Shown here: positions 1 to 64,000 of the stretch, piece after piece | Layout of the letters: the number at the start of each line of letters is the position of its first letter | Position numbering within the stretch: the first letter of the stretch is position 1 | Assembly: GCF_014191255.1 (NCBI RefSeq) | Contig: NZ_JACHWH010000001.1 | Span: 310,001-374,000 of the forward strand | Direction of reading: 5' to 3' | Source: Amycolatopsis bartoniae | GTDB lineage: Bacteria > Actinomycetota > Actinomycetes > Mycobacteriales > Pseudonocardiaceae | Length of the DNA stretch: 64,000 nt | Program-made: the position numbers and the translations under genes | Notes under the pieces: generated by a model | What the model was told of the DNA's origin: nothing | What the model saw: the letters and a program-made list of their open reading frames with translations, nothing else | Database searches by the model: none

Positions 1-653
1 CCGAGGTGACGGTGCCGAGGGCCGACGTCGAGGTCGACGTGGACATGGAGAGTTTCGGCGAGTCCGGCGCGTACCTGTGGGGCTGCCTGCTGACGGGGGC
101 GGACATCGGGCTGGCGCACGGGTACCGGGCGTTCGTCACGTGGGACCCGCTGCCCACAGTGGACGAGGCGCGGTCGTTCGCGGAGTTCTGGGCGTGGCTG
201 CGGGAGGTCCGGCAGCGCACGGCCGCGGCGGGTCTGACGTTCCGCGCGTACTGCTACAACGCACTGGCCGAGAACCGCTGGCTGTTCGGCTCGGTGGAGC
301 GCTTCGCAGGGCGCCCGGGCATCCCGGAGCGCCGCGAGGTGCAGTCCTTTGTGGACTCCGACGAGTGGGTGGACCTGTTCCGCGGGGTGTCCGACCAGTT
401 CCTGTGCGCGCGGGGCAAGGGGCTGAAGGTGGTGGCCCCGGTCGCGGGCTTCACGTGGCGCGACGCGGAAGCCGGCGGCGAGGCGTCGATGCGCTGGTAC
501 CGGGACGCGGTGGGCATGAACGGCACACCCCCGGACCGGGGCCAGCGCGAACGCCTCCTCCGCTACAACGAGGACGACGTCCGCGCCACCCAGGTCCTGC
601 GCGAATGGATGTCCGGCCCGGCGAACGACATCCCCTACATGGGAGACCTGTAG
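1..653 (+). CDS. TM0106-family RecB-like nuclease, C-terminal part (cut by window edge)
   Basis: The frame is open to the first base, so this is the 3' end of a longer gene; about 216 codons are visible. The fragment carries an RNase H-like 3'-5' exonuclease fold: an acidic DVDMES segment near residue 17, an aromatic-rich helix region, and a late YNEDDVRAT motif, which matches the YprB/TM0106 type of RecB-like nuclease where conserved Asp/Glu residues bind metal. In that family an N-terminal RecB nuclease half precedes this part; it lies outside the window. The last 19 bases overlap the 3' end of folA on the other strand. The family is usually annotated as putative nuclease with no defined pathway. 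The family call is from recognition of the motif pattern, not from a search. Confidence 0.75.
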   Translation, partial: EVTVPRADVEVDVDMESFGESGAYLWGCLLTGADIGLAHGYRAFVTWDPLPTVDEARSFAEFWAWLREVRQRTAAAGLTFRAYCYNALAENRWLFGSVERFAGRPGIPERREVQSFVDSDEWVDLFRGVSDQFLCARGKGLKVVAPVAGFTWRDAEAGGEASMRWYRDAVGMNGTPPDRGQRERLLRYNEDDVRATQVLREWMSGPANDIPYMGDL

Positions 654-1108
654 CCCCAGGTCAGGAAGCGGTAGTGCAGTCCGGTCGCGGACTCCTGCCA
701 CTCCCCGGCGGAGTCCGGTTCGCGCGCCACGTCCGGCGCCTGCGTGTCGCCGTCGAAGTGCTCCCGGATCTCGGTGACCACGATCCGGTCCGCGAACGGC
801 AGCGCCGCCCGGTACACCGCGGCCCCGCCGATCACCCAGACGTCCCCGTCCACCGCGGCGAGCGCCGCGGGTAGGTCGGGGAACGTCTCCACGTCCTCCT
901 GCGGCGTACGTGACAGCACGAGGTTGCGCCTGCCCGGCAGCGGCCGGAACCGCGGAGGCAGCGACTCCCACGTGCGGCGGCCCATGAGCACCGTGCCGCC
1001 CGCGGTCAGCGCGCGGAAGTGCTTCAGGTCCTCCGGTAGGTGCCAGGGCAGCGCGCCGTCGCGGCCGATGACCCCGTTCGCCGACTGGGCCCAGACCAGC
1101 CCGATCAC
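635..1108 (-). CDS. folA: Dihydrofolate reductase
   Basis: This 157-residue protein reduces dihydrofolate to tetrahydrofolate with NADPH. It starts [21 protein letters not shown], so the substrate-pocket [10 protein letters not shown] helix, the NADPH-binding GRRTWESLP segment and the VIGGAAVY strand/turn are all present in the usual order and spacing. Length fits the bacterial norm of about 160. The GTG start overlaps the thyA stop as GTGA, so the two are translationally coupled: thymidylate synthase makes dihydrofolate and this enzyme recycles it. An ATG-initiated longer frame exists upstream but would lie wholly inside thyA and shows no DHFR sequence. The 3' end overlaps the convergent nuclease gene by 19 nt. 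Confidence 0.95.
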
Positions 1109-1902
1109 ACCGCCACCGGCGCCTTGATGGCGGGATGCGGGTCGTAGCCCTCGATCGTGACGTCCTCGTAGGTGTAGTCGAACAGGCTGTCCGCGGGCAT
1201 CAGGCGCAAGGTGGGAAACGGCCGCGCTTCGCGAGCGAGCTGCTTGCGTACCTGGTCGACGTGGTTGTCGTAGATGTGGCAATCGCCGCCGGTCCAGACG
1301 AAGTCACCCACGCGCAGACCCACCTGCGCGGCGAGCATGTGCGTCAGCAGCGCGTAGCTCGCGATGTTGAATGGCACGCCGAGGAACAGGTCGGCGCTGC
1401 GCTGGTACAGCTGGCAGGACAACGAGCCGTCGGCGACGTAGAACTGGAAGAGCGCGTGGCACGGCGGCAGTGCCATCCGCGGGATGTCCGCGACGTTCCA
1501 CGCGGACACGATGATCCGCCGCGAGTCCGGGTCCTCGCGCAGCGTGCGCAGCACCTCGGCGATCTGGTCGACGTGGCCGCCGCCGGGGGTGGGCCACGAG
1601 CGCCACTGCACCCCGTAGACCGGGCCGAGCTCCCCGTCGGGAGCGGCCCACTCGTCCCAGATCGTGACGCCGTTCTCCCGCAGCCAGCCCACGTTCGAAT
1701 CGCCGCGCAGGAACCACAGCAGTTCGTACGCGACCGACCGGAAGTGGACCTTCTTGGTCGTGATCAGCGGGAAGCCGTCGGACAGCCGGTAGCGGAGCTG
1801 GTGGCCGAAGACCGACCGCGTGCCCGTACCGGTGCGGTCCGCCTTGCGGGCGCCCGCGTCGAGCACGCGGCGGAGCAGGTCTTCGTACTGCGTGTCCGGC
1901 AT
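1105..1902 (-). CDS. thyA: Thymidylate synthase (ThyA)
   Basis: The product converts dUMP to dTMP using methylene-tetrahydrofolate, yielding dihydrofolate. At 265 residues it matches E. coli ThyA (264). The catalytic Cys148 sits in the [12 protein letters not shown] motif; [19 protein letters not shown] and [13 protein letters not shown] are the phosphate/nucleotide-binding segments typical of the family. The ATG at 1902 gives the canonical N-terminus with [12 protein letters not shown]. It lies 14 nt downstream of the SDR gene and overlaps folA by 4 nt, so SDR-thyA-folA is probably one transcript. Many actinomycetes carry the flavin enzyme ThyX as well; none is seen here. Confidence 0.97.
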
Positions 1903-1916
1903 GTCCGCGAGCGTAA

Positions 1917-2675
1917 CTAGCGAGGCGCCATCCGGAGGGAGCCATCCATGCGGATGACCTCGCCGTTGAGGTAGTCGTGCTCGATGATGTCCAGTGCGAG
2001 CTGTGCGTACTCGTCCGGGCGGGCCAGGCGCTTCGGGAACGGCACGCCCGCCGCCAGTCCGGCGCGGAACTCGTCGCTCACCGTCGCCAGCATCGGCGTG
2101 TCCACGATGCCCGGCGCGATGGTCATCACCCGGATCCCCTGCGACGCGAGGTCCCGCGCCGCCGGCAGGGTCAGGCCGACGACACCGCCCTTGGACGCCG
2201 AGTACGCCACCTGTCCGATCTGCCCGTCGAACGCCGCGACCGACGCCGTGCTGATGATGACGCCCCGCGCGTCGTCCGCCAGCGGCTCCGTCTTCGCGAT
2301 CGCCTCGGCGGCCAGCGTCATCACGTTGAACGTGCCGATCAGGTTGACCTCGATGACCTTCTTGAACAGCCCGAGGTCGTGCGTGCCCTTGCGCGACAGG
2401 ATGCGCGCCGACGGGCCGATGCCCGCGCAGTTCACCACGGTCCGCAGCGGCACCCCGGCGCCCGCGGCCTGCTCGACGGCGGCCCGGACCTGCTCGGGGT
2501 CGGTCACGTCGGTGCCGACGTACGTCACGCCGGACACCTCGGGCGCCTTCTCGATGCCGGCCGGGAGGTCGAACGCGAAGACCCGCGCACCCTTCTCCGC
2601 CAACGCCCGCGCTGTCGCCCCGCCGAGCCCGGAAGCCCCACCGGTGACGATCGCCGCCGTGTCCGCAATACGCAT
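1917..2675 (-). CDS. SDR-family dehydrogenase, 3-hydroxyacyl-CoA dehydrogenase type II-like
   Basis: A 252-residue classical short-chain dehydrogenase. It shows the cofactor glycine motif TGGASGLG near residue 11, the NCAG motif, a catalytic serine in ISTASVAAF and the YSASK Tyr/Lys pair. An Asp at the end of strand beta2 (FAFDLP) suggests NAD rather than NADP. The overall sequence, including NLIGTFNV and a C-terminal GEVIRMDG, resembles the HSD10 / short-chain 3-hydroxyacyl-CoA dehydrogenase subgroup involved in fatty acid or branched-chain acyl-CoA oxidation; exact substrate is inference. First gene of the likely SDR-thyA-folA transcript. It is divergent from ugd across 149 nt. Confidence 0.88.
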
Positions 2676-2824
2676 TTCGTCCCCTTATCGTCGCCACACT
2701 GCCGATGTCAGGTTAACGTTCGTTCGCACGCGCTCCCGGTGGTGCTCCTCACCGTCGCGCGGAGTACCCGGCGGCGACCACTGGCGTTAGCACGGCCGTC
2801 AACTCCGGCTGTCACCTTCGCAGC

Positions 2825-4123
2825 ATGGGCTCAGCTCGGATCGTCGTCATCGGCACCGGATACGTCGGCCTCACCACGGGCGCCTGCCTCGCGAGTCTCG
2901 GCCACCGCGTCACCTGCGTGGACGTGGACTCGCTCAAGGTCGCCAGACTCGCGGCCGGCCAGGTGGACATCCTCGAACCGGGGCTGGAGGAGCTGGTCTC
3001 CCGCGGCCTCGCGACCGGCAGGCTCGACTTCGTCGTCGGGTCGCGGCAGGCCGTCGTGGACGCCGAGGCCGTGTTCCTCTGCGTGCCGACCCCCATGGGC
3101 GCGGGCGGCGCGGCCGACCTGCGTGCGGTCGAGGCGGTGATCGACGAGGTCGCGGGCGCGTTGCCGCCGGGCTGCGCCGTGATCACCAAGTCGACCGTTC
3201 CCGTCGGCACCGCGCAGCGCATCCGCGGCCTGCTCGGCCGCACCGACGTGCCCGTGGTGGCGAACCCGGAGTTCCTGCGCGAGGGCACCGCGGTCGGTGA
3301 CTTCCTCAACCCCGACCGGATCGTCGTCGGCTCCGACGACCAGCCCGCCGCCCACTGGGTGGCCGGGCTCTACGCCGACCTCGCCGCGCCGAGCGTGGTC
3401 ACCGACGCGGCGAGCGCGGAGCTGGTCAAGTACGCCGCCAACTGCTTCCTCGCGATGAAGCTGTCCTACGTGAACGCGGTCGCCGAGCTGTGCGAGCGCC
3501 TCGGCGCGGACATCGAGTCGGTCACCGAGGGCATGGGTTACGACCGGCGCATCGGCCGCTCGTTCCTCAAGCCCGGGCCCGGCTGGGGCGGTTCGTGCCT
3601 GCCGAAGGACACGCACGCGCTCGTGCAGGTCGCCGAGTCCGTCGGGTTCGACTTCTCGCTGCTGTCCGCCGCGATCCAGGAGAACATCGCGCAGCGGGAC
3701 CGGATCGTCGCGAAGATCGCCGGTGCCGTCGGCGGCAGCCTCGCCGGGGCGCGCGTCGGCGTCCTCGGCCTGGCGTTCAAGGCCGGGACCAACGACCTGC
3801 GTGACTCGCCCGCGCTGTCGGTGACCGCGATGCTCGCCGCCCACGGCGCCGAGGTGACCGCCTACGACCCCGCGGTCGGCGGCGAGCAGCCCGGCATGCG
3901 CATCGTCGACGACCCGTACCAGACCGCGAAGGGCGCCGACGCGATCGTGGTGCTGACCGAGTGGGACGAGTTCCGCAGGCTGGACTGGACCTACGTCGCC
4001 GAGCTGATGCACGGCGACGCGGTGGTGGACACCCGCAACCTGCTCGACCCGCAGTCGGTCCTTTCGGCGGGCCTGTCCTGGCTCGGCCTCGGCCGCCCGC
4101 GGGCGCGCGTGCTCGCTCCTTAG
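2825..4123 (+). CDS. UDP-glucose 6-dehydrogenase
   Basis: A 432-residue enzyme of the UDP-glucose/GDP-mannose dehydrogenase family, making UDP-glucuronate for surface polysaccharide or secondary metabolite sugars. The N-terminal Rossmann motif GTGYVGLTTGACLASLGH opens the protein; NPEFLREGTAVGDF and the catalytic Cys in GWGGSCLPKDTHAL are intact, and the C-terminal UDP-binding domain carries GLAFKAGTNDLRDSPAL. The ATG at 2825 gives the motif at the expected distance from the N-terminus. It stands alone, divergent from the SDR operon, and its stop overlaps that of the VOC gene by 4 nt. It could supply the glycan locus about 4 kb downstream, but that link is inference only. Symbols used for this enzyme vary (ugd, udg, tuaD). 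Confidence 0.94.
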   Translation: MGSARIVVIGTGYVGLTTGACLASLGHRVTCVDVDSLKVARLAAGQVDILEPGLEELVSRGLATGRLDFVVGSRQAVVDAEAVFLCVPTPMGAGGAADLRAVEAVIDEVAGALPPGCAVITKSTVPVGTAQRIRGLLGRTDVPVVANPEFLREGTAVGDFLNPDRIVVGSDDQPAAHWVAGLYADLAAPSVVTDAASAELVKYAANCFLAMKLSYVNAVAELCERLGADIESVTEGMGYDRRIGRSFLKPGPGWGGSCLPKDTHALVQVAESVGFDFSLLSAAIQENIAQRDRIVAKIAGAVGGSLAGARVGVLGLAFKAGTNDLRDSPALSVTAMLAAHGAEVTAYDPAVGGEQPGMRIVDDPYQTAKGADAIVVLTEWDEFRRLDWTYVAELMHGDAVVDTRNLLDPQSVLSAGLSWLGLGRPRARVLAP

Positions 4124-4992
4124 GGCTGCCAGAGCCAGAACTCGATGCCCTGGTTGTCCACGCACTCGGCGGACAGGCCGTACGGCTGTCGTTCGACGTC
4201 GCCGGCCTGACCGCCGAGTTCGCGCACCCGCGCCAGCGCCGCGTCGAGGTCGTCGACCGCGTACATGACCTTCCAGCCGACCTGCCGTCCCGGCCCGCCC
4301 CACAGGCCGCCGAACAGGCCGTTGCCCTCGATGCCCCAGCCGTGTTCGACGTGGCCCGGCGAGAACTGCCAGCCGAGCACCCCGCCGTAGAACTCCTTGG
4401 CGGCTTCGTCGTCCGGGACCTGGAAGGTGAAGTACCCGGCTTCGCCGTGCCGGGGAGCTTTCCCGGCCGAGGTCCGCGGCGGGGCCTGCGCGACCAGCCA
4501 CCGCTGCCCGAACGGGTCGCGGACGGCCCCGCTCAGCCCGTGCCCGGTGTCGGCGACGGGGCGCAGCAGCTCCGCGCCGCGAGCCACCGCCCGGCGCACC
4601 GCTCCTTCCACGTCGGGCACCTCGATCCGCACCGACGCGCCACCCGGGGCGGCGACGTGGCCGACGTCCTCGGACTCCTCGGCCAGCATCAGCACCGAGT
4701 CGCCGACCGCCAGTTCGGCGTGCCCGATCCTGCCGTCGGACATGACGATCGGATCGCCGCGGCGGGTCGCGCCGAACACCTCGACGTAGAAATCGAGCGC
4801 GCGGCGCGCGTCGGACACGGCGAGGTACGGGGTCAAGGAGTGCAGTTCGGCCCGTGCGGGCGCTTCGGTGGTGGTCATCTCTCCTCCGTTCAGGATGGCG
4901 AGCTGCAGCTTCTGGCGTAGTTCGGCGGCGAACCGCGGATCGGGATCGGCGGGGCGCGAGGGTTCGCGGAGGGCGTCGAACGGGTCAGTCAT
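4120..4992 (-). CDS. Two-domain VOC (glyoxalase-fold) protein with ECF-linked N-terminal helix
   Basis: A 290-residue protein with two vicinal-oxygen-chelate modules, roughly residues 52-165 (PhnB-like, opening with TPYLAVSDARRALDFYVEVFG) and 180-290 (YFTFQVPDDEAAKEFYGGVLGW). The first 38 residues are separate: DPRFAAELRQKLQLAI is a charged amphipathic helix of the kind placed at the N-terminus of proteins encoded beside ECF sigma factors. Its start lies inside the 3' end of the sigma factor gene (8-nt overlap), so the two are cotranslated. Possible roles are binding or modifying a small molecule that triggers the sigma factor, or a resistance function. No transmembrane segment is seen. The substrate is unknown. 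Confidence 0.85.
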   Translation of the reverse strand: MTDPFDALREPSRPADPDPRFAAELRQKLQLAILNGGEMTTTEAPARAELHSLTPYLAVSDARRALDFYVEVFGATRRGDPIVMSDGRIGHAELAVGDSVLMLAEESEDVGHVAAPGGASVRIEVPDVEGAVRRAVARGAELLRPVADTGHGLSGAVRDPFGQRWLVAQAPPRTSAGKAPRHGEAGYFTFQVPDDEAAKEFYGGVLGWQFSPGHVEHGWGIEGNGLFGGLWGGPGRQVGWKVMYAVDDLDAALARVRELGGQAGDVERQPYGLSAECVDNQGIEFWLWQP

Positions 4993-5503
4993 GGCAGCCC
5001 TCCTTTCCCCGGTACGCGGTGCGGAACGCGGCTTTCGCCCGCACCAGCAGGGCTTCCGTGGCGTGCACGGTGCGCCCGAGCAGGCGTGCGACCTCCGGCA
5101 CGGGCAGTCCGTCGAGGTACCGCAGCGTCAGCGCGGCCCGGTGGTGCCCGCCCAGCTCGGCGAGCACCTCGCGGGCCAGCAGCGCGTCGATCTCTCCCTC
5201 CCACGGGTCCACGGTCTCGGTTTCACGCACCAGCCGCAGCCCGCGCTCCTCCCGCTCCCGGCGGCGCCAGTGGTCGACCAGCTTGTGCCGGGCGACGCCG
5301 ATCAGCCACCCCGTGCTGACCGGCGGCGCCTCCGTGGCACGGCAGGCGGAGACGGCACCGAGGAACGTCTCGGACGTCAGCTCCTCGGCGACCGCCCGGC
5401 TGCCGCACCGGGACAGCAGGTAGCCGTACACCTCCGGCAACGCCTCCTCGTAGAGCTCGAGCAGGGCGAATGCCGGGTCCGGTCGTACCCGCGGTTCGCT
5501 CAC
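4985..5503 (-). CDS. ECF-type RNA polymerase sigma factor
   Basis: A compact 172-residue sigma factor. Region 2 lies near residues 15-85 (EEALPEVYGYLLSRCG, AEELTSETFLGAV, WLIGVARHKLVDHWRR) and region 4 near 110-165 (LGGHHRAALTLRYLDGLPVPEVARLLGRTVHATEALLVRAKAAF, an HTH). There is no extra C-terminal domain and no zinc-finger anti-sigma gene beside it; the coupled partner is the VOC protein instead. Start is GTG at 5503; a homolog-style N-terminus supports it. The gene is divergent from the histidine kinase gene across 134 nt, where autoregulation would be expected, but I could not make out a clear ECF -35/-10 pair. Confidence 0.9.
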   Translation of the reverse strand: MSEPRVRPDPAFALLELYEEALPEVYGYLLSRCGSRAVAEELTSETFLGAVSACRATEAPPVSTGWLIGVARHKLVDHWRRREREERGLRLVRETETVDPWEGEIDALLAREVLAELGGHHRAALTLRYLDGLPVPEVARLLGRTVHATEALLVRAKAAFRTAYRGKEGCHD

Positions 5504-5624
5504 ACCCCCATCGTCGTCCGGGCGCCCGGTTTTCCGACGGGGCGGAACGGACTTTTTTTCGACGGCACCGGGCGTAGCCGTGGAAGCCGCTTTCGGACGG
5601 ACGCGCTCGGTGGCCTGCGTGCCG

Positions 5625-5630
5625 TAGCTT
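5625..5630 (+). promoter_or_regulatory. -10 element (TAGCTT) for the histidine kinase gene
   Basis: TAGCTT ends 7 nt before the GTG start at 5638. With initiation about 7 nt downstream of a -10 box, the transcript would begin at the start codon, giving a leaderless mRNA. There is no Shine-Dalgarno sequence in the gap. The same arrangement recurs at many starts in this window. Confidence 0.5.
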
Positions 5631-5637
5631 TCCCGGT

Positions 5638-6744
5638 GTGTGGCGAACGAGCCGGTACCCGGTGGACGTGCTGGTGACGCTCGTGCCGATGGTGTTCGTG
5701 CTCGGCGCGACGACCCTCGCCGGGCACTTCCAGCCAGGCAGGGCGCTCGACCTGCCCGGGTACCTGTGGCTCGCCGGCGCCGCGCTGCCGCTGTCGCTGG
5801 TCCGGCGTTTTCCGCTGCCGGTGTTCCTGGTGACCGGCGCGGTGGTGCTGGCCTACTACCGCTCGTCCTATCCGAACGGGCCCGCGCTGCTGTTGCCGAC
5901 GATCGCGTTGTTCACCCTGACGCGGACGCGGGGACTGCTGGTCGCGGGGGTCACCGGTGGGGTCGCGTTGCTCGCCGCGTTCGGCGTGTACTTCGGCACG
6001 GGTGGCGCGTTGACGGCGAACACCCCGGTGGCGCTGCTTGTCGTGTGGCTCGCCGCGGTGCTGGGCATCGGCGCCGCGGCCCGCAACCGGGCGGCGGCGG
6101 TCCGGGCCGCGCGGGAGCGGGCCGCCGAGCACCAGTACCGGATGGCGGAGCGGGAGCGGCTGACGATCGCGCGCGAGGTGCACGACGTCGTGGCGCACAG
6201 CCTGGCGATGATCAATGTGCAGGCCGGGGTCGCGGCGCACGTCGCGGACCGGCGGCCGGAGCAGGCGGTCGAGGCGCTGCTGGCGATCAAGGAGGCGAGC
6301 GCGGCCGCGCTGGCGGACCTGCGGGCCACGGTCGCCGTGCTGCGGTCGGGGCAGGGGCTGGGCCCCGCGCCGAGCCTGGACCGGCTCGACGAGCTGCTGG
6401 ACCACGCCCGCGCGGCCGGCCTGCGGGTGACCGTGCACGGCGAGCCGGGCGAGCTGCCCGCGCCGGTCGACGGGGCCGCGTACCGGATCCTGCAGGAGTC
6501 GCTGACGAACGTGGTCCGCCACGCCGCCGGAGCATCCCAAGTGGACGTCCACTTCGGACGCATCAACGGCTCGTTCACGCTCGCGGTGCGCGACGACGGC
6601 GAGTCTCCGGCGGATCCGTTGCCGGGCAACGGTTTGCGGGGAATGGCCGAACGGGCCGCGGCACTGGGCGGCCGGGTGACCGCGAGCCCGGTCGAGGGTG
6701 GTTTCGAGGTGCGGGCGGAACTGCCCGTCGAGGAGGACCGATGA
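5638..6744 (+). CDS. Sensor histidine kinase, DesK/NarX (HisKA_3) type
   Basis: A 368-residue membrane kinase. Four to five hydrophobic segments occupy about residues 10-150 without a recognisable extracytoplasmic sensor domain; a short coiled linker follows. The HisKA_3 phosphoacceptor box is ERLTIAREVHDVVAHSLAMI (His near residue 182) and the HATPase domain shows ILQESLTNVVRHA (N box) and GNGLRGMAERAAALGG (G box). The GTG start gives MWRTSRYPVDVLVT. The stop overlaps the response regulator start as ATGA, so the pair is cotranslated. The stimulus is unknown; kinases of this layout commonly answer membrane or cell-wall stress, but that is family-level knowledge. A TAGCTT -10 box sits just upstream. 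Confidence 0.92.
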   Translation: MWRTSRYPVDVLVTLVPMVFVLGATTLAGHFQPGRALDLPGYLWLAGAALPLSLVRRFPLPVFLVTGAVVLAYYRSSYPNGPALLLPTIALFTLTRTRGLLVAGVTGGVALLAAFGVYFGTGGALTANTPVALLVVWLAAVLGIGAAARNRAAAVRAARERAAEHQYRMAERERLTIAREVHDVVAHSLAMINVQAGVAAHVADRRPEQAVEALLAIKEASAAALADLRATVAVLRSGQGLGPAPSLDRLDELLDHARAAGLRVTVHGEPGELPAPVDGAAYRILQESLTNVVRHAAGASQVDVHFGRINGSFTLAVRDDGESPADPLPGNGLRGMAERAAALGGRVTASPVEGGFEVRAELPVEEDR

Positions 6745-7406
6745 CGGTACGCGTCGTGCTCGCCGACGACCAGGCGCTGGTGCGGGCGGGTTTCCGGGTG
6801 CTACTGGACACCGAGGACGGTTTCGAGGTGTGCGGCGAAGCGCGCGACGGCGGTGAAGCGGTGGAACTGGCCCGCGCCACTCACCCCGACGTCGTGGTGA
6901 TGGACGTCCGCATGCCGGGCGTGGACGGCCTGGAGGCCACCCGCCGCATCACCGCCGACGAGGACCTCGCGGAGGTGAAGGTCCTGGTGCTGACGACGTT
7001 CGACATCGACGAGTACGTGTACGAGGCACTGCGCGCGGGCGCGAGCGGTTTCCTGCTGAAGGACACCGAACCGGTCGAACTGCTGCGTGCCCTGCGGGTG
7101 GTCGCGGCGGGCGACTCGCTGCTGGCGCCGACCGTCACGCGCCGGCTGATCGCGGAGTTCGTCGGCAGACCCGAAAACCGCCGTGTGGACAACACCGCGG
7201 TCCGGCAGGTCACCGACCGCGAACGCGAGGTGCTGGCACTGGTCGCGGGCGGCCTGTCCAACGACGAGATCGCCGCCCACCTGGTGATCTCCACCGCGAC
7301 GGCCCGCACGCACGTCAGCCGCATCATGACGAAGGTCGGCGCCCGCGACCGAGCCCAGCTGGTGGTGCTGGCCTACGAATCCGGACTGGTCACCCCGGGC
7401 CGGTGA
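6741..7406 (+). CDS. NarL/FixJ-family response regulator
   Basis: A 221-residue regulator cognate to the kinase immediately upstream (ATGA overlap). The receiver domain (1-125) has the acidic pair ADD near residue 9, the phosphoacceptor Asp in DVVVMDVRMPGVDG and the Lys in GFLLKDTEP. The LuxR-type HTH occupies about 150-215 with LTDREREVLAL-like sequence (VTDREREVLALVAGGLSNDEIA). The ATG at 6741 is chosen because it restores the standard MTVRVVLADDQALVRAGF start; a much longer open frame continues upstream but only as a shadow of the kinase gene. Followed at once by a strong hairpin. Confidence 0.95.
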   Translation: MTVRVVLADDQALVRAGFRVLLDTEDGFEVCGEARDGGEAVELARATHPDVVVMDVRMPGVDGLEATRRITADEDLAEVKVLVLTTFDIDEYVYEALRAGASGFLLKDTEPVELLRALRVVAAGDSLLAPTVTRRLIAEFVGRPENRRVDNTAVRQVTDREREVLALVAGGLSNDEIAAHLVISTATARTHVSRIMTKVGARDRAQLVVLAYESGLVTPGR

Positions 7407-7421
7407 GATCCCGGCCCGGGG
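7393..7421. terminator. Bidirectional GC-rich hairpin between convergent genes
   Basis: Perfect 11-bp arms (CCCCGGGCCGG at 7393-7403 and its complement at 7411-7421) enclose a 7-nt loop that contains the response regulator stop codon. It sits between the convergent regulator and hypothetical genes, whose 3' ends are only 22 nt apart. There is no T-tract, as is common for actinobacterial terminators. Confidence 0.75.
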
Positions 7422-7427
7422 CGGCGG

Positions 7428-8624
7428 TCACGAGTTGCGCTGCGTCGGCGGCGCGTGGTCGACCTGGTCCTGCAGGAGTGAGGTGAACAGCTGCTGCGCG
7501 GCCGCCCGGTCGGGCCCGAACGTCTCGACGATGATCACCCGGTCGTAGAGCACGTAGACCGCGCGGAAGACGCCCTGCGACGACTTGGCCGAGGTGCTCA
7601 GCACCGGCACGCCCTGCATCGACAGGTCACGGTTGGCCGACAGGCCGCCCCGCCGCTGGTTGTCGGCGTACTCGTTCGCGACCGTGGTGGCGGCCGACGG
7701 GCTGGGCAGCGTGAGCGAGAACAGGCCGATCGTCGACCCGCCCTGCGTCGAGGTGTTCAGCCGGCCGCTGGTCATGCCGCCCTGCTGCAGCGCGGCGATG
7801 ACCGAGTCCGGCAGGAGCTTGTTGGACTGCAGGGTGGCGAGGGTGAAGTCCCCGCCACCGGCGCGCGGCGTGCCGGGCGCGGTGATCAACGCGTCGGCGT
7901 CGCTGCTCGGCTCCGGCTTGGTGGGCGGCGGTTCCGGCAGCGGCTTGCTCGTGGCGGCGGGCGGCTGCTGGCCCGGGTTCGCCGCCTGCACGTCCGTGCT
8001 GTTGTCGCGGCCGAAGAGCAGCCAGACGGCCACCCCGAGCCCGATCACCACGATCGCGGCGATGGCGGAGAACAGGATCTTCCGCCCGTTGCCCTGGGAC
8101 TTCTGCTTCTGTTCGCCCTGCTCCGGGCCCTGGGACACCCACTCGTAGCCACCCTGCGGCGCGATCGGCGGCAGGTCACCGCCGCCCCACGGCGGGGTCG
8201 AGTCGCTCTGCGCGGCGTGCCACGCGGGGGGTTGCGCGAACCCGGCGGGCGGGGACTGCATGCCGGGGCCCTGCGGGTACTGGCCCTGCCACGGCTGCAC
8301 CGCCTGCGTCCGCTCCGCGGAACTGTCGTAGGAGGGCACGACCTGCGTGGCCTCGGAGTTCTGCGGCACCGGCCCGGAGGGCTGCGCGTTCTGCTGCGGG
8401 GGCTGGTTCTGCTGGGCGGGCGGCTGCGGTACGCCGCTCGGCGGCGACACCGGCTCGATGATCTGGGTGGAGTCGCCCTGGCCCGGGGTAGCCGGGGCTT
8501 CGGGAGGTGCTGCGGTGACCGCGGCGGAGAGGATCTGGTCGCGCCGCTGGCGGTAGGCGTCGGCCGAAAGTGAGCCGTTCGCCAGGTCTTCGTCGAGCTT
8601 GCGCAGCTCTTCCTGCCAGGTCAC
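7428..8624 (-). CDS. Single-pass membrane protein with WQEEL N-terminal hairpin and TQ-motif linker (paralogue A)
   Basis: A 398-residue protein of unknown function. Residues 1-35 (TWQEELRKLDEDLANGSLSA...) form a SHOCT-like helical hairpin; 36-180 is a Pro/Gln-rich cytoplasmic linker holding three similar Thr-Gln sites (STQIIEP, ATQVVP, RTQAVQP); a transmembrane helix lies at about 183-205 (ILFSAIAAIVVIGLGVAVWLLFG); the remainder is an extracytoplasmic domain of about 150 residues after a Pro-rich stalk. The type II topology (N-terminus in) follows from the charged QKQKSQGNGRK before the helix. A paralogue with the same order of parts lies at 15624-16700, and the glycan locus sits between them. 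GTG start, preceded by a GAAGGGGG ribosome site. Thr-Gln sites could be Ser/Thr-kinase targets; that is inference. Confidence 0.8.
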   Translation of the reverse strand: MTWQEELRKLDEDLANGSLSADAYRQRRDQILSAAVTAAPPEAPATPGQGDSTQIIEPVSPPSGVPQPPAQQNQPPQQNAQPSGPVPQNSEATQVVPSYDSSAERTQAVQPWQGQYPQGPGMQSPPAGFAQPPAWHAAQSDSTPPWGGGDLPPIAPQGGYEWVSQGPEQGEQKQKSQGNGRKILFSAIAAIVVIGLGVAVWLLFGRDNSTDVQAANPGQQPPAATSKPLPEPPPTKPEPSSDADALITAPGTPRAGGGDFTLATLQSNKLLPDSVIAALQQGGMTSGRLNTSTQGGSTIGLFSLTLPSPSAATTVANEYADNQRRGGLSANRDLSMQGVPVLSTSAKSSQGVFRAVYVLYDRVIIVETFGPDRAAAQQLFTSLLQDQVDHAPPTQRNS

Positions 8625-8734
8625 CCCGGCACCCCCTTCGGGATCGGTGTTGCGAATGCTTGCGGCTGGAAACCGGAACGTAGCCGCACCCGACTACGGC
8701 ACATTGTGCACCCCGGCCTCGGGCCCGTTGGCCC

Positions 8735-10051
8735 CTACCTGGGGTGACTCGCCAGTACAGCGGCGATCTGGTCCACCACGGAATCCCGCAACAGTGGACT
8801 CGCTCCGCCGACCGCATTCCGTTCCGCGAGTTCCACCACGATCACGTCTCGATCGGCCAACAATTGCAGTGCGTTGGCGGTCGTGTTCTGCGCCATCGTC
8901 TCCGCGTGCACGATCGTCAGGTTCTGGAAACCCGCGGCCAGGAACGGACTCGCGAACTGGGTGAACGAGTCCGCGATCACCGCGGTGTTCCCGCCGATCA
9001 CGCCCGGCGCGGGAGCGCCACCGCCCTGGTCGAGGTGCAGCGGCGCGCGGAAGTCGCTCGCCACGTAGCGGGCCCGGTCGGTCTTGCCGTCCGGGGCGAG
9101 GGTGTAGGTCTGCAGCTGGCGGTACTCGGACCGGCCCAGCAGCGTCGGCAGGTCGGCGGGCCAGGCGTTGACCTGGCGCTTGCCGACGGACCAGGTCGAC
9201 GTGACGCCCGGCTGCAGCCGCTCGGCCAGCGCGTACGTCATCGTGAGCCCACCCTCGTACGTCCAGTGCGTGTCGTACGCGTCGTAGAGCGGGTGCCCGA
9301 CCCGTGTCGCGGTCGCCGTGAGGCTGGGCCGCACGTCGATGTCGCCGAGCTTCGTCGTCGCGTTCTGCCAGAACTCGGCGGACGCTGCGCGGGCGCAGTC
9401 CTTGCCCGCGTAGGTGGCGGGAAGGTGCTCCGGCGCGGCGGTGGACTTGTCGGGCGCGATCACCAACTCGAACCGGCGCCCGGACGCCTCGACCGCCGCC
9501 CGCAGGCGTTGGAAGGTCTCGACCACCTGGTCCGGCTGGAGCGTCGGGACGCACTTGTTGCTCATGTCGGCGCCCAGGTACAGCCAGTTGTCAGAGCCGT
9601 AGATGAGCGGCGGGTAACCCCCGGCGGGCAACGTGTCCTTCGGCGCCGCCGGGCCCTTCGGCTCCAGCCCGATCGGGCCGCCGGTGTCGGTCTGGCCGGT
9701 CTGGGGCGGGTCGCCGAAGACACCGGAGCTGACCGCGCCCGCGGCGTCGACGCCGGCCTTGCGCAGCGGCAGGTGGTCGGTGGCCCAGCCGGAGAACGAG
9801 GTGAAGAAGTCCCAACCGTCGCCCGGCGACGGGAACGCGTGCAGCGCCCGGTTCTCGAACGCCGTCGGCCGCACGCCCAGCACGAAGGCCAGCGCCGGGG
9901 TCAGGAAGAAGATCAGCGCGCAGGTCAGCGCGCTGCGCTGGCGCCTGCTGTGCCGGGGCCGGTAGAGGCTGTGCTCCCGCGGTAGCCACGCCTCGGGAGT
10001 GGGTGGCAGTCCGCCCGGCGGCTGTTGCGGGGCTCCGGGACCGGCCTTCAT
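8735..10051 (-). CDS. AlgX/AlgJ-like SGNH-fold protein, probable polysaccharide O-acetylation factor
   Basis: A 438-residue membrane-anchored protein. After a Pro-rich cytoplasmic start, a transmembrane helix lies at about 41-60 (LTCALIFFLTPALAFVLG), then an extracytoplasmic domain. The family signature is clear: FENRALHAFP, SDNWLYLG, an Asp-His pair in DAYDTHWTYEG (Asp260, His262), and a nucleophile-like Ser in VIADSFTQF. These are the DxH and GDSx-type elements of AlgX/AlgJ/DltD-like acetyltransferases that pass acetyl groups to exported polysaccharide. It is divergent from the multidomain glycosyltransferase, with both -10 boxes in the 59-nt gap, and the membrane acyltransferases that could supply acetyl groups lie just beyond. 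Substrate is not known. Confidence 0.85.
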   Translation of the reverse strand: MKAGPGAPQQPPGGLPPTPEAWLPREHSLYRPRHSRRQRSALTCALIFFLTPALAFVLGVRPTAFENRALHAFPSPGDGWDFFTSFSGWATDHLPLRKAGVDAAGAVSSGVFGDPPQTGQTDTGGPIGLEPKGPAAPKDTLPAGGYPPLIYGSDNWLYLGADMSNKCVPTLQPDQVVETFQRLRAAVEASGRRFELVIAPDKSTAAPEHLPATYAGKDCARAASAEFWQNATTKLGDIDVRPSLTATATRVGHPLYDAYDTHWTYEGGLTMTYALAERLQPGVTSTWSVGKRQVNAWPADLPTLLGRSEYRQLQTYTLAPDGKTDRARYVASDFRAPLHLDQGGGAPAPGVIGGNTAVIADSFTQFASPFLAAGFQNLTIVHAETMAQNTTANALQLLADRDVIVVELAERNAVGGASPLLRDSVVDQIAAVLASHPR

Positions 10052-10058
10052 GGTCGGT

Positions 10059-10103
10059 AGGTTACCGAGGGCCGCCCGCCGCCGTGGTCGTTCCCGCTAA
10101 CCT
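10059..10103. promoter_or_regulatory. Back-to-back -10 boxes (TAACCT) of divergent leaderless genes
   Basis: TAACCT on the minus strand (10059-10064) lies 7 nt before the ATG of the SGNH gene, and the identical TAACCT on the plus strand (10098-10103) lies 7 nt before the ATG of the glycosyltransferase gene. Neither gap has a ribosome-binding site. Both transcripts are therefore predicted to be leaderless and to be controlled from the same 60-bp region. Confidence 0.6.
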
Positions 10104-10110
10104 GCTCCCC

Positions 10111-13100
10111 ATGGACGCGGGGAGCACTGGTGAGCGCCTGATCGAGTGGACCGGCGAGCGGTGCGTGCCGTGGACCGACGACCACCAGGTGATCTACGAG
10201 CACTACCACCGGTACGCCCTCGCGCTGCGGTACGTGGCGGGCAAGCGGGTGCTGGATCTCGCCAGTGGCGAGGGCTACGGCGCCGCGTTGCTGGGTGAAG
10301 CGGCCGCCGACGTGGTCGGGCTCGAACTCGACCCGGTCACCGTCGAGCACGCGACCAGGCGCTACGGCTCCAAGGCGCTGCGGTTCCACGTCGGGTCCAT
10401 CGAGGACCCGGAAGCGCTGCCGGACGAAGCACCTTTCGACGTCATCACGTGCTTCGAGGCGATCGAGCACGTCGAGCACCAGGACCTCGTGCTGCGGCTG
10501 GTCCGCAGGCTGCTGGCGCCGGGCGGGATCTTCCTGTGCAGCACGCCGGACATCGAGGTCTACACCCACGACCACGGCAACGAGAACCCGTTCCACGTGC
10601 ACGAGCTCGACGAGCAGGGCTTCCGCGACCTGCTCGCGGGCACCTTCGAGCACGTCGAGATGCTCCGGCAGAACGTGGCGGTCGGTTCGCTGATCGTCGG
10701 GGACGGGACGGGCGCCGACCTGCACACGCTGCACCAGGACTCGCCGGACGACTGGCGGGTGCGCCCCGGTGTGCCGCACACGTACTTCGTCGCGGTCGCC
10801 TCGGACGAGCCCGTCGAGGTGCCGGGCACGTCCGTGCTCACCGACGAGAAGCTCACCCTCATCGCCAAGGCGCTCGCCGACCGGGCGGCCGCCGCCGCGG
10901 AAGCCGGGCGGTCCGCCGAGGACGCGCAGCGGCTCCAGGACGAGCTCGCCGCGGAGTCGGCGCGAGCCGAGCGCCTGACGGCTGAGCTGGGCGGCGTGGT
11001 GCGGGAGCGCGACAGCGCGCAGGAGCAGGTGCGGAAAGTGCGGCGCGCGCAGACGTCGCTCGCCGCGGAGCTGGACCGCGAGCGGCGCAAGGCCGAGCAC
11101 CAGCAGGCCAGGCTCACCTGGCTGGACGAGACCAATGCCAGGCTCCGGCGGACGGTGCACGAGCTGGCCACCGAAAACGCGACCCTGCACGCCGAAGTCT
11201 CCGCCATGGGGCAGCGGCTCATCAGCCGCTATCGCGCCTCCATCGAGCGGTACGCGCCCCGCGGCACCCGCCGCCGGGACGTCTACGAGCGGGCGCTGGG
11301 CCGTCCTGCCGGGGTGCTGCCGGACGCCGCGCCGGAGCTCGGCCCGGTGGGTGTCACCACGAGCGAGCAGCCCATCGTCAGCGTGGTCATCCCCGTCTAC
11401 GGGCACTGGGACTACACCCGCCGTTGCCTCGAGTCGATCGAGGTCTCCCGGCCGCGCACGCCGTTCGAGGTGATCGTCGTGGACGACGCCTCCGTCGACG
11501 ACTCGGCCGACCGGGTCGCCGCGTGTCCCGGCGTCCGGCTGGTGCGGGCTCCCCGCAACCTGGGCTTCATCGGGGCGTGCAACCTCGGCGCCGAGCAGGC
11601 GCGGGGCGAGCTCGTCATGTTCCTGAACAACGACACCGAGGTCCGGGCGGGCTGGCTGGACGAGCTGGTGACCGTCGTGGAGGACCGCGCGGACGTCGGT
11701 CTGGTGGGCAGCAAGCTGGTCTACCCGGACGGCCGGGTGCAGGAGAGCGGCGGCATCGTCTGGGCGGACGGGACCGGCTGGAACTACGGCCGCAACGAGC
11801 CGGAGCGGCCGTGGTTCGAAACGGTCCGCGACGTCGACTACTGCTCCGGTGCGGCGCTGCTCGTCCGGCGCGACCTGTTCGAGCGCATCGGCGGCTTCGA
11901 CCAGCGGTACGCGCCGGCGTACTACGAGGACACCGACCTGGCGTTCGCGGTGCGGGCGGCGGGGTACCGCACGGTCGTGCAGCCGGCGTCGGTCGTGGTG
12001 CACCACGAGGGCGTCTCGAACGGCACGGACCTCTCCTCCGGCGTCAAGCGGCACCAGGAGCTCAACCGGCAGGTCTTCGTCGACAAGTGGGCCGAACAGC
12101 TCGCGGCGCACCTGCCCGAGGCCAGCCCGCGCAACGTGTGGCTTGGCCGTCAGCGCACCGCCGCAGGGCACGGGGGCGGGATCGTGCTGGTCGCGGACTA
12201 CCAGGTGCCGCGCCCGGACGAGGACTCCGGTTCGGTGCGGATGAGCAGGCTGCTGTGCCAGCTCGCGGAGCTCGGCGAGCGCGTGGTGTTCTTCCCGATG
12301 AACCACGCGCTGCCCGAGCGTTACGTGCGGCCGCTGCACCTGGAGGGCGTCACCGTGGTCGCGGGCGAGGAGCACCAGCAGGCGTTCCTGCGGGAGGCGG
12401 GGCCCGCGCTGAGCGTGGCCGTGCTGTCGCGCCCCCAGGTCGCCTGGCAGCTGCTGGAGCAGATCCGCTCGGTGTCCCCGCACTGCCGCATCGCCTACGA
12501 CACGGTCGACCTGCACTTCCTCCGGCTCGGGCGGCAGGCCGAGCTGGCGGAGCGGGAAGGCCGCGACGACGAGGCGACCTCGTTGCGGCAGCGGGTCACG
12601 GCACTGCGCGAGATGGAGCTCGGCCTGGTCCGCAGCACCGACGTCACGCTCGTGGTGTCCGAAGTGGAGCGCGAACTGCTCCACCGGCTGGTGCCGGACG
12701 CGAACGTCACCGTGCTGTCCAATGTGCACGTCGTGGACGAGACCGAAGCCGTGCCGGAGGACCGGTCCGGGGTGCTTTTCGTCGGCAGCTTCGACCACAC
12801 GCCCAACCGGGACGCGGCCACCTGGCTGGCGCAGGAGATCATGCCGCTGGTGCGGAGGTCCCGGCCGGACGCGGTGGCGCACGTCGTCGGCAGCAACCCG
12901 CCGCCCGAGATCCTCGCGCTGGCTTCGGAAGGCGTGGTCGTGCACGGCTGGGTGCCGGAGCTCGCCCCGCACTACCGGGAGGCGCGGGTCGTGGTGGCGC
13001 CGCTGCGTTACGGCGCCGGGGTGAAGGGCAAGGTCGGCGAGGCGCTGGCCTGCGGTGTCCCCGTGGTCGCGACGCCGGTGGCCGCGGAGGGGATGCACCT

Positions 13101-13278
13101 CGAACACGGCGAGAGCGTGCTGATCGGGGAGACCGCGCGGGAGCTGGCGGACCACATCCTGACGCTGCTGGGCGAGGACAAGACCTGGCAGGAGCTCTCC
13201 GAGCGCGGCAAGGTGGCGGTGGAGCTCCAGTTCGGACCGGACGTCGCGAAGCGGGCACTCCAGTCGATCCTGAGGTGA
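10111..13278 (+). CDS. Methyltransferase-coiled coil-GT2-GT4 fusion, surface glycan synthesis
   Basis: A 1055-residue soluble four-part protein. Residues 1-225: SAM methyltransferase (VLDLASGEGYGAALL; ITCFEAIEHVEH). About 250-370: heptad-rich coiled coil. About 422-665: GT2 glycosyltransferase (VSVVIPVYGHWDYT, VIVVDDASVDDS, FLNNDTEVRAGW, a late YYEDTDLAFAVRAAG). About 690-1055: GT4/GT1-type glycosyltransferase, with a GVKGKVGEALACGVPVVAT acceptor motif. The ATG at 10111 is supported by a TAACCT -10 box 7 nt upstream; the open frame extends 36 codons further but into the promoter. Such fusions assemble or cap polysaccharide chains on the cytoplasmic side; a terminal methyl cap set by the first domain would be a natural role, which is inference. 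Neighbours are O-acylation genes. Confidence 0.9.
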   Translation: MDAGSTGERLIEWTGERCVPWTDDHQVIYEHYHRYALALRYVAGKRVLDLASGEGYGAALLGEAAADVVGLELDPVTVEHATRRYGSKALRFHVGSIEDPEALPDEAPFDVITCFEAIEHVEHQDLVLRLVRRLLAPGGIFLCSTPDIEVYTHDHGNENPFHVHELDEQGFRDLLAGTFEHVEMLRQNVAVGSLIVGDGTGADLHTLHQDSPDDWRVRPGVPHTYFVAVASDEPVEVPGTSVLTDEKLTLIAKALADRAAAAAEAGRSAEDAQRLQDELAAESARAERLTAELGGVVRERDSAQEQVRKVRRAQTSLAAELDRERRKAEHQQARLTWLDETNARLRRTVHELATENATLHAEVSAMGQRLISRYRASIERYAPRGTRRRDVYERALGRPAGVLPDAAPELGPVGVTTSEQPIVSVVIPVYGHWDYTRRCLESIEVSRPRTPFEVIVVDDASVDDSADRVAACPGVRLVRAPRNLGFIGACNLGAEQARGELVMFLNNDTEVRAGWLDELVTVVEDRADVGLVGSKLVYPDGRVQESGGIVWADGTGWNYGRNEPERPWFETVRDVDYCSGAALLVRRDLFERIGGFDQRYAPAYYEDTDLAFAVRAAGYRTVVQPASVVVHHEGVSNGTDLSSGVKRHQELNRQVFVDKWAEQLAAHLPEASPRNVWLGRQRTAAGHGGGIVLVADYQVPRPDEDSGSVRMSRLLCQLAELGERVVFFPMNHALPERYVRPLHLEGVTVVAGEEHQQAFLREAGPALSVAVLSRPQVAWQLLEQIRSVSPHCRIAYDTVDLHFLRLGRQAELAEREGRDDEATSLRQRVTALREMELGLVRSTDVTLVVSEVERELLHRLVPDANVTVLSNVHVVDETEAVPEDRSGVLFVGSFDHTPNRDAATWLAQEIMPLVRRSRPDAVAHVVGSNPPPEILALASEGVVVHGWVPELAPHYREARVVVAPLRYGAGVKGKVGEALACGVPVVATPVAAEGMHLEHGESVLIGETARELADHILTLLGEDKTWQELSERGKVAVELQFGPDVAKRALQSILR

Positions 13279-13316
13279 ATTCTCAACGCTGTTCCCCCCT
13301 ATCCGGTGACGTAATC

Positions 13317-13328
13317 CGTTAGCATCAG
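13317..13328 (+). promoter_or_regulatory. Promoter box of acyltransferase 1 (shared TCCGTTAGCATC)
   Basis: TAGCAT at 13320-13325 ends 8 nt before the ATG at 13334, with no ribosome site between, so the transcript is probably leaderless. The flanking bases spell TCCGTTAGCATC (13315-13326 region), which recurs identically in front of the second acyltransferase, as expected if the gene was duplicated with its promoter. Confidence 0.5.
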
Positions 13329-13333
13329 CGGCC

Positions 13334-14461
13334 ATGCGAGCCGTGAGCAAGACCTACGCCGATCCCAACATCGGGTTCGCGTGGCTGAGAACGATCGGCG
13401 CGCTCATCGTCGTCATCGATCACTGCTCGCCGCTGCTCCACCCGGAACGGCTCACGATCTTCCCCGCGTCGTGGGGGGCTTCGCCGGGTTACGTGGCGCT
13501 CATGGGTTTCTTCGCCATGAGCGGCTACCAGATCCAGGACAGCTGGGCGCGCGACCCGTCGTGGTGGCGGTTCAGCGCCCGCCGGCTGCTGCGCATCCTG
13601 CCGCCGGTGGTGCTGGTGGTCGCGGTCACCGCGCTCGTCATCGGTCCACTCGTGACCAGCTGGCCGCAGGCCGACTACTGGGCCTCCGCGCAGACGTGGC
13701 GCTACCTGGTGGGCACCACCCTGCTTTTCCTGCTGCAGCACCGGTTGCCCGGCGTGTTCGACTCGAACCCGTACCCGTGGTCGGCCAACGGTGCACTGTG
13801 GACGCTGCCGATGGAGATGCTCGGCTACGTGATCGTGCTCGTCGTCGGACTGGTCATCGCGCTCGGCGTCTCGCGGCTGTTCCTGTTCGCGGTGCTGGCG
13901 GTCATGGTCTTCGCCGACAGCCAGACGCTGGCCACCTTCGGCGACCACGGCCGCGGTGGCTCGCTGCTGGACGTGCCGGTGGGATCGACGATCGCCTTCC
14001 TGGTGCCGTTCGTGCTCGGCGTCATCCTGCACACCTACCGGGACCGGATCCCGTTCCGGCCGGTCGCCGCGATCGCGTTGCTGGCGGTGTGGGTGGCGCT
14101 GAACCACACGCCGGTGGGCCGGTATGCGCTGGTCGTCGCGGCGTCGTACGGGGCGATCACCTGGGCCCGCCACTGGCCGACGCGGCTCGAGAAGGCGGGG
14201 GACTGGGTCTACGGCAGCTACGGCACCTACATCTGGGCGTTCCCGATCCAGCAGCTGCTGATCATGGCCGGGGTGCGGAACGTGGCACTGCTCGTGGCGC
14301 TCGCCGTGCCGCTGGCCTTCGCGGCGGGTCAGCTGTCGTGGCGGTACGTGGAGAAGCCGACGCAGCGCCTGCGACGGCACCTGCGGCGTCCGGCGCCGCG
14401 CCCGGTTCTGCCGGTTCCGCCCCGGCCGGCGCCGAGGCCGATGGCGCGTGCGGTCCGGTGA
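13334..14461 (+). CDS. Membrane O-acyltransferase, acyltransferase-3 family (copy 1)
   Basis: A 375-residue integral membrane protein with about ten hydrophobic segments, of the OafA/OatA acyltransferase-3 family. The catalytic Arg-x10-His pattern is present in the first helix (WLRTIGALIVVIDHC), followed by FFAMSGYQIQ and a conserved SWWRFSARRLLRILPP loop. There is no fused SGNH domain; that partner function could come from the AlgX-like protein encoded 3 kb away. The C-terminal tail (about 40 residues) is Arg/Pro-rich and cytoplasmic. It is about half-identical by eye to the next gene, so the two arose by tandem duplication. Likely transfers acetyl or another short acyl group across the membrane to surface glycan; acceptor unknown. 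Confidence 0.88.
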   Translation: MRAVSKTYADPNIGFAWLRTIGALIVVIDHCSPLLHPERLTIFPASWGASPGYVALMGFFAMSGYQIQDSWARDPSWWRFSARRLLRILPPVVLVVAVTALVIGPLVTSWPQADYWASAQTWRYLVGTTLLFLLQHRLPGVFDSNPYPWSANGALWTLPMEMLGYVIVLVVGLVIALGVSRLFLFAVLAVMVFADSQTLATFGDHGRGGSLLDVPVGSTIAFLVPFVLGVILHTYRDRIPFRPVAAIALLAVWVALNHTPVGRYALVVAASYGAITWARHWPTRLEKAGDWVYGSYGTYIWAFPIQQLLIMAGVRNVALLVALAVPLAFAAGQLSWRYVEKPTQRLRRHLRRPAPRPVLPVPPRPAPRPMARAVR

Positions 14462-14518
14462 CGGTGGGGTCTGTGACGTCGCCGATTCGCTGAACCGCAC
14501 CGAAAGGGGTTGCCGCTC

Positions 14519-14530
14519 CGTTAGCATCGG
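14519..14530 (+). promoter_or_regulatory. Promoter box of acyltransferase 2 (shared TCCGTTAGCATC)
   Basis: TAGCAT at 14522-14527 lies 9 nt before the ATG at 14537 and is embedded in the same TCCGTTAGCATC 12-mer seen before acyltransferase 1. It shows that copy 2 has its own start site and is not merely the second gene of an operon. Confidence 0.5.
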
Positions 14531-14536
14531 TTGGCG

Positions 14537-15682
14537 ATGCTCAACTCCTGCACGAAGGTCCATGCCAATCCGCACGTCGGTTTCGCCTGGCTGCGCACGG
14601 TCGGCGCGCTGCTGATAGTCCTGGACCACTGCTGGGCGTTGCTGTTCTCGGACCGCTCCACCATCCTCCCGCCGTCCTGGCACGTGGCGCCCGGTTACGT
14701 CGCGCTCATGGGTCTGTTCGCCATGAGTGGGTACCAGATCCAGCACAGCTGGTCGCGTGACCCGTCGTGGTGGCGCTTCGCCGCCCGCCGGCTGCTGCGG
14801 ATCCTGCCGCCGCTGGCGCTCGTGGTCTCGGTGACCGTGCTCGTCGTCGGGCCGTTGGTCACCGTCTGGCCGCAGGCCGACTACTGGACCTCGGCCCAGA
14901 CCTGGCGGTACCTCGTGGGCACCTGCCTCGTCATGCTGCTGCAGCACCGGCTGCCGGGGGTGTTCGACTCGCTGCCGTACCCGTACTCGGCGAACGGTTC
15001 ACTGTGGACACTGCCGATGGAGCTGCTGGGCTACGGCCTCGTGCTGGTGGTCGGGGTGCTGGTCGCGCTCGGCGCGTCGCGGCTGGTGCTGCTCCTGCTG
15101 CTGGCGGCGATGGTCTTCGCCGACGTGGTGCTGGGGGCGAGCTTCGAGTCGCAGGGTGAGGTGTCGGTGCTGAACATCCCGCTCGGGTCGACGGTGTCGT
15201 TCCTCGTGCCGTTCGTGCTCGGCATGGTGTTGCACGCCTTCCGCCACCGGATCCCGTTCCGGCCGTCGGTCGCGGCGGTCCTGTTCGTGGCGTGGGTGGC
15301 CGTGTGCCGGACGGAGTGGAACCGTTACGTGCTGCCGCTGATGGCCGCCTACGGGGCGGTGACGCTGGCGCGCCACTGGCCGCAACGGCTCGGGGGCGTG
15401 GGGCCGTTCGTGCTCGGCAGCTACGGCATCTCGATCTGGGGCTTCCTGGTCCAGCAGCTGATCATCCTGGCCGGCGTCCGCGACCCGTGGGTGCTCGCGG
15501 TCCTGTCGCTGCCCGCCGCGTACCTCGCGGGGCAGCTGTCGTGGCGGTTCGTCGAGGAACCCACGCTGCGGCTGCGCCGGTACCTCAAGCCGCGGCGGGC
15601 CGCGGTGCGCGCGGAACCGGTGGTCAGCTCGGTGGCAGAGCCGCTCGCAGTTCCGATCGCTCCTGGTCGAGATGTTGCCTGA
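14537..15682 (+). CDS. Membrane O-acyltransferase, acyltransferase-3 family (copy 2)
   Basis: A 381-residue paralogue of the preceding gene. It keeps the Arg-x10-His motif (WLRTVGALLIVLDHC), the FAMSGYQIQ helix, the WWRFAARRLLRILPP loop and the DYWTSAQTWRYLVGT segment almost unchanged, while periplasmic loops and the C-terminal tail differ (AVRAEPVVSSV...). That pattern suggests the same catalysis with a different acceptor or position. The ATG at 14537 is preferred over the in-frame TTG two codons upstream because it fits the -10 spacing and aligns with copy 1. Its last 59 bases overlap the convergent paralogue-B gene, a long tail-to-tail overlap. Confidence 0.87.
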   Translation: MLNSCTKVHANPHVGFAWLRTVGALLIVLDHCWALLFSDRSTILPPSWHVAPGYVALMGLFAMSGYQIQHSWSRDPSWWRFAARRLLRILPPLALVVSVTVLVVGPLVTVWPQADYWTSAQTWRYLVGTCLVMLLQHRLPGVFDSLPYPYSANGSLWTLPMELLGYGLVLVVGVLVALGASRLVLLLLLAAMVFADVVLGASFESQGEVSVLNIPLGSTVSFLVPFVLGMVLHAFRHRIPFRPSVAAVLFVAWVAVCRTEWNRYVLPLMAAYGAVTLARHWPQRLGGVGPFVLGSYGISIWGFLVQQLIILAGVRDPWVLAVLSLPAAYLAGQLSWRFVEEPTLRLRRYLKPRRAAVRAEPVVSSVAEPLAVPIAPGRDVA

Positions 15683-16700
15683 GCTGGTCCTCGGCGCGCC
15701 CGGCGGGCTGTGACACCCACAACACCACCGACACGTCACCCGAGGAGTACCAGGTGCCGTTCATGGTCCGCCCGGACTTGGTCCCGGTCGCGACGGACGG
15801 GTCGGCGGGCAGCACGGTGTACCCGCTCGACAGCGCGCCGCCCCGCATGTAGTTGGTGACGGCCTGCGCCTGGCTCGCGGAGCCCGCGTGGATCACGAGC
15901 AGGAAGTACTGCTCGTCGCCCTCCGAGGAGGCCCGGTAGACGATCTCGCTCACGCCGTTGCGCTTGTAGACGTCGGCGGCCTCGACGGGGTAGAGCCCCA
16001 GCTCAACACCCTTGTCGACGGAGACAGTCGAGTTGTTGGGGTCCGGCGTGCCCGGCAGTGCGGGCACCCGCTGCTCGACCGGTACCGCGGAGGAGGTCTG
16101 CGGCGCGGCGGCGGTCGTGCCGCCCGCGGTGGTGTTGCTCGTCTCGCGGTTGCCGAGGAACCACGTCGCGCCGCCGATCAGGACCAGCACCAGGAACACG
16201 CCCAGGGCCAGGAACAGCCACGTCGGCTTGCGGCGGTCGGGGCGTTCCGGGCGCGTGGGGAGCGGCGGCACCTCGTCGCGCGGCGGGGAGAGCGGGACGA
16301 GGCTCGGCAGCGTGCCGTGCGGGATGGCGGGCGTGATGACCGTCGGGGCCTCGTGGATGGGCGGGTAGCGCATGGAGTCGGTGGGACGGTGGTCGGCGGG
16401 GCTGGGGGCGCTCGTCGGCACGGAGGATTCCAGCAGCGCGGCCGAGCGGCCCTGCGAAGCCGGCGCCGCAGCGGGAGCCGGGGCCGGGGGCGCAGGCGGT
16501 TCCGGCACCGGTTCGGCGGTCGGCCAGGCGGGGACGGCCTCCTGCGCCGCGGGCATCCGCGGCGAGGTGAACGGCGACGGCGCGACCCCACCGGACGCGG
16601 CGGCGAGCAGCTCCTCCCGCTGTTTGCGGTGCTCCCGCAGGCTGATCCGGCCGGCGGCAAGGTCCGCGTCCAGACGGCGCAGCTCTTCCTGCCAACTCAT
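15624..16700 (-). CDS. Single-pass membrane protein with WQEEL N-terminal hairpin (paralogue B)
   Basis: A 358-residue protein with the same plan as the one at 7428-8624: SWQEELRRLDADLAAGRIS helical hairpin (1-35), an Ala/Pro-rich linker with one EAPTVITPAI site (versus three Thr-Gln sites in paralogue A), a transmembrane helix at about 160-182 (TWLFLALGVFLVLVLIGGATW), and an extracytoplasmic domain of about 150 residues beginning PALPGTPDPNNST. Function is unknown. The ATG is preceded by GAGGAG at a good distance and by TAACGT further upstream. The two copies flank the glycan genes at both ends and both point toward lower coordinates. Its 3' end overlaps acyltransferase 2. Confidence 0.8.
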   Translation of the reverse strand: MSWQEELRRLDADLAAGRISLREHRKQREELLAAASGGVAPSPFTSPRMPAAQEAVPAWPTAEPVPEPPAPPAPAPAAAPASQGRSAALLESSVPTSAPSPADHRPTDSMRYPPIHEAPTVITPAIPHGTLPSLVPLSPPRDEVPPLPTRPERPDRRKPTWLFLALGVFLVLVLIGGATWFLGNRETSNTTAGGTTAAAPQTSSAVPVEQRVPALPGTPDPNNSTVSVDKGVELGLYPVEAADVYKRNGVSEIVYRASSEGDEQYFLLVIHAGSASQAQAVTNYMRGGALSSGYTVLPADPSVATGTKSGRTMNGTWYSSGDVSVVLWVSQPAGRAEDQLRQHLDQERSELRAALPPS

Positions 16701-16767
16701 CCGTGCTCCTCGGGGGTCGTGTCTGGCCTTACGTTAGCGCCAACGAGTGAATCTTGGCCCTCACGAT

Positions 16768-17607
16768 TCAGAACAAGGTCAACGGATCCGTGGGGAGCGG
16801 TTCGGGGAGCGGCGCGACCTCGGGAACGCGGGCTCGCACCTCCTCGTGGAAGCGACGTGCGAGGGCCAGCGCCCCGGCGTTGTCGGGGGTGTGGACGAAG
16901 ATCGTCGGGGAGCGGCCCTCCCGCAACCAGCGGACGACCGTGTCGAGCCAGTGCTGCCAGCCCTCGGCCGTGCGCGCGTCGTCGTCGCGGCCGATGTACC
17001 TGACGACCGGGTGCGTGGTGAGTGCGTGCGACCGGCGGGGCAGGCGCGGCTTCTTCTGCCAGGCCTCCTCCTCCGCCGCGCTGGTCGGCGGTGCGCCGAA
17101 CAGGACCGTGGTGTCGAACAGCACCTGTTCGGCGCCGACGGCGTCGAGCGCCTCCGCCAGCCGCGCCGACCAGCGCTCGTCCTCGAAGAACGCGGGGTGG
17201 CGGACCTCGACCGCCTTGCGGCGCTCACGCGGCAGCCTGCGCAGGAAGGCCGCCAGCACGTCGAGGTCCGTCGGCCCGAACGACGCGGGCAGCTGCACCC
17301 ACAGCGCGTGCACCCGTTCCCCGAGCGGTTCGATCGTGTCCAGGAAGGCCCGGACCGGCCCGGCGACGTCGGCGAGCCGGCGTTCGTGCGTGACGAGTTT
17401 CGGCAGCTTGAGCAGGAAGCGGAACTCCGGCGGCGTCTGCTCCACCCACGACGCGACGGTGCTCGCCGCCGGGGTGGCGTAGAACGTCGTGTTGCCCTCC
17501 ACCGCGTTGCAGTGGCTCGCGTACGAGCGGAGGCGTTCGCGCGACGGCAGCTCCCGCCCCGGCCACGCCGGGTGGGTCCACATCGCGCAGCCGACGTGCA
17601 CCTCCAT
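16768..17607 (-). CDS. DUF72 family protein (YecE-like TIM barrel)
   Basis: A 279-residue member of the DUF72 family, a TIM-barrel fold of unknown activity. Recognisable parts are the opening VHVGCAMWTHPAWPG, the NTTFYATP strand, FRFLLKLPKLVTHERR, VEVRHPAFF and the late TIFVHTPDNAGALA. The ATG at 17607 gives the standard N-terminus; 25 further upstream codons are open but reach into the ABC transporter stop region. It lies 19 nt after the ABC exporter gene and probably forms the tail of the TetR-ABC-DUF72 transcript. No signal peptide or membrane segment. Confidence 0.9.
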   Translation of the reverse strand: MEVHVGCAMWTHPAWPGRELPSRERLRSYASHCNAVEGNTTFYATPAASTVASWVEQTPPEFRFLLKLPKLVTHERRLADVAGPVRAFLDTIEPLGERVHALWVQLPASFGPTDLDVLAAFLRRLPRERRKAVEVRHPAFFEDERWSARLAEALDAVGAEQVLFDTTVLFGAPPTSAAEEEAWQKKPRLPRRSHALTTHPVVRYIGRDDDARTAEGWQHWLDTVVRWLREGRSPTIFVHTPDNAGALALARRFHEEVRARVPEVAPLPEPLPTDPLTLF

Positions 17608-17626
17608 GCCCCGGAGGCTACCCACC

Positions 17627-19576
17627 TCAGTCGTCGAGATAAGCCGCCGCCTGGAGGGTGAACAGGTCGGCGTAGTCGCCACCCAGGCGCATCAGCTCCT
17701 CGTGCGTGCCCTGCTCCGCCAGCTTCCCGTGGTCGAGCAGCAGGATCTTCTCCGCCTGCCGGACCGTCGAGAACCGGTGCGAGATGTAGAGCGTCGTCCG
17801 GCCCGCGGCCAGCGCCCGCAGGCGCGCGAACAGGTCGTGCTCCGCCTGCGCGTCCAGCGCCGACGTCGGCTCGTCGAGGATCAGCAGCGGCACGTCCCGC
17901 ATGAACGCCCGCGCCAGCGCCACCTTCTGCCACTCCCCGCCGGACAGGCTCACGCCCTGGTCGAACCACCGGCCCAGCGGGCTGTCGTACCCCTTCGGCA
18001 GCCGCTCGATCCGCTCGGCCGCACCCGCCCGGTGCGCCGCGTTCTCGATCCGCGGGCGGTCCTCCAGCGCGGTCAGCTCGCCGAGCCCGATGTTCTCCGC
18101 CGCCGTGCCCTGGTACGTCACGTAGTCCTGGAACATCGCGCTGATCAGCGTGCGCAGCTGCGTCGGGTCGAACTCGCGGATGTCCACGCCGTCGAGCAGG
18201 ATCCGGCCGCCCGTCGGGTCGTAGAGCCGGCACAGCAGCTTGATCAGCGTCGACTTCCCGGCCCCGTTGCGGCCCACCACGGCGACCGTCTCCCCGGGCC
18301 GGATCTCGAAGCTCACCGCGTCCAGCGCCGGTTCCGCCGCGCCGGGGTAGGTGAACGACACGTCCTGGAACTCGACGTGCCCGCGCACCCGTTCCGGCAG
18401 CGGCCGCGGCCGTTCGGGCGCGGTGATCTCCGGTCGCGTGCCGAGGAACTGGTACAGCGTGTCGAGGTACAGGTTGTTCTCGTACATCCCGGCGAACCCG
18501 GTGAACAGCCCCGACACGGCCGTCTGCACCGCGGCCGCCGCGCTCGTGTACAGCGCCAGGTCGCCGATGGTCAGCCGCCCGTGCACCGCTTCCAGCGCGA
18601 TGTACAGCGCGATGCCCGAAGCCGCCGCAGTCGACAGGAGGCTCCACGCCGAGCCGACGAGGTTGCGCCTCGTCGTCAGCTTGCGCTCGCGCGTGTAGTA
18701 AGCCTTGCCGAGCCGCTGGAACCGGTCCACCAGGTAGTTCCCGAGCCCGAAGAGCTTCGTCTCCTTGGCGTAGGTGTCGGTGGTGACGAGGTTGTTCAGG
18801 TAGTCCATGCGCCGCCGGATCGGAGACACGTACAGCGCCAGCATGAAGGCCCGCGATCCGTACTTCGACTGCGAGACGAACGCGGGAATCGGCGCCACCA
18901 GCGCGACCACGGCGAGCAGCGGGCTCACCGCGACCAGCAGCGCGACCATGCTCGCGAACGTGATCCCGGTGCGCACCAGGCCCAGCGCCGACGTCAGCAT
19001 CGACAGCGGCCGCGACGGCGCCTCCTGCGACGCCTGGCGCAGCAGGTCGTAGGACTCCGAACCCTCGAAGAACGCCAGGTCCAGCGTCGCCGCGTGGGAC
19101 ATCACCTGGTGCCGGATGGTCAGCGTCATGCGCTCCTGCAACAGCTGCTGCGCCACGTTCGTCACGGCCGTGCTCACCGCGGTGAACGTGAGGACCCCCA
19201 GTTCCAGCAGCGTGATCTCCACGATCCGCTGGACCGATCCGTGCCCCTGCACCGCCGCGACCACCGCGTCCAGCAGCAGTTTCGAGATGTACGCGGTGAG
19301 CGTCGGCAGCACCCCACTGACCACTGTGGACAGTGTGATCAGTACCGTCAGCACCCGGCTGGCCTGCCACGTCAGCCGGATCACCTTGGGCAGCCCGCGC
19401 ACCGTGCCGCCCGCGGACGTGCGGAACCGGTGCAGCCGCGCCCGCAGGTCCTTCGGCTCGTCGGCGGGCTTCGGGTCCGGGATCTCGATCGGGCCGGTCA
19501 GCCCGCTGTCCGGCACCGTGCTGCTGACCTGCCGCAACCGCCGTCTCAGCCCGAGCGGCGGGCCTCCTCCGTGCAT
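17627..19576 (-). CDS. ABC exporter, fused transmembrane and ATP-binding domains
   Basis: A 649-residue half-transporter. About 80 N-terminal residues precede a six-helix transmembrane domain (about 85-370); the nucleotide-binding domain fills 400-640 with Walker A VVGRNGAGKSTLIKLL, signature LSGGEWQKVALARAF, Walker [14 protein letters not shown] and the switch His in YISHRFST. It would work as a homodimer, or with an unknown partner. Start ATG overlaps the TetR stop as TGATG, so expression is coupled to the repressor. Together with the palindrome upstream of tetR this is a self-regulated efflux operon; the exported compound is unknown. Confidence 0.93.
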   Translation of the reverse strand: MHGGGPPLGLRRRLRQVSSTVPDSGLTGPIEIPDPKPADEPKDLRARLHRFRTSAGGTVRGLPKVIRLTWQASRVLTVLITLSTVVSGVLPTLTAYISKLLLDAVVAAVQGHGSVQRIVEITLLELGVLTFTAVSTAVTNVAQQLLQERMTLTIRHQVMSHAATLDLAFFEGSESYDLLRQASQEAPSRPLSMLTSALGLVRTGITFASMVALLVAVSPLLAVVALVAPIPAFVSQSKYGSRAFMLALYVSPIRRRMDYLNNLVTTDTYAKETKLFGLGNYLVDRFQRLGKAYYTRERKLTTRRNLVGSAWSLLSTAAASGIALYIALEAVHGRLTIGDLALYTSAAAAVQTAVSGLFTGFAGMYENNLYLDTLYQFLGTRPEITAPERPRPLPERVRGHVEFQDVSFTYPGAAEPALDAVSFEIRPGETVAVVGRNGAGKSTLIKLLCRLYDPTGGRILLDGVDIREFDPTQLRTLISAMFQDYVTYQGTAAENIGLGELTALEDRPRIENAAHRAGAAERIERLPKGYDSPLGRWFDQGVSLSGGEWQKVALARAFMRDVPLLILDEPTSALDAQAEHDLFARLRALAAGRTTLYISHRFSTVRQAEKILLLDHGKLAEQGTHEELMRLGGDYADLFTLQAAAYLDD

Positions 19577-20157
19577 CACTTGGCGGTCACCGCCCCGTGC
19601 AGGAACACGTCGACGAGCTCCTCGACGGCGACGACGTGCTGGTCGCTCCGGGTCCGGCTGAGCAACAGCGACATGAAGAGGCCGCCGAGCTGCTCGGGAG
19701 ACAGCCGTAGCCGATCGCGTTCCGGTTCGAACAGCTCGGCGACCGCCTCGCGCATCCTGGTGAACGACTCCTGCCGGTCGCCCTTCGGACCGCCGGATCG
19801 GCGCCTGCCGGACGCATGCAGGGCTCCCAATATCGCGCCGATGCGTTCCAGGTGCGCCGACAGCACGTCCGCGGCTTCGGTGAGCCGCTTCGCGAGCGGC
19901 TGGTCGAGCGGGATGTCCGCGAGCAGTTCGAGCATCCCGTCCGGGCGCAGCGCCTCGTGCACGCACGCCTCGACCAGCTCGTCCTTGTCCTTGAAGGCGC
20001 GGAAGATCGTGCCTTCGCCGATACCGGCCGCGCGGGCGATCTGGGCCGTGGTCACGGCGGCCCCGTGTTCGACGATGAGCGGCAGCACGGCCTGCACGAT
20101 CATCTTGCGGCGTTCCTCGGGGCTCATCCCCGGAGCGCGTCTCCTCACTTCGGTCAC
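19576..20157 (-). CDS. TetR-family repressor of the adjacent ABC exporter
   Basis: A 193-residue regulator. The HTH lies at about residues 20-65 (MIVQAVLPLIVEHGAAVTTAQIARAAGIGEGTIFRAFKDKDELV) and the rest is the helical ligand-binding domain, variable as usual. Its stop overlaps the exporter start (TGATG). A perfect 20-bp palindrome lies 14 bp upstream of the start codon and is its likely operator, so the protein probably represses itself and the exporter until a ligand, perhaps the exported substrate, binds. Confidence 0.93.
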   Translation of the reverse strand: MTEVRRRAPGMSPEERRKMIVQAVLPLIVEHGAAVTTAQIARAAGIGEGTIFRAFKDKDELVEACVHEALRPDGMLELLADIPLDQPLAKRLTEAADVLSAHLERIGAILGALHASGRRRSGGPKGDRQESFTRMREAVAELFEPERDRLRLSPEQLGGLFMSLLLSRTRSDQHVVAVEELVDVFLHGAVTAK

Positions 20158-20170
20158 GGCATCCAGTGTG

Positions 20171-20190
20171 CGGAGTGAGCGCTCACTCCG
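20171..20190. promoter_or_regulatory. Perfect 20-bp palindrome, probable TetR operator
   Basis: CGGAGTGAGCGCTCACTCCG is a perfect inverted repeat with no spacer, 14 bp upstream of the tetR start codon. Its length and GAGTGAGCGCTCACTC core are typical of TetR-family operators that overlap the repressor's own promoter. The match of this site to this regulator is by position, not experiment. Confidence 0.8.
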
Positions 20191-20203
20191 TCAAGCGGAC
20201 AAA

Positions 20204-20235
20204 CGAAAACCGGCCCCGTGCGGGACCGGTTTTCG
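20204..20235 (-). terminator. Intrinsic terminator of the E1-E2 operon
   Basis: Arms CGAAAACCGG (20204-20213) and CCGGTTTTCG (20226-20235), extended inward by CCCG/CGGG around a tiny loop, form a long stable hairpin 3 nt past the E2 stop. Read on the minus strand it is followed by TTTG, after the T-rich end of the arm. It insulates the dehydrogenase operon from the tetR promoter. Confidence 0.8.
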
Positions 20236-20238
20236 TGG

Positions 20239-21492
20239 TCAGTACGTGATAGCCATCGCCGGATCGGCCAGTATCGCGCCGACGTCGGCGAGGAACTGCG
20301 AGCCCTGCTGCCCGTCCACCAGGCGGTGGTCGAAGCTCAGCGCGAGCTGCAGCACCTTCCGGACGGCGAGCTGCCCGTCCACGACCCACGGCATGTCCTT
20401 GATCGCGCCGAAGGCCAGGATCGCCGCCTCGCCGGGGTTGATGATCGGCGTGCCCGTGTCCACACCGAACACGCCCACGTTGGTGATCGTGATGGTGCCG
20501 CCGAGCATGTCCGCGGGCGGCGTCTTCCCCTCGCGCGCGGTCGTGGTCAGCTGCTCCAGTGCGGTCGCCAGCTCCGCCAGTGACATCGCGTCGGCGTCGC
20601 GGATCTTCGGCACCACGAGCCCGCGCGGGGTCGCCGCGGCGATCCCGAGGTGCACGTAGTCCTTGTAGACGATCTCGCCCGCCGCCTCGTCCCAGGACGC
20701 GTTGACGTCCGGCGTCCGCTTCGCCGCCAGGCACACGGCCTTCGCCGCGAACGCCAGCGGGGTCAGCTTCACGCCCGCGAACGACGGGTGCTTCTTCAGC
20801 TTTTCCCGCAGCTCCATCATCGGCGTGACGTCGACGGTCAGGAACTCCGTGACGTGCGGCGCGGTGAACGCGCTACTGACCATCGCCTGCGCGGTGGCCT
20901 TGCGGACGCCCTTGATCGGCACCCGCCGTTCGCGCGCCCCGGCCTGGACCGGAGCGGCTTGCACCGGCGCGGCCTGCGTCGGCGCGGCGGCCCGCTGGAC
21001 GTCCTCGCGCGTGATCACGCCGTCGACCGAGGAAGCGAGCGCCCTCAGGTCGACGCCCAGCTCCTTGGCGAGCTTGCGCACCGGCGGCTTGGCCAGCGGC
21101 ACGTAGCCCCCCTTGGCGACGGGAGCCACCTCGGGCGCCTCACGGCGAGCGCGGCGCTTGGTGGTGACCGTCTTCGAGCCGTACCCGACGAGCGGCTTCA
21201 TCTCCTCCTCCGCCGCGGGCGCGGACCCGTTGACGGCACCGCCGTGCGGATCGACGTCTACGGTCAGGATCGGAGCACCGACCTCGACCGTCTGCCCGGG
21301 CTCGACGAGGACCTCCGTGACCCTGCCCGCCCACGGGATCGGCAGCTCGACGGCGGCCTTCGCGGTCTCCACCTCGCACACGACCTGGTTGACCGTCACC
21401 TCGTCGCCGGGCTTGACCCGGACGCTGAGGATTTCGGCGTCGGTGAGCCCTTCCGCGGTGTCGGCGAGCAGGAACTGCTTGAACTCCGGCAC
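20239..21492 (-). CDS. bkdC: 2-oxoacid dehydrogenase E2 (dihydrolipoamide acyltransferase)
   Basis: A 417-residue E2 with one lipoyl domain (1-80; lipoyl Lys45 in CEVETAKAAVELP), an Ala/Pro linker, a peripheral subunit-binding domain at about 125-165 (KPPVRKLAKELGVDLRAL...GVITREDVQRA), and the catalytic acyltransferase domain with the His-containing SFDHRLVDGQQGSQFL motif near the C-terminus. It moves acyl groups from E1 to CoA. GTG start 3 nt after the E1beta stop. No E3 gene is next to it, so it must share lipoamide dehydrogenase made elsewhere. The single lipoyl domain and gene order E1alpha-E1beta-E2 match the actinobacterial branched-chain complex (BkdABC of mycobacteria); a pyruvate role is not excluded. 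Confidence 0.88.
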   Translation of the reverse strand: MPEFKQFLLADTAEGLTDAEILSVRVKPGDEVTVNQVVCEVETAKAAVELPIPWAGRVTEVLVEPGQTVEVGAPILTVDVDPHGGAVNGSAPAAEEEMKPLVGYGSKTVTTKRRARREAPEVAPVAKGGYVPLAKPPVRKLAKELGVDLRALASSVDGVITREDVQRAAAPTQAAPVQAAPVQAGARERRVPIKGVRKATAQAMVSSAFTAPHVTEFLTVDVTPMMELREKLKKHPSFAGVKLTPLAFAAKAVCLAAKRTPDVNASWDEAAGEIVYKDYVHLGIAAATPRGLVVPKIRDADAMSLAELATALEQLTTTAREGKTPPADMLGGTITITNVGVFGVDTGTPIINPGEAAILAFGAIKDMPWVVDGQLAVRKVLQLALSFDHRLVDGQQGSQFLADVGAILADPAMAITY

Positions 21493-21495
21493 CCC

Positions 21496-22524
21496 TCACC
21501 ACCCCATCGAGCGGTCGACGGCGTGCAGCACCCGGTCCAGGTCCGGCAGGAAGTGCTCTTCCAGCTTGGCTGGCGGGTACGGGGTGTCGAACCCGGTCAC
21601 CCGCAGCACCGGCGCCTCCAGGGAGTAGAAGCACTCCTGCTGCACGCGCGCGGCGATCTCCGAGGCGATGGACGACTCCGACGGCGCCTCGCTCACCACG
21701 AGGAGCCGGCCGGTGCGGCGCACGGACTCGAACACCGGGCCGAGGTCCAGCGGCGAAAGCGTGCGCAGGTCGATGACCTCCAGCGAACGGCCTTCGTCGG
21801 CGGCCGCGGCCGCCGCGTCCAGGCACACCTTCACCGAGGGGCCGTACGCGACCACGGTGGCGTCGGTGCCCGCACGCAGCACGCGCGAGGCGAACAGCGA
21901 CCCCGGCGGCGCGGAAGTGTCCACTTCGGACTTCACGTGTCCGTTGTGGTACAGGCGCTTCGGCTCGAAGAACAGCACCGGGTCGTCGCACGCGATGGCC
22001 TGCTGGATCATCCAGTAGGCGTCGGCCGGGTTCGAGCACGACACGACCTTGAGCCCCGGGATGTGCGCGAACAGCGACTCCGGCGATTCCGAGTGGTGCT
22101 CGACGGCCCCGATCCCGCCGCCGAACGGCACGCGCACGACCACCGGCACCTTGATCCGGCCCTGTGAGCGGTAGTGCAGCTTCGCGAGCTGGCTGGAGAT
22201 CTGGTCGAACCCGGGGAAGATGAACCCGTCGAACTGGATCTCGCACACCGGGCGGAACCCGCGCACGGCGAGGCCGACCGCGGTGCCGATGATGCCGGAC
22301 TCCGCGAGCGGCGTGTCGAGCACGCGCTGTTCGCCGAAGTCCTTCTGCAGCCCGTCGGTGATGCGGAAGACGCCGCCGAGCTTGCCGACGTCCTCACCCA
22401 GGATGATGACCTTGTCGTCGGCCTCCATCGCGGCCCGCAGGCCGAGGTTCAGCGCCTTGCCGATCGTCAGCGTCTGCACGGCGGCGGGCGTCTCGTCCAC
22501 TTTGGACCTCACCGGGGCGGCCAT
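21496..22524 (-). CDS. bkdB: 2-oxoacid dehydrogenase E1 component, beta subunit
   Basis: A 342-residue transketolase-like beta subunit. Typical elements: LGLRAAMEADDKVIILGEDVG near residue 30, TPLAESGIIGTAVGLAVRG, PVVVRVPFGGGIGAVEHHSES and the C-terminal transketolase domain with VVSEAPSESSIASEI. It pairs with E1alpha to decarboxylate branched-chain 2-oxoacids (from Val, Leu, Ile) and feed branched-chain starter acyl-CoAs. Its ATG overlaps the E1alpha stop (TGATG), a sign of strict stoichiometric coupling. Confidence 0.9.
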   Translation of the reverse strand: MAAPVRSKVDETPAAVQTLTIGKALNLGLRAAMEADDKVIILGEDVGKLGGVFRITDGLQKDFGEQRVLDTPLAESGIIGTAVGLAVRGFRPVCEIQFDGFIFPGFDQISSQLAKLHYRSQGRIKVPVVVRVPFGGGIGAVEHHSESPESLFAHIPGLKVVSCSNPADAYWMIQQAIACDDPVLFFEPKRLYHNGHVKSEVDTSAPPGSLFASRVLRAGTDATVVAYGPSVKVCLDAAAAAADEGRSLEVIDLRTLSPLDLGPVFESVRRTGRLLVVSEAPSESSIASEIAARVQQECFYSLEAPVLRVTGFDTPYPPAKLEEHFLPDLDRVLHAVDRSMGW

Positions 22525-23732
22525 CAGCGCTCACCCGCCGTCGCGAAACCGTCGAGGTAGGAGAGGTACTCCTCGCGCTGGGCGTCGAGCACCGGGGAGT
22601 TCTCCGCGTAGACGTTGGCGAACACTCGTTCCGGTGGCGGTTCGGGCATGTTGAACGTGAACTCGCGCAGCTGCGCGGCGAACTCGTCGGCTTCGCCCTG
22701 GACCTGGTCGAAGTACGACTGGTCGGCGTGGCCGTTGCGGGCGAGGTACGCGCGCACGCGCTCGATCGGGTCCTTGAGCTTCCACGCCTCCAGCTCGTCG
22801 GAGAGCCGGTAGCGCGTCGGGTCGTCGGTGGTGGTGTGCGCGTCCATGCGGTAGGTGAAGGCCTCGATCAGCACCGGGCCGTTGCCGTGCCGGCACTCGT
22901 CGAGCGCCCAGCGCGTGACGGCGAGGCAGGCCAGCACGTCGTTGCCGTCGACGCGGATGCCGGGGAAGCCGTAGCCGCGGGCGCGCTGGTAGAGCGGCAG
23001 GCGCGACTGGCGTTCGGTCGGCTCCGAGATGGCCCACTGGTTGTTCTGGCAGAAGAACACCAGCGGCGCGTCGTAGACCGCGGACCACACGAAGCCCTCG
23101 TGCACGTCGCCCTGGGAGGTGGCGCCGTCGCCGAAGTACACGATGGTGGCCTCACCGTCCTCGTCGCCGACCTTCCCTTCGAACTTCTGGCCCATCGCGT
23201 ACCCGGTCGCGTTGAGCACCTGGTTGCCGATGACGATGGTGTAGGGGTGGAAGCCGTGGGCCTTGAAGTCCCAGCCGCCGTGGTCGGTGCAGCGGAAGAT
23301 GCCCATCAGGTCGCGGAAGTCCACGCCGCGCGCGTAGGCGACGCCGTGCTCGCGGTAGCTGGGGAACGCCATGTCCTGCGGCTTCAGCGCGCGGCCCGAG
23401 CCGATCTGCGCCGCCTCCTGGCCGAGCAGCGGCACCCAGATGCCCAGCTGGCCCTGGCGCTGCATGGCGTTGGCCTCGCGGTCGGCGCGGCGCACCAGCA
23501 CCATGTCGCGGTACAGCCCGCGCAGCGCCTCGCCGTCGATGTCCTGGACGTAACGGTCGAACTGGGGTGAAGCGACCCGTTCGCCCTCGGGCGTGAGCAG
23601 CTGGGTCAGCTCAGCGCCACCTTCACTCGTTGCTCGCAAACCCGCGATCACCTGCTCCGGGGACGGTTGTGCGGCCTCGGCCGCCGGTCCTTCGCCGGGC
23701 TCCGGGTGCGTCCACTGTTCGGGGGACGGCAT
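22524..23732 (-). CDS. bkdA: 2-oxoacid dehydrogenase E1 component, alpha subunit
   Basis: A 402-residue thiamine-diphosphate subunit. The ThDP/Mg motif GDGATSQGDVHEG...NNQW is complete, as are YREHGVAYARG and the phosphorylation-loop-like region YRMDAHTTTDDPTRYR. The ATG at 23732 has GAGGAG 7-8 nt upstream; the open frame runs 23 codons further, without a ribosome site, and is not used. First gene of the operon. An inverted repeat about 110 bp upstream may be its operator. Substrate class (branched-chain over pyruvate) is inferred from subunit architecture. Confidence 0.9.
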   Translation of the reverse strand: MPSPEQWTHPEPGEGPAAEAAQPSPEQVIAGLRATSEGGAELTQLLTPEGERVASPQFDRYVQDIDGEALRGLYRDMVLVRRADREANAMQRQGQLGIWVPLLGQEAAQIGSGRALKPQDMAFPSYREHGVAYARGVDFRDLMGIFRCTDHGGWDFKAHGFHPYTIVIGNQVLNATGYAMGQKFEGKVGDEDGEATIVYFGDGATSQGDVHEGFVWSAVYDAPLVFFCQNNQWAISEPTERQSRLPLYQRARGYGFPGIRVDGNDVLACLAVTRWALDECRHGNGPVLIEAFTYRMDAHTTTDDPTRYRLSDELEAWKLKDPIERVRAYLARNGHADQSYFDQVQGEADEFAAQLREFTFNMPEPPPERVFANVYAENSPVLDAQREEYLSYLDGFATAGER

Positions 23733-24101
23733 GCGCGTTCTCCTCGGTGTCGTGCCGCGAAGCCACTTGTGGCGGCCTCGGCGGGCGAGACCGGCGGCCA
23801 CCAGCGCATTCGGGTCCGAAGCGCTCGGGCAGCCGTCGGCCGTGACGGCTTTACGCCGTCATCCTGACACGAAGGAGGGGTCACAGGTCAGTACCGGTGG
23901 CTGATTTGTTGCTGAGAAACCATGGCTGAGCTGCGCAAACACTAGGACTACCGACGATGTGGGCGCCGAAAGTCGGCCTTGCACACGGGGTGTGAGCAGC
24001 CGGTTGGGTGGGCTCCGCGGAGCGTGTGCCGGGTGGGCGCTGCTGAACGGGAAGCGATCGTGAGCTGCGCCACACCAGGCAGGCGCTGGCAGAATGGCCA
24101 C
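23733..24101. other. Intergenic region between divergent E1alpha and dipeptidase genes
   Basis: About 370 nt without a supported gene. It holds the inverted repeat at 23843-23861 and a 12-bp palindrome GCTCCGCGGAGC (24012-24023), plus a CAGAAT -10-like box just before the dipeptidase start. Short open frames here lack coding signs. Confidence 0.6.
23843..23861. repeat. Inverted repeat TGACGGC-n5-GCCGTCA upstream of E1alpha
   Basis: Perfect 7-bp arms separated by TTTAC, about 110 bp upstream of the E1alpha start. It may be a regulator-binding site for the dehydrogenase operon or a weak hairpin. No adjacent regulator gene was found that would explain it. Confidence 0.4.
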
Positions 24102-25520
24102 GTGGATCAGACAACCGTGCGTGAGACCGTGTCCCGGCTGTGGGAGAGCGAGGTCGTGCCGAGCCTGTCCGGGCTGGTGCGGATCCCCGCGTTGTCCCAG
24201 GCGTTCGATGCCGACTGGGCTGCCAACGGCCACCTGCAGGCGGCGGTCGAGCACGTGCGGGGCTGGATCGCGGGGCGCGACCTGCCCGGCGCGACGCTGG
24301 ACGTGGTGCGGCTGGAGGGTCGCAGCCCGGCCCTGGTGGTCGACGTGCCCGCCACGCCGGGAGCGGAGGGTCGCGGCACGGTGCTGCTGTACGGGCACCT
24401 CGACAAGCAGCCGCCGGTGGGCGGCTGGTCCGAGGGCCTCGGCCCGTGGCAGCCGGTGGTGCGGGGCGAGAAGCTGTACGGCCGCGGCTCGGCGGACGAC
24501 GGCTACGCGGCGTACGCGGCCACGACGGCGCTGGAAGCGGTGCACGCGGCGGGCGGGCAGCACGCCCGGTCGGTGGTCCTGCTGGAGACGGGTGAGGAGT
24601 CCGGCAGCCCGGACCTGCCCGCGTACCTGGAGCACCTGTCGGCGCGCCTCGGCGAGGTGTCGCTGGTGGTCTGCCTCGACTCGGGCGGCAACGACTACGA
24701 GCGGATGTGGCTGACCACGAGCCTGCGCGGCATGGTGCACGTGAACGTGACGGTGCGGGTGCTGCGGTCCGCGCAGCACTCCGGGCTGGCCAGTGGTGTC
24801 GTGCCCAGCTCGTTCCGCGTGCTGCGGCAGCTGCTGGACCGGATCGAGAACGCGGAGACGGGCGAGATCAAGCTGGCCGAGCTGAACGTCGAGATCCCGG
24901 CGAACCGCCTGGATGAGACGCGGGCGACGGCCGCGGTGGCGCCGGGCGCGATGGCCCGAGCGTTTCCGCTGGTCGAGGGCATGCGCCCGGTCTCGGACGA
25001 CGAGGTCGAGCTGATGCTGAACAACAGCTGGCGGCCCACGTTGTCGGTGATCGGCGGGGCGGGCTTCCCGGAACCGGCGAACGCGGGCAACGTCCTGCGC
25101 ACCGCGACGACGCTCGCGCTGAGCTTCCGCCTCCCCCCGACGGCCGACTCGGCGGCGGCGCTGAACGCGGTGGAGAAGGCGCTGACAACGGACGTCCCGT
25201 ACGGCGCGCAGGTGGAGCTCTCGGGCGTCGAGCACGCGGGCGGCTGGAACGCGCCCGACCCGGCGCCCTGGCTGTCGGCGACGCTGGAGAAGGTGAGCAC
25301 GGAGGTCTTCGACGCCCCGTGGCGAGCAGTCGGCCTCGGCGGCTCGATCCCGTTCATGGGCCTGCTGGCGGAGAAGTACCCGCGGGCACAGTTCCTGGTG
25401 ACGGGCGCACTCGGCCCGGACTCGAACGCCCACGTCCCGGACGAGTGGCTGCACCTCGGACAGGCCCGCCGCGTGACGGAAGCGGTGGCGCACACCTTGG
25501 ACGCCCACGCGCGAGGGTAA
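24102..25520 (+). CDS. M20-family metallodipeptidase
   Basis: A 472-residue zinc peptidase of the M20 (carnosinase/CNDP-like) family. The metal-site motifs are in order: GTVLLYGHLDKQP (His), LYGRGSADDGYAAYA (bridging Asp), LETGEESGSPDL (catalytic Glu plus ligand) and VCLDSGG (Asp), with the final His in the GPDSNAHVPDEW segment. Residues about 210-330 form the dimerisation lid. GTG at 24102 is the chosen start: it gives DQTTVRETVSRLWESEVVPSL and lies 6 nt after a CAGAAT box, a leaderless pattern; the open frame upstream is noncoding. Cytoplasmic; likely cleaves dipeptides. Confidence 0.92.
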   Translation: MDQTTVRETVSRLWESEVVPSLSGLVRIPALSQAFDADWAANGHLQAAVEHVRGWIAGRDLPGATLDVVRLEGRSPALVVDVPATPGAEGRGTVLLYGHLDKQPPVGGWSEGLGPWQPVVRGEKLYGRGSADDGYAAYAATTALEAVHAAGGQHARSVVLLETGEESGSPDLPAYLEHLSARLGEVSLVVCLDSGGNDYERMWLTTSLRGMVHVNVTVRVLRSAQHSGLASGVVPSSFRVLRQLLDRIENAETGEIKLAELNVEIPANRLDETRATAAVAPGAMARAFPLVEGMRPVSDDEVELMLNNSWRPTLSVIGGAGFPEPANAGNVLRTATTLALSFRLPPTADSAAALNAVEKALTTDVPYGAQVELSGVEHAGGWNAPDPAPWLSATLEKVSTEVFDAPWRAVGLGGSIPFMGLLAEKYPRAQFLVTGALGPDSNAHVPDEWLHLGQARRVTEAVAHTLDAHARG

Positions 25521-25529
25521 TGACCTCTC

Positions 25530-25697
25530 TTTGCGCAGGTCACTAGAGACCTGTCGAAGTGGACCCGGCAGCCTTCCGGACGGTGGGCGGGCCGGGTTTC
25601 GCGTTTTCAGACGACCCGTACTTCGGGCGCCCATCGCGGCCGCCGTCACGAAGTAGCCGTTCTGCTTCGTCTCGTCGACGAACACGGTCTGAGACAC
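25530..25697 (-). pseudogene. Remnant of a small RNase H-like/DUF3800-like gene
   Basis: Reading from GTG at 25697 gives MSQTVFVDETKQNGYFVTAA, a well-formed N-terminus resembling a widespread actinobacterial family that opens with a VDE[ST]K acidic strand. After about 22 codons the frame loses sense. Further on, LPG appears in the first frame and RVHFDRS in another frame across the same bases (about 25545-25575), matching the LPGQRR-HF segment expected about 25 residues later in that family. So the gene appears to have suffered deletions and frameshifts and lacks most of its length. The family assignment is from memory and should be treated as tentative. Confidence 0.45.
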
Positions 25698-25956
25698 CTA
25701 GAGATTGTCGGTGATGGTTTCGACGGGCCACCGCGTCGTTCCACGTCACACCTCCACTGTGGATCGCTGCGCCGCTGGGACGTGTCCGCTGCGCCGTCCG
25801 GTCCCGAAGCCCCGGCGTGCGGAGTTAACCCCCCGTTACCGCCCGGTTGCCCGCGTTGTCGACATCACGCCGTGACCTCCCTGGTGCTGCGGAGGGAGCC
25901 ATTCGGATGGCAGGATGCGTGGACTCATCCGGTATGACCTACTAGGAGTGACGAAC

Positions 25957-26886
25957 GTGGCGCGTGCAACATCCTTCAAGGCGCTTGCCCTGCTGCCGGC
26001 CTTCGCACTGGCCGGCCTGACCATCGGTTGCGGTTCCGGTGGCAACGGGTCGGGTGGCACGGGGCCCAGCGCCGGCGCGCCCGCCGCACAGGAGATCCCC
26101 GCCGAGGCCAAGGACGCGAAGCTCGCCGCCATGGTGCCCGCCGGGATCGCCGCCGACGGCAAGATCGTCGTGGGGCAGGACCAGAGCTACGCGCCCAACG
26201 AGTTCGTCGACAACGGCAAGGTCGTCGGCTTCGACGTGGACCTCGGCAACGCCATCGCCCAGAAGCTGGGGCTGACCGCGGAGTTCCAGAACGCCGCCTT
26301 CTCCGGCATCATCGCCGGCGTCGGCTCCGGGCAGTACGAGCTGGCGATGTCGTCGTTCACCATCAACGCCGAGCGGCTGCAGACCGTCGACATGGTGTCC
26401 TACTACAGCGCGGGCACCTCGCTGGCCGTGCCGAAGGGCAACCCGGACAAGATCAGCCTCGACGACCTGTGCGGCAAGAACATCGCCGTCCAGCAGGGCA
26501 CCGTCCAGGTCGACGACCTCACCAAGCGCTCGGACGACTGCGTCAAGGCGGGCAAGCCCGCCATCACGATGCAGCAGTTCCAGGCCCAGACCGACGTGAA
26601 CCTGCAGGTCCAGACCAAGCGCAGCCAGGGCATGCTCGCCGACTCGCCGGTGATCGACTACGCGGTGAAGCAGACCGGCGGCAACGTCGAGGTCGTCGGC
26701 CAGCCCTACGACAGCGCCCCGTACGGCATCGCGCTGAAGAAGGGCCAGGGCACCTACGCGCAGGCCATCCAGGGCGCGGTGCAGGCGATCATCGACGACG
26801 GCACCTACGCCAAGATCCTCGCCAAGTGGGGCCTCAACACCGCGGGTGCGGTCCAGAAGGCGGAACTGAACCCGGCCGTCAGCTGA
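25957..26886 (+). CDS. ABC transporter substrate-binding protein, polar amino acid type
   Basis: A 309-residue family-3 solute-binding protein. AGGAG at 25944-25948 lies 8 nt before GTG 25957, which fixes the start; an ATG 14 codons earlier is in frame but lacks that spacing. The N-terminus is a lipoprotein signal (KALALLPAFALAGLTIGCGSGG) with an unusual Thr-Ile-Gly-Cys lipobox. The mature domain shows GKIVVGQDQSYAPNEFVDNGKVVGFDVDLGNAIAQ and later GTVQVDDL and YDSAPYGIALKKG, as in glutamine/glutamate-type binders. First gene of a three-gene importer operon, 4 nt before the permease. Confidence 0.92.
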   Translation: MARATSFKALALLPAFALAGLTIGCGSGGNGSGGTGPSAGAPAAQEIPAEAKDAKLAAMVPAGIAADGKIVVGQDQSYAPNEFVDNGKVVGFDVDLGNAIAQKLGLTAEFQNAAFSGIIAGVGSGQYELAMSSFTINAERLQTVDMVSYYSAGTSLAVPKGNPDKISLDDLCGKNIAVQQGTVQVDDLTKRSDDCVKAGKPAITMQQFQAQTDVNLQVQTKRSQGMLADSPVIDYAVKQTGGNVEVVGQPYDSAPYGIALKKGQGTYAQAIQGAVQAIIDDGTYAKILAKWGLNTAGAVQKAELNPAVS

Positions 26887-26890
26887 TCCC

Positions 26891-27823
26891 ATGACCGACA
26901 CCGAAAACCGGACGCACGCCGAGGACATCCGGGCGGTCCCGGTGCGCCACTACGGCCGCTGGGTAGCCGGGGTGATCATCGCGTTCGTCGCGTTCATCGT
27001 CATCCGCAGCGTCGTCACCAACGCCAACATGCAGTGGGACGTCGTCGGCCAGTACCTGTTCAACGACCGGGTGCTCGAGGGCCTGGTGAACACCCTCAAG
27101 CTGACCGCCATCTCCATGGTCATCGGTGTGGTGGGCGGCATCCTGCTCGCCGTGATGCGGATGTCGCCGAACCCGCTCGCGGCGGGCGCGTCGGGCACGT
27201 TCATCTGGCTGTTCCGCGGCACTCCGCTGATCACGCAGCTGGTCATCTGGAACTACCTCGCGCTGTTCTACCCGCGGCTCGGGATCGGCATCCCGTTCGG
27301 ACCCGAGTTCGTCAGCGCCGACACGAACTCGCTCATCTCGCAGCTCTCCGCCTCGCTGCTCGGCCTGGGGCTGAACGAGGCGGCGTACATGGCCGAGATC
27401 GTGCGCGGCGGCATCCTGTCGGTCGACGCGGGGCAGCTCGAAGCCGCGGCCGCGCTCGGCCTGTCCCGGTCGAAGACCCTGCGGCGGATCGTCCTGCCGC
27501 AGGCGATGCGGGTGATCATCCCGCCGACCGGCAACGAGACCATCGCGATGCTCAAGACGACCTCGCTGGTCGTCGTGATCGGCTACTTCGAGCTGATGGT
27601 CGCGACGCAGCAGATCTACTCGCAGAACTACCGGATCGCGCCGCTGCTGATCGTCGCCGCGTTGTGGTACCTGTTCATGACCTCGGTGCTGACGCTGATC
27701 CAGATGCAGATCGAGAAGTACTACGCGCGCGGCACCTCGCGGGCGACGGCCACCCGCCAGAAGTGGGCGAACCGGATGCTCGGCTTCAGGTTCGGCAACC
27801 GGGACCAGGGAGGGCAGCGGTGA
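26891..27823 (+). CDS. ABC transporter permease, polar amino acid (HisM) type
   Basis: A 310-residue inner-membrane permease. After a cytoplasmic start, hydrophobic segments begin at residue 25. The first is isolated ([18 protein letters not shown]), then comes the HEQRA-type core: [33 protein letters not shown], the EAA loop [31 protein letters not shown], and [11 protein letters not shown]. It would form a homodimer with the ATPase encoded next. Its stop overlaps the ATPase GTG as GTGA. Confidence 0.93.
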
Positions 27824-28593
27824 CGCCCGTCGTGCAGGCCCAGGGCATCCACAAGCGGTTCGGCCGCCTGGAGGTGCTCAAGGGCATCGACTTCGAGGTC
27901 GCCGAGGGCGAGGTCGCCTGCCTCATCGGCCCGTCGGGCTCGGGCAAGTCCACGCTCCTGCGCTGCATCAACCACCTGGAGAAGATCAACGCCGGGCGGC
28001 TGTTCGTGAACGGGCACCTCGTCGGCTACCGGCAGCGCGGCGAGAAGCTGTACGAGCTGCGGGAGAAGGAGATCGCGGCGCAGCGGCGGGACATCGGCAT
28101 GGTGTTCCAGCGGTTCAACCTGTTCCCGCACATGACGGCGCTGGAGAACATCATCGAGGCGCCGGTCCAGGTCCGCGGCGAGAGCAAGGCCGAGGCCCGC
28201 GAACGCGGGCGGGAGCTGCTCGCCAGGGTCGGCCTGGCGGACAAGGAGAGCTCCTACCCCGGGCAGCTGTCCGGCGGGCAGCAGCAGCGGGTGGCGATCG
28301 CGCGGGCGCTGGCGATGCGGCCGAAGCTGATGCTGTTCGACGAGCCGACGTCCGCGCTGGACCCGGAGCTGGTCGGCGACGTGCTGGGCGTGATGCGGCA
28401 GCTCGCGGCGGACGGCATGACGATGATCGTCGTGACGCACGAGATGCAGTTCGCCCGCGAGGTCGCGGACAAGGTGGTGTTCATGGACGACGGGGTCGTG
28501 GTCGAAGCGGGCCCGCCGGATCAGGTCATCGCCAACCCGCAGCACGAGCGGACGCGCGGGTTCCTGTCCCGGGTGCTCAACCCGAACGCCTGA
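27820..28593 (+). CDS. ABC transporter ATP-binding protein, polar amino acid (GlnQ) type
   Basis: A 257-residue ATPase energising the preceding importer. Walker A is [15 protein letters not shown]-loop [17 protein letters not shown], signature [17 protein letters not shown], Walker [14 protein letters not shown] and H-loop VVTHEM. FxxFNLFPH and the short length are characteristic of the amino-acid (GlnQ/HisP) group. GTG start overlaps the permease stop. Its 3' end overlaps the convergent HTH gene by 17 nt. Confidence 0.95.
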
Positions 28594-29584
28594 CGTCGTA
28601 GGTGGAGGGCGCCACGCGGACCAGCCGGTTGGTGGCGTTCAGGGCGTTGCGCAGGCCCTCGCGGGTGATGGGACGGGCGAGGCGGGCGCGGATCTCGTCG
28701 AGGTGCAGGGGTCTGCCCTCGGTCTCGATGAGCCGCACGGCGTTCTCCGTGCTGGAGCCGCCGGGCTCGGCGTAGGGCTCGATGTGCCAGGACTCGAGCG
28801 CGAAGGTGCTCGGGGCGACCCGGACGAAGCGGCTGTCGGCGTTGAGCCGGTTGTACAGCGGACCGCGGCTGTACTGCCGGTCCATGCGCCGCAGCAGCTC
28901 GTCGAGGTGCAGTGGCTTGCCGGCCTGGGTCAGCAGGTCCGCCGCGAGGTCGGTCGCGGTCGGGCCGCGGGTGGTGCGCTTGCCCGGCGAGATCCGTTCC
29001 ACCGCACGGTGCAGCGCCCGCCGTGGCTGGTGCAGCTCGGTCTCGGTGACGCGGTAGCCGCAGTGCGCGAGCCAGCGCACCAGCTCCTCGTCGGTGAGCG
29101 AAAAACCGCGTGCGGCGAAGATCTCGGCGGGAGCTTCGGCACGCAGCGCCTCGCCGAGCGCGGTCACGGCGTCCCGGGTGGTGGCGACGGCGCTCGGCAG
29201 GTCCGGCACCGCGGCCCAGCCGTGGTCGACCTCGAACACCCCGCCGAACCGGGCCAGCACGCGCCACGCGGCGACGTTCGGAGCGATCACCGGGTAGTCG
29301 AGCGCCGGGTACCTGGCGAGCAGCCGGGCCAGCGGCAGAACGGGCTCGATTTCGGCGCGCAGCCGGTCGGTCCACCGGCGCAGGTCGCCGTCGTGGCACA
29401 GCGCCGCCTTGACGCGCTCCTCGAACCCGGCCTCGATCGCGTCGCGGTGTTCGGGCGCGGGAAGGTACTGGCCGAACCAGCGGTACGCGTCCTCCTCGTC
29501 GGCCCACAGCCGCCGCCGGAGGGTGGCCAGCTCGCCGTAGGTCACGCCCTCGGTGACCGCTCTCAGCTCCGCGAGGGCCTCCAT
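28577..29584 (-). CDS. DNA-binding protein with tandem C-terminal HARE-HTH-like modules
   Basis: A 335-residue protein of uncertain role. The first 200 residues are helical and not assigned. From about 210 two similar winged modules follow: [42 protein letters not shown] and [42 protein letters not shown]. Each pairs a PLHLDE start with a RFVRVAPST wing, a pattern like HARE-HTH domains that read modified or regulatory DNA, or the N-terminal fold of RNA polymerase delta. The ATG at 29584 lies 6 nt after a TATCGT -10 box (leaderless). Divergent from the beta-helix membrane protein, so it may regulate that gene; this is inference. Confidence 0.75.
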
Positions 29585-29590
29585 CCCTCG

Positions 29591-29596
29591 ACGATA
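29591..29596 (-). promoter_or_regulatory. -10 box (TATCGT) of the tandem-HTH gene
   Basis: TATCGT on the minus strand ends 6 nt before the ATG at 29584, predicting a leaderless transcript. On the opposite strand TAAGGT (29651-29656) serves the beta-helix gene, so the two promoters share about 60 bp. Confidence 0.5.
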
Positions 29597-29686
29597 ACCG
29601 CGTCCGGCGGTCACCTCAGCGAAAGCGCACAACCGGAGTAACGCGACGGCTAAGGTCGGTTGCGCGCGGAACCGGAGGAGGGGTGG

Positions 29687-32023
29687 ATGGCGAACGGGCA
29701 GTCTTGGCCGGTGGACAGCGACCTGCCGCCGCTCGACCCGTTCGCGGGCGTGCCGGACGCGCGCTACCACGTCTCCGCGGCCGACCTGCTCCGGCCGTTG
29801 CTCGAACCCGGTAGCGGCGGGCTGTTGCGGTGGCGCAGGCACAGCAGCAACGCGCCGATCGTGCCCGTGGAAAGCGCTTACATCACCGGGCGGCTGGACC
29901 TGCGCGGAGCGGACCTGGACTGTCTTTTCCGGTTCGAGAACTGCCGGTTCGAGCAGGCGCCGGACGTGCGCGAGGCGAAGCTGCTGGGACTGGTGTTCCG
30001 GCGCTGCTGGTTGCCGGGGCTCAAGGCGCGGAACCTGCGCAGCCGCAACGACATCCGCCTCATCCGCAGCGTCGTGCAGCCGTTCCCCGGCGGCACCGAC
30101 GACGGCGAGACCGCCGTGCAGCGCGGTGACACCAGGGAACGCGGCGTGCCGGACGCGGCGATCAACCTGACCGACGCCGTGATCGAGGGTTCGCTCGTGC
30201 TGACGCGCACCCGCATCGCGTCGCACGGCCGCGCGCTGCAGGCCGACCGGCTCAAGATCAGTGGCGCGCTGCTGGCGTACCGGCTCAAGGCCGACGGCGA
30301 GGTCCGCGTGCCGGGCATGTGGACGGGCGGCAACGTGAACTTCTCCGGTGCCACGCTCAGCAATCCCGGCGGCCTGGCGCTCGACGCGAACGGCGTGCAC
30401 GTCGGCGGCAGCCTGCTGTGCGAGGTCGACAACTTCGGCTCGGCCGACCGGCGGCAGCCGTTCACCGCACGCGGGGTGCTGCAACTGCCGAGCGCCCGCG
30501 TCGACGGCGACATCGTGTTCCGCGGCGCCGACCTCGCGAGCCCGCAGCGCGGCTCGATCGCCGTCGACGCCTGGAATTCCAGTGATCCGTACGTGGATCC
30601 GTGGCCCGCGCTGGTCGCGGACCGGATGCGGGTCGAGGGCAACGTCGAGCTGTCCGACGAGTTCTCCGCGGTCGGCACCCTGCGCATGATCAACACCCGG
30701 ATCGGCGGCACGCTGCGGCTCGCGGGCGCGCGGCTCAAGGTGCCGCGCGGTGGCGTCGAACCGTTCTACGACCGCGCGCTGCACCTGGACGGCAGCGAGA
30801 TCGACGGCGATCTGGAGGCGACGGCGTTGCGCGTGCCGTCGGGGCAGCTGCGGATGGCGGACGTCCGGATCGGCGGCAACGTGCTGGCTTCGCGTGCGCA
30901 CCTGCAGCACGCCGGCCGGGACGTGTTCTCCGCGCGGCGCATGAAGATCGCCGGGAACCTGCACCTGACCGACGCGACGATCGAGGGCACGGTGCGGCTG
31001 CAGGGCACGGAGGTCGGCGGCAGCATCGAGCTGTACGGCTCGCACGTCACGGAGCCCACGATCCGCACGCAGACGAGCTATTCGGTCGATCTGCGCACGG
31101 TGCGGGTGGGCCGCAACATCAGCCTCACCGAGTCCCGCGAACGGCACTTCCGCGCTTCGGGTGGGGTGAACATGGACGGGGCGAGCGCCGCCCGCCGGGT
31201 GGATCTGACCGCGGCGGAGCTCGATGCGCTGCCGGGGCACGAGATCGCGCTCGACGCGAGTGACCTGACGGCCGACGAGCTGCTGCTCACCCCCGGCGCG
31301 CGTCCCGGTGGCCGGATCCTGTTGCGGCACGCCCATTGCCGGACACTCGGTGACAACGACGCGTTCTGGTCGGCGCGGGGCGGGATCGAGCTGGAGGACT
31401 TCCGCTACGACGTGCTGAACCACCCGATCGAGATGAAGGACGATCGGGCGGTGGACAGGCGCATCAGGCAGCTGCGCGAAGCGATGGACGGCTACCGGCC
31501 GGGCCCGTACGACCAGCTGGCGACGATGTTGCGTAGCAGCGGCAACGAGGAGCACGCGGACACGGTGTTGTTCCGCAAGCAGCAGTACCGGTACGAGGCG
31601 CTGGCGCAGGGCTACCGGGTGCTGGGGCCGGGTGTGCGGCTGTGGAGCTGGTTGCAGCGGTGGATGGTGGGCTACGGCTACCGGCCGGTGCGGGCGCTGG
31701 GGTGGCTGGTCGGGCTGCTCGTGGCGGGCAGCCTGTACTTCTGGCTGGGCGACGACTCGTGCGTGTCGGACCCGGTGCGGTACATGGTGAGCGGCCCACG
31801 CTGCGCGGTGGACCAGCAGGAGACGGGCCTGCAGTGGAACCCGTTGCTGTACACGGCGGACCTGCTGGTGCCGATCGTCGACTTCGGCAACAAGAACCGC
31901 TGGTACATGCACGGCCTGGACAAGTGGGTCAGCGACGCCTTCATAGCCGCGGGCTGGATCCTGGCCACCACAGTAGCCGCAGGCGCCGGCCGAATGATCC
32001 GCCGAGACACCCAAAGCAAATAA
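29687..32023 (+). CDS. Large beta-helix membrane protein
   Basis: A 778-residue protein. Residues about 60-620 consist of repeating short strands with a hydrophobic/Gly rhythm (ITGRLDLRGADLDCLFRFENC, INLTDAVIEGSLVLTRTRI, GTLRMINTRIGGTLRLAGARL, AGNLHLTDATIEGTVRLQGTEVGG), the signature of a right-handed beta-helix akin to bactofilin or pentapeptide folds. Two transmembrane helices close the protein at about 666-690 and 748-768, separated by a short loop with Cys residues (DDSCVSD, GPRCAVD). The helix would project into the cytoplasm. GGAGGAGG precedes ATG 29687, chosen over a TTG nine codons earlier. Homologues in actinomycetes are often labelled membrane-associated oxidoreductase, but no redox motif is visible here; function unknown. 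Confidence 0.8.
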   Translation: MANGQSWPVDSDLPPLDPFAGVPDARYHVSAADLLRPLLEPGSGGLLRWRRHSSNAPIVPVESAYITGRLDLRGADLDCLFRFENCRFEQAPDVREAKLLGLVFRRCWLPGLKARNLRSRNDIRLIRSVVQPFPGGTDDGETAVQRGDTRERGVPDAAINLTDAVIEGSLVLTRTRIASHGRALQADRLKISGALLAYRLKADGEVRVPGMWTGGNVNFSGATLSNPGGLALDANGVHVGGSLLCEVDNFGSADRRQPFTARGVLQLPSARVDGDIVFRGADLASPQRGSIAVDAWNSSDPYVDPWPALVADRMRVEGNVELSDEFSAVGTLRMINTRIGGTLRLAGARLKVPRGGVEPFYDRALHLDGSEIDGDLEATALRVPSGQLRMADVRIGGNVLASRAHLQHAGRDVFSARRMKIAGNLHLTDATIEGTVRLQGTEVGGSIELYGSHVTEPTIRTQTSYSVDLRTVRVGRNISLTESRERHFRASGGVNMDGASAARRVDLTAAELDALPGHEIALDASDLTADELLLTPGARPGGRILLRHAHCRTLGDNDAFWSARGGIELEDFRYDVLNHPIEMKDDRAVDRRIRQLREAMDGYRPGPYDQLATMLRSSGNEEHADTVLFRKQQYRYEALAQGYRVLGPGVRLWSWLQRWMVGYGYRPVRALGWLVGLLVAGSLYFWLGDDSCVSDPVRYMVSGPRCAVDQQETGLQWNPLLYTADLLVPIVDFGNKNRWYMHGLDKWVSDAFIAAGWILATTVAAGAGRMIRRDTQSK

Positions 32024-32082
32024 ACCGAAGCTCCGCGACGGGAAGTGGGCGGTCACCAAGCCGAACCCACCCACCCAACGCA

Positions 32083-32150
32083 ACCACAGGCAGGGGGGTG
32101 CAGGGGGGCGAAGCCCTCCCTGCCGGGGGTTCGGGGGTCCGACCCCCGAT
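32083..32150 (-). terminator. Double GC-rich hairpin downstream of tRNA-Gly
   Basis: Two stems lie side by side: GCAGGG..CCCTGC at 32100-32123 around a CGAAG-type loop, and CGGGGGTC/GACCCCCG at 32132-32148. They follow the tRNA gene on its own strand and also lie past the beta-helix gene stop, so they could end both transcripts. The G/C-run sequence looks like a dispersed intergenic element rather than a one-off; copy number elsewhere cannot be seen from this window. Confidence 0.6.
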
Positions 32151-32207
32151 GAGATGGCGAAGGGGCCAAGGCTCGCGCGTTCCGCGAGCACACGTCCCCC
32201 AGCCCCG

Positions 32208-32280
32208 AGCGGACGACGGGATTCGAACCCGCGACCCTCACCTTGGCAAGGTGATGCGCTACCAGCTGCGCTACGTCCGC
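32208..32280 (-). tRNA. tRNA-Gly (GCC anticodon)
   Basis: Read on the minus strand, 73 nt fold as a cloverleaf: acceptor GCGGACG/CGTCCGC, D-arm with AGCTGGTAG, anticodon stem TCACC/GGTGA around TTGCCAA (anticodon GCC), and T-arm with GGTTCGAATCC. The discriminator is U and no CCA is encoded. A TATAAA-type -10 box lies on the minus strand at 32309-32314, about 30 bp upstream. The paired hairpins at 32100-32148 follow it. Confidence 0.95.
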
Positions 32281-32464
32281 ACGCCCCGTTAACCGGTGCG
32301 TCGCCCACTTTATACCCTGCCGCTTGGGGGCGTTACAGGCACCCGGTCGGAGGTAACTCTGTCACTCCCGGAGTACAAGGGGTGACGCCAAGCGTTTCGC
32401 TCCGTATGGTGTCTCCATTCAACCGAACGGGTTAGTCCCGCCCGGGGAGGAGGTGCCTGGCCGG

Positions 32465-33919
32465 ATGACGGAGGAAGCGACGGTACCGGAGCAACGCACG
32501 GTATCGGCCGATGAGCAGGCTCTTCTGCGTCGGCTCCGGGCGGGCGAGGACCGCGCGTTCAGCGAGCTGTTCGAGCTCCATTCGGGAGCCGTGCGGCGCC
32601 TGGCGCGTGGGATCGCCAGCGACGCGTCGGAGGCGGAGGACATCACCGCCGAGACGTTCTTCCGGGTGCTGCAGGCCCTTCGCCGTGGGGCGGGGCCGCG
32701 GGACCACGTCCGCGCCTACCTGCTGACCGTGGCGCGCCGCGTGTCGTGGGAGTGGCACGGGGCCCGCCGGGACGTCCCGGTCACCGACGACGAGCTGACC
32801 GTGCGCGCGGGCGCCGGTGCGGACGCGCATGCCCGCACGGCGGAGCACTCGCTGATCGCGACTGCGTTCACGAGCCTGCCAGAGCGCTGGCGCACCGTCC
32901 TCTGGCAGACGGAGGTCGAGGGGGAGCAGCCCGCCGTGGTGGCCCCGCACTTCGGCCTGAGCGCGAACGCCACCGCGGCGCTCGCCCGCCGGGCGCGCCA
33001 GGGGTTGCGCGCGGCGTACCTGCAGGCGCACCTGGCGATGAACCGCACCTCGGACGTTGGTTGCCGGGGGGTGATCGAAAAACTGGGCGGGTACACCGCC
33101 GGCAGTGTCACCGGGTCCGAGGCGACCCGGATCCGTACGCACCTGCTGGGCTGTGCCTCGTGCCGGTCGATGCACGCCGAGCTGCGCGACGTCTGTTCCT
33201 CGCTGCGGGCGCACGCCGGTGTCCTGGCGCTGCTCGTGCCTTCGACGGCCGCGATCGCGGCGGCCGGTGCGGGCAGCGGGGCGCTGACGACCCTCAAGGG
33301 CCTGCTGCTGTCGAAGCTCAAGATCGGCGTCGCGCTGGCCTCGACGGCCGCCGCGGGTGTGGTCGGCGTCGCGGTCGGTCCCGCGCTGCTCGACGCGCAC
33401 CACTCGCAGCCGATCGGCCTGCCGCAGAGCGGCGTGGAGCTGCGGATCGCGCCGACCCAGCCGTCGCTGCTCAGCTCGCCGCCGCAGGAGCCCGTTCCGC
33501 CGGGTGAGGCGACGCTGCAGCTGCCCGGCAAGCCGGCGACGGTGCAGCACCAGTCCACCGTGGACCGGCCCGTGAGCGGGGACGACCAGGCCGTGGTGCC
33601 GCCGCCGCAGACGGCTCCGGCCACGGCGAGCGGGGACTCGTCGAGCAGCTCCGGTTCGGTCGGGGCCAGGGACGACCTGGGCTCGACGGACACGTCGACC
33701 CAGAGCTCGAAGCCGGGCAAGGGCAACCACGGGGCGAACAACCCTCACCGCGGCGACGACGAGACCTACAGCTCCCGGTCCGACGACACCCCGGACAACG
33801 ACGTGAAGATGACCGAGACCACCGACACGGCCAAGCCCCGGCACTCGACGTTCTTCTGGTGGCTGTGGGGCGGGTCGGCGCAAACGGACGAAACTTCCGC
33901 GCCCAGCAGTGGATCTTGA
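32465..33919 (+). CDS. ECF sigma factor fused to a zinc-finger anti-sigma-like membrane tail
   Basis: A 484-residue protein. Sigma region 2 covers about 25-90 (GEDRAFSELFELHSGAVRRLA, AEDITAETFFRVLQAL) and region 4 about 135-185 (LPERWRTVLWQTEVEGEQPAVVAPHFGLSANATAALARRARQGLR). A HxxxCxxC zinc-finger follows (His226, Cys230, Cys233), then two hydrophobic stretches (about 251-271 and 286-306) and a long Ser/Pro/Thr-rich tail ending in an aromatic cluster (FFWWLW). So the usual sigma/anti-sigma pair is joined in one chain and tethered to the membrane; release would need proteolysis or a conformational switch (inference). ATG at 32465 has GGAGGAGG 10 nt upstream; GTG four codons earlier is too close to that site. 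Confidence 0.85.
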   Translation: MTEEATVPEQRTVSADEQALLRRLRAGEDRAFSELFELHSGAVRRLARGIASDASEAEDITAETFFRVLQALRRGAGPRDHVRAYLLTVARRVSWEWHGARRDVPVTDDELTVRAGAGADAHARTAEHSLIATAFTSLPERWRTVLWQTEVEGEQPAVVAPHFGLSANATAALARRARQGLRAAYLQAHLAMNRTSDVGCRGVIEKLGGYTAGSVTGSEATRIRTHLLGCASCRSMHAELRDVCSSLRAHAGVLALLVPSTAAIAAAGAGSGALTTLKGLLLSKLKIGVALASTAAAGVVGVAVGPALLDAHHSQPIGLPQSGVELRIAPTQPSLLSSPPQEPVPPGEATLQLPGKPATVQHQSTVDRPVSGDDQAVVPPPQTAPATASGDSSSSSGSVGARDDLGSTDTSTQSSKPGKGNHGANNPHRGDDETYSSRSDDTPDNDVKMTETTDTAKPRHSTFFWWLWGGSAQTDETSAPSSGS

Positions 33920-34004
33920 GCCGCGTCCCTCGCGCGGTGCACCCGGGCCGCGCTACCGTTGATCCGCTCAGGAACGACGGAGCGTGCCCGGGAGGCCACG
34001 AACG

Positions 34005-34445
34005 ATGAACCGGCGGGTGCAGGGTACGGACGGCCGGGAGTGGATCGTCCGGGCGCAGATGGAGTGGCGCCGCCCCGCGACCGTGGAGGACTTCGAGCAC
34101 GACGTCGCAGGCAGCCCCGCGTCCGGGGTCGCGATGTTGTCCGTCACCCTCCTGCTCGCGGTTATCCTGGTGGCCTGGCTACCCGACGGGGTCGTGGTTC
34201 CGGCGTGGGTGGTCTGGGGCCTGCTGCTGATCGCGCTGTTCTTCCCGCTGCGGTGGGTGCTGAACCGGCCGTGGGGGCTCGTGGCGGAGACCGACGGGGA
34301 TCCGCTGGGCGAGCACCCGCCGGAGCGCTGGGTCGGCGTCGTCACCGGGATGTTCCGGGTGCGCGGCGAAGTCGCCAAGGTCGCCAGGACCATCCAGCGC
34401 GAAGGCCTGCCGGACTTCGACGGCCCCCTGCACCCGATGGAGTGA
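34005..34445 (+). CDS. DUF983-type small membrane protein
   Basis: A 146-residue protein with two transmembrane helices at about 48-66 and 70-88, a cytoplasmic N-terminal segment (MNRRVQGTDGREWIVRAQMEWRRPATVEDFEHDV) and a cytoplasmic tail (RPWGLVAETDGD...WVGVVTGMFRVRGEV). The family is conserved in actinobacteria, often beside an Fpg/Nei gene as here, without known function. ATG 34005 has GGGAGG 9 nt upstream; a GTG seven codons earlier is less likely. A TACCGT -10 box lies about 50 bp upstream. It ends 3 nt before the DNA glycosylase. Confidence 0.8.
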   Translation: MNRRVQGTDGREWIVRAQMEWRRPATVEDFEHDVAGSPASGVAMLSVTLLLAVILVAWLPDGVVVPAWVVWGLLLIALFFPLRWVLNRPWGLVAETDGDPLGEHPPERWVGVVTGMFRVRGEVAKVARTIQREGLPDFDGPLHPME

Positions 34446-34448
34446 CCG

Positions 34449-35300
34449 ATGCCCGAGTTACCCGAGGTCGAGGCGCTCGCTTACCACCTGCGTGAGCACG
34501 CGGTCGGCCGCACGGTGACCCGGGTCGACGTGGCGTCGTTCGGCGTCCTCAAGACCGTGACTCCGCAGTGGACGGAGCTGCATGGCCGCACGGTCACCGG
34601 CGCCGGCCGCCACGGCAAGCACCTCGACCTCGACTGCGACGGCCTGCATCTCGTGGTCCACCTGGCCCGCGCGGGCTGGCTGCGCTGGTCGGACTCGTTG
34701 TCCCCGGTGCCGCCGAAACCCGGGCGCGGGCCGCTCGCGCTGCGGGTGCACCTGGGGGGCCCGGGGTTCGACCTCACCGAGGCGGGCACGAAGAAGGGCC
34801 TCGCGGTGTGGATCGTGCGGGATCCACAGGAGGTGCCGAGCATCGCGAGGCTGGGGCCGGACGCGCTGGAGCTGACCCGCGAGAAGCTCGGCGAGCTGCT
34901 CGCCGGCCGCACCGAGCGGCTCAAGAACGCCCTCACCGACCAGTCGCTGATCGCCGGGATCGGCAACGCGTACTCCGACGAGATCCTGCACGCCGCGAAG
35001 CTCTCCCCGTACGCGACGCCGGGCAAGCTCACCGAGGACACGCTGGACAGGCTGTACGAGGCGATGCAGCAGGTGCTCACCGACGCCGTCACGCGCTCGG
35101 TGGGGCAGGACGCGGCGCGGCTGAAGGGGGAGAAGCGCTCGGGCCTGCGGGTGCACGCGCGGGCCGGGTTGCCGTGCCCGGTGTGTGGCGACACGGTGCG
35201 GGAGATCTCGTTCGCGGACAAGGCGTTCCAGTACTGCCCGACGTGCCAGACCGGCGGGAAACCGCTCGCCGACCGGCGGATGTCGCGCCTGCTCAAGTAG
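34449..35300 (+). CDS. Fpg/Nei-family DNA glycosylase/AP lyase
   Basis: A 283-residue base-excision repair enzyme. The mature N-terminus PELPEVE gives the Pro2 nucleophile and Glu3; the helix-two-turn-helix is in SLIAGIGNAYSDEILHAAKLSP, and the C-terminal zinc finger has two CxxC pairs (PCPVCGD and YCPTCQT). A Lys-rich beta-hairpin follows the Pro-Glu segment. The sequence is nearer the actinobacterial Nei2 group (oxidised pyrimidines) than canonical Fpg, judged by GKHLDLDCDG and the shorter insert. Probably cotranscribed with the DUF983 gene. Followed by a hairpin at 35304-35326. Confidence 0.93.
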   Translation: MPELPEVEALAYHLREHAVGRTVTRVDVASFGVLKTVTPQWTELHGRTVTGAGRHGKHLDLDCDGLHLVVHLARAGWLRWSDSLSPVPPKPGRGPLALRVHLGGPGFDLTEAGTKKGLAVWIVRDPQEVPSIARLGPDALELTREKLGELLAGRTERLKNALTDQSLIAGIGNAYSDEILHAAKLSPYATPGKLTEDTLDRLYEAMQQVLTDAVTRSVGQDAARLKGEKRSGLRVHARAGLPCPVCGDTVREISFADKAFQYCPTCQTGGKPLADRRMSRLLK

Positions 35301-35303
35301 CAG

Positions 35304-35326
35304 CGGGTGAGTGAGCTTTTCACCCG
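35304..35326 (+). terminator. Hairpin after the DNA glycosylase gene
   Basis: CGGGTGA (35304-35310) and TCACCCG (35320-35326) pair across a 9-nt loop 4 nt past the stop codon. There is no T-tract. It separates the glycosylase operon from the kinase promoter. Confidence 0.5.
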
Positions 35327-35379
35327 TTGAGCGTCTAATTGCGACACACGGTTGGTCGATTCGGCGGTTCCTGCGCGGC

Positions 35380-35399
35380 GGGTAAGGTCCCTCTTACCC
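35380..35399. promoter_or_regulatory. Inverted repeat over the -10 box of the LytS-type kinase gene
   Basis: GGGTAAG-n6-CTTACCC has perfect 7-bp arms and covers a TAAGGT -10 box (35383-35388). A dimeric regulator bound here would block the promoter of the kinase gene. The regulator is not identified. Confidence 0.5.
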
Positions 35400-35474
35400 C
35401 AGGGTGTTGATACCTACACAGAAAGTGGGCTGGAAGCCTTGCACCCGGTCGAGCGAGCGCAGAGCATTGACGCC

Positions 35475-36740
35475 GTGTCCGACTTGCCGATCGCGCAGAT
35501 CCTCCCGTGGACGCTCGCGGGTGTGCTGCTGATCGTCGTGATCACGCTGGTCGTCCGCGCCCGCAAGCCGAGCAGCTTCGTCGACGACGCGGTGCTCGAA
35601 GCCGTCTACCACATGTCGAAGGCGGCGCCTGACCTGCGCGAGGGCTTCGACCAGGCGGCCGCCGACCGGATCACCTCCCAGCTGCTGGAGCTGCTCAAGT
35701 GCGTCGCGGTCGGGATCACCGACCCGGAGGGCACGCTCGTCTCGTGGGACGGCGAGGCCAACGACCACTACGTCGACCTCACCGGCCCGATCAGCATGGC
35801 GATCCGCAAGCACCGGCGCGAGGTCGTCTCCCACGACGACGTGCCGTGCGACCACCGCGGGACCTGCAAGATGCGGACCGCCGTGATCGTGCCGCTCATC
35901 GTGGACGGCGAGATCGAGGCGGTGCTGATCGTCGTCGGGCGCACGAAGGGCAAGCGCCTGGTGCAGATGGCCGACGCCGTCGCCCAGTTCGTGTGCACCC
36001 AGTTCGAGCTGGCCCGGCTCGACGAGTCGAAGCTGCAGCTGCAGCAGGCCGAGATCAAGGCGCTGCGGGCGCAGATCTCGCCGCACTTCATCTACAACGC
36101 GCTCAACACGATCTCCGCGCTGATCCGCACCGATCCGGAGGAGGCGCGCGAGCTGCTGCAGGAGTTCGCGGACTTCACCCGCTACTCGTTCCGCACCTCC
36201 GGCATGTTCACCACGCTCGCAGACGAGCTGCGCAACATCGACCGCTACCTGACCATCGAGCGCGCCCGCTTCGGCGGCAGGCTGGAGGTGCGGCTCAAGA
36301 TCGCGCCCGAGGTGTTGTCGGTCGTGGTGCCGTTCCTGATCATCCAGCCGCTCGTGGAGAACGCCGTGCAGCACGGGCTGGCGAACAAGCCCAGCGGCGG
36401 CATGGTCACCGTGACCGCGCAGGACTACGGCACCGAGGCGCTGATCAGCGTCGAGGACGACGGCATCGGCATGGACCCGAACCGCCTCGCCGACCTGCGC
36501 AACTCGCACCGCACGGGCGCGCACGTGGGGCTCGGCAACATCAACGCCCGCATGCGGCAGCTGTTCGGCGACGAGTACGCGCTGATGGTCGAGACAGCGC
36601 CAGGGGCGGGCATGAAGGTGACGCTGCGGGTGCCGAAGTTCGCCCCCGGCGTGCGCACCGAGCTGCCGGACTACACCGCGAACGTGCCGCCGCAGACGAG
36701 CCGCAACGGGTCACCTGCACACGCGAGGAAAGGCACGTAA
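35475..36740 (+). CDS. LytS/BtsS-type sensor histidine kinase
   Basis: A 421-residue kinase. One transmembrane helix lies at about 8-28 (ILPWTLAGVLLIVVITLVV), followed by a GAF-like sensor domain (about 55-185) containing a Cys pair in VPCDHRGTC, then the LytS-type phosphoacceptor ISPHFIYNALNTISALIR and a HATPase domain with QPLVENAVQHG and DDGIGMD. Unlike LytS it lacks a multi-helix 5TM sensor. The start is uncertain: GTG 35475 gives the cleanest N-terminus, but the frame is open for 41 more codons and a TTG lies at about 35439. The cognate LytTR regulator is encoded 0.9 kb downstream, beyond an S49 peptidase; acetate-type symporters follow. Confidence 0.87.
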   Translation: MSDLPIAQILPWTLAGVLLIVVITLVVRARKPSSFVDDAVLEAVYHMSKAAPDLREGFDQAAADRITSQLLELLKCVAVGITDPEGTLVSWDGEANDHYVDLTGPISMAIRKHRREVVSHDDVPCDHRGTCKMRTAVIVPLIVDGEIEAVLIVVGRTKGKRLVQMADAVAQFVCTQFELARLDESKLQLQQAEIKALRAQISPHFIYNALNTISALIRTDPEEARELLQEFADFTRYSFRTSGMFTTLADELRNIDRYLTIERARFGGRLEVRLKIAPEVLSVVVPFLIIQPLVENAVQHGLANKPSGGMVTVTAQDYGTEALISVEDDGIGMDPNRLADLRNSHRTGAHVGLGNINARMRQLFGDEYALMVETAPGAGMKVTLRVPKFAPGVRTELPDYTANVPPQTSRNGSPAHARKGT

Positions 36741-36749
36741 CCTCTCGGC

Positions 36750-37598
36750 ATGAGTGCGAGCGTCACCGACCTACTGACCAGCCGGATCCCGCGCATCGGC
36801 GACCGGGGTGACCGCACCGACGTGGTCGCGGTCGTCAAGCTGCACGGCGTCATCACGCCGACCCCGTCGCCGCTGGCGCGTGGCAGCATCAACCTTGCGG
36901 CCATCGAGTCGGCGCTGACCAGGGCGTTCGACCACGACCGGCTCAAGGCCGTCGCGCTGCTGATCAACTCGCCGGGCGGCGCGCCCACGCAGTCCGGGCT
37001 CGTCGCCGAGCGCATCCGGCAGCTCGCCGCCAAGAAGCCCGAGGTGCCGGTGCTGGCGTTCTGCGAGGACGTCGCCGCGTCGGGCGGGTACTGGCTGGCG
37101 TGCGCGGCCGACGAGATCTACGCGCACCGCACGTCGCTGGTCGGCTCCATCGGCGTGATCTCCGGCGGGTTCGGCTTCACCGGGCTGCTGGAGCGGTTCG
37201 GCATCGAGCGGCGGCTGCACACGGCGGGCGAGAACAAGTCCCGGCTCGACCCGTTCAGCCCGGAGAAGCCCGAGGACGTCGAGTGGCTGGGGAAGATGCA
37301 CGCCCAGCTGCACGAGCTGTTCGTCGGCTGGGTCAAGGAGCGCCGCGGCGACCGGCTCGCGAGCGACGCCGACCTGTTCAACGGCGACGTGTGGCTTGGC
37401 GAGAAGGCCAAGGAGCTGGGCCTCGTCGACGGCCTCGGCAACCTGCGCGAGGTGGTCGAGGACCGCTTCCCGGACGCCGAGATCCGCGTCGCGGAGCCGA
37501 AGAAGCCGCTGCTCGCGCGGCTCGGCGTCGGTGCGCCCGCGGCGGCGTTGCTGGAAGCGGTCACACAGCGGGTTCTCTGGAGCCGCTACGGGTTGTAA
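36750..37598 (+). CDS. S49-family peptidase (SppA/SohB-like)
   Basis: A 282-residue serine/lysine-dyad protease. The catalytic Ser is in CEDVAASGGYWLAC and the Lys in HTAGENKSRLDPF; the LLINSPGGAPTQSG oxyanion loop is intact. There is no obvious signal peptide or membrane helix, so it is a short cytoplasmic or membrane-associated form rather than full-length SppA. A TAACCT box whose first bases are the kinase's TAA stop ends 6 nt before this ATG, so the gene may have a leaderless promoter of its own inside the kinase 3' end. It sits between the kinase and its regulator. Confidence 0.9.
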   Translation: MSASVTDLLTSRIPRIGDRGDRTDVVAVVKLHGVITPTPSPLARGSINLAAIESALTRAFDHDRLKAVALLINSPGGAPTQSGLVAERIRQLAAKKPEVPVLAFCEDVAASGGYWLACAADEIYAHRTSLVGSIGVISGGFGFTGLLERFGIERRLHTAGENKSRLDPFSPEKPEDVEWLGKMHAQLHELFVGWVKERRGDRLASDADLFNGDVWLGEKAKELGLVDGLGNLREVVEDRFPDAEIRVAEPKKPLLARLGVGAPAAALLEAVTQRVLWSRYGL

Positions 37599-37659
37599 TG
37601 CGTTCGCCCGTGCGCGGTATGGACAGCAGGCCGATCACTGGGCAGGATGCGAACCACTT

Positions 37660-38478
37660 ATGAGTGCGCACAACGAAACCCGGCGATTGGTCGTGCTCGC
37701 CGTGGACGACGAACCCCACGGGCTGAGCCTGCTCGTCGAGGGCCTGCAGTCGAACCCGCACATCGGGCGCGTGTTCGCCGCGGTCGACGCGGCGGAGGCC
37801 CTGCGGCTGCTGGCTTCCGACGACGAGGAGCTGCGCCGGCGCAAGGAGCGCGGCCTGCCCCCGATCGACGCGGTGTTCGCCGACCTGCAGATGCCCGGCC
37901 TGTCCGGGATGGAGATGGCCCGCGTGTTCTCGGCGCTCAACCCGGCGCCGGTGCTCGTCTTCGTGACCGGGCACGCGTCGGAGGCCGTGAACGCGTTCGA
38001 CCTCGGCGCGGTGGACTACCTGCTCAAGCCGTGCAACCAGAGCCGCCTCGACCGGGCCGTGGACCGGGTGCTGGAGAAGCTGCGCACGGTCCCGGCCCCG
38101 AGCGGGGGGCAGCCGGGCGCGGCCGCCCCGGCCAAGCCGGACGACGACGAGGTGATCCCGGTCGAGCTGGCGGGCACCACGAAGCTCGTGCCGCGCTCCA
38201 CCGTGCGGTGGGTCGAGGCGCAGGGCGACTACGCGCGGCTGTTCACCACGGACGGCAACAGCCACCTGGTGCGCATCCCGTTGACCCAGCTGGAGGAACG
38301 CTGGGAGAAAGCGGGTTTCGTGCGTATCCACCGGTCGTTCCTGGTGGCGCTCAACCTGATCACCGAGCTGCGCATGGGCCAGGGCGGCTACCAGGTGGTG
38401 ATCGGCAACGACGAGAAGCTCCTGCCGGTGTCGCGACGGCACACGCGTGAGCTGAAGGACCGCTTGACCGGGCGATGA
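37660..38478 (+). CDS. LytTR-family response regulator
   Basis: A 272-residue regulator. The receiver (1-125) has VDDEPHG, a phosphoacceptor Asp in AVFADLQMPGLSG, and Lys in VDYLLKPCNQ. A Pro/Ala linker leads to the LytTR DNA-binding domain (about 155-270) with GTTKLVPRSTVRWVEAQGDYARLFT, RIHRSFLVALNLI and LPVSRRHTRELKDRL. LytTR proteins bind paired direct repeats; the symporter promoters downstream are the natural targets. ATG 37660 was chosen over a long upstream frame that shadows the peptidase gene. Its stop overlaps the next gene (ATGA). Confidence 0.93.
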   Translation: MSAHNETRRLVVLAVDDEPHGLSLLVEGLQSNPHIGRVFAAVDAAEALRLLASDDEELRRRKERGLPPIDAVFADLQMPGLSGMEMARVFSALNPAPVLVFVTGHASEAVNAFDLGAVDYLLKPCNQSRLDRAVDRVLEKLRTVPAPSGGQPGAAAPAKPDDDEVIPVELAGTTKLVPRSTVRWVEAQGDYARLFTTDGNSHLVRIPLTQLEERWEKAGFVRIHRSFLVALNLITELRMGQGGYQVVIGNDEKLLPVSRRHTRELKDRLTGR

Positions 38479-38987
38479 ACGGCGAAGACTTCTACCGGCG
38501 GGTGGACGGGGTCCGGGTGCCGGACCCCACCCTCGGGAAGAACTACGCCCGGCACGAGCCCGCGACGGTCGAGCGGGTGCCCGCCGCCCCTGTCGAACCC
38601 CCGCCGGAACCGGAACAGCAGGCGAAACCGCCCAAGCGGCAACGGGTCGTGCTCGCCGACCCGCGTTCGCGGTCCACGCCGACGCTGCGGGCCCGGGTCG
38701 AGCTGGAGGAGCAGACCAGCTGGGGCACGCTGCTGGTGGACGACCTGGTGAAGCGGCAGCTGCGCGCCGGGCTGGCGCTCACCGCGCTGGTGGTGCTGCT
38801 GCTCGGCGGCCTGCCGCTCGCGTTCTACCTGGCCCCGGCCTTCGCGGGGGTCAGCGTCATCGGCGTGCCGCTGGCGTGGCTGTTGCTGGCGATCCTGCCG
38901 TTCCCGCTGCTCCTGCTGGCGGGCCTGGCGTACAACAGGCTCGCCGAGCGCCACGAACGCGACTTCGTCGACATGATCGAGAATTGA
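38475..38987 (+). CDS. Two-helix membrane protein of the LytTR/symporter module
   Basis: A 170-residue protein of unknown function. A Pro-rich cytoplasmic segment (1-95; VERVPAAPVEPPPEPEQQ) is followed by two transmembrane helices at about 98-118 and 122-148 and a charged tail (NRLAERHERDFVDMIEN). It starts inside the regulator stop codon and precedes the first symporter, so it belongs to the same transcript. It may play the helper role that DUF485 proteins play for acetate symporters, though it is not itself DUF485 by sequence. Confidence 0.75.
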   Translation: MNGEDFYRRVDGVRVPDPTLGKNYARHEPATVERVPAAPVEPPPEPEQQAKPPKRQRVVLADPRSRSTPTLRARVELEEQTSWGTLLVDDLVKRQLRAGLALTALVVLLLGGLPLAFYLAPAFAGVSVIGVPLAWLLLAILPFPLLLLAGLAYNRLAERHERDFVDMIEN

Positions 38988-39108
38988 GAAGTGATCATGG
39001 CTTGCGTAGCGGTGCGGGTAGCGGAACCTGAGAAGGCCCCTCAGAACCCGCGGCGGTGCGAGCTGCCGCTGGGGGAACGAGCCGACCCGTGATGCCACAC
39101 TGTCAGCC

Positions 39109-40890
39109 GTGCAGCTGAACGCGTGGGCGCTCACCGGCATCGTGCTGGTGGCCGCGATGACCTTCTACCTCGGTCATCGCTCGTCCCGGTTCGCCAGCTC
39201 CACCCACGACTTCCTGGTCGCGCGCCGGACCGTGCGCTCGCGCCGCAACGCCGCCGCGATCTCCGGTGAGTACCTGTCCGCCGCGTCGTTCCTCGGCGTC
39301 GCCGGGATCGTGCTCAAGGAGGGCGCCGACGGGCTGTGGTACCCGATCGGTTTCACCGCGGGCTACCTCGCGCTGATGCTGTTCGTCGCCGCGCCGTTGC
39401 GCCGGTCCGGCGCCTACACCCTGCCGGACTTCATCGAGGCGCGGCTCGGTTCGGTCGCGCTGCGCCGCTGCGCCACCGCGTTCGTCGTGGTGATCGGGAT
39501 CCTGTACCTGGTGCCGCAGCTGCAGGGCGCCGGTCTCGCGCTGAGCATCGTGCTGCCCGTGCCGTGGTGGGTGGGCGCGCTCGCGGTGATGGTGCTCGTG
39601 CTGACGAACGTGCTCGCCGGCGGGATGCGCGCGATCACCGTGGTCCAGGCGTTCCAGTACTGGCTCAAGCTGTTCGCGCTGGCCGTGCCCGCCTTCGTGC
39701 TGTGCGCGGTCTTCGTGACCAGCGGTCACAACGGGCCGTCCGGCTCGCTCGGTTCCCCCGCGCCGCCGACGTTCCCGGCCGACACCACGGTGCGCGTCGA
39801 GACCAACGTGGGCCTGCGGGTCACCACGGTCACGCCGGTGCGGGTGCGCCTGCCCGGCGAGGCCGACGACCGGATCGTGGTCTGGGCCAAGGGCGCGACC
39901 GAGCAGGTCGCCGAGGGCACCGAGCTGCGCTTCGCCGCGGGCACGCCGGTGCCGGTGGTCTCGGACGCCGCGTCGGCCAACAGCGACTGGCTGCGGCCCG
40001 GCCGGGGCGGCGTGGCCGACCTGCTGCAGACGTACTCGCTGCTGCTGGCGACCTTCCTCGGCACGATGGGCCTGCCCCACGTGCTGGTCCGCTTCTACAC
40101 CAACCCCGACGGCAAGGCCGCCCGCCGCACGGCGGTGCACGTGCTGCTGCTGCTCGGGTTGTTCTACCTGTTCCCGACGCTGCTCGGCGCGATGTCCCGG
40201 ATGTACGTGCCACAGCTGCTGGTCACGGGGCAGACCGACGCGGCGGTGCTGCGGCTGCCGCAGGCCGTGCTGCCCGGCGTGGGCGGCGACATCCTCACCG
40301 GCGTGGTGATGGCGGGTGCGTTCGCCGCGTTCCTGTCCACCTCGTCGGGGCTGCTGGTGAGCGTCGCCGGTGTGGTCTCGACCGACCTGTTCAAGGGCCG
40401 GGTGCGGGACTTCCGCTGGTCCGCCGGGCTGGTCGGCATCCTGCCCGCTCTGCTCGCGCTGACCATGCGGGCCACGGACCTCTCGCTCAGCGTCGGCATG
40501 TCCTTCGCGCTCGCCGCGTCCACGTTCTCCCCGGTGCTCGTGCTGGGGATCTGGTGGCGCAGGCTCACCTGGCCCGGCGCGATGACGGGGATGATCGTCG
40601 GCGGCGGCCTCGTGGTGGCGGCGTTGGTGCTCAACACGATCAGCGGCTACACCGGCGGCTGGGCCCCGTGGCTCGCCGACCAGCCCGCGTTGATCACGGT
40701 GCCGGTGGCGTTCGCGGTCACTGTCCTGGTCAGCCTCGCCACCCCGGACGGCAAGCCCGCCGACGTCAACAACGTGATGCTCCGGCTGCACGCGCCCGAC
40801 CCCCTGGGCTTCATGCGGGATCGCGCGGTCGCGCGCTTCGGACAGGTCGAGAACCGCCACCGTGCTGGCCGGGGACGGCACCGCAAGTAA
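39109..40890 (+). CDS. Sodium/solute symporter, acetate (ActP)-like, with enlarged loop
   Basis: A 593-residue transporter of the SSS family with about 13 transmembrane helices. Signature segments include SGEYLSAASFLGVAGIV, DFIEARLGS and LGTMGLPHVLVRFYTNPDGKAAR. Residues about 204-303 form a long non-hydrophobic, beta-rich loop (TTVRVETNVGLRVTTVTPVRV...) that the second symporter lacks in this form. It follows the LytTR regulator and the two-helix protein. The substrate is a short monocarboxylate such as acetate or pyruvate by family; which one is not determinable here. Start GTG 39109 gives the normal short N-terminus before helix 1. Confidence 0.88.
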   Translation: MQLNAWALTGIVLVAAMTFYLGHRSSRFASSTHDFLVARRTVRSRRNAAAISGEYLSAASFLGVAGIVLKEGADGLWYPIGFTAGYLALMLFVAAPLRRSGAYTLPDFIEARLGSVALRRCATAFVVVIGILYLVPQLQGAGLALSIVLPVPWWVGALAVMVLVLTNVLAGGMRAITVVQAFQYWLKLFALAVPAFVLCAVFVTSGHNGPSGSLGSPAPPTFPADTTVRVETNVGLRVTTVTPVRVRLPGEADDRIVVWAKGATEQVAEGTELRFAAGTPVPVVSDAASANSDWLRPGRGGVADLLQTYSLLLATFLGTMGLPHVLVRFYTNPDGKAARRTAVHVLLLLGLFYLFPTLLGAMSRMYVPQLLVTGQTDAAVLRLPQAVLPGVGGDILTGVVMAGAFAAFLSTSSGLLVSVAGVVSTDLFKGRVRDFRWSAGLVGILPALLALTMRATDLSLSVGMSFALAASTFSPVLVLGIWWRRLTWPGAMTGMIVGGGLVVAALVLNTISGYTGGWAPWLADQPALITVPVAFAVTVLVSLATPDGKPADVNNVMLRLHAPDPLGFMRDRAVARFGQVENRHRAGRGRHRK

Positions 40891-40958
40891 CCGTACGGGT
40901 GCAATCTGAAGTTCCAAAACGGACATCGTTGTCATAATGGGGCCGTAATTTAGCCCAC

Positions 40959-40978
40959 AGTGAGTAATCTCATTCACT
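40959..40978. promoter_or_regulatory. Inverted repeat AGTGA-n10-TCACT in the symporter 2 promoter region
   Basis: AGTGAGTAATCTCATTCACT lies in a visibly AT-richer gap between the two symporter genes, about 95 bp before the DUF485 start. The outer arms resemble a widened CRP-type half-site pair and the inner GAG/CTC add a second symmetry. It could bind a regulator of carboxylate uptake; the expected LytTR direct repeats were not identified with confidence. Confidence 0.45.
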
Positions 40979-41052
40979 CGAAAGGATTAACAACTTATCT
41001 CCGCTTTACCGGCAAGATCTACCGCAGCCACCGACCGGGAGAGGGAGAAATC

Positions 41053-41076
41053 ATGGAGAGTGAGGTTGTCCCGTGA
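41053..41076 (+). CDS. Seven-codon upstream frame (MESEVVP) coupled to the DUF485 gene
   Basis: ATG at 41053 has a strong GGGAGAGGGAG ribosome site 5 nt upstream and encodes only Met-Glu-Ser-Glu-Val-Val-Pro before TGA at 41074-41076. That stop overlaps the GTG of the DUF485 gene as GTGA. It may be a leader peptide that promotes coupled initiation; alternatively the ATG is incidental and the GTGAGG motif within it serves the GTG. Too short to judge by coding statistics. Confidence 0.4.
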   Translation: MESEVVP

Positions 41077-41444
41077 GCACCACCGACCAGGGCCTGGAAG
41101 GCACGGGCCCGGGCAGCGACTGGAAACAGGTGCAGGAGAGTCCGGACTTCGTCCAACTGAAGCACCGGCTCCGCACCTTCGTCTTCCCGATGACGGTCCT
41201 CTTTCTGGCTTGGTACCTGCTCTACGTCCTGCTCGCTGACTACGCGCCGAAGTTCATGGCGACGAAGATCGCCGGGAACTTCAACGTCGGACTGCTGATC
41301 GGCCTGCTGCAGTTCGTGTCCACGTTCGTCATCACCGGGCTGTACGTCCGCTACGCCAACCGGAAGCTCGACCCGGTCTCGGACCGGATCCGCGGTGAGA
41401 TCGAGGGCGAGCGGCTCGAGACGGTCGAAGGAGACGCCGAGTGA
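41073..41444 (+). CDS. DUF485 membrane protein, partner of the acetate-type symporter
   Basis: A 123-residue protein with two transmembrane helices at about 43-63 (VFPMTVLFLAWYLLYVLLADYAP) and 78-100 (GLLIGLLQFVSTFVITGLYVRYA), preceded by the conserved SPDFVQLKHRLRTFVFP segment. DUF485 (YjcH-like) genes are almost always next to acetate permease genes. GTG start overlaps the upstream seven-codon frame; stop overlaps the symporter start (GTGA). Confidence 0.93.
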   Translation: MSTTDQGLEGTGPGSDWKQVQESPDFVQLKHRLRTFVFPMTVLFLAWYLLYVLLADYAPKFMATKIAGNFNVGLLIGLLQFVSTFVITGLYVRYANRKLDPVSDRIRGEIEGERLETVEGDAE

Positions 41445-43057
41445 AGACACTGGCGGCGGGCGTCGAGGGCAGCAACCCGACGCTCAACATCATCATCTTC
41501 GCGATCTTCGTCGCGATCACCCTCGTCATCGTGTTCTGGGCCAGCCGCAACACGAAGACGGCGTCCGACTACTACGCCGCGGGCCGCGCCTTCACCGGTC
41601 CGCAGAACGGCATCGCGATCTCCGGCGACTACCTGTCGGCGGCGTCGTTCCTCGGCATCGCGGGCGCCATCGCGGTCAACGGCTACGACGGCTTCCTCTA
41701 CTCGATCGGGTTCCTGGTCGCGTGGCTGGTCGCCCTGCTGCTGGTCGCGGAGCTGCTGCGCAACACCGGTAAGTTCACCATGGGCGACGTGCTGGCGTTC
41801 CGCATGAAACAGCGCCCGGTGCGCGCGGCGGCCGCGATCTCGACGTTGATCGTGTCGATCTTCTACCTGCTCGCGCAGATGACCGGTGCGGGCACACTGG
41901 TGAACCTGCTGCTCGGCGTCTCCGGTGACGTGGGCCAGGACATCGTGATCGCCGTCGTCGGCGTGATCATGGTGCTGTACGTGCTGATCGGCGGCATGAA
42001 GGGCACCACGTGGGTGCAGATCATCAAGGCCGCGCTGCTGATCATCGGTGCGCTCGCGATGACCCTGTGGGTGCTCGGCCGGTACGGCTTCAACTTCTCC
42101 AGCCTGCTGCAGCACGCGGTCGACAAGGCCGGCGGCGGCGCGAAGGGCGAGGCCCTGCTCGGCCCCGGCAAGCAGTACGGCAAGACCGGCACCTCGAAGC
42201 TGGACTTCCTGTCGCTGGGCATCGCGCTGGTGCTCGGCACGGCGGGCCTGCCGCACGTGCTGATGCGCTTCTACACGGTGCCGACCGCCAAGGACGCCAG
42301 GAAGTCCGTGGTGTGGGCGATCGTGCTGATCGGCGTGTTCTACCTGTTCACGCTGGTGCTCGGCTACGGCGCCGGCGCGCTGGTGGGCGCGGACAGGATC
42401 AGCAAGGCGCCCGGCACGACGAACTCGGCGGCCCCGCTGCTCGCGCTCGAACTGGGCGGCCCGGTGCTGCTCGGGTTCATCGCGGCGGTGGCGTTCGCGA
42501 CGATCCTCGCCGTGGTCGCGGGCCTCACGATCACCGCGTCCGCGTCGTTCGCGCACGACGTGTACGCCAACGTGATCAAGAAGGGCAAGGTGGACAGCAA
42601 GAACGCGGAGGTGCGCGTCGCCAGGATCACCGCGCTGGTGATCGGCGCGATCGCGATCGTCGGCGGCATCCTCGCCAAGAGCCAGAACGTGGCGTTCCTC
42701 GTCGCGCTGGCCTTCGCGGTGGCGGCCTCGGCGAACCTGCCGACGCTGCTGTACTCGCTGTTCTGGAAGCGGTTCAACACCCGGGGCGCGCTGTTCAGCA
42801 TCTACGGCGGCCTGGTCGTCACCATCGTGCTGATCGTCTTCTCGCCCGCGGTGTCCGGTGAGTCCACGTCGATGATCAAGCACGCGGACTTCCACTGGTT
42901 CCCGCTGTCCAACCCGGGCCTGGTGTCCATCCCGGTCTCGTTCTTCCTCGGCTGGCTCGGCACGGTCCTGTCGAAGGAGACGAACGACGCGAAGTACGCC
43001 GAGATGGAGGTGCGGGCGCTGACCGGTGCCCACGCCGAGAAGGCCACTGCGCACTAG
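41441..43057 (+). CDS. Cation/acetate symporter (ActP-like)
   Basis: A 538-residue sodium/solute symporter with about 13 helices, near ActP length (549). The N-terminal region has the NTKTASDYYAAGRAFTGPQNGIAISGDYLSAASFLGIAGAI signature typical of acetate permeases, and AGLPHVLMRFYTVPTAKDARKSVVWA is the mid-protein motif. GTG start is coupled to the DUF485 stop. It is the more canonical of the two symporters in this module and lacks the long loop seen in the first. Confidence 0.92.
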   Translation: MKTLAAGVEGSNPTLNIIIFAIFVAITLVIVFWASRNTKTASDYYAAGRAFTGPQNGIAISGDYLSAASFLGIAGAIAVNGYDGFLYSIGFLVAWLVALLLVAELLRNTGKFTMGDVLAFRMKQRPVRAAAAISTLIVSIFYLLAQMTGAGTLVNLLLGVSGDVGQDIVIAVVGVIMVLYVLIGGMKGTTWVQIIKAALLIIGALAMTLWVLGRYGFNFSSLLQHAVDKAGGGAKGEALLGPGKQYGKTGTSKLDFLSLGIALVLGTAGLPHVLMRFYTVPTAKDARKSVVWAIVLIGVFYLFTLVLGYGAGALVGADRISKAPGTTNSAAPLLALELGGPVLLGFIAAVAFATILAVVAGLTITASASFAHDVYANVIKKGKVDSKNAEVRVARITALVIGAIAIVGGILAKSQNVAFLVALAFAVAASANLPTLLYSLFWKRFNTRGALFSIYGGLVVTIVLIVFSPAVSGESTSMIKHADFHWFPLSNPGLVSIPVSFFLGWLGTVLSKETNDAKYAEMEVRALTGAHAEKATAH

Positions 43058-43097
43058 CTCACGTGCGCCTGATGGAGGCGCGTGGGAAACTGGCCGC

Positions 43098-43448
43098 GTG
43101 AACCACCCTGGTCAGCCTCCCACCGCCTCCGTCTCCGAACTCCCCGCCGACGACGTCACGTTGCTCGACGTCCGGGAGGACGACGAGTGGGCCGCCGGGC
43201 ACGCGCCCGGCGCGCTCCACATCCCGCTGGGCGAACTGCCCGCCCGTGTCGACGAGCTGGCGAAGCTGCCCGACGACAAGCCGATCTACGTGGTGTGCCG
43301 CAGCGGCGGCCGCTCCGCCCGCGCCACCGCCTGGCTCAACGCCAGCGGCTGGGACGCGGTGAACGTGGCCGGCGGCATGAAGTCCTGGCACGCCGAGGGC
43401 CGTCCCGTGGTCGGCGACCACGCGGACGTGCCGCCGGAGATCCTCTAG
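43098..43448 (+). CDS. Single-domain rhodanese
   Basis: A 116-residue sulfurtransferase-fold protein. Active Cys in VVCRSGGRSARAT, with the upstream LLDVREDDEWAAGHAPGALHIPLGEL signature. The six-residue active loop CRSGGR suits sulfur rather than phosphate transfer. GTG 43098 gives the correct length. Located between the symporter and a DUF4328 gene that begins 3 nt after its stop. Confidence 0.93.
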   Translation: MNHPGQPPTASVSELPADDVTLLDVREDDEWAAGHAPGALHIPLGELPARVDELAKLPDDKPIYVVCRSGGRSARATAWLNASGWDAVNVAGGMKSWHAEGRPVVGDHADVPPEIL

Positions 43449-43451
43449 CCC

Positions 43452-44363
43452 GTGCAGTCCGGCCGTCACCACTTCCGCCCGCGTGTGCGGTGGGTCGCCT
43501 CCCCACCGCCCGGCGCGCTGCCGCCCCGCCGGGTCCGCCCGGTCGAGCGCTACGCCGGCCCGCCCGCGTACCCGGTGCCGCCGCGCTGGGGTTTTCCGAA
43601 CCTGACGTGGCGTGAGCCGACGACGGTGCCCGGCACCCCGTCCGGCTACCCGCGTCCGGTGGAGCGCGTCCGGGTGCTGTCGCGCAACGCCGTCACGATC
43701 CTGTGGTTCCTCGTGGGCCTGGCGCTGGCCGGGGCGGCGTCGGAGTACTGGCGTTACGCGCTGCTGGTGATCAGCCGGAACTCGGCGCTGGACACCGACG
43801 TGGTCGCGATGTCGGACTCGCTGGAGATCATCGCGTCGCTGCTCACGGTCATGTTCGGGTTCCTCGGCATCGCGTCGGCGCTGTGGTGGCTGCTCGTCGC
43901 ACGGCAGGCCGCGGCGGACGAGAACGGCCAGGAGCCGCCGAGGCCGACGCGCCAGGTCCTGCTCGGCACGCTCGTGCCGGGGCTGAACCTGGTGATGGCG
44001 GGCTCGATCCTCGCCGAGCTGGAGCACACCGTGCTGCGGCGGCCCGCCGACCAGCGCCCCAAGCCGTCGCGGCTGGTGCTCGCCTGGTGGGCGGCGTGGG
44101 TGCTGGACGCCGTGGTGATGGTGCTGGTGATCGTGTGGCGGTTCCGCGACGGCGTGCAGGCGCAGGCCGACGGGGTGTTCCTCACCGGGCTGCTCGACCT
44201 GTCGGCCGCGTTGCTGGCGGCGCTCACGGCGACGGCCGTGCACCGGCTCACCAGCCTGCTCGCGCCCGTCTCGCTGGAGAAGCTGCGGCTGCGCCGCGTG
44301 GTGGAGGTCAAGGGCGCGCCGGCGCCGGTGCTGCGGCCGGTGCGGGCGAACACCTCACGCTGA
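43452..44363 (+). CDS. DUF4328 membrane protein
   Basis: A 303-residue protein with a Pro/Arg-rich cytoplasmic N-terminus (1-75) and four to five transmembrane helices from about 78. DUF4328 features include DSLEIIASLLTVMFGFLGIASALWWL and LLGTLVPGLNLVMAGSILAELEH. Function of the family is unknown. Starts 3 nt after the rhodanese stop; its 3' end overlaps the convergent P450 gene by 9 nt. Confidence 0.87.
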   Translation: MQSGRHHFRPRVRWVASPPPGALPPRRVRPVERYAGPPAYPVPPRWGFPNLTWREPTTVPGTPSGYPRPVERVRVLSRNAVTILWFLVGLALAGAASEYWRYALLVISRNSALDTDVVAMSDSLEIIASLLTVMFGFLGIASALWWLLVARQAAADENGQEPPRPTRQVLLGTLVPGLNLVMAGSILAELEHTVLRRPADQRPKPSRLVLAWWAAWVLDAVVMVLVIVWRFRDGVQAQADGVFLTGLLDLSAALLAALTATAVHRLTSLLAPVSLEKLRLRRVVEVKGAPAPVLRPVRANTSR

Positions 44364-45509
44364 CACCGGCAGCGTCCGCAGACCGCGGATGACGAACTCC
44401 GGCCGCCGCTGCGGCTCGGCCGTCAGGTGCAGCTCCGGCATCCGCCGCGTCAGCGCAGCCAGCGCGGCCGCGATCTCGATGCGGGCCAGCGGCGCGCCGA
44501 CGCAGTAGTGGATGCCCGCGCCGAAGCCGAGATGCTGGTTGGGGGTGCGGCCGAGGTCGAGCGCGTCGGGGTCGTCGAACACCTTGGGATCCCGTGCGGC
44601 GGCGCCGAGCAACGCGGCGATCTTCTCGCCCTTGGCCACCCGGAAGCCCGCGATCTCGACGTCCTCGGTGGCCGTGCGCTCGAACAGCTGCAGCGGCGAG
44701 TCGTAGCGGATCAGCTCCTCGACGGCGGAGTCCAGCAGCGCGGGGTCCTCGCGCAGGCGCCGCCACTGGCCGGGGTTGCGCAGCAGGGCACAGACGCCGT
44801 TGCCGATGACGTTCACCGTCGCCTCGTGCCCGGCCATCAGCAGCAACACGGCGGTCGCCACCACTTCGTCGCCCGTGAGGTCGCTCTGCACGAGGTCACT
44901 CACGAGGTCCTCGCCCGGGTGGCGGCGGCGTTCCTCGACGATCTCCCGCAGGTAGTCGGAGAACTCCTGGGCGGCCTGCTCCGCCGCCCGCTGCCCCTCC
45001 GGCGGCAGGCCGTACTCGTACATCTTCACGATCGCGTTCGACCAGGGCACGAGCCGCGGCCGGTCGGCCTCGGGAACGGCCAGCAGCTCGGCGATCACCG
45101 CGACGGGCAGTGGCTGCGCGAGGTGTTCGAGCAGGTCACCCTCGCCGCGTTCGGCCAGCTCGGCGACCATCCCGCCGGCGAGCGCGGCGACGGTCGGCCG
45201 CAGCCGTTCGACGTGCCCGCGCCCGAAGGCCGACGAGATCGAGCGCCGCAGCCGCGTGTGCGCGGGCGGCTCGTTCTCCAGCAGCGAGTTGCGGTGCAGC
45301 AGGTTGAACGACACGAACTGCTCGGCGGGCTGGGCGTCGGTCCAGATCCGGCCGAGTGAACGGTGCCGCAGCACGGCGGACGCGGCGGCGTGGGACACCG
45401 CGACCGCCAGCCCCAGCCCCTCGTGCCGGTGCACGTCGCCGGTCTCCCGCAGGCGCGCGAACGCGGGGTACGGATCGGCGAGGAAGTCGGGGTCCCGTGG
45501 ATCGAACAC
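44355..45509 (-). CDS. Cytochrome P450
   Basis: A 384-residue soluble monooxygenase. The heme-binding loop HLGFGAGIHYCVGAPLAR holds the thiolate Cys; the I-helix shows MAGHEATVNVI, in which the usual Thr follows at the expected place; ExxR is in EELIRYD. N-terminal FDPRDPDFLADPYPAFARLRE is typical of actinobacterial CYPs. No ferredoxin gene is adjacent. GTG start lies 6 nt after a TAGGGT -10 box (leaderless). Substrate unknown. Confidence 0.95.
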   Translation of the reverse strand: MFDPRDPDFLADPYPAFARLRETGDVHRHEGLGLAVAVSHAAASAVLRHRSLGRIWTDAQPAEQFVSFNLLHRNSLLENEPPAHTRLRRSISSAFGRGHVERLRPTVAALAGGMVAELAERGEGDLLEHLAQPLPVAVIAELLAVPEADRPRLVPWSNAIVKMYEYGLPPEGQRAAEQAAQEFSDYLREIVEERRRHPGEDLVSDLVQSDLTGDEVVATAVLLLMAGHEATVNVIGNGVCALLRNPGQWRRLREDPALLDSAVEELIRYDSPLQLFERTATEDVEIAGFRVAKGEKIAALLGAAARDPKVFDDPDALDLGRTPNQHLGFGAGIHYCVGAPLARIEIAAALAALTRRMPELHLTAEPQRRPEFVIRGLRTLPVSA

Positions 45510-45515
45510 CCGCCG

Positions 45516-45521
45516 ACCCTA
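45516..45521 (-). promoter_or_regulatory. -10 box (TAGGGT) of the P450 gene
   Basis: TAGGGT on the minus strand ends 6 nt before the GTG at 45509, with no ribosome site; predicted leaderless start. Confidence 0.5.
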
Positions 45522-45573
45522 ACCCGATCGTGGCTTCGGTAGCGTCTGCGGCCGAGCTGTCTAGGAGGACACG

Positions 45574-46434
45574 ATGGGCAAGGCCTCGCGGAAGAAGAAC
45601 AAGGCCCCGAAGGTGCGCGACGTCTTCGTGGCGCAGCCGTTCGAGGGGCTGGCCGCCGAACCCGAGCTGATCGCCCTGCGCGAGTTCGTGCCGTCCGCCA
45701 CCGCGAAGCTGACGCTGCGCGACAGCGACCGGGAGATCACCCTCGCCACCGTGCTGCCCGGCGCCGCCGCCGCGTTCGTCCGTACCGACGAACGGGTGTT
45801 CGTCGGGCTGCAGGTGCAGACCCGCTCCTCGGACCTGAGCCGCGACCTGGGCCGGTCGGTCAAGTGGGCGCTGGAGGCCAAGCCCGGCGACGTGCTGAAC
45901 GTCCCGGACACCACGTCCGCTCCCGCCGACGGGGAGCGTCTGCAGGACCTGCTGGTCGCCGACGCCGAGCTGGACGTCACGCTGCACGAGAACTTCGACT
46001 GGTGGCTCCCCGAGGACGCCGCCGCCGAGGGCGAGGTCAAGCTCTCCCTCGACCGCGCGAACGAGGCGATCATGCCGACCGAGCGGCTCGGCAAGGGCTC
46101 GTACTGGGTGCTCGCCGGGGAGAAGGCGCACCTGCGCTGGGTCCGCCCGGAGCCGGAGAACAAGCTGCTGCAAGCGCTTGCGCGGCTGTCCGCGGCCGGT
46201 GAGCTGAACCTCGGCGAGGGCTCCCGCTACGCCGGCTCCTTCCGCGCCCACGGCCTGCTGGTCCCGGTGTGGGACCTCGACCCGGAGGCACACGCCCGCG
46301 AGTGGGCCGAGCCCGCGGAGCAGCTCGGCGCCCGGCTGGAGAAGGCGCTGGCCTCGCTGGACTCCGAGCCGCTGGACGCCACCGAGCGCCGCGCCCGCGA
46401 CGGGCTGATCGGACGCCAGCTCACCCTGCGGTGA
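45574..46434 (+). CDS. DUF5926 family protein
   Basis: A 286-residue cytoplasmic protein conserved across actinobacteria, without known function. It begins with a Lys-rich segment (MGKASRKKNKAPKVRDVFVAQPFEGL), then VPSATAKLTL, a central HENFDWWLPEDA motif and a C-terminal ATERRARDGLIGRQLTLR. AGGAGG precedes the ATG at 45574 and a TAGCGT -10 box sits about 30 bp upstream. Stop overlaps the next gene as GTGA. Confidence 0.85.
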   Translation: MGKASRKKNKAPKVRDVFVAQPFEGLAAEPELIALREFVPSATAKLTLRDSDREITLATVLPGAAAAFVRTDERVFVGLQVQTRSSDLSRDLGRSVKWALEAKPGDVLNVPDTTSAPADGERLQDLLVADAELDVTLHENFDWWLPEDAAAEGEVKLSLDRANEAIMPTERLGKGSYWVLAGEKAHLRWVRPEPENKLLQALARLSAAGELNLGEGSRYAGSFRAHGLLVPVWDLDPEAHAREWAEPAEQLGARLEKALASLDSEPLDATERRARDGLIGRQLTLR

Positions 46435-46772
46435 TCCTGCACATCTGCGCCGAGGCGGACTGGACGGGCGGCGAGTACCGCCCGTCCTCCCTCGACACGG
46501 CCGGGTTCGTGCACTGCTCCGACCCCGGCACCACCCACCTGCCCGCGAACGCGCTCTACGCCGGGCGGACCGATCTCGTGCTGCTGGAGATCGACCCGGC
46601 CCGCCTCGGCGTGCCCGTGCGCTGGGAGGAGGGCGATCCTCCGCACCCGGCGGGCATCTGGTTCCCGCACGTCTACGGCCCGATCCGGCCCGAGGCCGTC
46701 GTCGCCGTGCACCCGTTTCCGCCCGGCCCCGACGGCCTTTTCCGGCTTCCGGACGCGGTCGCCAACCGATGA
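46431..46772 (+). CDS. DUF952 family protein
   Basis: A 113-residue protein of the DUF952 fold (related to ADP-ribosyltransferase-like shapes). Motifs: ILHICAEADW at the N-terminus, TAGFVHCSDPGTTHLPAN, and the FPHVYGPI strand. The GTG start lies within the DUF5926 stop (GTGA), so the two are cotranslated. Function unknown. Confidence 0.9.
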   Translation: MILHICAEADWTGGEYRPSSLDTAGFVHCSDPGTTHLPANALYAGRTDLVLLEIDPARLGVPVRWEEGDPPHPAGIWFPHVYGPIRPEAVVAVHPFPPGPDGLFRLPDAVANR

Positions 46773-46890
46773 GCCCCACCGCGCGTCCTGTTCGGCGGAG
46801 GAACGAGCTGAGGGGGCTGTCGTGGAAGGCGCTACGGTGGCGACGATCGTCCCGGCCGGCGGAGTGCGGCCGGTGGGGAGGGAGTCGCCG

Positions 46891-47385
46891 ATGGCCGGTG
46901 AGCTCACGGACTTCGAGGAGTTCGTGCGCGCGAACCTGCCAGGGCTGCTCCGCTACGGGCACGCCCTGACCGGCAACCCCCACGACGCCGCCGACCTCGT
47001 GCAGACCGTGCTGGAGAAGATCGGTTCGCGGTGGACGCACGTCCAGCGCAAGACCGGGGACCCGCTCGCGTACATCCGCCGGTCGATGGCGAACGCGCAC
47101 ATCAGCCGCTGGCGCCGCACCCGCAGGGAGAACCTGGTGGCGGACGTGCCGGACGGCCGCGTGGTGTCCCCGGCGGACCCGTTCGAGCACGAACCGCTGT
47201 GGCAGGCCCTACGCGAGTTGCCGCCGAGGCAACGCGCCGTCATCGTGCTGCGTTACTACGACGGGCTGTCCGAGCTGGAGATCGCGCAGGCGCTCGGGAT
47301 CAGCCAGGGCACGGTGAAGAGCCAGGCCAGCAAGGCGATCACGAGCCTGCGCGGCAAGATCACCGGAGGGAGGGAAGTGGGTTGA
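46891..47385 (+). CDS. SigE-family ECF sigma factor
   Basis: A 164-residue sigma factor of the SigE-type group common in actinomycetes, with FEEFVRANLPGLLRYGHALTGNPHDAADLVQTVL (region 2) and LPPRQRAVIVLRYYDGLSELEIAQALGISQGTVKSQASKA (region 4 HTH). The ATG at 46891 has GGGAGGGAG just upstream and follows a TACGGT -10 box near 46850; a GTG 23 codons earlier lies before that box. Stop overlaps the next gene (TTGA), linking it to a membrane partner. The 0.1-kb gap before it is noncoding. Confidence 0.9.
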   Translation: MAGELTDFEEFVRANLPGLLRYGHALTGNPHDAADLVQTVLEKIGSRWTHVQRKTGDPLAYIRRSMANAHISRWRRTRRENLVADVPDGRVVSPADPFEHEPLWQALRELPPRQRAVIVLRYYDGLSELEIAQALGISQGTVKSQASKAITSLRGKITGGREVG

Positions 47386-48209
47386 CCGACCAGGACGAGC
47401 TGGAAGTGCAGCTGCACCGCCTGTTCGGCGACGAGCGGCTGGACGTGCGGGCGCGGAAGGACGCGCCCGAGGCGATCCTCGCCGGTGCCCGCCGCGTCCG
47501 GCGCCGCCGCCGGGCGCTGACCGCCACCGGCGGGACGCTCACCGCGCTGGTGCTGGTCGCGGGCGGCCTGGTGCTGGGCGACCTGCGGTCCACCCGGACG
47601 GACACCGCCGCGCCGGTGCCGAGCACGATGCTCAGCGCCTCGACCACCGCGCTGCCGCCCAGCTCGATACCCCTCGCGCCCCAGCCCGGCAGCTCCTCGC
47701 CGGACGTGGCCTCCGGCAGCGCCTCCGGGTACACCTCCCCGGAGACCTCCCAGCACGTGGCGCCGCCGTCGCGCGCGCAGGACAGCACTCCGCCGTCGAC
47801 GCCGAGCGCCAAGACATTCGCCGGCCCCGTGCTCGGACCGGTGGGCTACGGCAAGCTCGTGCTGGGCATGCCCTACGCCGCGGCCGTGCGCACCGGCCAG
47901 CTCGCCGCCACCGCCGCCCCGCAGAGCGGCTGCACCCAGTACCCGCTCGCCGAGGGCTCCGCGAACATCCGCACCGTGACCATCTCGGACACCCAGGGGA
48001 TCGTGAGCTTCGAGGCGAGCGGCGCGCGGACCCCGGAGCGGGTCGGCATCGGCTCGTCGAAGGACGACCTGGAAGCGGCCTACCCGTCGCTGGCCGAGAG
48101 CGCGACGGGGTACACGGCCGCGGCCGGTTCCGGAGCCACCTACGTGTTCTCCGTCGACGACCGCAACCGCGTGACCGGCCTGCGCCTGGTCGGCCCCGCG
48201 AGCTGCTGA
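47382..48209 (+). CDS. Single-pass membrane protein, probable partner of the SigE-type factor
   Basis: A 275-residue protein beginning at a TTG that overlaps the sigma stop, with GGAGGGAGGGAAG upstream. A charged cytoplasmic segment (1-45) is followed by a transmembrane helix at about 49-66 (TATGGTLTALVLVAGGLVLGDL), a Ser/Pro/Thr-rich stalk and an extracytoplasmic domain from about 140 (YGKLVLGMPYAAAV, GCTQYPLAEGSANIRTV). Position and topology are those of an anti-sigma or sensor partner, yet no zinc-finger anti-sigma motif is visible, so the regulatory role is inference. Confidence 0.75.
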   Translation: MTDQDELEVQLHRLFGDERLDVRARKDAPEAILAGARRVRRRRRALTATGGTLTALVLVAGGLVLGDLRSTRTDTAAPVPSTMLSASTTALPPSSIPLAPQPGSSSPDVASGSASGYTSPETSQHVAPPSRAQDSTPPSTPSAKTFAGPVLGPVGYGKLVLGMPYAAAVRTGQLAATAAPQSGCTQYPLAEGSANIRTVTISDTQGIVSFEASGARTPERVGIGSSKDDLEAAYPSLAESATGYTAAAGSGATYVFSVDDRNRVTGLRLVGPASC

Positions 48210-48210
48210 A

Positions 48211-48762
48211 CTACAGCGCCCCGCCGGCCACCGGCGGCATTTCGGCGTCCGGGGCATCGCCGCCGAGGGCCTCGCGGACCAGGTACGTCTCCACGTCGAA
48301 CAGGTTGCCGTTGCTGCGGCGCACGACGTTGAGCAGCGTGCTCATCGTCGAGACCTCCTCGACCTGCTCCTTGAGGAACCACTGCAGGAACTGCTCGCCC
48401 TGGTAGTCGTCCTCCTCGCGGGCGGCCTTCATCAGCGTCCGGAAGTCGGCGGCGACCTCCTTCTCCTGCTCCAGCGCGAGCTCGACCAGTTCGGCCGCGT
48501 CGGTGAAGTCGTTGCGGATCTCACCGGTCCGGGGGATTTCGACGTGGTGCTCGGTGTCCATCAGGTACTGCGTGATGGCGAGCGCGTGGTTGCGCTCCTC
48601 CAGCGCCTGCCGGTAGAAGAACTTCGCCAGCTGGGGCAGGTCGGAGTTGTCGAACCACACCGCCAGCGCGACGTATTGCTGGGACGCGGTGAACTCGTTC
48701 TGGATCTGCTGTTGCAGCAGCTCGTAGAACTTTGAACGGGGTTCCTTCTTCAAGATGGCCAT
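48211..48762 (-). CDS. Ferritin
   Basis: A 183-residue iron-storage protein. The four-helix bundle is evident (FYELLQQQIQNEFTASQQYVALAVWFDNSD; FFYRQALEERNHALAITQYLMD; FTDAAELVELALEQEKEVAADF; FLQWFLKEQVEEVSTMSTLL), with ferroxidase ligands Glu and the EERxH motif. No heme-ligand Met pattern of bacterioferritin is obvious. ATG 48762 lies 6 nt after a TATTCT -10 box (leaderless); 24 open codons upstream are noncoding. An IdeR-type box about 85 bp upstream suggests iron-dependent activation, as for mycobacterial bfrB. Confidence 0.95.
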   Translation of the reverse strand: MAILKKEPRSKFYELLQQQIQNEFTASQQYVALAVWFDNSDLPQLAKFFYRQALEERNHALAITQYLMDTEHHVEIPRTGEIRNDFTDAAELVELALEQEKEVAADFRTLMKAAREEDDYQGEQFLQWFLKEQVEEVSTMSTLLNVVRRSNGNLFDVETYLVREALGGDAPDAEMPPVAGGAL

Positions 48763-48768
48763 GAATCG

Positions 48769-48774
48769 AGAATA
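48769..48774 (-). promoter_or_regulatory. -10 box (TATTCT) of the ferritin gene
   Basis: TATTCT on the minus strand ends 6 nt before the ATG; leaderless promoter. Confidence 0.55.
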
Positions 48775-48839
48775 GGGTAGGAAAATGGGGGCCGCAGATG
48801 AAGGAGAACCTATTTTCGATAAGCCTTCCCTCAATTCGG

Positions 48840-48858
48840 AAAGGTTAGGCTCCCCTCA
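48840..48858 (-). promoter_or_regulatory. IdeR/DtxR iron box upstream of ferritin
   Basis: AAAGGTTAGGCTCCCCTCA matches 14 of 19 positions of TTAGGTTAGGCTAACCTAA. It lies about 85 bp upstream of the ferritin start and touches the 3' end of the arginine deiminase gene. Placement well upstream of the -10 box suits activation by iron-loaded IdeR. A second symmetric stretch, CTTATCGAAAATAG on the minus strand (about 48810-48823), lies between box and promoter. Confidence 0.65.
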
Positions 48859-50058
48859 TTCCAGTGCGTCGCGCACGATCGGGCACGACATGCAGCGCGG
48901 CCCGCCGCGGCCCGATCCCAGCTCGGAACCGGCGATCGGCAGCACCTCGATGCCCGCCTCCTCCAGCCGCGCGTTCGTCTCCACGTTGCGCTCGTACCCG
49001 ACCACCACGCCGGGGGCGAGGGCGAGCGTGTTGTTGCCGTCGTCCCACTGCTCGCGCTCGGCCGTCACGGGGTCGAGGCCGGTGTCGATGACCCGCAGCT
49101 TCTCGATGCCCATCGCCTCCGCGGCGGCGTGCAGGAACGGCTCGGGACCGCTCACCGACAGCGAGCCGTCGCCGTCCGGGCGCATGGTGAAGGCGACGAG
49201 GGAGTCACGCGCCAGCGGGTACATCACCACGGCGTCGCGGTCCACCATCGTGCACACCGTGTCCAGGTGCATCGTCGCCCGCTCCTGCTGGATGGGCACA
49301 GCGAGCACGGTGTGCGCGAGATCGTCGGCGAACAGCGAGCGGGCGAGCGACTCCGCGCCGGCCGCGGTGGTGCGCTCGCCGACGCCGACGGCCAGCACGC
49401 CGGGCGCCAGCAGCATCACGTCGCCGCCCTCGACCGGCGCCGAATGCGCCCCGTACGCGCGGCCGGCGTGGCAGAACCGCGGGTGGTAGGCGTAGATCAG
49501 GTCGAGCAGCATCGTCTCGCGGCGGCGGGCCGGCATGGCGAGCGACGAGATCGCCACGCGGTCGGCGATCCACACCGACGAGTCGCGGGTGAACAGCAGG
49601 TTCGGCAGCGGGTCGACCGCGAAGTCGTGCGGGTGGTGCATCTTGCGCACCAGCGACGCGCCCTCCGCCGCGGGTAGCTCCTCGTACGTCAGACCGCTCG
49701 TGAGCACCTCGGCCAGCGCGGCCGCGTCCACACCGGACAGGTGCGAGCGCAGCGAGTCGGCGAGGCTCTGGCCAAGGCGCAGCTCGTCCACGGCGGCGCG
49801 GACGCCCGCGGCGTGGGCCCGGTCGTCCTCCAGCGCCTCCTTCAGCACGTCGACCAGGAGCAGCACCTCGACCCCGCGGCCGGTCAGCACCCCGGCGAAC
49901 GCGTCGTGCTCCTGCTGGGCGCGGTCCACCCACGGGATGGAGTCGAACAGCAGCTGGTCGTTGTTGCGCGGGGTGAGCCTCTTGAGCTCGTTGCCCGGCC
50001 GGTGCAGCAGGACGGCACGCAGTGGTCCGACCTCGCTGTCCACCCTCGGTTGAGTCAT
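48856..50058 (-). CDS. arcA: Arginine deiminase
   Basis: A 400-residue enzyme hydrolysing arginine to citrulline and ammonia. Landmarks: [14 protein letters not shown] at the start, [14 protein letters not shown] (Asp/Arg substrate contacts), [20 protein letters not shown] (His and Asp catalytic residues) and the nucleophile Cys389 in GGPRCMSCP. No carbamate kinase or ornithine carbamoyltransferase gene is adjacent, so the usual ADI fermentation operon is absent; a stand-alone role in arginine use or acid response is plausible. ATG at 50058. Confidence 0.95.
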
Positions 50059-50068
50059 GCCCCGCAGA

Positions 50069-50884
50069 TTACGGCAGGAACGACACGTGGCCCTTCAACA
50101 GCGAGTAGCCCACGAACGACACGACGTCGAGCAGCGTGTGCGCGACGATGAGCGGCCACAGGCGGTTGGTCCGCTGCCACACGCGGCCGAACACCAGTCC
50201 CATCACCAGGTTGCCGACGAACCCGCCGAAGCCCTGGTAGAGGTGGTACGAACCGCGCAGGACGGCCGCCGCGAGCACCGAGTTGTTCTCGCGGAACCCG
50301 AGCTGCCGCAACCGGGTCAGCAGGTAGCCGATCACCAGCATCTCCTCGGCGAAGGCGTTGCCGAACGCCGAGAGCACGAGCACCACGGGCCGCCACCACG
50401 TGTCGTTCAGCGTGGAGGGAGCGACGGCGAGGTTGAAGCCGAGCTTCCAGCCCACGAAGTACAGCGCGAGGCCGGGGATGCCGATCAGCGCGGCGAGACC
50501 CGCCCCCCACAGCGCGTCGTGGCCACGCCAGCCGAGGCCGACCGACCTCAGCCGCACCCCGGCACGCACGAGCAGGTAACCGCCCAGCGCACCCCAGCCG
50601 ACGAGCTGCGCGACGCTCAGCAGCTGCGCCAGCAGGTCGAGCAGGCTCAGCACTTCCTGCGGCTTGTTGAGCACGACCTGCTGCTGGCTCAGCGGAATCG
50701 GCTGCAGCAGCGAGTCCAGGAGCGACACCAGGCTGCGCGCGCCCGACAGGCCGAGGGTGATGCCGAAGACGATCAACAGTTCGACCTTGACGCGCGTGCG
50801 CTCGGCCGCGTCGTCCACGATCGCGGGGCGGTCCGGGCGCTCCGGGCGCAGCCAGTCGCGGGCGACGCTACCTTGGGTGTTCAT
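50069..50884 (-). CDS. CPBP-family intramembrane metalloprotease
   Basis: A 271-residue membrane protein with seven to eight hydrophobic helices. The CPBP (CAAX protease/bacteriocin-processing) motifs are [13 protein letters not shown] (Glu-Glu), a following Arg/His region SYHLYQGF, and the final [23 protein letters not shown] with the conserved His. The first 45 residues are cytoplasmic. ATG 50884 shares a CATG with the divergent PPOX gene and lies 7 nt after a TATTTT -10 box located inside that gene. Substrate unknown. Confidence 0.9.
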
Positions 50885-50897
50885 GGCACCGAAAATA
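50869..50897. promoter_or_regulatory. Interlocked divergent leaderless promoters around a shared CATG
   Basis: On the plus strand TACCTT (50869-50874) ends 8 nt before the PPOX ATG at 50883. On the minus strand TATTTT (50892-50897) ends 7 nt before the CPBP ATG at 50884. The start codons overlap in CATG (50882-50885). Each -10 box therefore lies within the first codons of the opposite gene. Confidence 0.6.
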
Positions 50898-51353
50898 GCG
50901 ACGGCGGACCGCGTCGGGCGTGAAGAGCTCCTCCAGTTCCTGCGTCCGCGCCACCGCGCGATCCTGATGACCAGCCGCGCCGACGGCACTCCCCAGCTCT
51001 CGCCGGTCACCGCGGGCATCGACACCGAAGGCCGTTTCGTGGTCTCGACCTACCCGAAGCGCGCCAAGGCGGTCAACGTCCGGCGCAACCCGGCCGTGTC
51101 GGCCTGCGTGCTGTCCGACGAGTGGAACGGCGCGTGGGTGCAGTTCGACGGGCAGGCGGAGGTGATCGACATGCCGGACGCCGTGGAGCCGCTGGTCGAG
51201 TACTTCCGCTGCATCTCCGGCGAGCACCCGGACTGGGACGAGTACCGCGAAGCGATGCGCAAGCAGGGCAAGTCGCTGATCCGGGTGACGATCGACCGCT
51301 GGGGTCCCATCGCCACCGGGGGGTTCCCGGCCGAGGTCGCTCAGTCGCTCTGA
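50883..51353 (+). CDS. PPOX-class F420-dependent oxidoreductase
   Basis: A 156-residue split-barrel protein. RPRHRAILMTSRADGTPQLSPVTAGID and FVVSTYPKRAKAVNVRRNP are typical of F420-binding members, and GEHPDWDEYREAMRKQGKSLIRVTIDRWGP closes the fold. A small reductase using deazaflavin F420 (or FMN); substrate unknown. ATG 50883 gives the common APKIATADRV start. Divergent from the CPBP gene with overlapping start codons; its 3' end overlaps the DUF2470 gene by 13 nt. Confidence 0.9.
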   Translation: MAPKIATADRVGREELLQFLRPRHRAILMTSRADGTPQLSPVTAGIDTEGRFVVSTYPKRAKAVNVRRNPAVSACVLSDEWNGAWVQFDGQAEVIDMPDAVEPLVEYFRCISGEHPDWDEYREAMRKQGKSLIRVTIDRWGPIATGGFPAEVAQSL

Positions 51354-52117
51354 CGCTGCTTCGCCAGGAACGGGCAGCCGATCAGCCGGCGCAGCTCGCC
51401 GGACAGCTGGGCCGGGTCGGCGACGGGGCGGGAGAACGCGAGCCGGACGTCGTGGTCGTCGGTCTCGGTCTCGACCCGCAGCCGCAGGCCGAACCGGTCC
51501 AGCCCGAGCGGCCGGATGCGGCCGCCGCGCAGCTCCTCGGGCACGTGCCGGGCGAGCTGCCCGACCACGTCCGCGTGCTCGGTCTCCAGGTGCCGCAGCC
51601 AGTTCGCCTCGTAGTCGGTGAACGGGTCGGCCGCGGCGGCGCTGAACATGTGCGGGCGCAGCGAATGCGTGCCCTCGGCGTCGGCGAGCACCAGTGACGC
51701 CGGAGTGAGCCGCAGCAGGCGCAGGCCGTGGCCGAGGTCGAGCAGCCGCGGGTCGGGCCGCTGCTCGGCGATGGCCAGCGCGCGGGCCCTGGCCGCGGCC
51801 TCGCCGAGCGGGCGCAGCCAGCCGGTGATCCACAGCAGCCCGCGTACCGGCTCCCGCAGCTCGACGGGCGCCTCGTCGGCCAGTTCGAGCATCACGGCGA
51901 CCTCGGCGTCGCAGGCGCGCACGACCAGCGGGTCCCCGTCGGGCAGCAGGATGCTGACGCTGCCGCTGGAGTGGACGTGGTGCAGGACGGGCACCACGCG
52001 TTCGCCGCCTTTCCCACCCGTGGGCACGAGCGTGGCGGGGCAGTCACGGGTCGCGAGCGTCTTGGCGCGCTCGGCGGGCGCCGGCGCCGGGGGACGCCGG
52101 GTGGAAGTCTGGGTCAC
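51341..52117 (-). CDS. DUF2470 protein, iron/heme-linked
   Basis: A 258-residue protein with a split-barrel-like first part (VPVLHHVHSSGSVSILLPDGDPLV) and a C-terminal DUF2470 domain (NWLRHLETEHADVVGQLARHVPEEL) like that of HugZ-type heme-utilisation proteins, here without a heme-oxygenase catalytic motif. GTG start with AGGAGGT 5 nt upstream. A 16-of-19 IdeR box lies right behind the ribosome site, so the gene is probably repressed by iron and made in starvation. Confidence 0.85.
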   Translation of the reverse strand: MTQTSTRRPPAPAPAERAKTLATRDCPATLVPTGGKGGERVVPVLHHVHSSGSVSILLPDGDPLVVRACDAEVAVMLELADEAPVELREPVRGLLWITGWLRPLGEAAARARALAIAEQRPDPRLLDLGHGLRLLRLTPASLVLADAEGTHSLRPHMFSAAAADPFTDYEANWLRHLETEHADVVGQLARHVPEELRGGRIRPLGLDRFGLRLRVETETDDHDVRLAFSRPVADPAQLSGELRRLIGCPFLAKQRQSD

Positions 52118-52131
52118 GGGCCACCTCCTGG

Positions 52132-52150
52132 TTAGGTGAGCCTAACCTGT
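52132..52150 (-). promoter_or_regulatory. IdeR/DtxR iron box at the DUF2470 promoter
   Basis: On the minus strand ACAGGTTAGGCTCACCTAA matches 16 of 19 positions of the IdeR consensus. It lies 15 bp upstream of the GTG start, next to the ribosome site, the position expected for repression by iron-loaded IdeR. It shares the AGGTTAGGCTC core with the ferritin box. Confidence 0.85.
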
Positions 52151-52268
52151 GTAGCGGGAAAGCGGAAGTGATCTCCTTGGCCCATCCGGCGTAGTGGCGC
52201 GGGCTCGTGCGGACCCGGGCGATGTCCGCCCTGCGGACCCGTTTGTCCGGCTGTCGTACGCTACTAGC

Positions 52269-53144
52269 GTGTCCCTTGTGTCAAGCGCTGTGGAACTCAC
52301 GCCCCCCGGCCCCCGCGGAATTCCCCCGCTGTTCGCGCGGCTCGTAGACGACTCGGCGCTGTTCCCCCCGGGGACCGCGACCATGCCCGAGGCGCTGCGG
52401 GCGCACTTCGAGGCGCGCGCGGGCGACCGCTCGGCGATGCTCGGCGTCTTCCTCTGCCAGGCGTCGCGCCTGCCGGAGCTGATCACCGAGCTGATCAAGG
52501 TGAAGCCGAAGCAGCCGCTGCCGCTGTCGCTGATCATCGACACCGGGCTCGGCGGGGTGCCCAAGGCGATCTCGATCGTCGAGTCCCGCAGCGAGCTGCT
52601 GTCCCTGCGCATGGTCGAGATGCCCGCACCGTCCGATGTGGACGAAGTGTGGCTGGAGCGGGTGTCGGAGTTCGTGCCGGAGGACGTGATCCGCGTGGTC
52701 GAGCCGCGCCGGGGCGTGGGCTGGCTCGACGGGGTGCGCAAGGTGATCGAGCACGGCAGCTGGCCGAAGATCCGCTGCGGCGGCGTGTCCAGCGAGAACT
52801 TCCCCAGCGTGGACGAGGTGGCCGACTTCCTGGCCGTGCTGAGCGGGTCGCCCGGCGCGTCGTTCAAGGCGACCAACAGCCTGCACCGCGCGGTGCGCCA
52901 CGAGGACCCGGAGACGGGCATCGCCCACCACGGCTTCCTCAACCTGCTCGTCGCCGTCGCGCGGAGCCTGTCCGGCGGGGACGTGCGCGCGGCGCTGTCG
53001 GCCACCGACGGGCAGCAGCTGGCCGAAGAGGCGCGCGCGTTGTCCGAGCCGGCGGCCAAGGCGGTGCGGGCGCTGTTCGCGTCCTACGCGTCGGCCACCT
53101 TCGCCGAGCCGATCGCGGACCTCGAGGCGCTCGGGCTGCTGTGA
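52269..53144 (+). CDS. Conserved actinobacterial hypothetical protein, coupled to an IclR gene
   Basis: A 291-residue soluble protein. Readable features are LFARLVDDSALFPPGTATMPEAL near the N-terminus, ARLPELITELIKVKPKQPLPLSLIIDTG, and KIRCGGVSSENFPSVDEVADFLAV with KATNSLHRAVRHED toward the end, which has a TIM-barrel feel. I do not recognise the function. GTG 52269 follows a TACGCT -10 box by 6 nt (leaderless). The stop overlaps the IclR start (GTGA), so that regulator and this protein are made together. Confidence 0.7.
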   Translation: MSLVSSAVELTPPGPRGIPPLFARLVDDSALFPPGTATMPEALRAHFEARAGDRSAMLGVFLCQASRLPELITELIKVKPKQPLPLSLIIDTGLGGVPKAISIVESRSELLSLRMVEMPAPSDVDEVWLERVSEFVPEDVIRVVEPRRGVGWLDGVRKVIEHGSWPKIRCGGVSSENFPSVDEVADFLAVLSGSPGASFKATNSLHRAVRHEDPETGIAHHGFLNLLVAVARSLSGGDVRAALSATDGQQLAEEARALSEPAAKAVRALFASYASATFAEPIADLEALGLL

Positions 53145-53770
53145 CGGCCGAGGGGTCGCTGACGCTGGACCGCGGCCTCGCCCTGCTGCAGGCGGTGGCG
53201 GACGCGGGCGGTGAGGCGGCCACGATCTCGGAGCTGGCGACGAGGATCGGGGCGAGCCGGGCCGCGGTGTACCGGCTGCTGGTGCCGCTGGGCGAGCGCG
53301 GGCTGGTGCGCCGCGACGGCAACAAGGTGCGCCTCGGCGTGGCCGTGCTGCGGCTGGCCGGGCAGGTGGTGCCACAGCTGCGGGAGGTGGCCCGGCCGGT
53401 GCTGCGGGCGCTCGCGGAGCGCACGGGCGCGACAGCGCACCTGTCGATCGCCGAGGGCGACCAGGTCGAGGCCGTCGCCGTGGTGGAGCCGTCCTGGACG
53501 AACGTGCACGTGGCCTACCGCGTCGGCACGCGGCACCCGGCGGGCACGGGTGCGGCGGGCAAGGCGCTGGCGCTGCGTCAGAGCGGCCGCGGCTGGGCCG
53601 TGTCGACGGGGGAGATCCAGCGCGGGGTCACCGGGCTGGCCGCGCCGGTGCGGGGCGTGCCCGGGCTGCGGGCGAGCGTCGGCGTCCTGGCGCTGGGCCG
53701 GATTCCGGCGGAGACCACGGGCCCCGAGGTGGTCGCGGCGGCTACCGAGCTGGCCGCGGAGCTGAAGTAA
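53141..53770 (+). CDS. IclR-family transcriptional regulator
   Basis: A 209-residue regulator. N-terminal winged HTH (LTLDRGLALLQAVADAGGEAATISELATRIGASRAAVYRLLVPLGERGLV), then the GAF-like effector domain (VARPVLRALAERTGATAHLSIAEGDQ). It is slightly shorter than most family members (about 250), through a trimmed C-terminal domain. GTG start overlaps the upstream gene's stop, so it probably regulates a metabolic step tied to that unknown protein. Confidence 0.9.
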   Translation: MTAEGSLTLDRGLALLQAVADAGGEAATISELATRIGASRAAVYRLLVPLGERGLVRRDGNKVRLGVAVLRLAGQVVPQLREVARPVLRALAERTGATAHLSIAEGDQVEAVAVVEPSWTNVHVAYRVGTRHPAGTGAAGKALALRQSGRGWAVSTGEIQRGVTGLAAPVRGVPGLRASVGVLALGRIPAETTGPEVVAAATELAAELK

Positions 53771-53773
53771 CGG

Positions 53774-54376
53774 TCACCACGGGATCGCCTGCCACACGGC
53801 GACCGCGGCGAGCGCGGCGAAGACGAACCCGGCGATGCGCTGGATCAGCTGCGGCCGGATCCGGCTGCGGATCTTCCGGCCCAGGAACACGGCGAGCCCG
53901 GCCACCCCGACGAGCGCGGCGAAGGCACCGACGGCCACCGCGACGGGCTGCCCGTAGCGCGCCGTGAGCCCGGCCGTGGCCAGCTGCGACGCGTCCCCCC
54001 ACTCGGCGGCGAACAGCACCCCGAACGACGTCATCGCCGACCGCAGGAACGTCGTCGCCCGCGGGCCCGAACGGGCCGCGTCCTCCGCACCGTCAGGCTT
54101 CGAGGAGAAGCCCTCGCGGAGCAACATGAACGCGCCGAGCCCGAAGAGTACGGCCACCACACCGGCCACCAGGTTCCCCGGCAGCAGGGTCAGCACGTGC
54201 CCGAACAACACCGCGATGACGCATTGCACGGCGAATGCCGCGGACACCCCGGCGAACACCGGCCATGCCCGGAAGCGCGTGGTCAGGACGAGCGTCGCCA
54301 CCAGCGTTTTGTCGGGTAGCTCCACGGCCAGGACCAGGGCGAACGTGCTGACGAGCGCCAGCAGCGCGGTACTCAT
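53774..54376 (-). CDS. TMEM165/GDT1-family cation transporter
   Basis: A 200-residue membrane protein with six helices in two inverted halves. Each half carries the family signature, ELPDKTLVATLVL in helix 1 and EWGDASQLATAGL in helix 4, where acidic and Ser/Thr residues bind Mn or Ca. The family exports Mn2+/Ca2+ in exchange for protons. A TATCGT -10 box with flanking inverted repeats lies upstream; AAAGGGG serves as the ribosome site. No yybP-ykoY manganese riboswitch is possible in the 30-nt leader. Confidence 0.9.
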   Translation of the reverse strand: MSTALLALVSTFALVLAVELPDKTLVATLVLTTRFRAWPVFAGVSAAFAVQCVIAVLFGHVLTLLPGNLVAGVVAVLFGLGAFMLLREGFSSKPDGAEDAARSGPRATTFLRSAMTSFGVLFAAEWGDASQLATAGLTARYGQPVAVAVGAFAALVGVAGLAVFLGRKIRSRIRPQLIQRIAGFVFAALAAVAVWQAIPW

Positions 54377-54388
54377 GTCGGAATCGCA

Positions 54389-54414
54389 CCCCTTTCACTG
54401 CAACGATAAAGGGG
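54389..54414 (-). promoter_or_regulatory. Inverted repeat CCCCTTT-n12-AAAGGGG around the GDT1 promoter
   Basis: Perfect 7-bp arms flank the TATCGT -10 box and the predicted start site of the transporter gene. It could bind a metal regulator (MntR- or Fur-like), or form a hairpin with the proximal AAAGGGG acting as ribosome site. Assignment is open. Confidence 0.4.
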
Positions 54415-54474
54415 AGCGACCGGAAAAGGCCAGCAGATCGATCTCGCGAATTGTCCGGGAAGTACTCGCCAAAC

Positions 54475-55290
54475 TCAGTTTTCGGCGCGCCGAAACAATT
54501 TCTGAGTGGCGCCTGTCCGCGTCAGCCAGGTCTCGAACGTCATCAGCTCCGGGTGCAGTTTCCGCAGCTCCGAGAAGTCCGCGGACGGTTCGGGCATCGA
54601 GTTCATCAGCTCGTACCCGCGCGCGAAGCGGGGGTTCACCTTGCGCAGCTCCTCGATCGGCAGGTGCACGTACGGCACCTCGCGTCCGGTGGCGGCGCTC
54701 ACGGCCGCCGCGATCTCGGGTGGGGTGAGCGCGTCCCCGGCGAGGTCGAGCGTGCGGCCGCGCAGGAGGTCCGGTTCGGCGAACGCGAGGGCCGCGAAGG
54801 CGGCGATGTCGTCGACGGCGATGAGCTGCTGGCGGGTGCCGGGGTTGAGCGCGGTGCGCAGTTCGCCGCCGAACAGGCCGAACCGCGGGTCGAGGTAGTT
54901 CTCCATGAAGGAGGACGGGCGCAGCACCGTCGCGGAGACGCCGAGGTCCGCGATGAGCTGTTCGACCGCGTGCTTCGCGGGTTGCGAACGGTCCGCGCCG
55001 AGCGCCGAGCTGTAGACCAGGTGCGCGTCCCCGGCGGCTTTGACCACCGGTTCCAGGTCGGCGAACTCGTCGAGCTCGGGTGCGAGCGGTCCTGGGTGCA
55101 CCGCGAACACGGCCTCGACGCCGCTGAACGAGGGCGCCGTCACCATCTCGACGCCCTGGGCCGCGAGGGCCTGTGCCCTGGCGCCCGACGGGTCCCGCGT
55201 CACCCCGCGCACCTGCCAACCGTCCGCGAGCAGGCGTCTCGCGACCGCGCCGCCCTGCTTTCCCGTCACACCGAGGACCACCACGCGCAT
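54475..55290 (-). CDS. NmrA-family NAD(P)-binding protein
   Basis: A 271-residue atypical short-chain dehydrogenase. The Rossmann motif VLGVTGKQGGAVARRLLADGWQV has the GxxGxxG form of NmrA/HSCARG-type proteins, followed by TRDPSGARAQALAAQGVEMV and LRPSSFMENYLD; no Tyr-Lys catalytic pair is obvious. Such proteins sense the NADP(H) state or act as quinone/isoflavone reductases. ATG 55290 has AAGGAG 5 nt upstream; a GTG two codons earlier is too close. An inverted repeat overlaps its promoter region. Confidence 0.87.
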   Translation of the reverse strand: MRVVVLGVTGKQGGAVARRLLADGWQVRGVTRDPSGARAQALAAQGVEMVTAPSFSGVEAVFAVHPGPLAPELDEFADLEPVVKAAGDAHLVYSSALGADRSQPAKHAVEQLIADLGVSATVLRPSSFMENYLDPRFGLFGGELRTALNPGTRQQLIAVDDIAAFAALAFAEPDLLRGRTLDLAGDALTPPEIAAAVSAATGREVPYVHLPIEELRKVNPRFARGYELMNSMPEPSADFSELRKLHPELMTFETWLTRTGATQKLFRRAEN

Positions 55291-55302
55291 GTCCACTCCT
55301 TC

Positions 55303-55326
55303 TAAGCGGGTTGCTAGTTCCGCTTA
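55303..55326. promoter_or_regulatory. Inverted repeat TAAGCGG-n10-CCGCTTA upstream of the NmrA gene
   Basis: Perfect 7-bp arms, one of them next to the ribosome site of the NmrA gene. The spacing resembles HxlR/MarR-type operators. No matching regulator gene is adjacent. Confidence 0.5.
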
Positions 55327-55359
55327 AGACGATACGGAACGAGCGCCCCGCTTGTCCAC

Positions 55360-55403
55360 GGCAGGACCTAGGTCCCGCCAAGATCAGGACTCCGGGACCT
55401 GAT
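55360..55403. promoter_or_regulatory. Two inverted repeats in the cydA leader
   Basis: GGCAGGACCTAGGTCCCGCC (55360-55379) is palindromic apart from one mismatched pair, with a perfect GGACCTAGGTCC core. ATCAGG-n9-CCTGAT (55383-55403) follows directly. No Rex-type TTGTGAnnnnnnTCACAA or CRP-type site is present. They lie 33-76 bp before the cydA start and may be operator and/or leader structure. Confidence 0.5.
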
Positions 55404-55435
55404 GAAGGAGGAGTCCCGCGAGCAGGCTGGACAGC

Positions 55436-56914
55436 GTGGACGTACTCCAACTGGCGAGGTGGCAGTTCGGGATCACGACCGTCTACCACTTCCTCATGGT
55501 TCCGCTGACGATCGGCCTGTCCGTGCTCGTCGCGGGAATGCAGACCGCCTGGGTCCGGACCGGGCACGAGCGGTACTACAAGATGACCAAGTTCTGGGGG
55601 AAGCTCCTGCTGGTCAACTTCGCGATGGGCGTGGTGACCGGCCTCGTGCAGGAGTTCCAGTTCGGGATGAACTGGAACGCGTACTCGCGCTTCGTCGGCG
55701 ACGTGTTCGGCGCGCCGCTCGCGATGGAGGGGCTCGTCGCGTTCTTCGTCGAGTCGACCTTCCTCGGGCTGTGGATCTTCGGCTGGGACCGGCTGCCCAA
55801 GCGCGTCCACCTGGCCTGCGCGTGGGCGTTCTCGCTGGCCACGGTGGCATCGGCCTACTTCATCCTCGCGGCGAACTCGTGGATGCAGCACCCGGTCGGC
55901 GTCGACTTCGTCAACGGCAGGCCGACCATGAACTCCATCTGGGCGGTGCTGACGAACAACACCGCGCTCGCCGCGATCCCGCACACCATCGCCGGGGCGT
56001 TCTCGGTGGCCGCAGCGTTCCTCGTCGGCGTCGCCGCCTGGCACCTGTGGCGCAAGCGGAACGGCGACGACGAGCACCGGAATGTCTGGCGGACCTCGCT
56101 GCGGCTCGGCGGCTGGGTCGGCGTGGTGGCGTTCGCCGCGCTGGCGATCACCGGGGACACGCAGGGCAAGCTGATGTTCGAGCAGCAGCCGATGAAGATG
56201 GCCTCGGCCGAGGCGCTGTGCCACACCGAGCAGCCGGCGAGCTTCTCGATCATCGCGGTCGGCGACGTCTCGAAGCAGAACTGCGAGGACGTCAAGACGT
56301 TCAACGTGCCCGCGCTGCTGTCGTTCCTCGCGCACAGCGACTTCAAGACCGAGGTCAAGGGCGTGGAGGACCTGGTGTCGCAGTACCAGGCGAAGTACGG
56401 GACGAACTACCCGGACGACCCGGCGCTGGGCGAGCTGGCCGGCAAGCCGATCGACTACACGCCGAACCTGCCGGTCACGTACTGGGGTTTCCGGATCATG
56501 ATCGGCTTCGGGGCGATCTCCGCGGGCATCGGCGTGCTGGCGCTCTGGCTGACGCGGAAAGGCCGCGTCCCGGACTCGAAGTGGTTCCCGCGCCTGGCGC
56601 TGCTGGGCATCGCGACCCCGTTCATCGGCAACAGCGCGGGTTGGGTGTTCACCGAGATGGGCCGCCAGCCGTTCGTCGTGGTGCCGAACCCGTCGGGGGT
56701 GGACGGGGTGTGGATGTTCACCGCACAGGCCGTGTCGCACCTGTCCGCAGGCGAGGTGTGGACCTCGCTCGTCGCGCTGACGTCGCTGTACGCGGTGCTC
56801 GGCGTGGTGGAGGTGTTCCTGATGCGCAAGTACGTCCGCGGCGGGGTCGAAGGCGTGCTGCCACCTCCCCGGCAGGACGAGTCGAAGACGGACTCGCTGT
56901 CCTTCGCCTACTGA
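55436..56914 (+). CDS. cydA: Cytochrome bd oxidase subunit I
   Basis: A 492-residue quinol oxidase subunit with about nine helices. The heme b595 ligand His18 is in TTVYHFLMVPLTIG; the Q-loop region and GRQPFVVVPNPSGVDGV are present; the mid-helix GMNWNAYSRFVGDVFGAPLAMEGLVAFF segment carries the Glu residues lining the proton path. The Q loop looks short, as in actinobacterial enzymes. Start GTG 55436 lacks a well-placed ribosome site (GGAGGAG is 21 nt away), so initiation may be weak or further structure matters. First gene of the cyd operon. Confidence 0.97.
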   Translation: MDVLQLARWQFGITTVYHFLMVPLTIGLSVLVAGMQTAWVRTGHERYYKMTKFWGKLLLVNFAMGVVTGLVQEFQFGMNWNAYSRFVGDVFGAPLAMEGLVAFFVESTFLGLWIFGWDRLPKRVHLACAWAFSLATVASAYFILAANSWMQHPVGVDFVNGRPTMNSIWAVLTNNTALAAIPHTIAGAFSVAAAFLVGVAAWHLWRKRNGDDEHRNVWRTSLRLGGWVGVVAFAALAITGDTQGKLMFEQQPMKMASAEALCHTEQPASFSIIAVGDVSKQNCEDVKTFNVPALLSFLAHSDFKTEVKGVEDLVSQYQAKYGTNYPDDPALGELAGKPIDYTPNLPVTYWGFRIMIGFGAISAGIGVLALWLTRKGRVPDSKWFPRLALLGIATPFIGNSAGWVFTEMGRQPFVVVPNPSGVDGVWMFTAQAVSHLSAGEVWTSLVALTSLYAVLGVVEVFLMRKYVRGGVEGVLPPPRQDESKTDSLSFAY

Positions 56915-56916
56915 CC

Positions 56917-56957
56917 TGTGGACAACTAGGGATATCTGTGCACAAGCCTGTGGATAG
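56917..56957 (-). other. Cluster of three DnaA-box-like nonamers between cydA and cydB
   Basis: On the minus strand, TTGTCCACA (56917-56925), TTGTGCACA (56937-56945) and CTATCCACA (56949-56957) all match or nearly match the DnaA box; TTGTCCACA is the Streptomyces-type consensus. They fill the 61-bp cydA-cydB gap with starts 20 and 12 bp apart and the same orientation. Binding has not been shown. Confidence 0.5.
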
Positions 56958-56975
56958 AAGTGAGGAGGACGCGCG

Positions 56976-57983
56976 ATGAGCCTGGCGACCCTGTGGTTCT
57001 GCATCATCGTGCTCTTCTGGCTGGGCTACCTGTTCCTCGAAGGCTTCGACTTCGGCGTGGGCATGCTCCTGCCGGTGCTGGGCCGGAACGACACCGAGCG
57101 GCGGGTCCTGATCAACACGATCGGCCCGGTGTGGGACGGCAACGAGGTGTGGCTGATCGTCGCCGCGGGCGCGACGTTCGCCGCGTTCCCCGGCTGGTAC
57201 GCCTCGCTGTTCTCCGGCGCGTACCTGCCGCTGCTGCTCGTGCTGCTCGCGCTCATCGGGCGCGGGGTCGCGTTCGAGTACCGCGGCAAGGTGGACTCGC
57301 CGCGCTGGCGGCGCAACTGGGACCGCGTGATCGTGCTGGGTTCGTGGATCCCGCCGCTCGGCGTGGGACTGCTGCTCACCACCAGCGTGCTCGGCCTGCC
57401 GCTCGACGCGTACGGCAACCGGATCGGCTCGGCGTTCGCGGCCGTGCGGTGGGACACGCTGCTGGGGGCGCTGGCCGTGGTCGGGTTCTCGCTGGTGCAC
57501 GGCGCCGCGTTCCTGGCGCTGAAGACCAGCGGCGACGTGCGGGAGCGCGCCCGCCTGCTGGCGGTGCGGATGCTGCCGGTCGCGCTGGTGCCGTTGCTCG
57601 TGCTGCTGCTGGTCGTGCAGTTCCGCGAAGGCGCGTTGTGGACGCTGGTGCCGCTGGCGGTGGCTGTCGGCGGGGCGGTCACGGCGTGGCAGAAGCTCGC
57701 CGCCGACCGCGACGGCCAGGCGTTCGCCGCGCTGGGTGTGACGATCGCGGCCGCCGTGGTCACGATGTTCGGGGCGCTGTACCCGGACGTGCTGCCGTCC
57801 ACAATGGATGCAGCGAACTCCCTGACCGTGCACAACTCGTCGTCGAGCCCGTACACACTGAAGGTCATGACGTGGGTCGGCGCGTTCGGCGCCCCCGCGG
57901 TGCTCGTCTACCAGGGCTGGACGTACTGGGTGTTCCGCAAGCGCGTGAGCACCGCGCACATCCCGCCGGTCCACACACCATGA
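56976..57983 (+). CDS. cydB: Cytochrome bd oxidase subunit II
   Basis: A 335-residue membrane partner of CydA, with eight to nine helices. The N-terminus LWFCIIVLFWLGYLFLEGFDFGVGMLLP and the VWDGNEVWLIVAAGATFAAFP segment are canonical. GAGGAGGA precedes the ATG at 56976. Its stop overlaps the cydDC start as ATGA, and a DnaA-box cluster separates it from cydA. Confidence 0.97.
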   Translation: MSLATLWFCIIVLFWLGYLFLEGFDFGVGMLLPVLGRNDTERRVLINTIGPVWDGNEVWLIVAAGATFAAFPGWYASLFSGAYLPLLLVLLALIGRGVAFEYRGKVDSPRWRRNWDRVIVLGSWIPPLGVGLLLTTSVLGLPLDAYGNRIGSAFAAVRWDTLLGALAVVGFSLVHGAAFLALKTSGDVRERARLLAVRMLPVALVPLLVLLLVVQFREGALWTLVPLAVAVGGAVTAWQKLAADRDGQAFAALGVTIAAAVVTMFGALYPDVLPSTMDAANSLTVHNSSSSPYTLKVMTWVGAFGAPAVLVYQGWTYWVFRKRVSTAHIPPVHTP

Positions 57984-60900
57984 GGTTTCCCGGTCGCACC
58001 ACCCTTCCCGCCGAAGTGTCCACAACGGACACAGTGCGTCTGGGAAAGGGGCCGCTCGGCGCGCTGCCCGCCCTCTCCGGGGCGGCGCGCCGGGCGCTCG
58101 CCCTCGCCGCTGTCCTCAGCCTGCTCAACGCCGCCGCGCTGGTGGCGCAGGCCTTCCTGCTCGCGTCGGTCGTCGCCGGGCGCGAGGTCACGAACCTCGC
58201 CGTGCTGCTGGGCGTGGTCGTCGCCCGGGGGTTGATCGCGTGGGCACTGCGCGTCGTCGCCGCGCGAGCCGCCGCCGGAGCGAAGGAGGAGCTCCGCGCG
58301 AAGGTCGTGGACCACGTGCTGCGCCTCGGCCCGGAGGACATCGCCGGCCGCGGTCCCGCCGAGCTGACCGCGCTGGTCACGCGGGGTCTCGACGCGCTCG
58401 ACGCCTACTTCACCGACTACCTGCCCGCGTTGGTCACCGCCGCCGTGGTGCCGCTCGGCGCGGGTGCCGCGATCCTGTTCGCCGACTGGCCTTCCGCGGT
58501 GATCATCGCGCTGACCGTGCCGTTGCTGCCGGTGTTCGCGATCCTGGTCGGCAAGTACACCGCCGCCCGCGCGGCCGCCGCGACCGACGCGCTGCACCGG
58601 CTGTCCGGGCAGCTGCTGGAACTGGTGCGGGCACTGCCCGTGCTGGCCGCGTTCCGCCGGGCGGAGGCGCAGGCGGAGACCGTCCGCGTGGTGTCCGAGC
58701 GGCACCGCCGCGCGACGTTGAAGACCCTGCGGGTCGCGTTCTCGTCGGCCTTCGTGCTGGAGCTCGCGGCGACGCTGTCCGTGGCGCTGGTGGCGGTGCT
58801 CATCGGGGTTCGGCTGGTGAACGGCGACCTGCCGCTCGCGATCGGGCTGGGCGTGCTGATCCTCGCGCCGGAGTGCTACCAGCCGCTGCGCCAGGTGGGC
58901 GCGGCCTTCCACGCGAGCGAGGACGGTGTCGAGGCCGTGCGCCGCGTGGCGGAGGTCCTCACGCAGCCGACCCTGCCCGACGGCACCGTGGTGCCGGCGC
59001 CCGGCGTGGTCCGCGTCGAGGGCCTGAAGGTCGCGCGCCGCAACGGTTTCGCCCCCGACGGCGAGTCGTTCACCGTCCGCCCTGGCGAGATCGCGTGGCT
59101 GCGGTCGGCGAGCGGTGTCGGCAAGTCCACGACGCTCGCCGTGCTGCTGGGCTTCGTCCGGCCCGCGGCCGGCAAAGTCACCATTTCGGATGTCGATCTT
59201 TCGGACGTCCAGATGTCAACATTCAGAACACAGGTCGCTTGGGTGCCGCAGTTGCCGGTGTTCACCACCGAAACCGTGGGTGAGGAGCTGGCCGGGGCGT
59301 CGCCCGAGCTGCTGGCCGAGCTGAACCTGGCGGGTTTCGAGTCGGCGCGGCTGGACCAGCTGTCCCTCGGCCAGCGGCAGCGGGTCGCCGTCGCGCGGGC
59401 GCTCGCGCGGGACGCGTGGCTGCTGCTGTTCGACGAGCCCACCGCGCACCTCGACGCCGCCAACGCCGCACGGGTCATGTCGGCCATCGAGACCGCGCGC
59501 AGCCGGGGCGCCGCGGTCGTCATCGCCGCGCATGACCGGCCGGAGGCGGTGGTTGTCGCCGGAACCAGTGGAGTCGTGCCCACCGAACAGCCGACGACTC
59601 CGGGCGGCGGGAACGTGCGAGGGCTGGTCGGAAAGCGCTTTCTCGCCGGTGCGGCGCTCGGCGCACTGGCACTGCTCGCGGGCCTCGCGCTGACCGCGAC
59701 GTCCGGCTGGCTCATCGCCAAGGCCGCGGAACAGCCGCCGATCCTCACGCTCACGGTTGCCGTCGTGGCGGTGCGCGCGTTCGGCCTCGGCCGCGCGGGC
59801 CTGCGCTACGCCGAGCGCCTCACGACGCACGATGCCGCGTTCCGCATCGCCGGGCGGCTGCGCGTCGACCTGTGGCGCGCGCTCGTCCGGCTCGGCCCCG
59901 CGCACAGCCTCCGGCACGGCGAGAACCAGCGCCGGCTGGTCGCCGACGTCGACACGGTCCGTGACCTGCTGCCGCGCGTGCTCACGCCGCCGGTCGTCGC
60001 CGGTCTCGTGCTGGCGTGCGCGGTCGCCGTGCAGACCGTCGTGCTGCCGTCTGCCGGGCTGGTGCTGGCGGTCGCGGTGCTGCTGGGCGCGTTCGGCGCT
60101 CCGCTGCTCGCGTTGCACCTGGCCCGCCGCGCCTCCGCGGCCCTCGCCGACGGCCGTCGCGCGGTGGCCGCCAAGGTGCTCGCCCTGTTCGAGAGCGCGG
60201 CCGAACTGCTCGCGTTCGGCAAGGCTCGCGCCCGCCGCGACGACCTCGCCGCGGCCGATGCCGAACTGGTCCGCCAGGCGCGGCGGCAGGCCCTCGGCGC
60301 CGGTGCCGCGGACGGGCTGATCGTGCTGCTCACGGGGATCGCCGCGGTCGTGAGCACCGCACTCGCCGTCGGGCGGATGGACCCCGCGCTGGTGCCGGTC
60401 GTCGCGCTGGTGCCGCTCGCGCTCGGCGAGGTCCTCGCACTCCTGCCGCCGGTCGCGCAGCACTGGGACACGCTGCGGGACGCGCGGGCCCGGCTGGCTC
60501 TGGACATCCCGGCCGCGGAAGAACCCGAGCACGGCGACCACGTCGTCATCCGGGACGCGGACTTCGCCTGGCCCGGCGGCGCTCCCGTGCTGCGGGGTGT
60601 CGACCTGGAAATCCCGACCGGCACGCGGGTTGCCGTCGTCGGCGAGTCCGGCGCGGGGAAGTCGACGTTGCTCGCCGCGTTGCTGGGCTTCCTGCGGCCG
60701 GTGCGCGGCAGCGCGGTGGTGCCCGCCGAGGTCGCGTGGGCGCCGCAGGACCCGCAGCTGGTCTCGACCACCGTCGCGGAGAACCTGCGCCTCGCCGATC
60801 CGCACGCCGACGACGAGCGACTGTCCGACGCCCTGCAGGCGGTGTGCCTGTCCGAACTGGACCCCGGCACCGTGCTCGGCAGCGCGGGCAGCGGGCTGTC

Positions 60901-61156
60901 CGGCGGCCAGGCGCAACGGCTCGCGCTCGCCCGCGCGCTCGTGGCGCCCGCCGGTCTGGTGCTGCTCGACGAACCCACCGCGCACCTCGACGAGGCGACC
61001 GCTCGGGAGGTCCGGGCGAACCTCCGCGACGCCCTCGCCGGCCGCACCGTCGTGCAGGTCACGCACCACCCCGAGGAGGCCGCCGATGCCGATCTGGTGC
61101 TCGAAGTGCGGGACGGCCGCGTGACGGCGGGGGTGCCGGAAGGCGTCTACTCTTGA
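57980..61156 (+). CDS. cydDC: Fused CydDC thiol-reductant ABC exporter
   Basis: A 1058-residue protein holding both half-transporters of the cysteine/glutathione exporter needed to assemble cytochrome bd. The CydD half (about 1-545) has Walker A SASGVGKSTTLAVLL, signature LSLGQRQRVAVARAL and Walker B LLLFDEPTAHLD. The CydC half (about 550-1058) has VGESGAGKSTLLAALL, LSGGQAQRLALARAL and LVLLDEPTAHLDEA. The linker (about 535-550) is short and Pro/Gly-rich. In E. coli cydD and cydC are separate genes; single-gene fusion is frequent in actinomycetes. ATG start in the cydB stop. Confidence 0.95.
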   Translation: MRFPGRTTLPAEVSTTDTVRLGKGPLGALPALSGAARRALALAAVLSLLNAAALVAQAFLLASVVAGREVTNLAVLLGVVVARGLIAWALRVVAARAAAGAKEELRAKVVDHVLRLGPEDIAGRGPAELTALVTRGLDALDAYFTDYLPALVTAAVVPLGAGAAILFADWPSAVIIALTVPLLPVFAILVGKYTAARAAAATDALHRLSGQLLELVRALPVLAAFRRAEAQAETVRVVSERHRRATLKTLRVAFSSAFVLELAATLSVALVAVLIGVRLVNGDLPLAIGLGVLILAPECYQPLRQVGAAFHASEDGVEAVRRVAEVLTQPTLPDGTVVPAPGVVRVEGLKVARRNGFAPDGESFTVRPGEIAWLRSASGVGKSTTLAVLLGFVRPAAGKVTISDVDLSDVQMSTFRTQVAWVPQLPVFTTETVGEELAGASPELLAELNLAGFESARLDQLSLGQRQRVAVARALARDAWLLLFDEPTAHLDAANAARVMSAIETARSRGAAVVIAAHDRPEAVVVAGTSGVVPTEQPTTPGGGNVRGLVGKRFLAGAALGALALLAGLALTATSGWLIAKAAEQPPILTLTVAVVAVRAFGLGRAGLRYAERLTTHDAAFRIAGRLRVDLWRALVRLGPAHSLRHGENQRRLVADVDTVRDLLPRVLTPPVVAGLVLACAVAVQTVVLPSAGLVLAVAVLLGAFGAPLLALHLARRASAALADGRRAVAAKVLALFESAAELLAFGKARARRDDLAAADAELVRQARRQALGAGAADGLIVLLTGIAAVVSTALAVGRMDPALVPVVALVPLALGEVLALLPPVAQHWDTLRDARARLALDIPAAEEPEHGDHVVIRDADFAWPGGAPVLRGVDLEIPTGTRVAVVGESGAGKSTLLAALLGFLRPVRGSAVVPAEVAWAPQDPQLVSTTVAENLRLADPHADDERLSDALQAVCLSELDPGTVLGSAGSGLSGGQAQRLALARALVAPAGLVLLDEPTAHLDEATAREVRANLRDALAGRTVVQVTHHPEEAADADLVLEVRDGRVTAGVPEGVYS

Positions 61157-62319
61157 CCTCGCTCATGGAACCGACCCTTGCCGCCCACGCGCTCACCGCG
61201 GCCACCGACATCACCACCGCGGCCCTGTCCGGCGACGAGCCCGACGAGGTGCTGCCCTCCGTCGTGCAGAAGGCCGCGGAGCTGGCCAGGGCCGACCTCG
61301 GGCTCGTGATGGTGCGCGCGGACGACGGCAGCGTGGTGGTCGAGGCGGCGTACGGCTCGCACCCCAAGGACCTGCGCGGCCTGCTGCTGCCCGCCGACTC
61401 GGTGGCGGGCAAGGTCGCCCGCGGCGGCGAGACGGTGGTGACCGACGACTTCACCGTCGACCCCCGCACGGCGCCGCACGTGCCCGGTGACCTGCGCCGG
61501 TACGGGCCGTTCGCGGCAGCGCCCTTCGGGGCCGGCGGCCGCGTGCTCGGCTCGCTCGTCGTCTACCGGACGAGGGGCAGCGAAGGCTTCTCGCCCGGCA
61601 CGGTCGAGGTGCTGACGGCGTTCGCGGCGCAGGTCGGCGTGGTGCTGGCTCTCGCGGAGGGCGCCAACGCGCGGCATCGCGTGACGCTGTACCAGGAGCG
61701 AGAGCGGATCGCGCGCGAGCTGCACGACGTGATCGTCCAGCGGTTGTACGCGGCCGGGATGCAGCTCGACCGCGTGCGGCGGCGGATGCGCAAGCGGTTC
61801 GCGGGCACCGACGCGGCCCGGCTCGGCGAGGCGATCGACCAGCTCGACCAGACCATCGAGGAGATCCGCGCGACGGTGCACAGCCTGCGCTCGCCCGCGC
61901 CGGAGCCGGAGCAGGCGCCGCGGACCGACCTCGCCGAGTCCGCGCGTGACGAGGTCCGCATCGCCGAGGAGCTGCTCGGCTACCCGCCGACGCTGGAGCT
62001 GTCCGGCGAGTTCGCCGACATCCCCGCCGAGCGGGCCGACCACATCCGCGCCGCGCTGCGCGAGGCACTGTCCAATGTGGTCCGCCACTCGGGGGCGAGC
62101 GAGACGCGCGTGAGCCTGCAGCGGGAGGCGAACGAGGTCCGGCTTCGCGTGCGGGACAACGGCGCCGGTGTGCCGCAGGGAGTCGCGACACGCGGCCTGC
62201 GGCACCTCGCCGAGCGAGCGGAGAGCGCGGGCGGGAAGTTCTATCTCAACTCCTCGCCCAGCCTCGGCACGCTGGTGGCGTTCGACCTGCCGCTGGAACC
62301 GGACAGGCGCGCGAGCTGA
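61153..62319 (+). CDS. GAF-domain sensor histidine kinase (DevS/DosS-like)
   Basis: A 388-residue soluble kinase. A GAF domain fills about 30-175 (ADLGLVMVRADDGSVVVEAAYG, LRRYGPFAAAPFG), and the HisKA_3 box is RERIARELHDVIVQRLYAAGMQLD; the HATPase domain has LREALSNVVRHSGASE and GVATRGLRHLAER. Only one GAF is present, whereas DevS/DosS have two. TTG 61153 (overlapping the cydDC stop, with GGAAGG 9 nt upstream) and ATG 61165 are both possible starts. Cotranslation with the cyd operon suggests sensing oxygen or redox state. No response regulator follows. Its last 79 bases overlap the next gene on the other strand. Confidence 0.88.
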   Translation: MTSLMEPTLAAHALTAATDITTAALSGDEPDEVLPSVVQKAAELARADLGLVMVRADDGSVVVEAAYGSHPKDLRGLLLPADSVAGKVARGGETVVTDDFTVDPRTAPHVPGDLRRYGPFAAAPFGAGGRVLGSLVVYRTRGSEGFSPGTVEVLTAFAAQVGVVLALAEGANARHRVTLYQERERIARELHDVIVQRLYAAGMQLDRVRRRMRKRFAGTDAARLGEAIDQLDQTIEEIRATVHSLRSPAPEPEQAPRTDLAESARDEVRIAEELLGYPPTLELSGEFADIPAERADHIRAALREALSNVVRHSGASETRVSLQREANEVRLRVRDNGAGVPQGVATRGLRHLAERAESAGGKFYLNSSPSLGTLVAFDLPLEPDRRAS

Positions 62320-63056
62320 TCGCGGGACGCCGCCGCCACGTTCGCGGGCACGCCCAGCTCGCCGAGCATCTCGGCCGCGGCGGCCATCTCCTCGGTGCGG
62401 CGCTTGGCGTGCTTGTACGAACCGGTCACCAGCCGGTCCACTGTGGACGCATTCGCGTTCGTCAGCTCCTCGACGATCACGCCGCGCAGCCAGTCCTCGA
62501 CACCCGCCGCGCGCGCCGCTTCGAGCGCTTCGACGACCGCGGCCGACATGCCCTTGAAGAACACGCTGCGCAGGAGCTTCCGCTCCGCCGCCAGCCCCGC
62601 TTCGCCGTCCATCACCTCGACCGACGCGCCCAGCGACGTGAGGATCTCCGCCGTGCGCTTCGCGGCGGGACCGCTGGCGAGCAGTGGCACCTTCAGCCCG
62701 CGGCCCGGCACGGGCGCCATGATCGCGATGTCCGTGAACGGCACGTCGCCCGCGACCTGCGCCAGCTGCCGCTTGAGCCCGGGGGAGCCGGTGTTCAGGT
62801 CGGCCCAGATGCCGGTGGTCCTGGGCAGCCCGGCGCGCAGCGCGTCCACCGCGACCGAGGCGCTGTTCACGCTGAGCACGAGGTCGGCGCCGTCGGCCGC
62901 CTCGGCCTCGGAACCCGTGTCGATGATCCCGTCGGTCGCCGGCACCGCGGGGTCGTACCCTCGCACGACGGCACCCGCGGCGAGGAGGTCTCGCGCCAGC
63001 GCGCCGCCCGCCTCGCCGAGTCCGAGGACGGCGATCGTCACTGGCGTACCGGGCAT
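62241..63056 (-). CDS. NAD(P)-dependent beta-hydroxyacid dehydrogenase-like protein (DUF1932)
   Basis: A 271-residue oxidoreductase. The NAD(P) domain starts TIAVLGLGEAGGALARDLLAAG, with LVLSVNSASVAVDALRAGLP and WADLNTGSPG following; the Lys-bearing catalytic helix is about 160-175 (ERKLLRSVFFKGMSAAVVEAL), then a DUF1932-type C-terminal helical domain (TVDRLVTGSYKHAKRRTEEMAAAAEML). AAGGAG lies 6 nt before the ATG. It overlaps the histidine kinase tail by 79 nt on the opposite strand and is divergent from the GntR gene, whose operator lies between them. Confidence 0.88.
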   Translation of the reverse strand: MPGTPVTIAVLGLGEAGGALARDLLAAGAVVRGYDPAVPATDGIIDTGSEAEAADGADLVLSVNSASVAVDALRAGLPRTTGIWADLNTGSPGLKRQLAQVAGDVPFTDIAIMAPVPGRGLKVPLLASGPAAKRTAEILTSLGASVEVMDGEAGLAAERKLLRSVFFKGMSAAVVEALEAARAAGVEDWLRGVIVEELTNANASTVDRLVTGSYKHAKRRTEEMAAAAEMLGELGVPANVAAASRDQLARLSGSSGRSNATSVPRLGEELR

Positions 63057-63118
63057 AACGGACTCCTTGAGCTTCGGGAAACAGGCACTACGATCGATTG
63101 AACGAGACCCGCGACAAA

Positions 63119-63130
63119 ATTGTCAACAAT
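63119..63130. promoter_or_regulatory. Probable GntR (FCD-type) operator ATTGT-n2-ACAAT
   Basis: ATTGTCAACAAT has perfect 5-bp arms around CA, the TnGT-ACnA pattern of FadR-subfamily GntR operators. It lies in the 98-bp gap between the divergent dehydrogenase and GntR genes, 25 bp before the GntR start and just downstream of a TACGAT -10 box (63089-63094). Confidence 0.75.
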
Positions 63131-63154
63131 CGCGGCCAGAGGAGTGGGGAAGCA

Positions 63155-63808
63155 GTGACGGAAACCCTGGGCGACCAGCCGGTGGTGGTCGCGATCCGCG
63201 ACGCCATCGTGCGCGGTGACTTCGTCCCCAACCAGCGGCTGGTCGAGGCCGATCTGTCCGCCCAGTTCTCCGCGAGCCGCGCGAACGTACGGGCCGCGCT
63301 GATCGAGCTGGCGAACGAAGGGCTCGTCGAGCGGGTCCAGAACCGCGGCGCCCGCGTGCGGGCCGTGTCGATCGAGGAGGCCGTGGAGATCTCCGAGGTC
63401 CGGATGATGCTCGAAGCGCTGTGTGCGGCCAAGGCGGCGGAGCGGATCAACGACGAGGAGATCGCGGAGCTGGAGCAGCTGGGCGAGACCATGCGCCAGG
63501 CCGTCGCGGGCGGTGACGTGGTCGGTTACTCGGGGCTCAACCAGCGGCTGCACCGGCGGGTCCGCGAGATCAGCGGGCAGCGCACGGCGGGGCAGGTGCT
63601 GGAGCGGCTGCGCGGGCAGAGCGTGCGTCACCAGTTCCGGCTCGCGATGCGGCCCGGGCGCCCGTCGGTCTCGCTGCCCGAGCACCTGGCGATCATCGAG
63701 GGCATCTGCGCGCACGACCCCGAGCGTGCCCAGGCCGCGATGCGGGCGCATCTCGAAAGCGTGATCAAGGCCCTGCGTGAGGCCGACGGCGATCCCCTGC
63801 GGGGCTAG
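63155..63808 (+). CDS. GntR-family regulator, FCD (FadR) subfamily
   Basis: A 217-residue regulator. N-terminal winged HTH (VVVAIRDAIVRGDFVPNQRLVEADLSAQFSASRANVRAALIELANEGLVERVQNRGARVRAV) and an all-helical FCD effector domain (EISEVRMMLEALCAAKAAERI; LHRRVREISGQ, with the His ligands typical of metal-binding FCD). GTG 63155 has AGAGGAG and GGGGAAG upstream; a TTG 19 codons earlier is in frame but would place the operator inside the gene. It probably controls itself and the divergent dehydrogenase, in answer to an organic acid. Confidence 0.9.
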   Translation: MTETLGDQPVVVAIRDAIVRGDFVPNQRLVEADLSAQFSASRANVRAALIELANEGLVERVQNRGARVRAVSIEEAVEISEVRMMLEALCAAKAAERINDEEIAELEQLGETMRQAVAGGDVVGYSGLNQRLHRRVREISGQRTAGQVLERLRGQSVRHQFRLAMRPGRPSVSLPEHLAIIEGICAHDPERAQAAMRAHLESVIKALREADGDPLRG

Positions 63809-64000
63809 ACGCTCAACCCCTCCACGGTCTGCAGCACCGTCCCCAGCAGGCCGGCCAGTTCGGCTCTGTCCACTTCGGACAGGTTCGCCAGCGCGCTGCG
63901 CTCGGCTTCGAGCTGGCGGGGCAGCAGGTCGTCGATCAACGCGGTGCCCTTGTCGGTGAGCCGGACCTGCACCACGCGACGGTCGCGTTCGCTCGCCGTG
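63805..64000 (-). CDS. MarR-family regulator, C-terminal part (cut by window edge)
   Basis: About 64 codons of the 3' end are visible on the minus strand, open to the window edge. The wing ERDRRVVQVRLTDKGTALID and the following dimerisation helices (LLPRQLEAERSALANLSEVDRAELAGLL) are typical of MarR proteins. Its TAG stop and that of the GntR gene share the palindrome CTAG (63805-63808). Confidence 0.8.
   Translation of the reverse strand, partial: TASERDRRVVQVRLTDKGTALIDDLLPRQLEAERSALANLSEVDRAELAGLLGTVLQTVEGLSV

Follow-up and report, generated by a model that had tools for sequence, protein, structure and literature searches.

The balance of the data leans towards the view that the six genes at positions 7428-16700 of the window form an exchangeable locus, resembling those of O-antigens or capsules, for a surface glycan that is methylated and O-acylated, and in which the membrane protein memA would act as a transmembrane adaptor matched to its cassette. 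The window is a stretch of 64,000 nt of Amycolatopsis bartoniae (NZ_JACHWH010000001.1 of GCF_014191255.1, 310,001-374,000, forward strand), and positions are counted from its start. This reading draws on gene content, synteny, three cassettes in one genomic place, the grouping of memA outer domains and the occurrence of AlgX at several of the loci. An earlier note, made from the sequence alone, had proposed the synthesis and O-acylation of a surface glycan; its interpretation is partly supported, and it contained neither the cassette exchange, nor the cassette-matched outer domain of memA, nor the repeated motif of the memA linker. No published description of the locus was found in the titles and abstract openings of open-licence papers.

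Gene content and acyl transfer

The gene order is memA (7428-8624, minus strand, 398 aa), an AlgX/AlgJ-like SGNH protein (8735-10051, minus, 438 aa, with a hydrophobic stretch at the N terminus), a fusion of a methyltransferase, a charged 180-aa linker, a GT2 and a GT4 (10003-13278, plus, as the extent of the open reading frame), two acyltransferase-3 membrane proteins, namely AT3a (13334-14461, plus) and its tandem relative AT3b (14531-15682, plus), and memB (15624-16700, minus, 358 aa), the 3' end of which overlaps AT3b in convergent orientation. All six open reading frames are found where they had first been placed, their codon-position GC is gene-like, and the genes are real. The assignment of an AlgX-like SGNH protein, a methyltransferase-GT2-GT4 fusion and two AT3 proteins is borne out by the reading frames and by Pfam matches above cut-off. 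The syntenic flanks are a DUF72 protein (16768-17682, minus; syntenic in part of the genus and probably outside the pathway) and a B-type ABC exporter (ABC_membrane and ABC_tran; 17627-19966, minus; the start of this reading frame is probably over-extended) on one side, and a histidine kinase (5638-6744, plus) with a LuxR-type response regulator beside it (up to 7406, plus) on the other. The neighbouring ABC exporter also adjoins other cassette types. A Pfam scan of the six locus proteins gave no match to an initiating transferase, polymerase, flippase or Wzm/Wzt; apart from the B-type fused exporter, the scanned proteins include no ABC transporter.

The fusion matches Methyltransf_23, Glycos_transf_2 and Glyco_trans_1_4 at residues 77-197, 460-629 and 923-1056, which places a methyltransferase at the N terminus of one chain with two glycosyltransferase modules. 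Seven of nine near-full-length relatives align only from residues 13-43, and the other two from residue 2-3 (G008 and G020); the start is uncertain, with the ATG at 10111 as a candidate in place of 10003. The heptad power of the 180-aa linker is 1.03 (shuffle mean 0.59, maximum 1.10), 3/11 long-linker fusions lie above their own shuffle maximum, and the linker has merely 62-66 aa in nine relatives; a coiled coil in it is suggested only.

The AlgX-like protein matches Pfam ALGX (PF16822) with an E-value of 4.3e-12 and 46.7 bits (cut-off 26.5) over profile positions 2-133 of 268. Its profile finds the structures of AlgJ (4o8v, 1.5e-11), PatB1 (6.4e-9) and AlgX (0.001), although phmmer of the single sequence against the PDB returned nothing. 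D260-x-H262 and S362, which we take to be the catalytic Asp-x-His and Ser of the AlgX/AlgJ SGNH acetyltransferases, are unchanged across 16 aligned sequences, where DTHW lines up with AlgJ and DSF with PatB1. AT3a and AT3b share 62% identity and match PF01757 with 60.9 and 55.2 bits (cut-off 31). Both carry the AT3 hallmarks as given in the available part of PMC9558356, R/K-x10-H in TM1 and RXXR in the first cytoplasmic loop (R19-x10-H30 and RXXR at 84 in AT3a; R22-x10-H33 and RXXR at 87 in AT3b), and the R-x10-H pattern is found in 23/24 cluster members. AT3a also matches an O-acetyltransferase family in Phrogs (4.5e-33); against the PDB it gave merely two matches, at chance level.

It had been proposed that the AT3s pass acyl groups across the membrane to the AlgX-like protein outside. 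The domains are real, but the AlgX-like protein tracks the single MBOAT of each genome: among 37 family genomes, 32 have both, four have neither and one has the MBOAT only (Fisher p 7.6e-5 with relatedness ignored; the odd one out, G029, has a completeness of 74%). The two genes lie within 25 kb of each other in 23/32 genomes; in seven resolved genomes they are remote (G002 and G009, with the genes on separate contigs, are left out of this count), and in 7/7 of these the AlgX-like gene sits in a fusion or giant-GT locus. Since the AlgX-like protein tracks and often adjoins the MBOAT, transfer from the AT3s is one option only, and the donor may be the MBOAT instead; since it lies inside fusion or giant-GT loci in seven genomes, AT3s and MBOAT are both possible donors. 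The AT3s as sole donor are not upheld by this co-occurrence. In the window genome, the MBOAT is 1.9 Mb off and the AT3s are the nearest acyl exporters; G023 and G025 have a full fusion without a match to the window AT3 (E 1e-20), and in some further fusion genomes the AlgX-like gene is distant from the fusion or missing.

We propose the following course for the pathway. The GT2 and GT4 modules of the fusion would extend a lipid-linked chain, which the methyltransferase, kept at a distance by the long linker, would end. AT3a and AT3b would move acyl groups across the membrane, and the anchored AlgX-like protein, supplied by the AT3s or the MBOAT, may attach them outside.

Three cassettes in one genomic place

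In 19/19 genus genomes compared, memB and memA occupy one syntenic place, which holds three alternative cassettes: type I, with a fusion like that of the window (4/19), type II, with a giant GT4-FkbM protein and an AT3 (6/19), and type III, with a methyltransferase and GT4s (9/19). The two mem genes form a direct tandem in 6/19 genomes and are split by the window cassette; thus, the bracketing by paralogues that had been noticed in the window is a feature of the lineage and not the general layout. By contrast, the conserved co-occurrence of memA with glycosyltransferase or methyltransferase genes, set beforehand as the test of the earlier proposal, is seen in 35 of 36 loci within ~3.7 kb, and in 22 of these 36 the distance is within 19 bp. 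memA itself is present in 35/37 family genomes. In G024, the AlgX, AT3, giant-GT, memA and memB-like genes form one same-strand run.

The outer domain of memA follows the cassette. Across 12 genomes its mean identity is 62-88% within cassette types and 19-23% between them, against a shuffled control with a mean of 20 and a maximum of 25, whereas the hairpin keeps a mean of 78-99% between types in the same number of genomes. The memB outer domain diverges between types too (33-39%, versus 63-80% within); therefore, cassette-linked divergence is not confined to memA. The closest between-type pair, L043 (type I) and L178 (type II), shares 91.4% identity in the ABC flank gene and 21% in the memA outer domain, while within-type pairs with 82-90% in the ABC gene have 50-92% in that domain. 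In the outer-domain tree, the cassette groups extend across genera with supports of 0.96, 1.0 and 1.0. Furthermore, nine genomes carry the fusion at a second site, and a fusion-type outer domain lies alongside it in 9/9, in 6/9 as a separate short protein by gene call. There are exceptions: G021 keeps a fusion-type outer domain on a memA without a cassette and has no match to fusion, AT3, AlgX or MBOAT, and in G034 and G036 a giant-GT-like gene adjoins memA, yet the outer domains branch outside the giant-GT group.

Rapid evolution of the outer domain without exchange poorly fits the L043/L178 pair and the cross-genus grouping; for type III it is possible. The single-gene flank trees, read without support values, disagree: types I and II are intermixed in the ABC tree, and in the E1b tree the window and L040 fall next to type III. 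As type III makes up a separate clade in the flank tree, the best support for exchange of the putative surface-glycan locus is limited to types I and II.

Architecture and possible roles of memA and memB

The two flanking proteins had been read as copies of one membrane protein. The common hairpin and architecture, with one strong hydrophobic segment each, hold; at 23% identity (E 3e-11, clearest in the N-terminal hairpin), they are best described by their sequences as distant relatives rather than copies. Both consist of a hairpin, a linker, one TM helix and an outer domain, with a Pro/Thr/Ser-rich stretch between the last two; in memA, the cytosolic hairpin spans residues 1-36, the TM helix ~183-201 and the outer domain ~205-398. 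The memA linker carries TQ[IV][IV] motifs at residues 53 and 93, and 27/29 memA linkers together hold 47 TQ[IV][IVMF] sites (shuffled mean 0.12, maximum 2). Over the whole cytosolic part, 44/48 TQ sites have an acid at -2; the motif is absent from memB in 15/16.

No SHOCT or DUF1707 hairpin family matched by profile over its cut-off; the sub-cut-off E-values for DUF1707 are 0.04 for memA, 5.6e-4 for the G021 homologue and 6.8e-4 for the G024 memB-like protein. DUF7373 matches the memA outer domain under the family cut-off, with 3e-4 (type I) and 1.1e-4 (type II), and the PknH family gave no sequence-profile match to the outer domain at E up to 5. Foldseek with both outer-domain models (pLDDT 67.6 and 81.2) is led by the PknH extracellular domain (4esq; rank 1 for memA, rank 2 for memB, TM-score <=0.44) and the TiME soluble domain (7cu8, 7cu9) at probabilities of 0.96-1.0, yet the fold matches are weak (TM-score 0.36-0.44, rmsd ~9-11 Å, sequence identity 10-14%). 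Set beside PknH and TiME, memA and memB differ in that the kinase domain is absent. TtfA was dropped as an analogue; its C terminus is reported to be cytoplasmic in the available part of PMC6593404.

We tentatively suggest, as a possibility on which we would not yet rely, that memA is the founding member of a family of transmembrane adaptors matched to their glycans, in which a cytosolic half that stays constant, with repeats of a [DE]-x-T-Q-[IV]-[IV] motif for docking or phosphorylation, is joined to an outer domain that can be exchanged and that reads the glycan once exported. In the main reading of the locus, the constant half of memA would dock on common cell machinery, and the outer domain would recognise either a particular glycan or the outer parts of the enzymes that make it, and hence be replaced along with the cassette. 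memB would be a second protein of this architecture with a less variable outer domain.

Other roles can be considered. First, memA and memB may be signalling proteins: the PknH-like outer domain would sense the glycan of its own cell, and FHA proteins would read the phosphorylated cytosolic linker, thus regulating synthesis or polar growth. The structural matches to PknH, in the top two for both models, the abundance of TQ sites over shuffled linkers and the acid at -2 fit this role, and by our own comparison the spacing of the TQ sites resembles the GarA motif, ETTS being the phosphorylation motif of GarA in the available parts of PMC5448819 and PMC12321487. However, the TQ sites do not exactly match E-x-x-pT, pT-x-P or P-pT, which are among the motifs named in the available part of PMC5845002; memB mostly lacks the motif; and no Ser/Thr kinase or FHA domain was found among the locus proteins scanned. 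We consider this role rather unlikely. Second, both proteins may be acceptors that carry the glycan on the Pro/Thr/Ser-rich outer stalk, with the outer domain recognised by matching glycosylation machinery. The stalk is present in both, and memA has a distinct outer domain with each cassette type; nevertheless, no oligosaccharyltransferase or PMT-like family was matched among the six proteins scanned, the outer domain is the most divergent part, and nothing would be left for the conserved cytosolic half to do, which makes this quite improbable.

Third, memA and memB may be unrelated housekeeping membrane proteins at an insertion hotspot, where glycan cassettes arrive by chance synteny. The place does have common neighbours within the genus, many other genomes have an msrA-like gene as the neighbour, and G021 has memA without a cassette. 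We give this little weight because the memA outer domain groups by cassette; the nine genomes in which a fusion-type outer domain adjoins a fusion located elsewhere, and the overlap or near abutment of memA with a glycosyltransferase or methyltransferase gene in 22/36 loci, also argue against it. Finally, actinomycetes have many glycolipid and natural-product pathways, some with methyltransferases, glycosyltransferases and AT3s, and the cassette could tailor a small secreted compound of this kind instead of a cell-bound polymer, which we doubt strongly: no PKS or NRPS family matched among 11 window proteins scanned, and memA in nearly every family genome better fits an envelope component.

If the adaptor reading is true, one conserved machinery, for example that of polar growth control, couples to several interchangeable methylated and acylated glycans in Pseudonocardiaceae. 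It would mean that the surface-glycan loci of an antibiotic-producing actinomycete family are exchangeable and can be compared to the O-antigen and capsule loci of other bacteria, and that a membrane protein keeps its inner half unchanged while its outer domain moves together with the glycan genes. The exchange of domain and cassette would offer a direct genetic handle on how a cell recognises its own surface glycan and on the forces behind envelope diversity in these genera, plausibly phages and predators.

Comparison with known systems

In ABC-dependent O-antigen export, Wzt combines a constant module with one that is glycan-specific and varies with the polysaccharide, and memA would have a similar division into a constant and a glycan-matched variable module. 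The variable domain of Wzt is cytosolic and part of an ATPase; that of memA lies outside, and no ATPase domain was matched.

For acyl transfer, AlgI-AlgX and PatA-PatB likewise pair a membrane acyl exporter with a separate SGNH protein (PMC9558356, a review, in its available part), and there the AT3 WecH is able to replace PatA alongside PatB; the window locus differs in that its AT3s are nearest and the MBOAT is remote.

The closest designs are those of the fusion. ORF6 of the Klebsiella pneumoniae O7 O-polysaccharide locus has an N-terminal methyltransferase, a central coiled coil and two C-terminal GT modules, and the O12 WbbB combines polymerase and terminator in one chain, a design like that of O7 but with other terminators (both from the available part of PMC11231755). 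Compared by description and not by sequence, the window fusion resembles O7 ORF6 in joining a methyltransferase, a linker and two glycosyltransferases in one protein. The O7 system has a kinase, a CBM, two GT2 modules and Wzm/Wzt export in the same source, whereas the window locus has a GT2 and a GT4, with no kinase or CBM matched and no Wzm/Wzt recognised. WsaE of the Geobacillus stearothermophilus S-layer glycan is likewise a trifunctional methyltransferase-GT-GT protein, and from a Gram-positive; its cluster has rml and Wzm/Wzt genes, none of which matched among the window proteins scanned, and the available part of PMC2943079 mentions no AT3 or memA-like protein. The locus is most likely O-antigen-like, and the design of its fusion has known precedents in O7 and, with other terminators, in O12, as well as in the methyltransferase-GT-GT chain of WsaE.

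A probable exchangeable glycan locus

What is new here is a putative glycan locus, probably exchangeable, and the finding that the outer half of a membrane protein beside it changes along with it. Six genes lie between positions 7428 and 16700 of the window, where the earlier note had placed them, and both their open reading frames and their gene-like codon-position composition bear them out. The order is memA(-), AlgX-like(-), fusion(+), AT3a(+), AT3b(+), memB(-). By domain scan, the fusion contains a class I methyltransferase (MT), a GT2 and a GT4. The acyltransferase-3 proteins AT3a and AT3b each match PF01757, are 62% identical to one another, and both contain R-x10-H and RXXR, motifs that the available text of PMC9558356 names for AT3 proteins. 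The AlgX-like SGNH protein matches PF16822; an alignment of 16 sequences shows no variation at its Asp-x-His and Ser, and a PDB search with its profile hits AlgJ, PatB1 and AlgX. The view that memA and memB are copies of one unusual membrane protein stands as far as architecture goes (hairpin, linker, single TM helix, outer domain), but their identity is only 23%. A UDP-glucose/GDP-mannose dehydrogenase family gene lies near the locus at 2825-4123, and a related gene occurs near the fusion of genome G020 (locus L046, 10275-11588).

A search of 37 family genomes gave memA-like proteins (E up to 0.001) in 35; the same search of 24 genomes of other families in the order gave none. Across 36 memA loci, from these 35 genomes and A. 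marina, a GT or MT gene lies within about 3.7 kb in 35 and within 19 bp in 22; the co-occurrence with glycan genes in related genomes, whose absence the earlier note had named as its refutation, is thus borne out. The sole locus with no GT or MT gene nearby is that of G021. Its memA (L188, 9664-11151) has an outer domain of the fusion type, and searches for the fusion, AT3, AlgX and MBOAT gave no match in this genome. In G024, the AlgX-like, AT3, giant GT, memA and memB-like genes form a one-strand run with gaps of 4 and 6 bases, an overlap, and a gap of 93 bases. The window's fusion shares 85% identity with its A. sacchari counterpart, and 17 of 19 fusion-bearing genomes have a match to the window's AT3 (E up to 1e-20), the two without one being G023 and G025.

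Several loci hold further genes. In L042, L044-L046, L048, L180, L181, L183, L189-L191 and L208-L210, memA/memB or the fusion has a peptide methionine sulfoxide reductase gene, msrA, as a near neighbour (the G030 copy alone was checked by Pfam). In L047 (G031, 12016-15229), the genes between the fusion and AT3 look, by eye, like a small WXG100/type VII-associated secreted-protein cassette. The G020 locus looks partly decayed: the memA ORF of L046 (3223-4245) lacks the hairpin and has a stop within the aligned stretch, and the AlgX-like match beside the fusion (G020:C31:7638-8054) covers the C-terminal part only.

Three cassettes in one place

In all 19 genus genomes the same place is taken by one of three cassettes (G016 was judged without outer flanks, as its contig spans only the memB-to-memA stretch). 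On one side the cassettes share an ABC exporter and pyruvate-dehydrogenase-like genes, named by eye, with DUF72 in some genomes, and on the other a response regulator and/or histidine kinase. In type I (G000, G008, G015, G016), the window's cassette parts memB from memA. In type II (G004, G006, G007, G009, G012, G018), memB stands directly beside memA on one strand, and a 1231-1318-aa protein and an AT3 come next; scanned on the G006 copies, the large protein has GT4 and FkbM methyltransferase domains and the AT3 is Acyl_transf_3. In type III (G001, G002, G003, G005, G010, G011, G013, G014, G017), a protein of about 550 aa sits between memB and memA, and MT, GT4 and GT4-like genes follow memA (domains scanned in G001; in G003 and G010 the gene call has a different ORF at the position of the first GT4). 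The 550-aa protein (L187, 8468-10144, and relatives) has no Pfam match; that it may be a GT-C type transferase is a guess. The bracketing by memA and memB proposed earlier therefore holds in the four type I genomes but is not general, since memB and memA form a direct tandem in six genus genomes; it is a lineage feature.

Outer domains that follow the cassette

Across 12 genus genomes, the memA hairpin has mean between-type identities of 78% (I-II), 79% (I-III) and 99% (II-III), and the last 160 residues only 23%, 22% and 19% (single pairs 18-28%), against 62-88% within types and a shuffled control with mean 20% and maximum 25%. Set against this control, the outer domains of types I and II may be distant homologues, and a weak DUF7373 match in both fits this. 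When types II and III are compared, the memA cytosolic linker can be aligned up to the TM helix, and similarity is gone beyond it. The memB outer domain is 63-80% identical within types but 33-39% identical between them, and memB also groups by type in a tree, so the two proteins show a difference of degree.

The flank genes are 88% (ABC) and 92% (E1b) identical between types I and II, compared with 90% and 93% within type I; the type III flank is somewhat more distant (ABC 83%). The two genomes of different type that are nearest to each other by ABC (91.4%) have memA outer domains with 21% identity, whereas within-type pairs at ABC 82-90% keep 50-92%. In the ABC tree type I species fall among type II species; the E1b tree differs.

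In a tree of 51 outer domains, which leaves out memA of G024, G026 and G035 and carries cassette labels that we assigned from the loci, three branches include more than one genus apiece: one associated with the fusion (17 members, support 0.96), one with the giant GT (11 members, support 1.0) and one with type III (4 members, support 1.0). The domain of G021, a genome with no cassette, lies inside the first of these. In G034 and G036, labelled by their second gene, an MT-GT2, memA adjoins a giant-GT-like gene, yet the outer domains branch apart from the giant-GT group. The nine type III genomes have a fusion at another site, 59-60% identical over the GT part and with an AT3 downstream, and beside it a memA outer-domain match, which in six is a protein of about 204 aa (gene call) with TM helix and outer domain and no hairpin. 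The memA outer domain goes with the fusion.

AlphaFold models of the outer domains (four sequences each) have pLDDT 67.6 for memA and 81.2 for memB; the best matches of both are the PknH extracellular domain and TiME, with best E-values of 1.1e-3 and 3.2e-4 and low TM-scores. The cytosolic linkers of 27 of 29 memA proteins hold 47 TQ[IV][IVMF] sites (shuffled mean 0.12), and a related motif occurs in 1 of 16 memB proteins. By our own comparison, the spacing resembles the GarA ETTS site; despite this, a kinase/FHA role is only a guess, because the motifs in the available text of PMC5845002 differ from these sites.

Putative acyl transfer, and the fusion beside known systems

The earlier note also envisaged an acyl relay from AT3 to AlgX. 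According to PMC9558356, the AT3 WecH is able to function with the SGNH protein PatB. In the 37 family genomes, AlgX-like and a single MBOAT occur together in 32, neither in 4 and MBOAT only in 1, and the two lie within 25 kb in 23 of 32. Among the nine remaining genomes, two have them on split contigs and seven (G000, G008, G015, G016, G027, G020 as a fragment, and G024) have AlgX beside the fusion or as one gene of the giant-GT run; in G000, G008 and G027 the place between its ancestral neighbours has no AlgX. This ties AlgX to fusion/giant-GT loci, and the relay needs correction: the acyl donor of AlgX may be the AT3s or the MBOAT. Closeness of AlgX is unnecessary for the fusion, because AlgX lies elsewhere in G023, G030, G031 and the type III genomes and was not found in the fusion-bearing G025.

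In L060 (G045, another family; 5961-12684), a GT2-GT4 protein adjoins AT3-like genes, named by eye. This locus has a separate methyltransferase relative (44% identity) and no memA match, an arrangement that suggests a later fusion.

The fusion linker is 180 aa in the window, 163-202 aa in 11 fusions including the window's, and 62-66 aa in nine. All 11 of the long linkers give a heptad signal above the shuffle mean, but only 3 give one above the shuffle maximum, in a scan that slightly favoured the real sequence (every position versus every third); a coiled coil is thus no more than suggested. As a putative polymerase/terminator, the fusion resembles Klebsiella pneumoniae O7 ORF6, which, in the available text of PMC11231755, has an N-terminal methyltransferase, a coiled coil whose length is related to chain length, and two C-terminal GT modules; WsaE (PMC2943079) is an enzyme of similar design in a Gram-positive.
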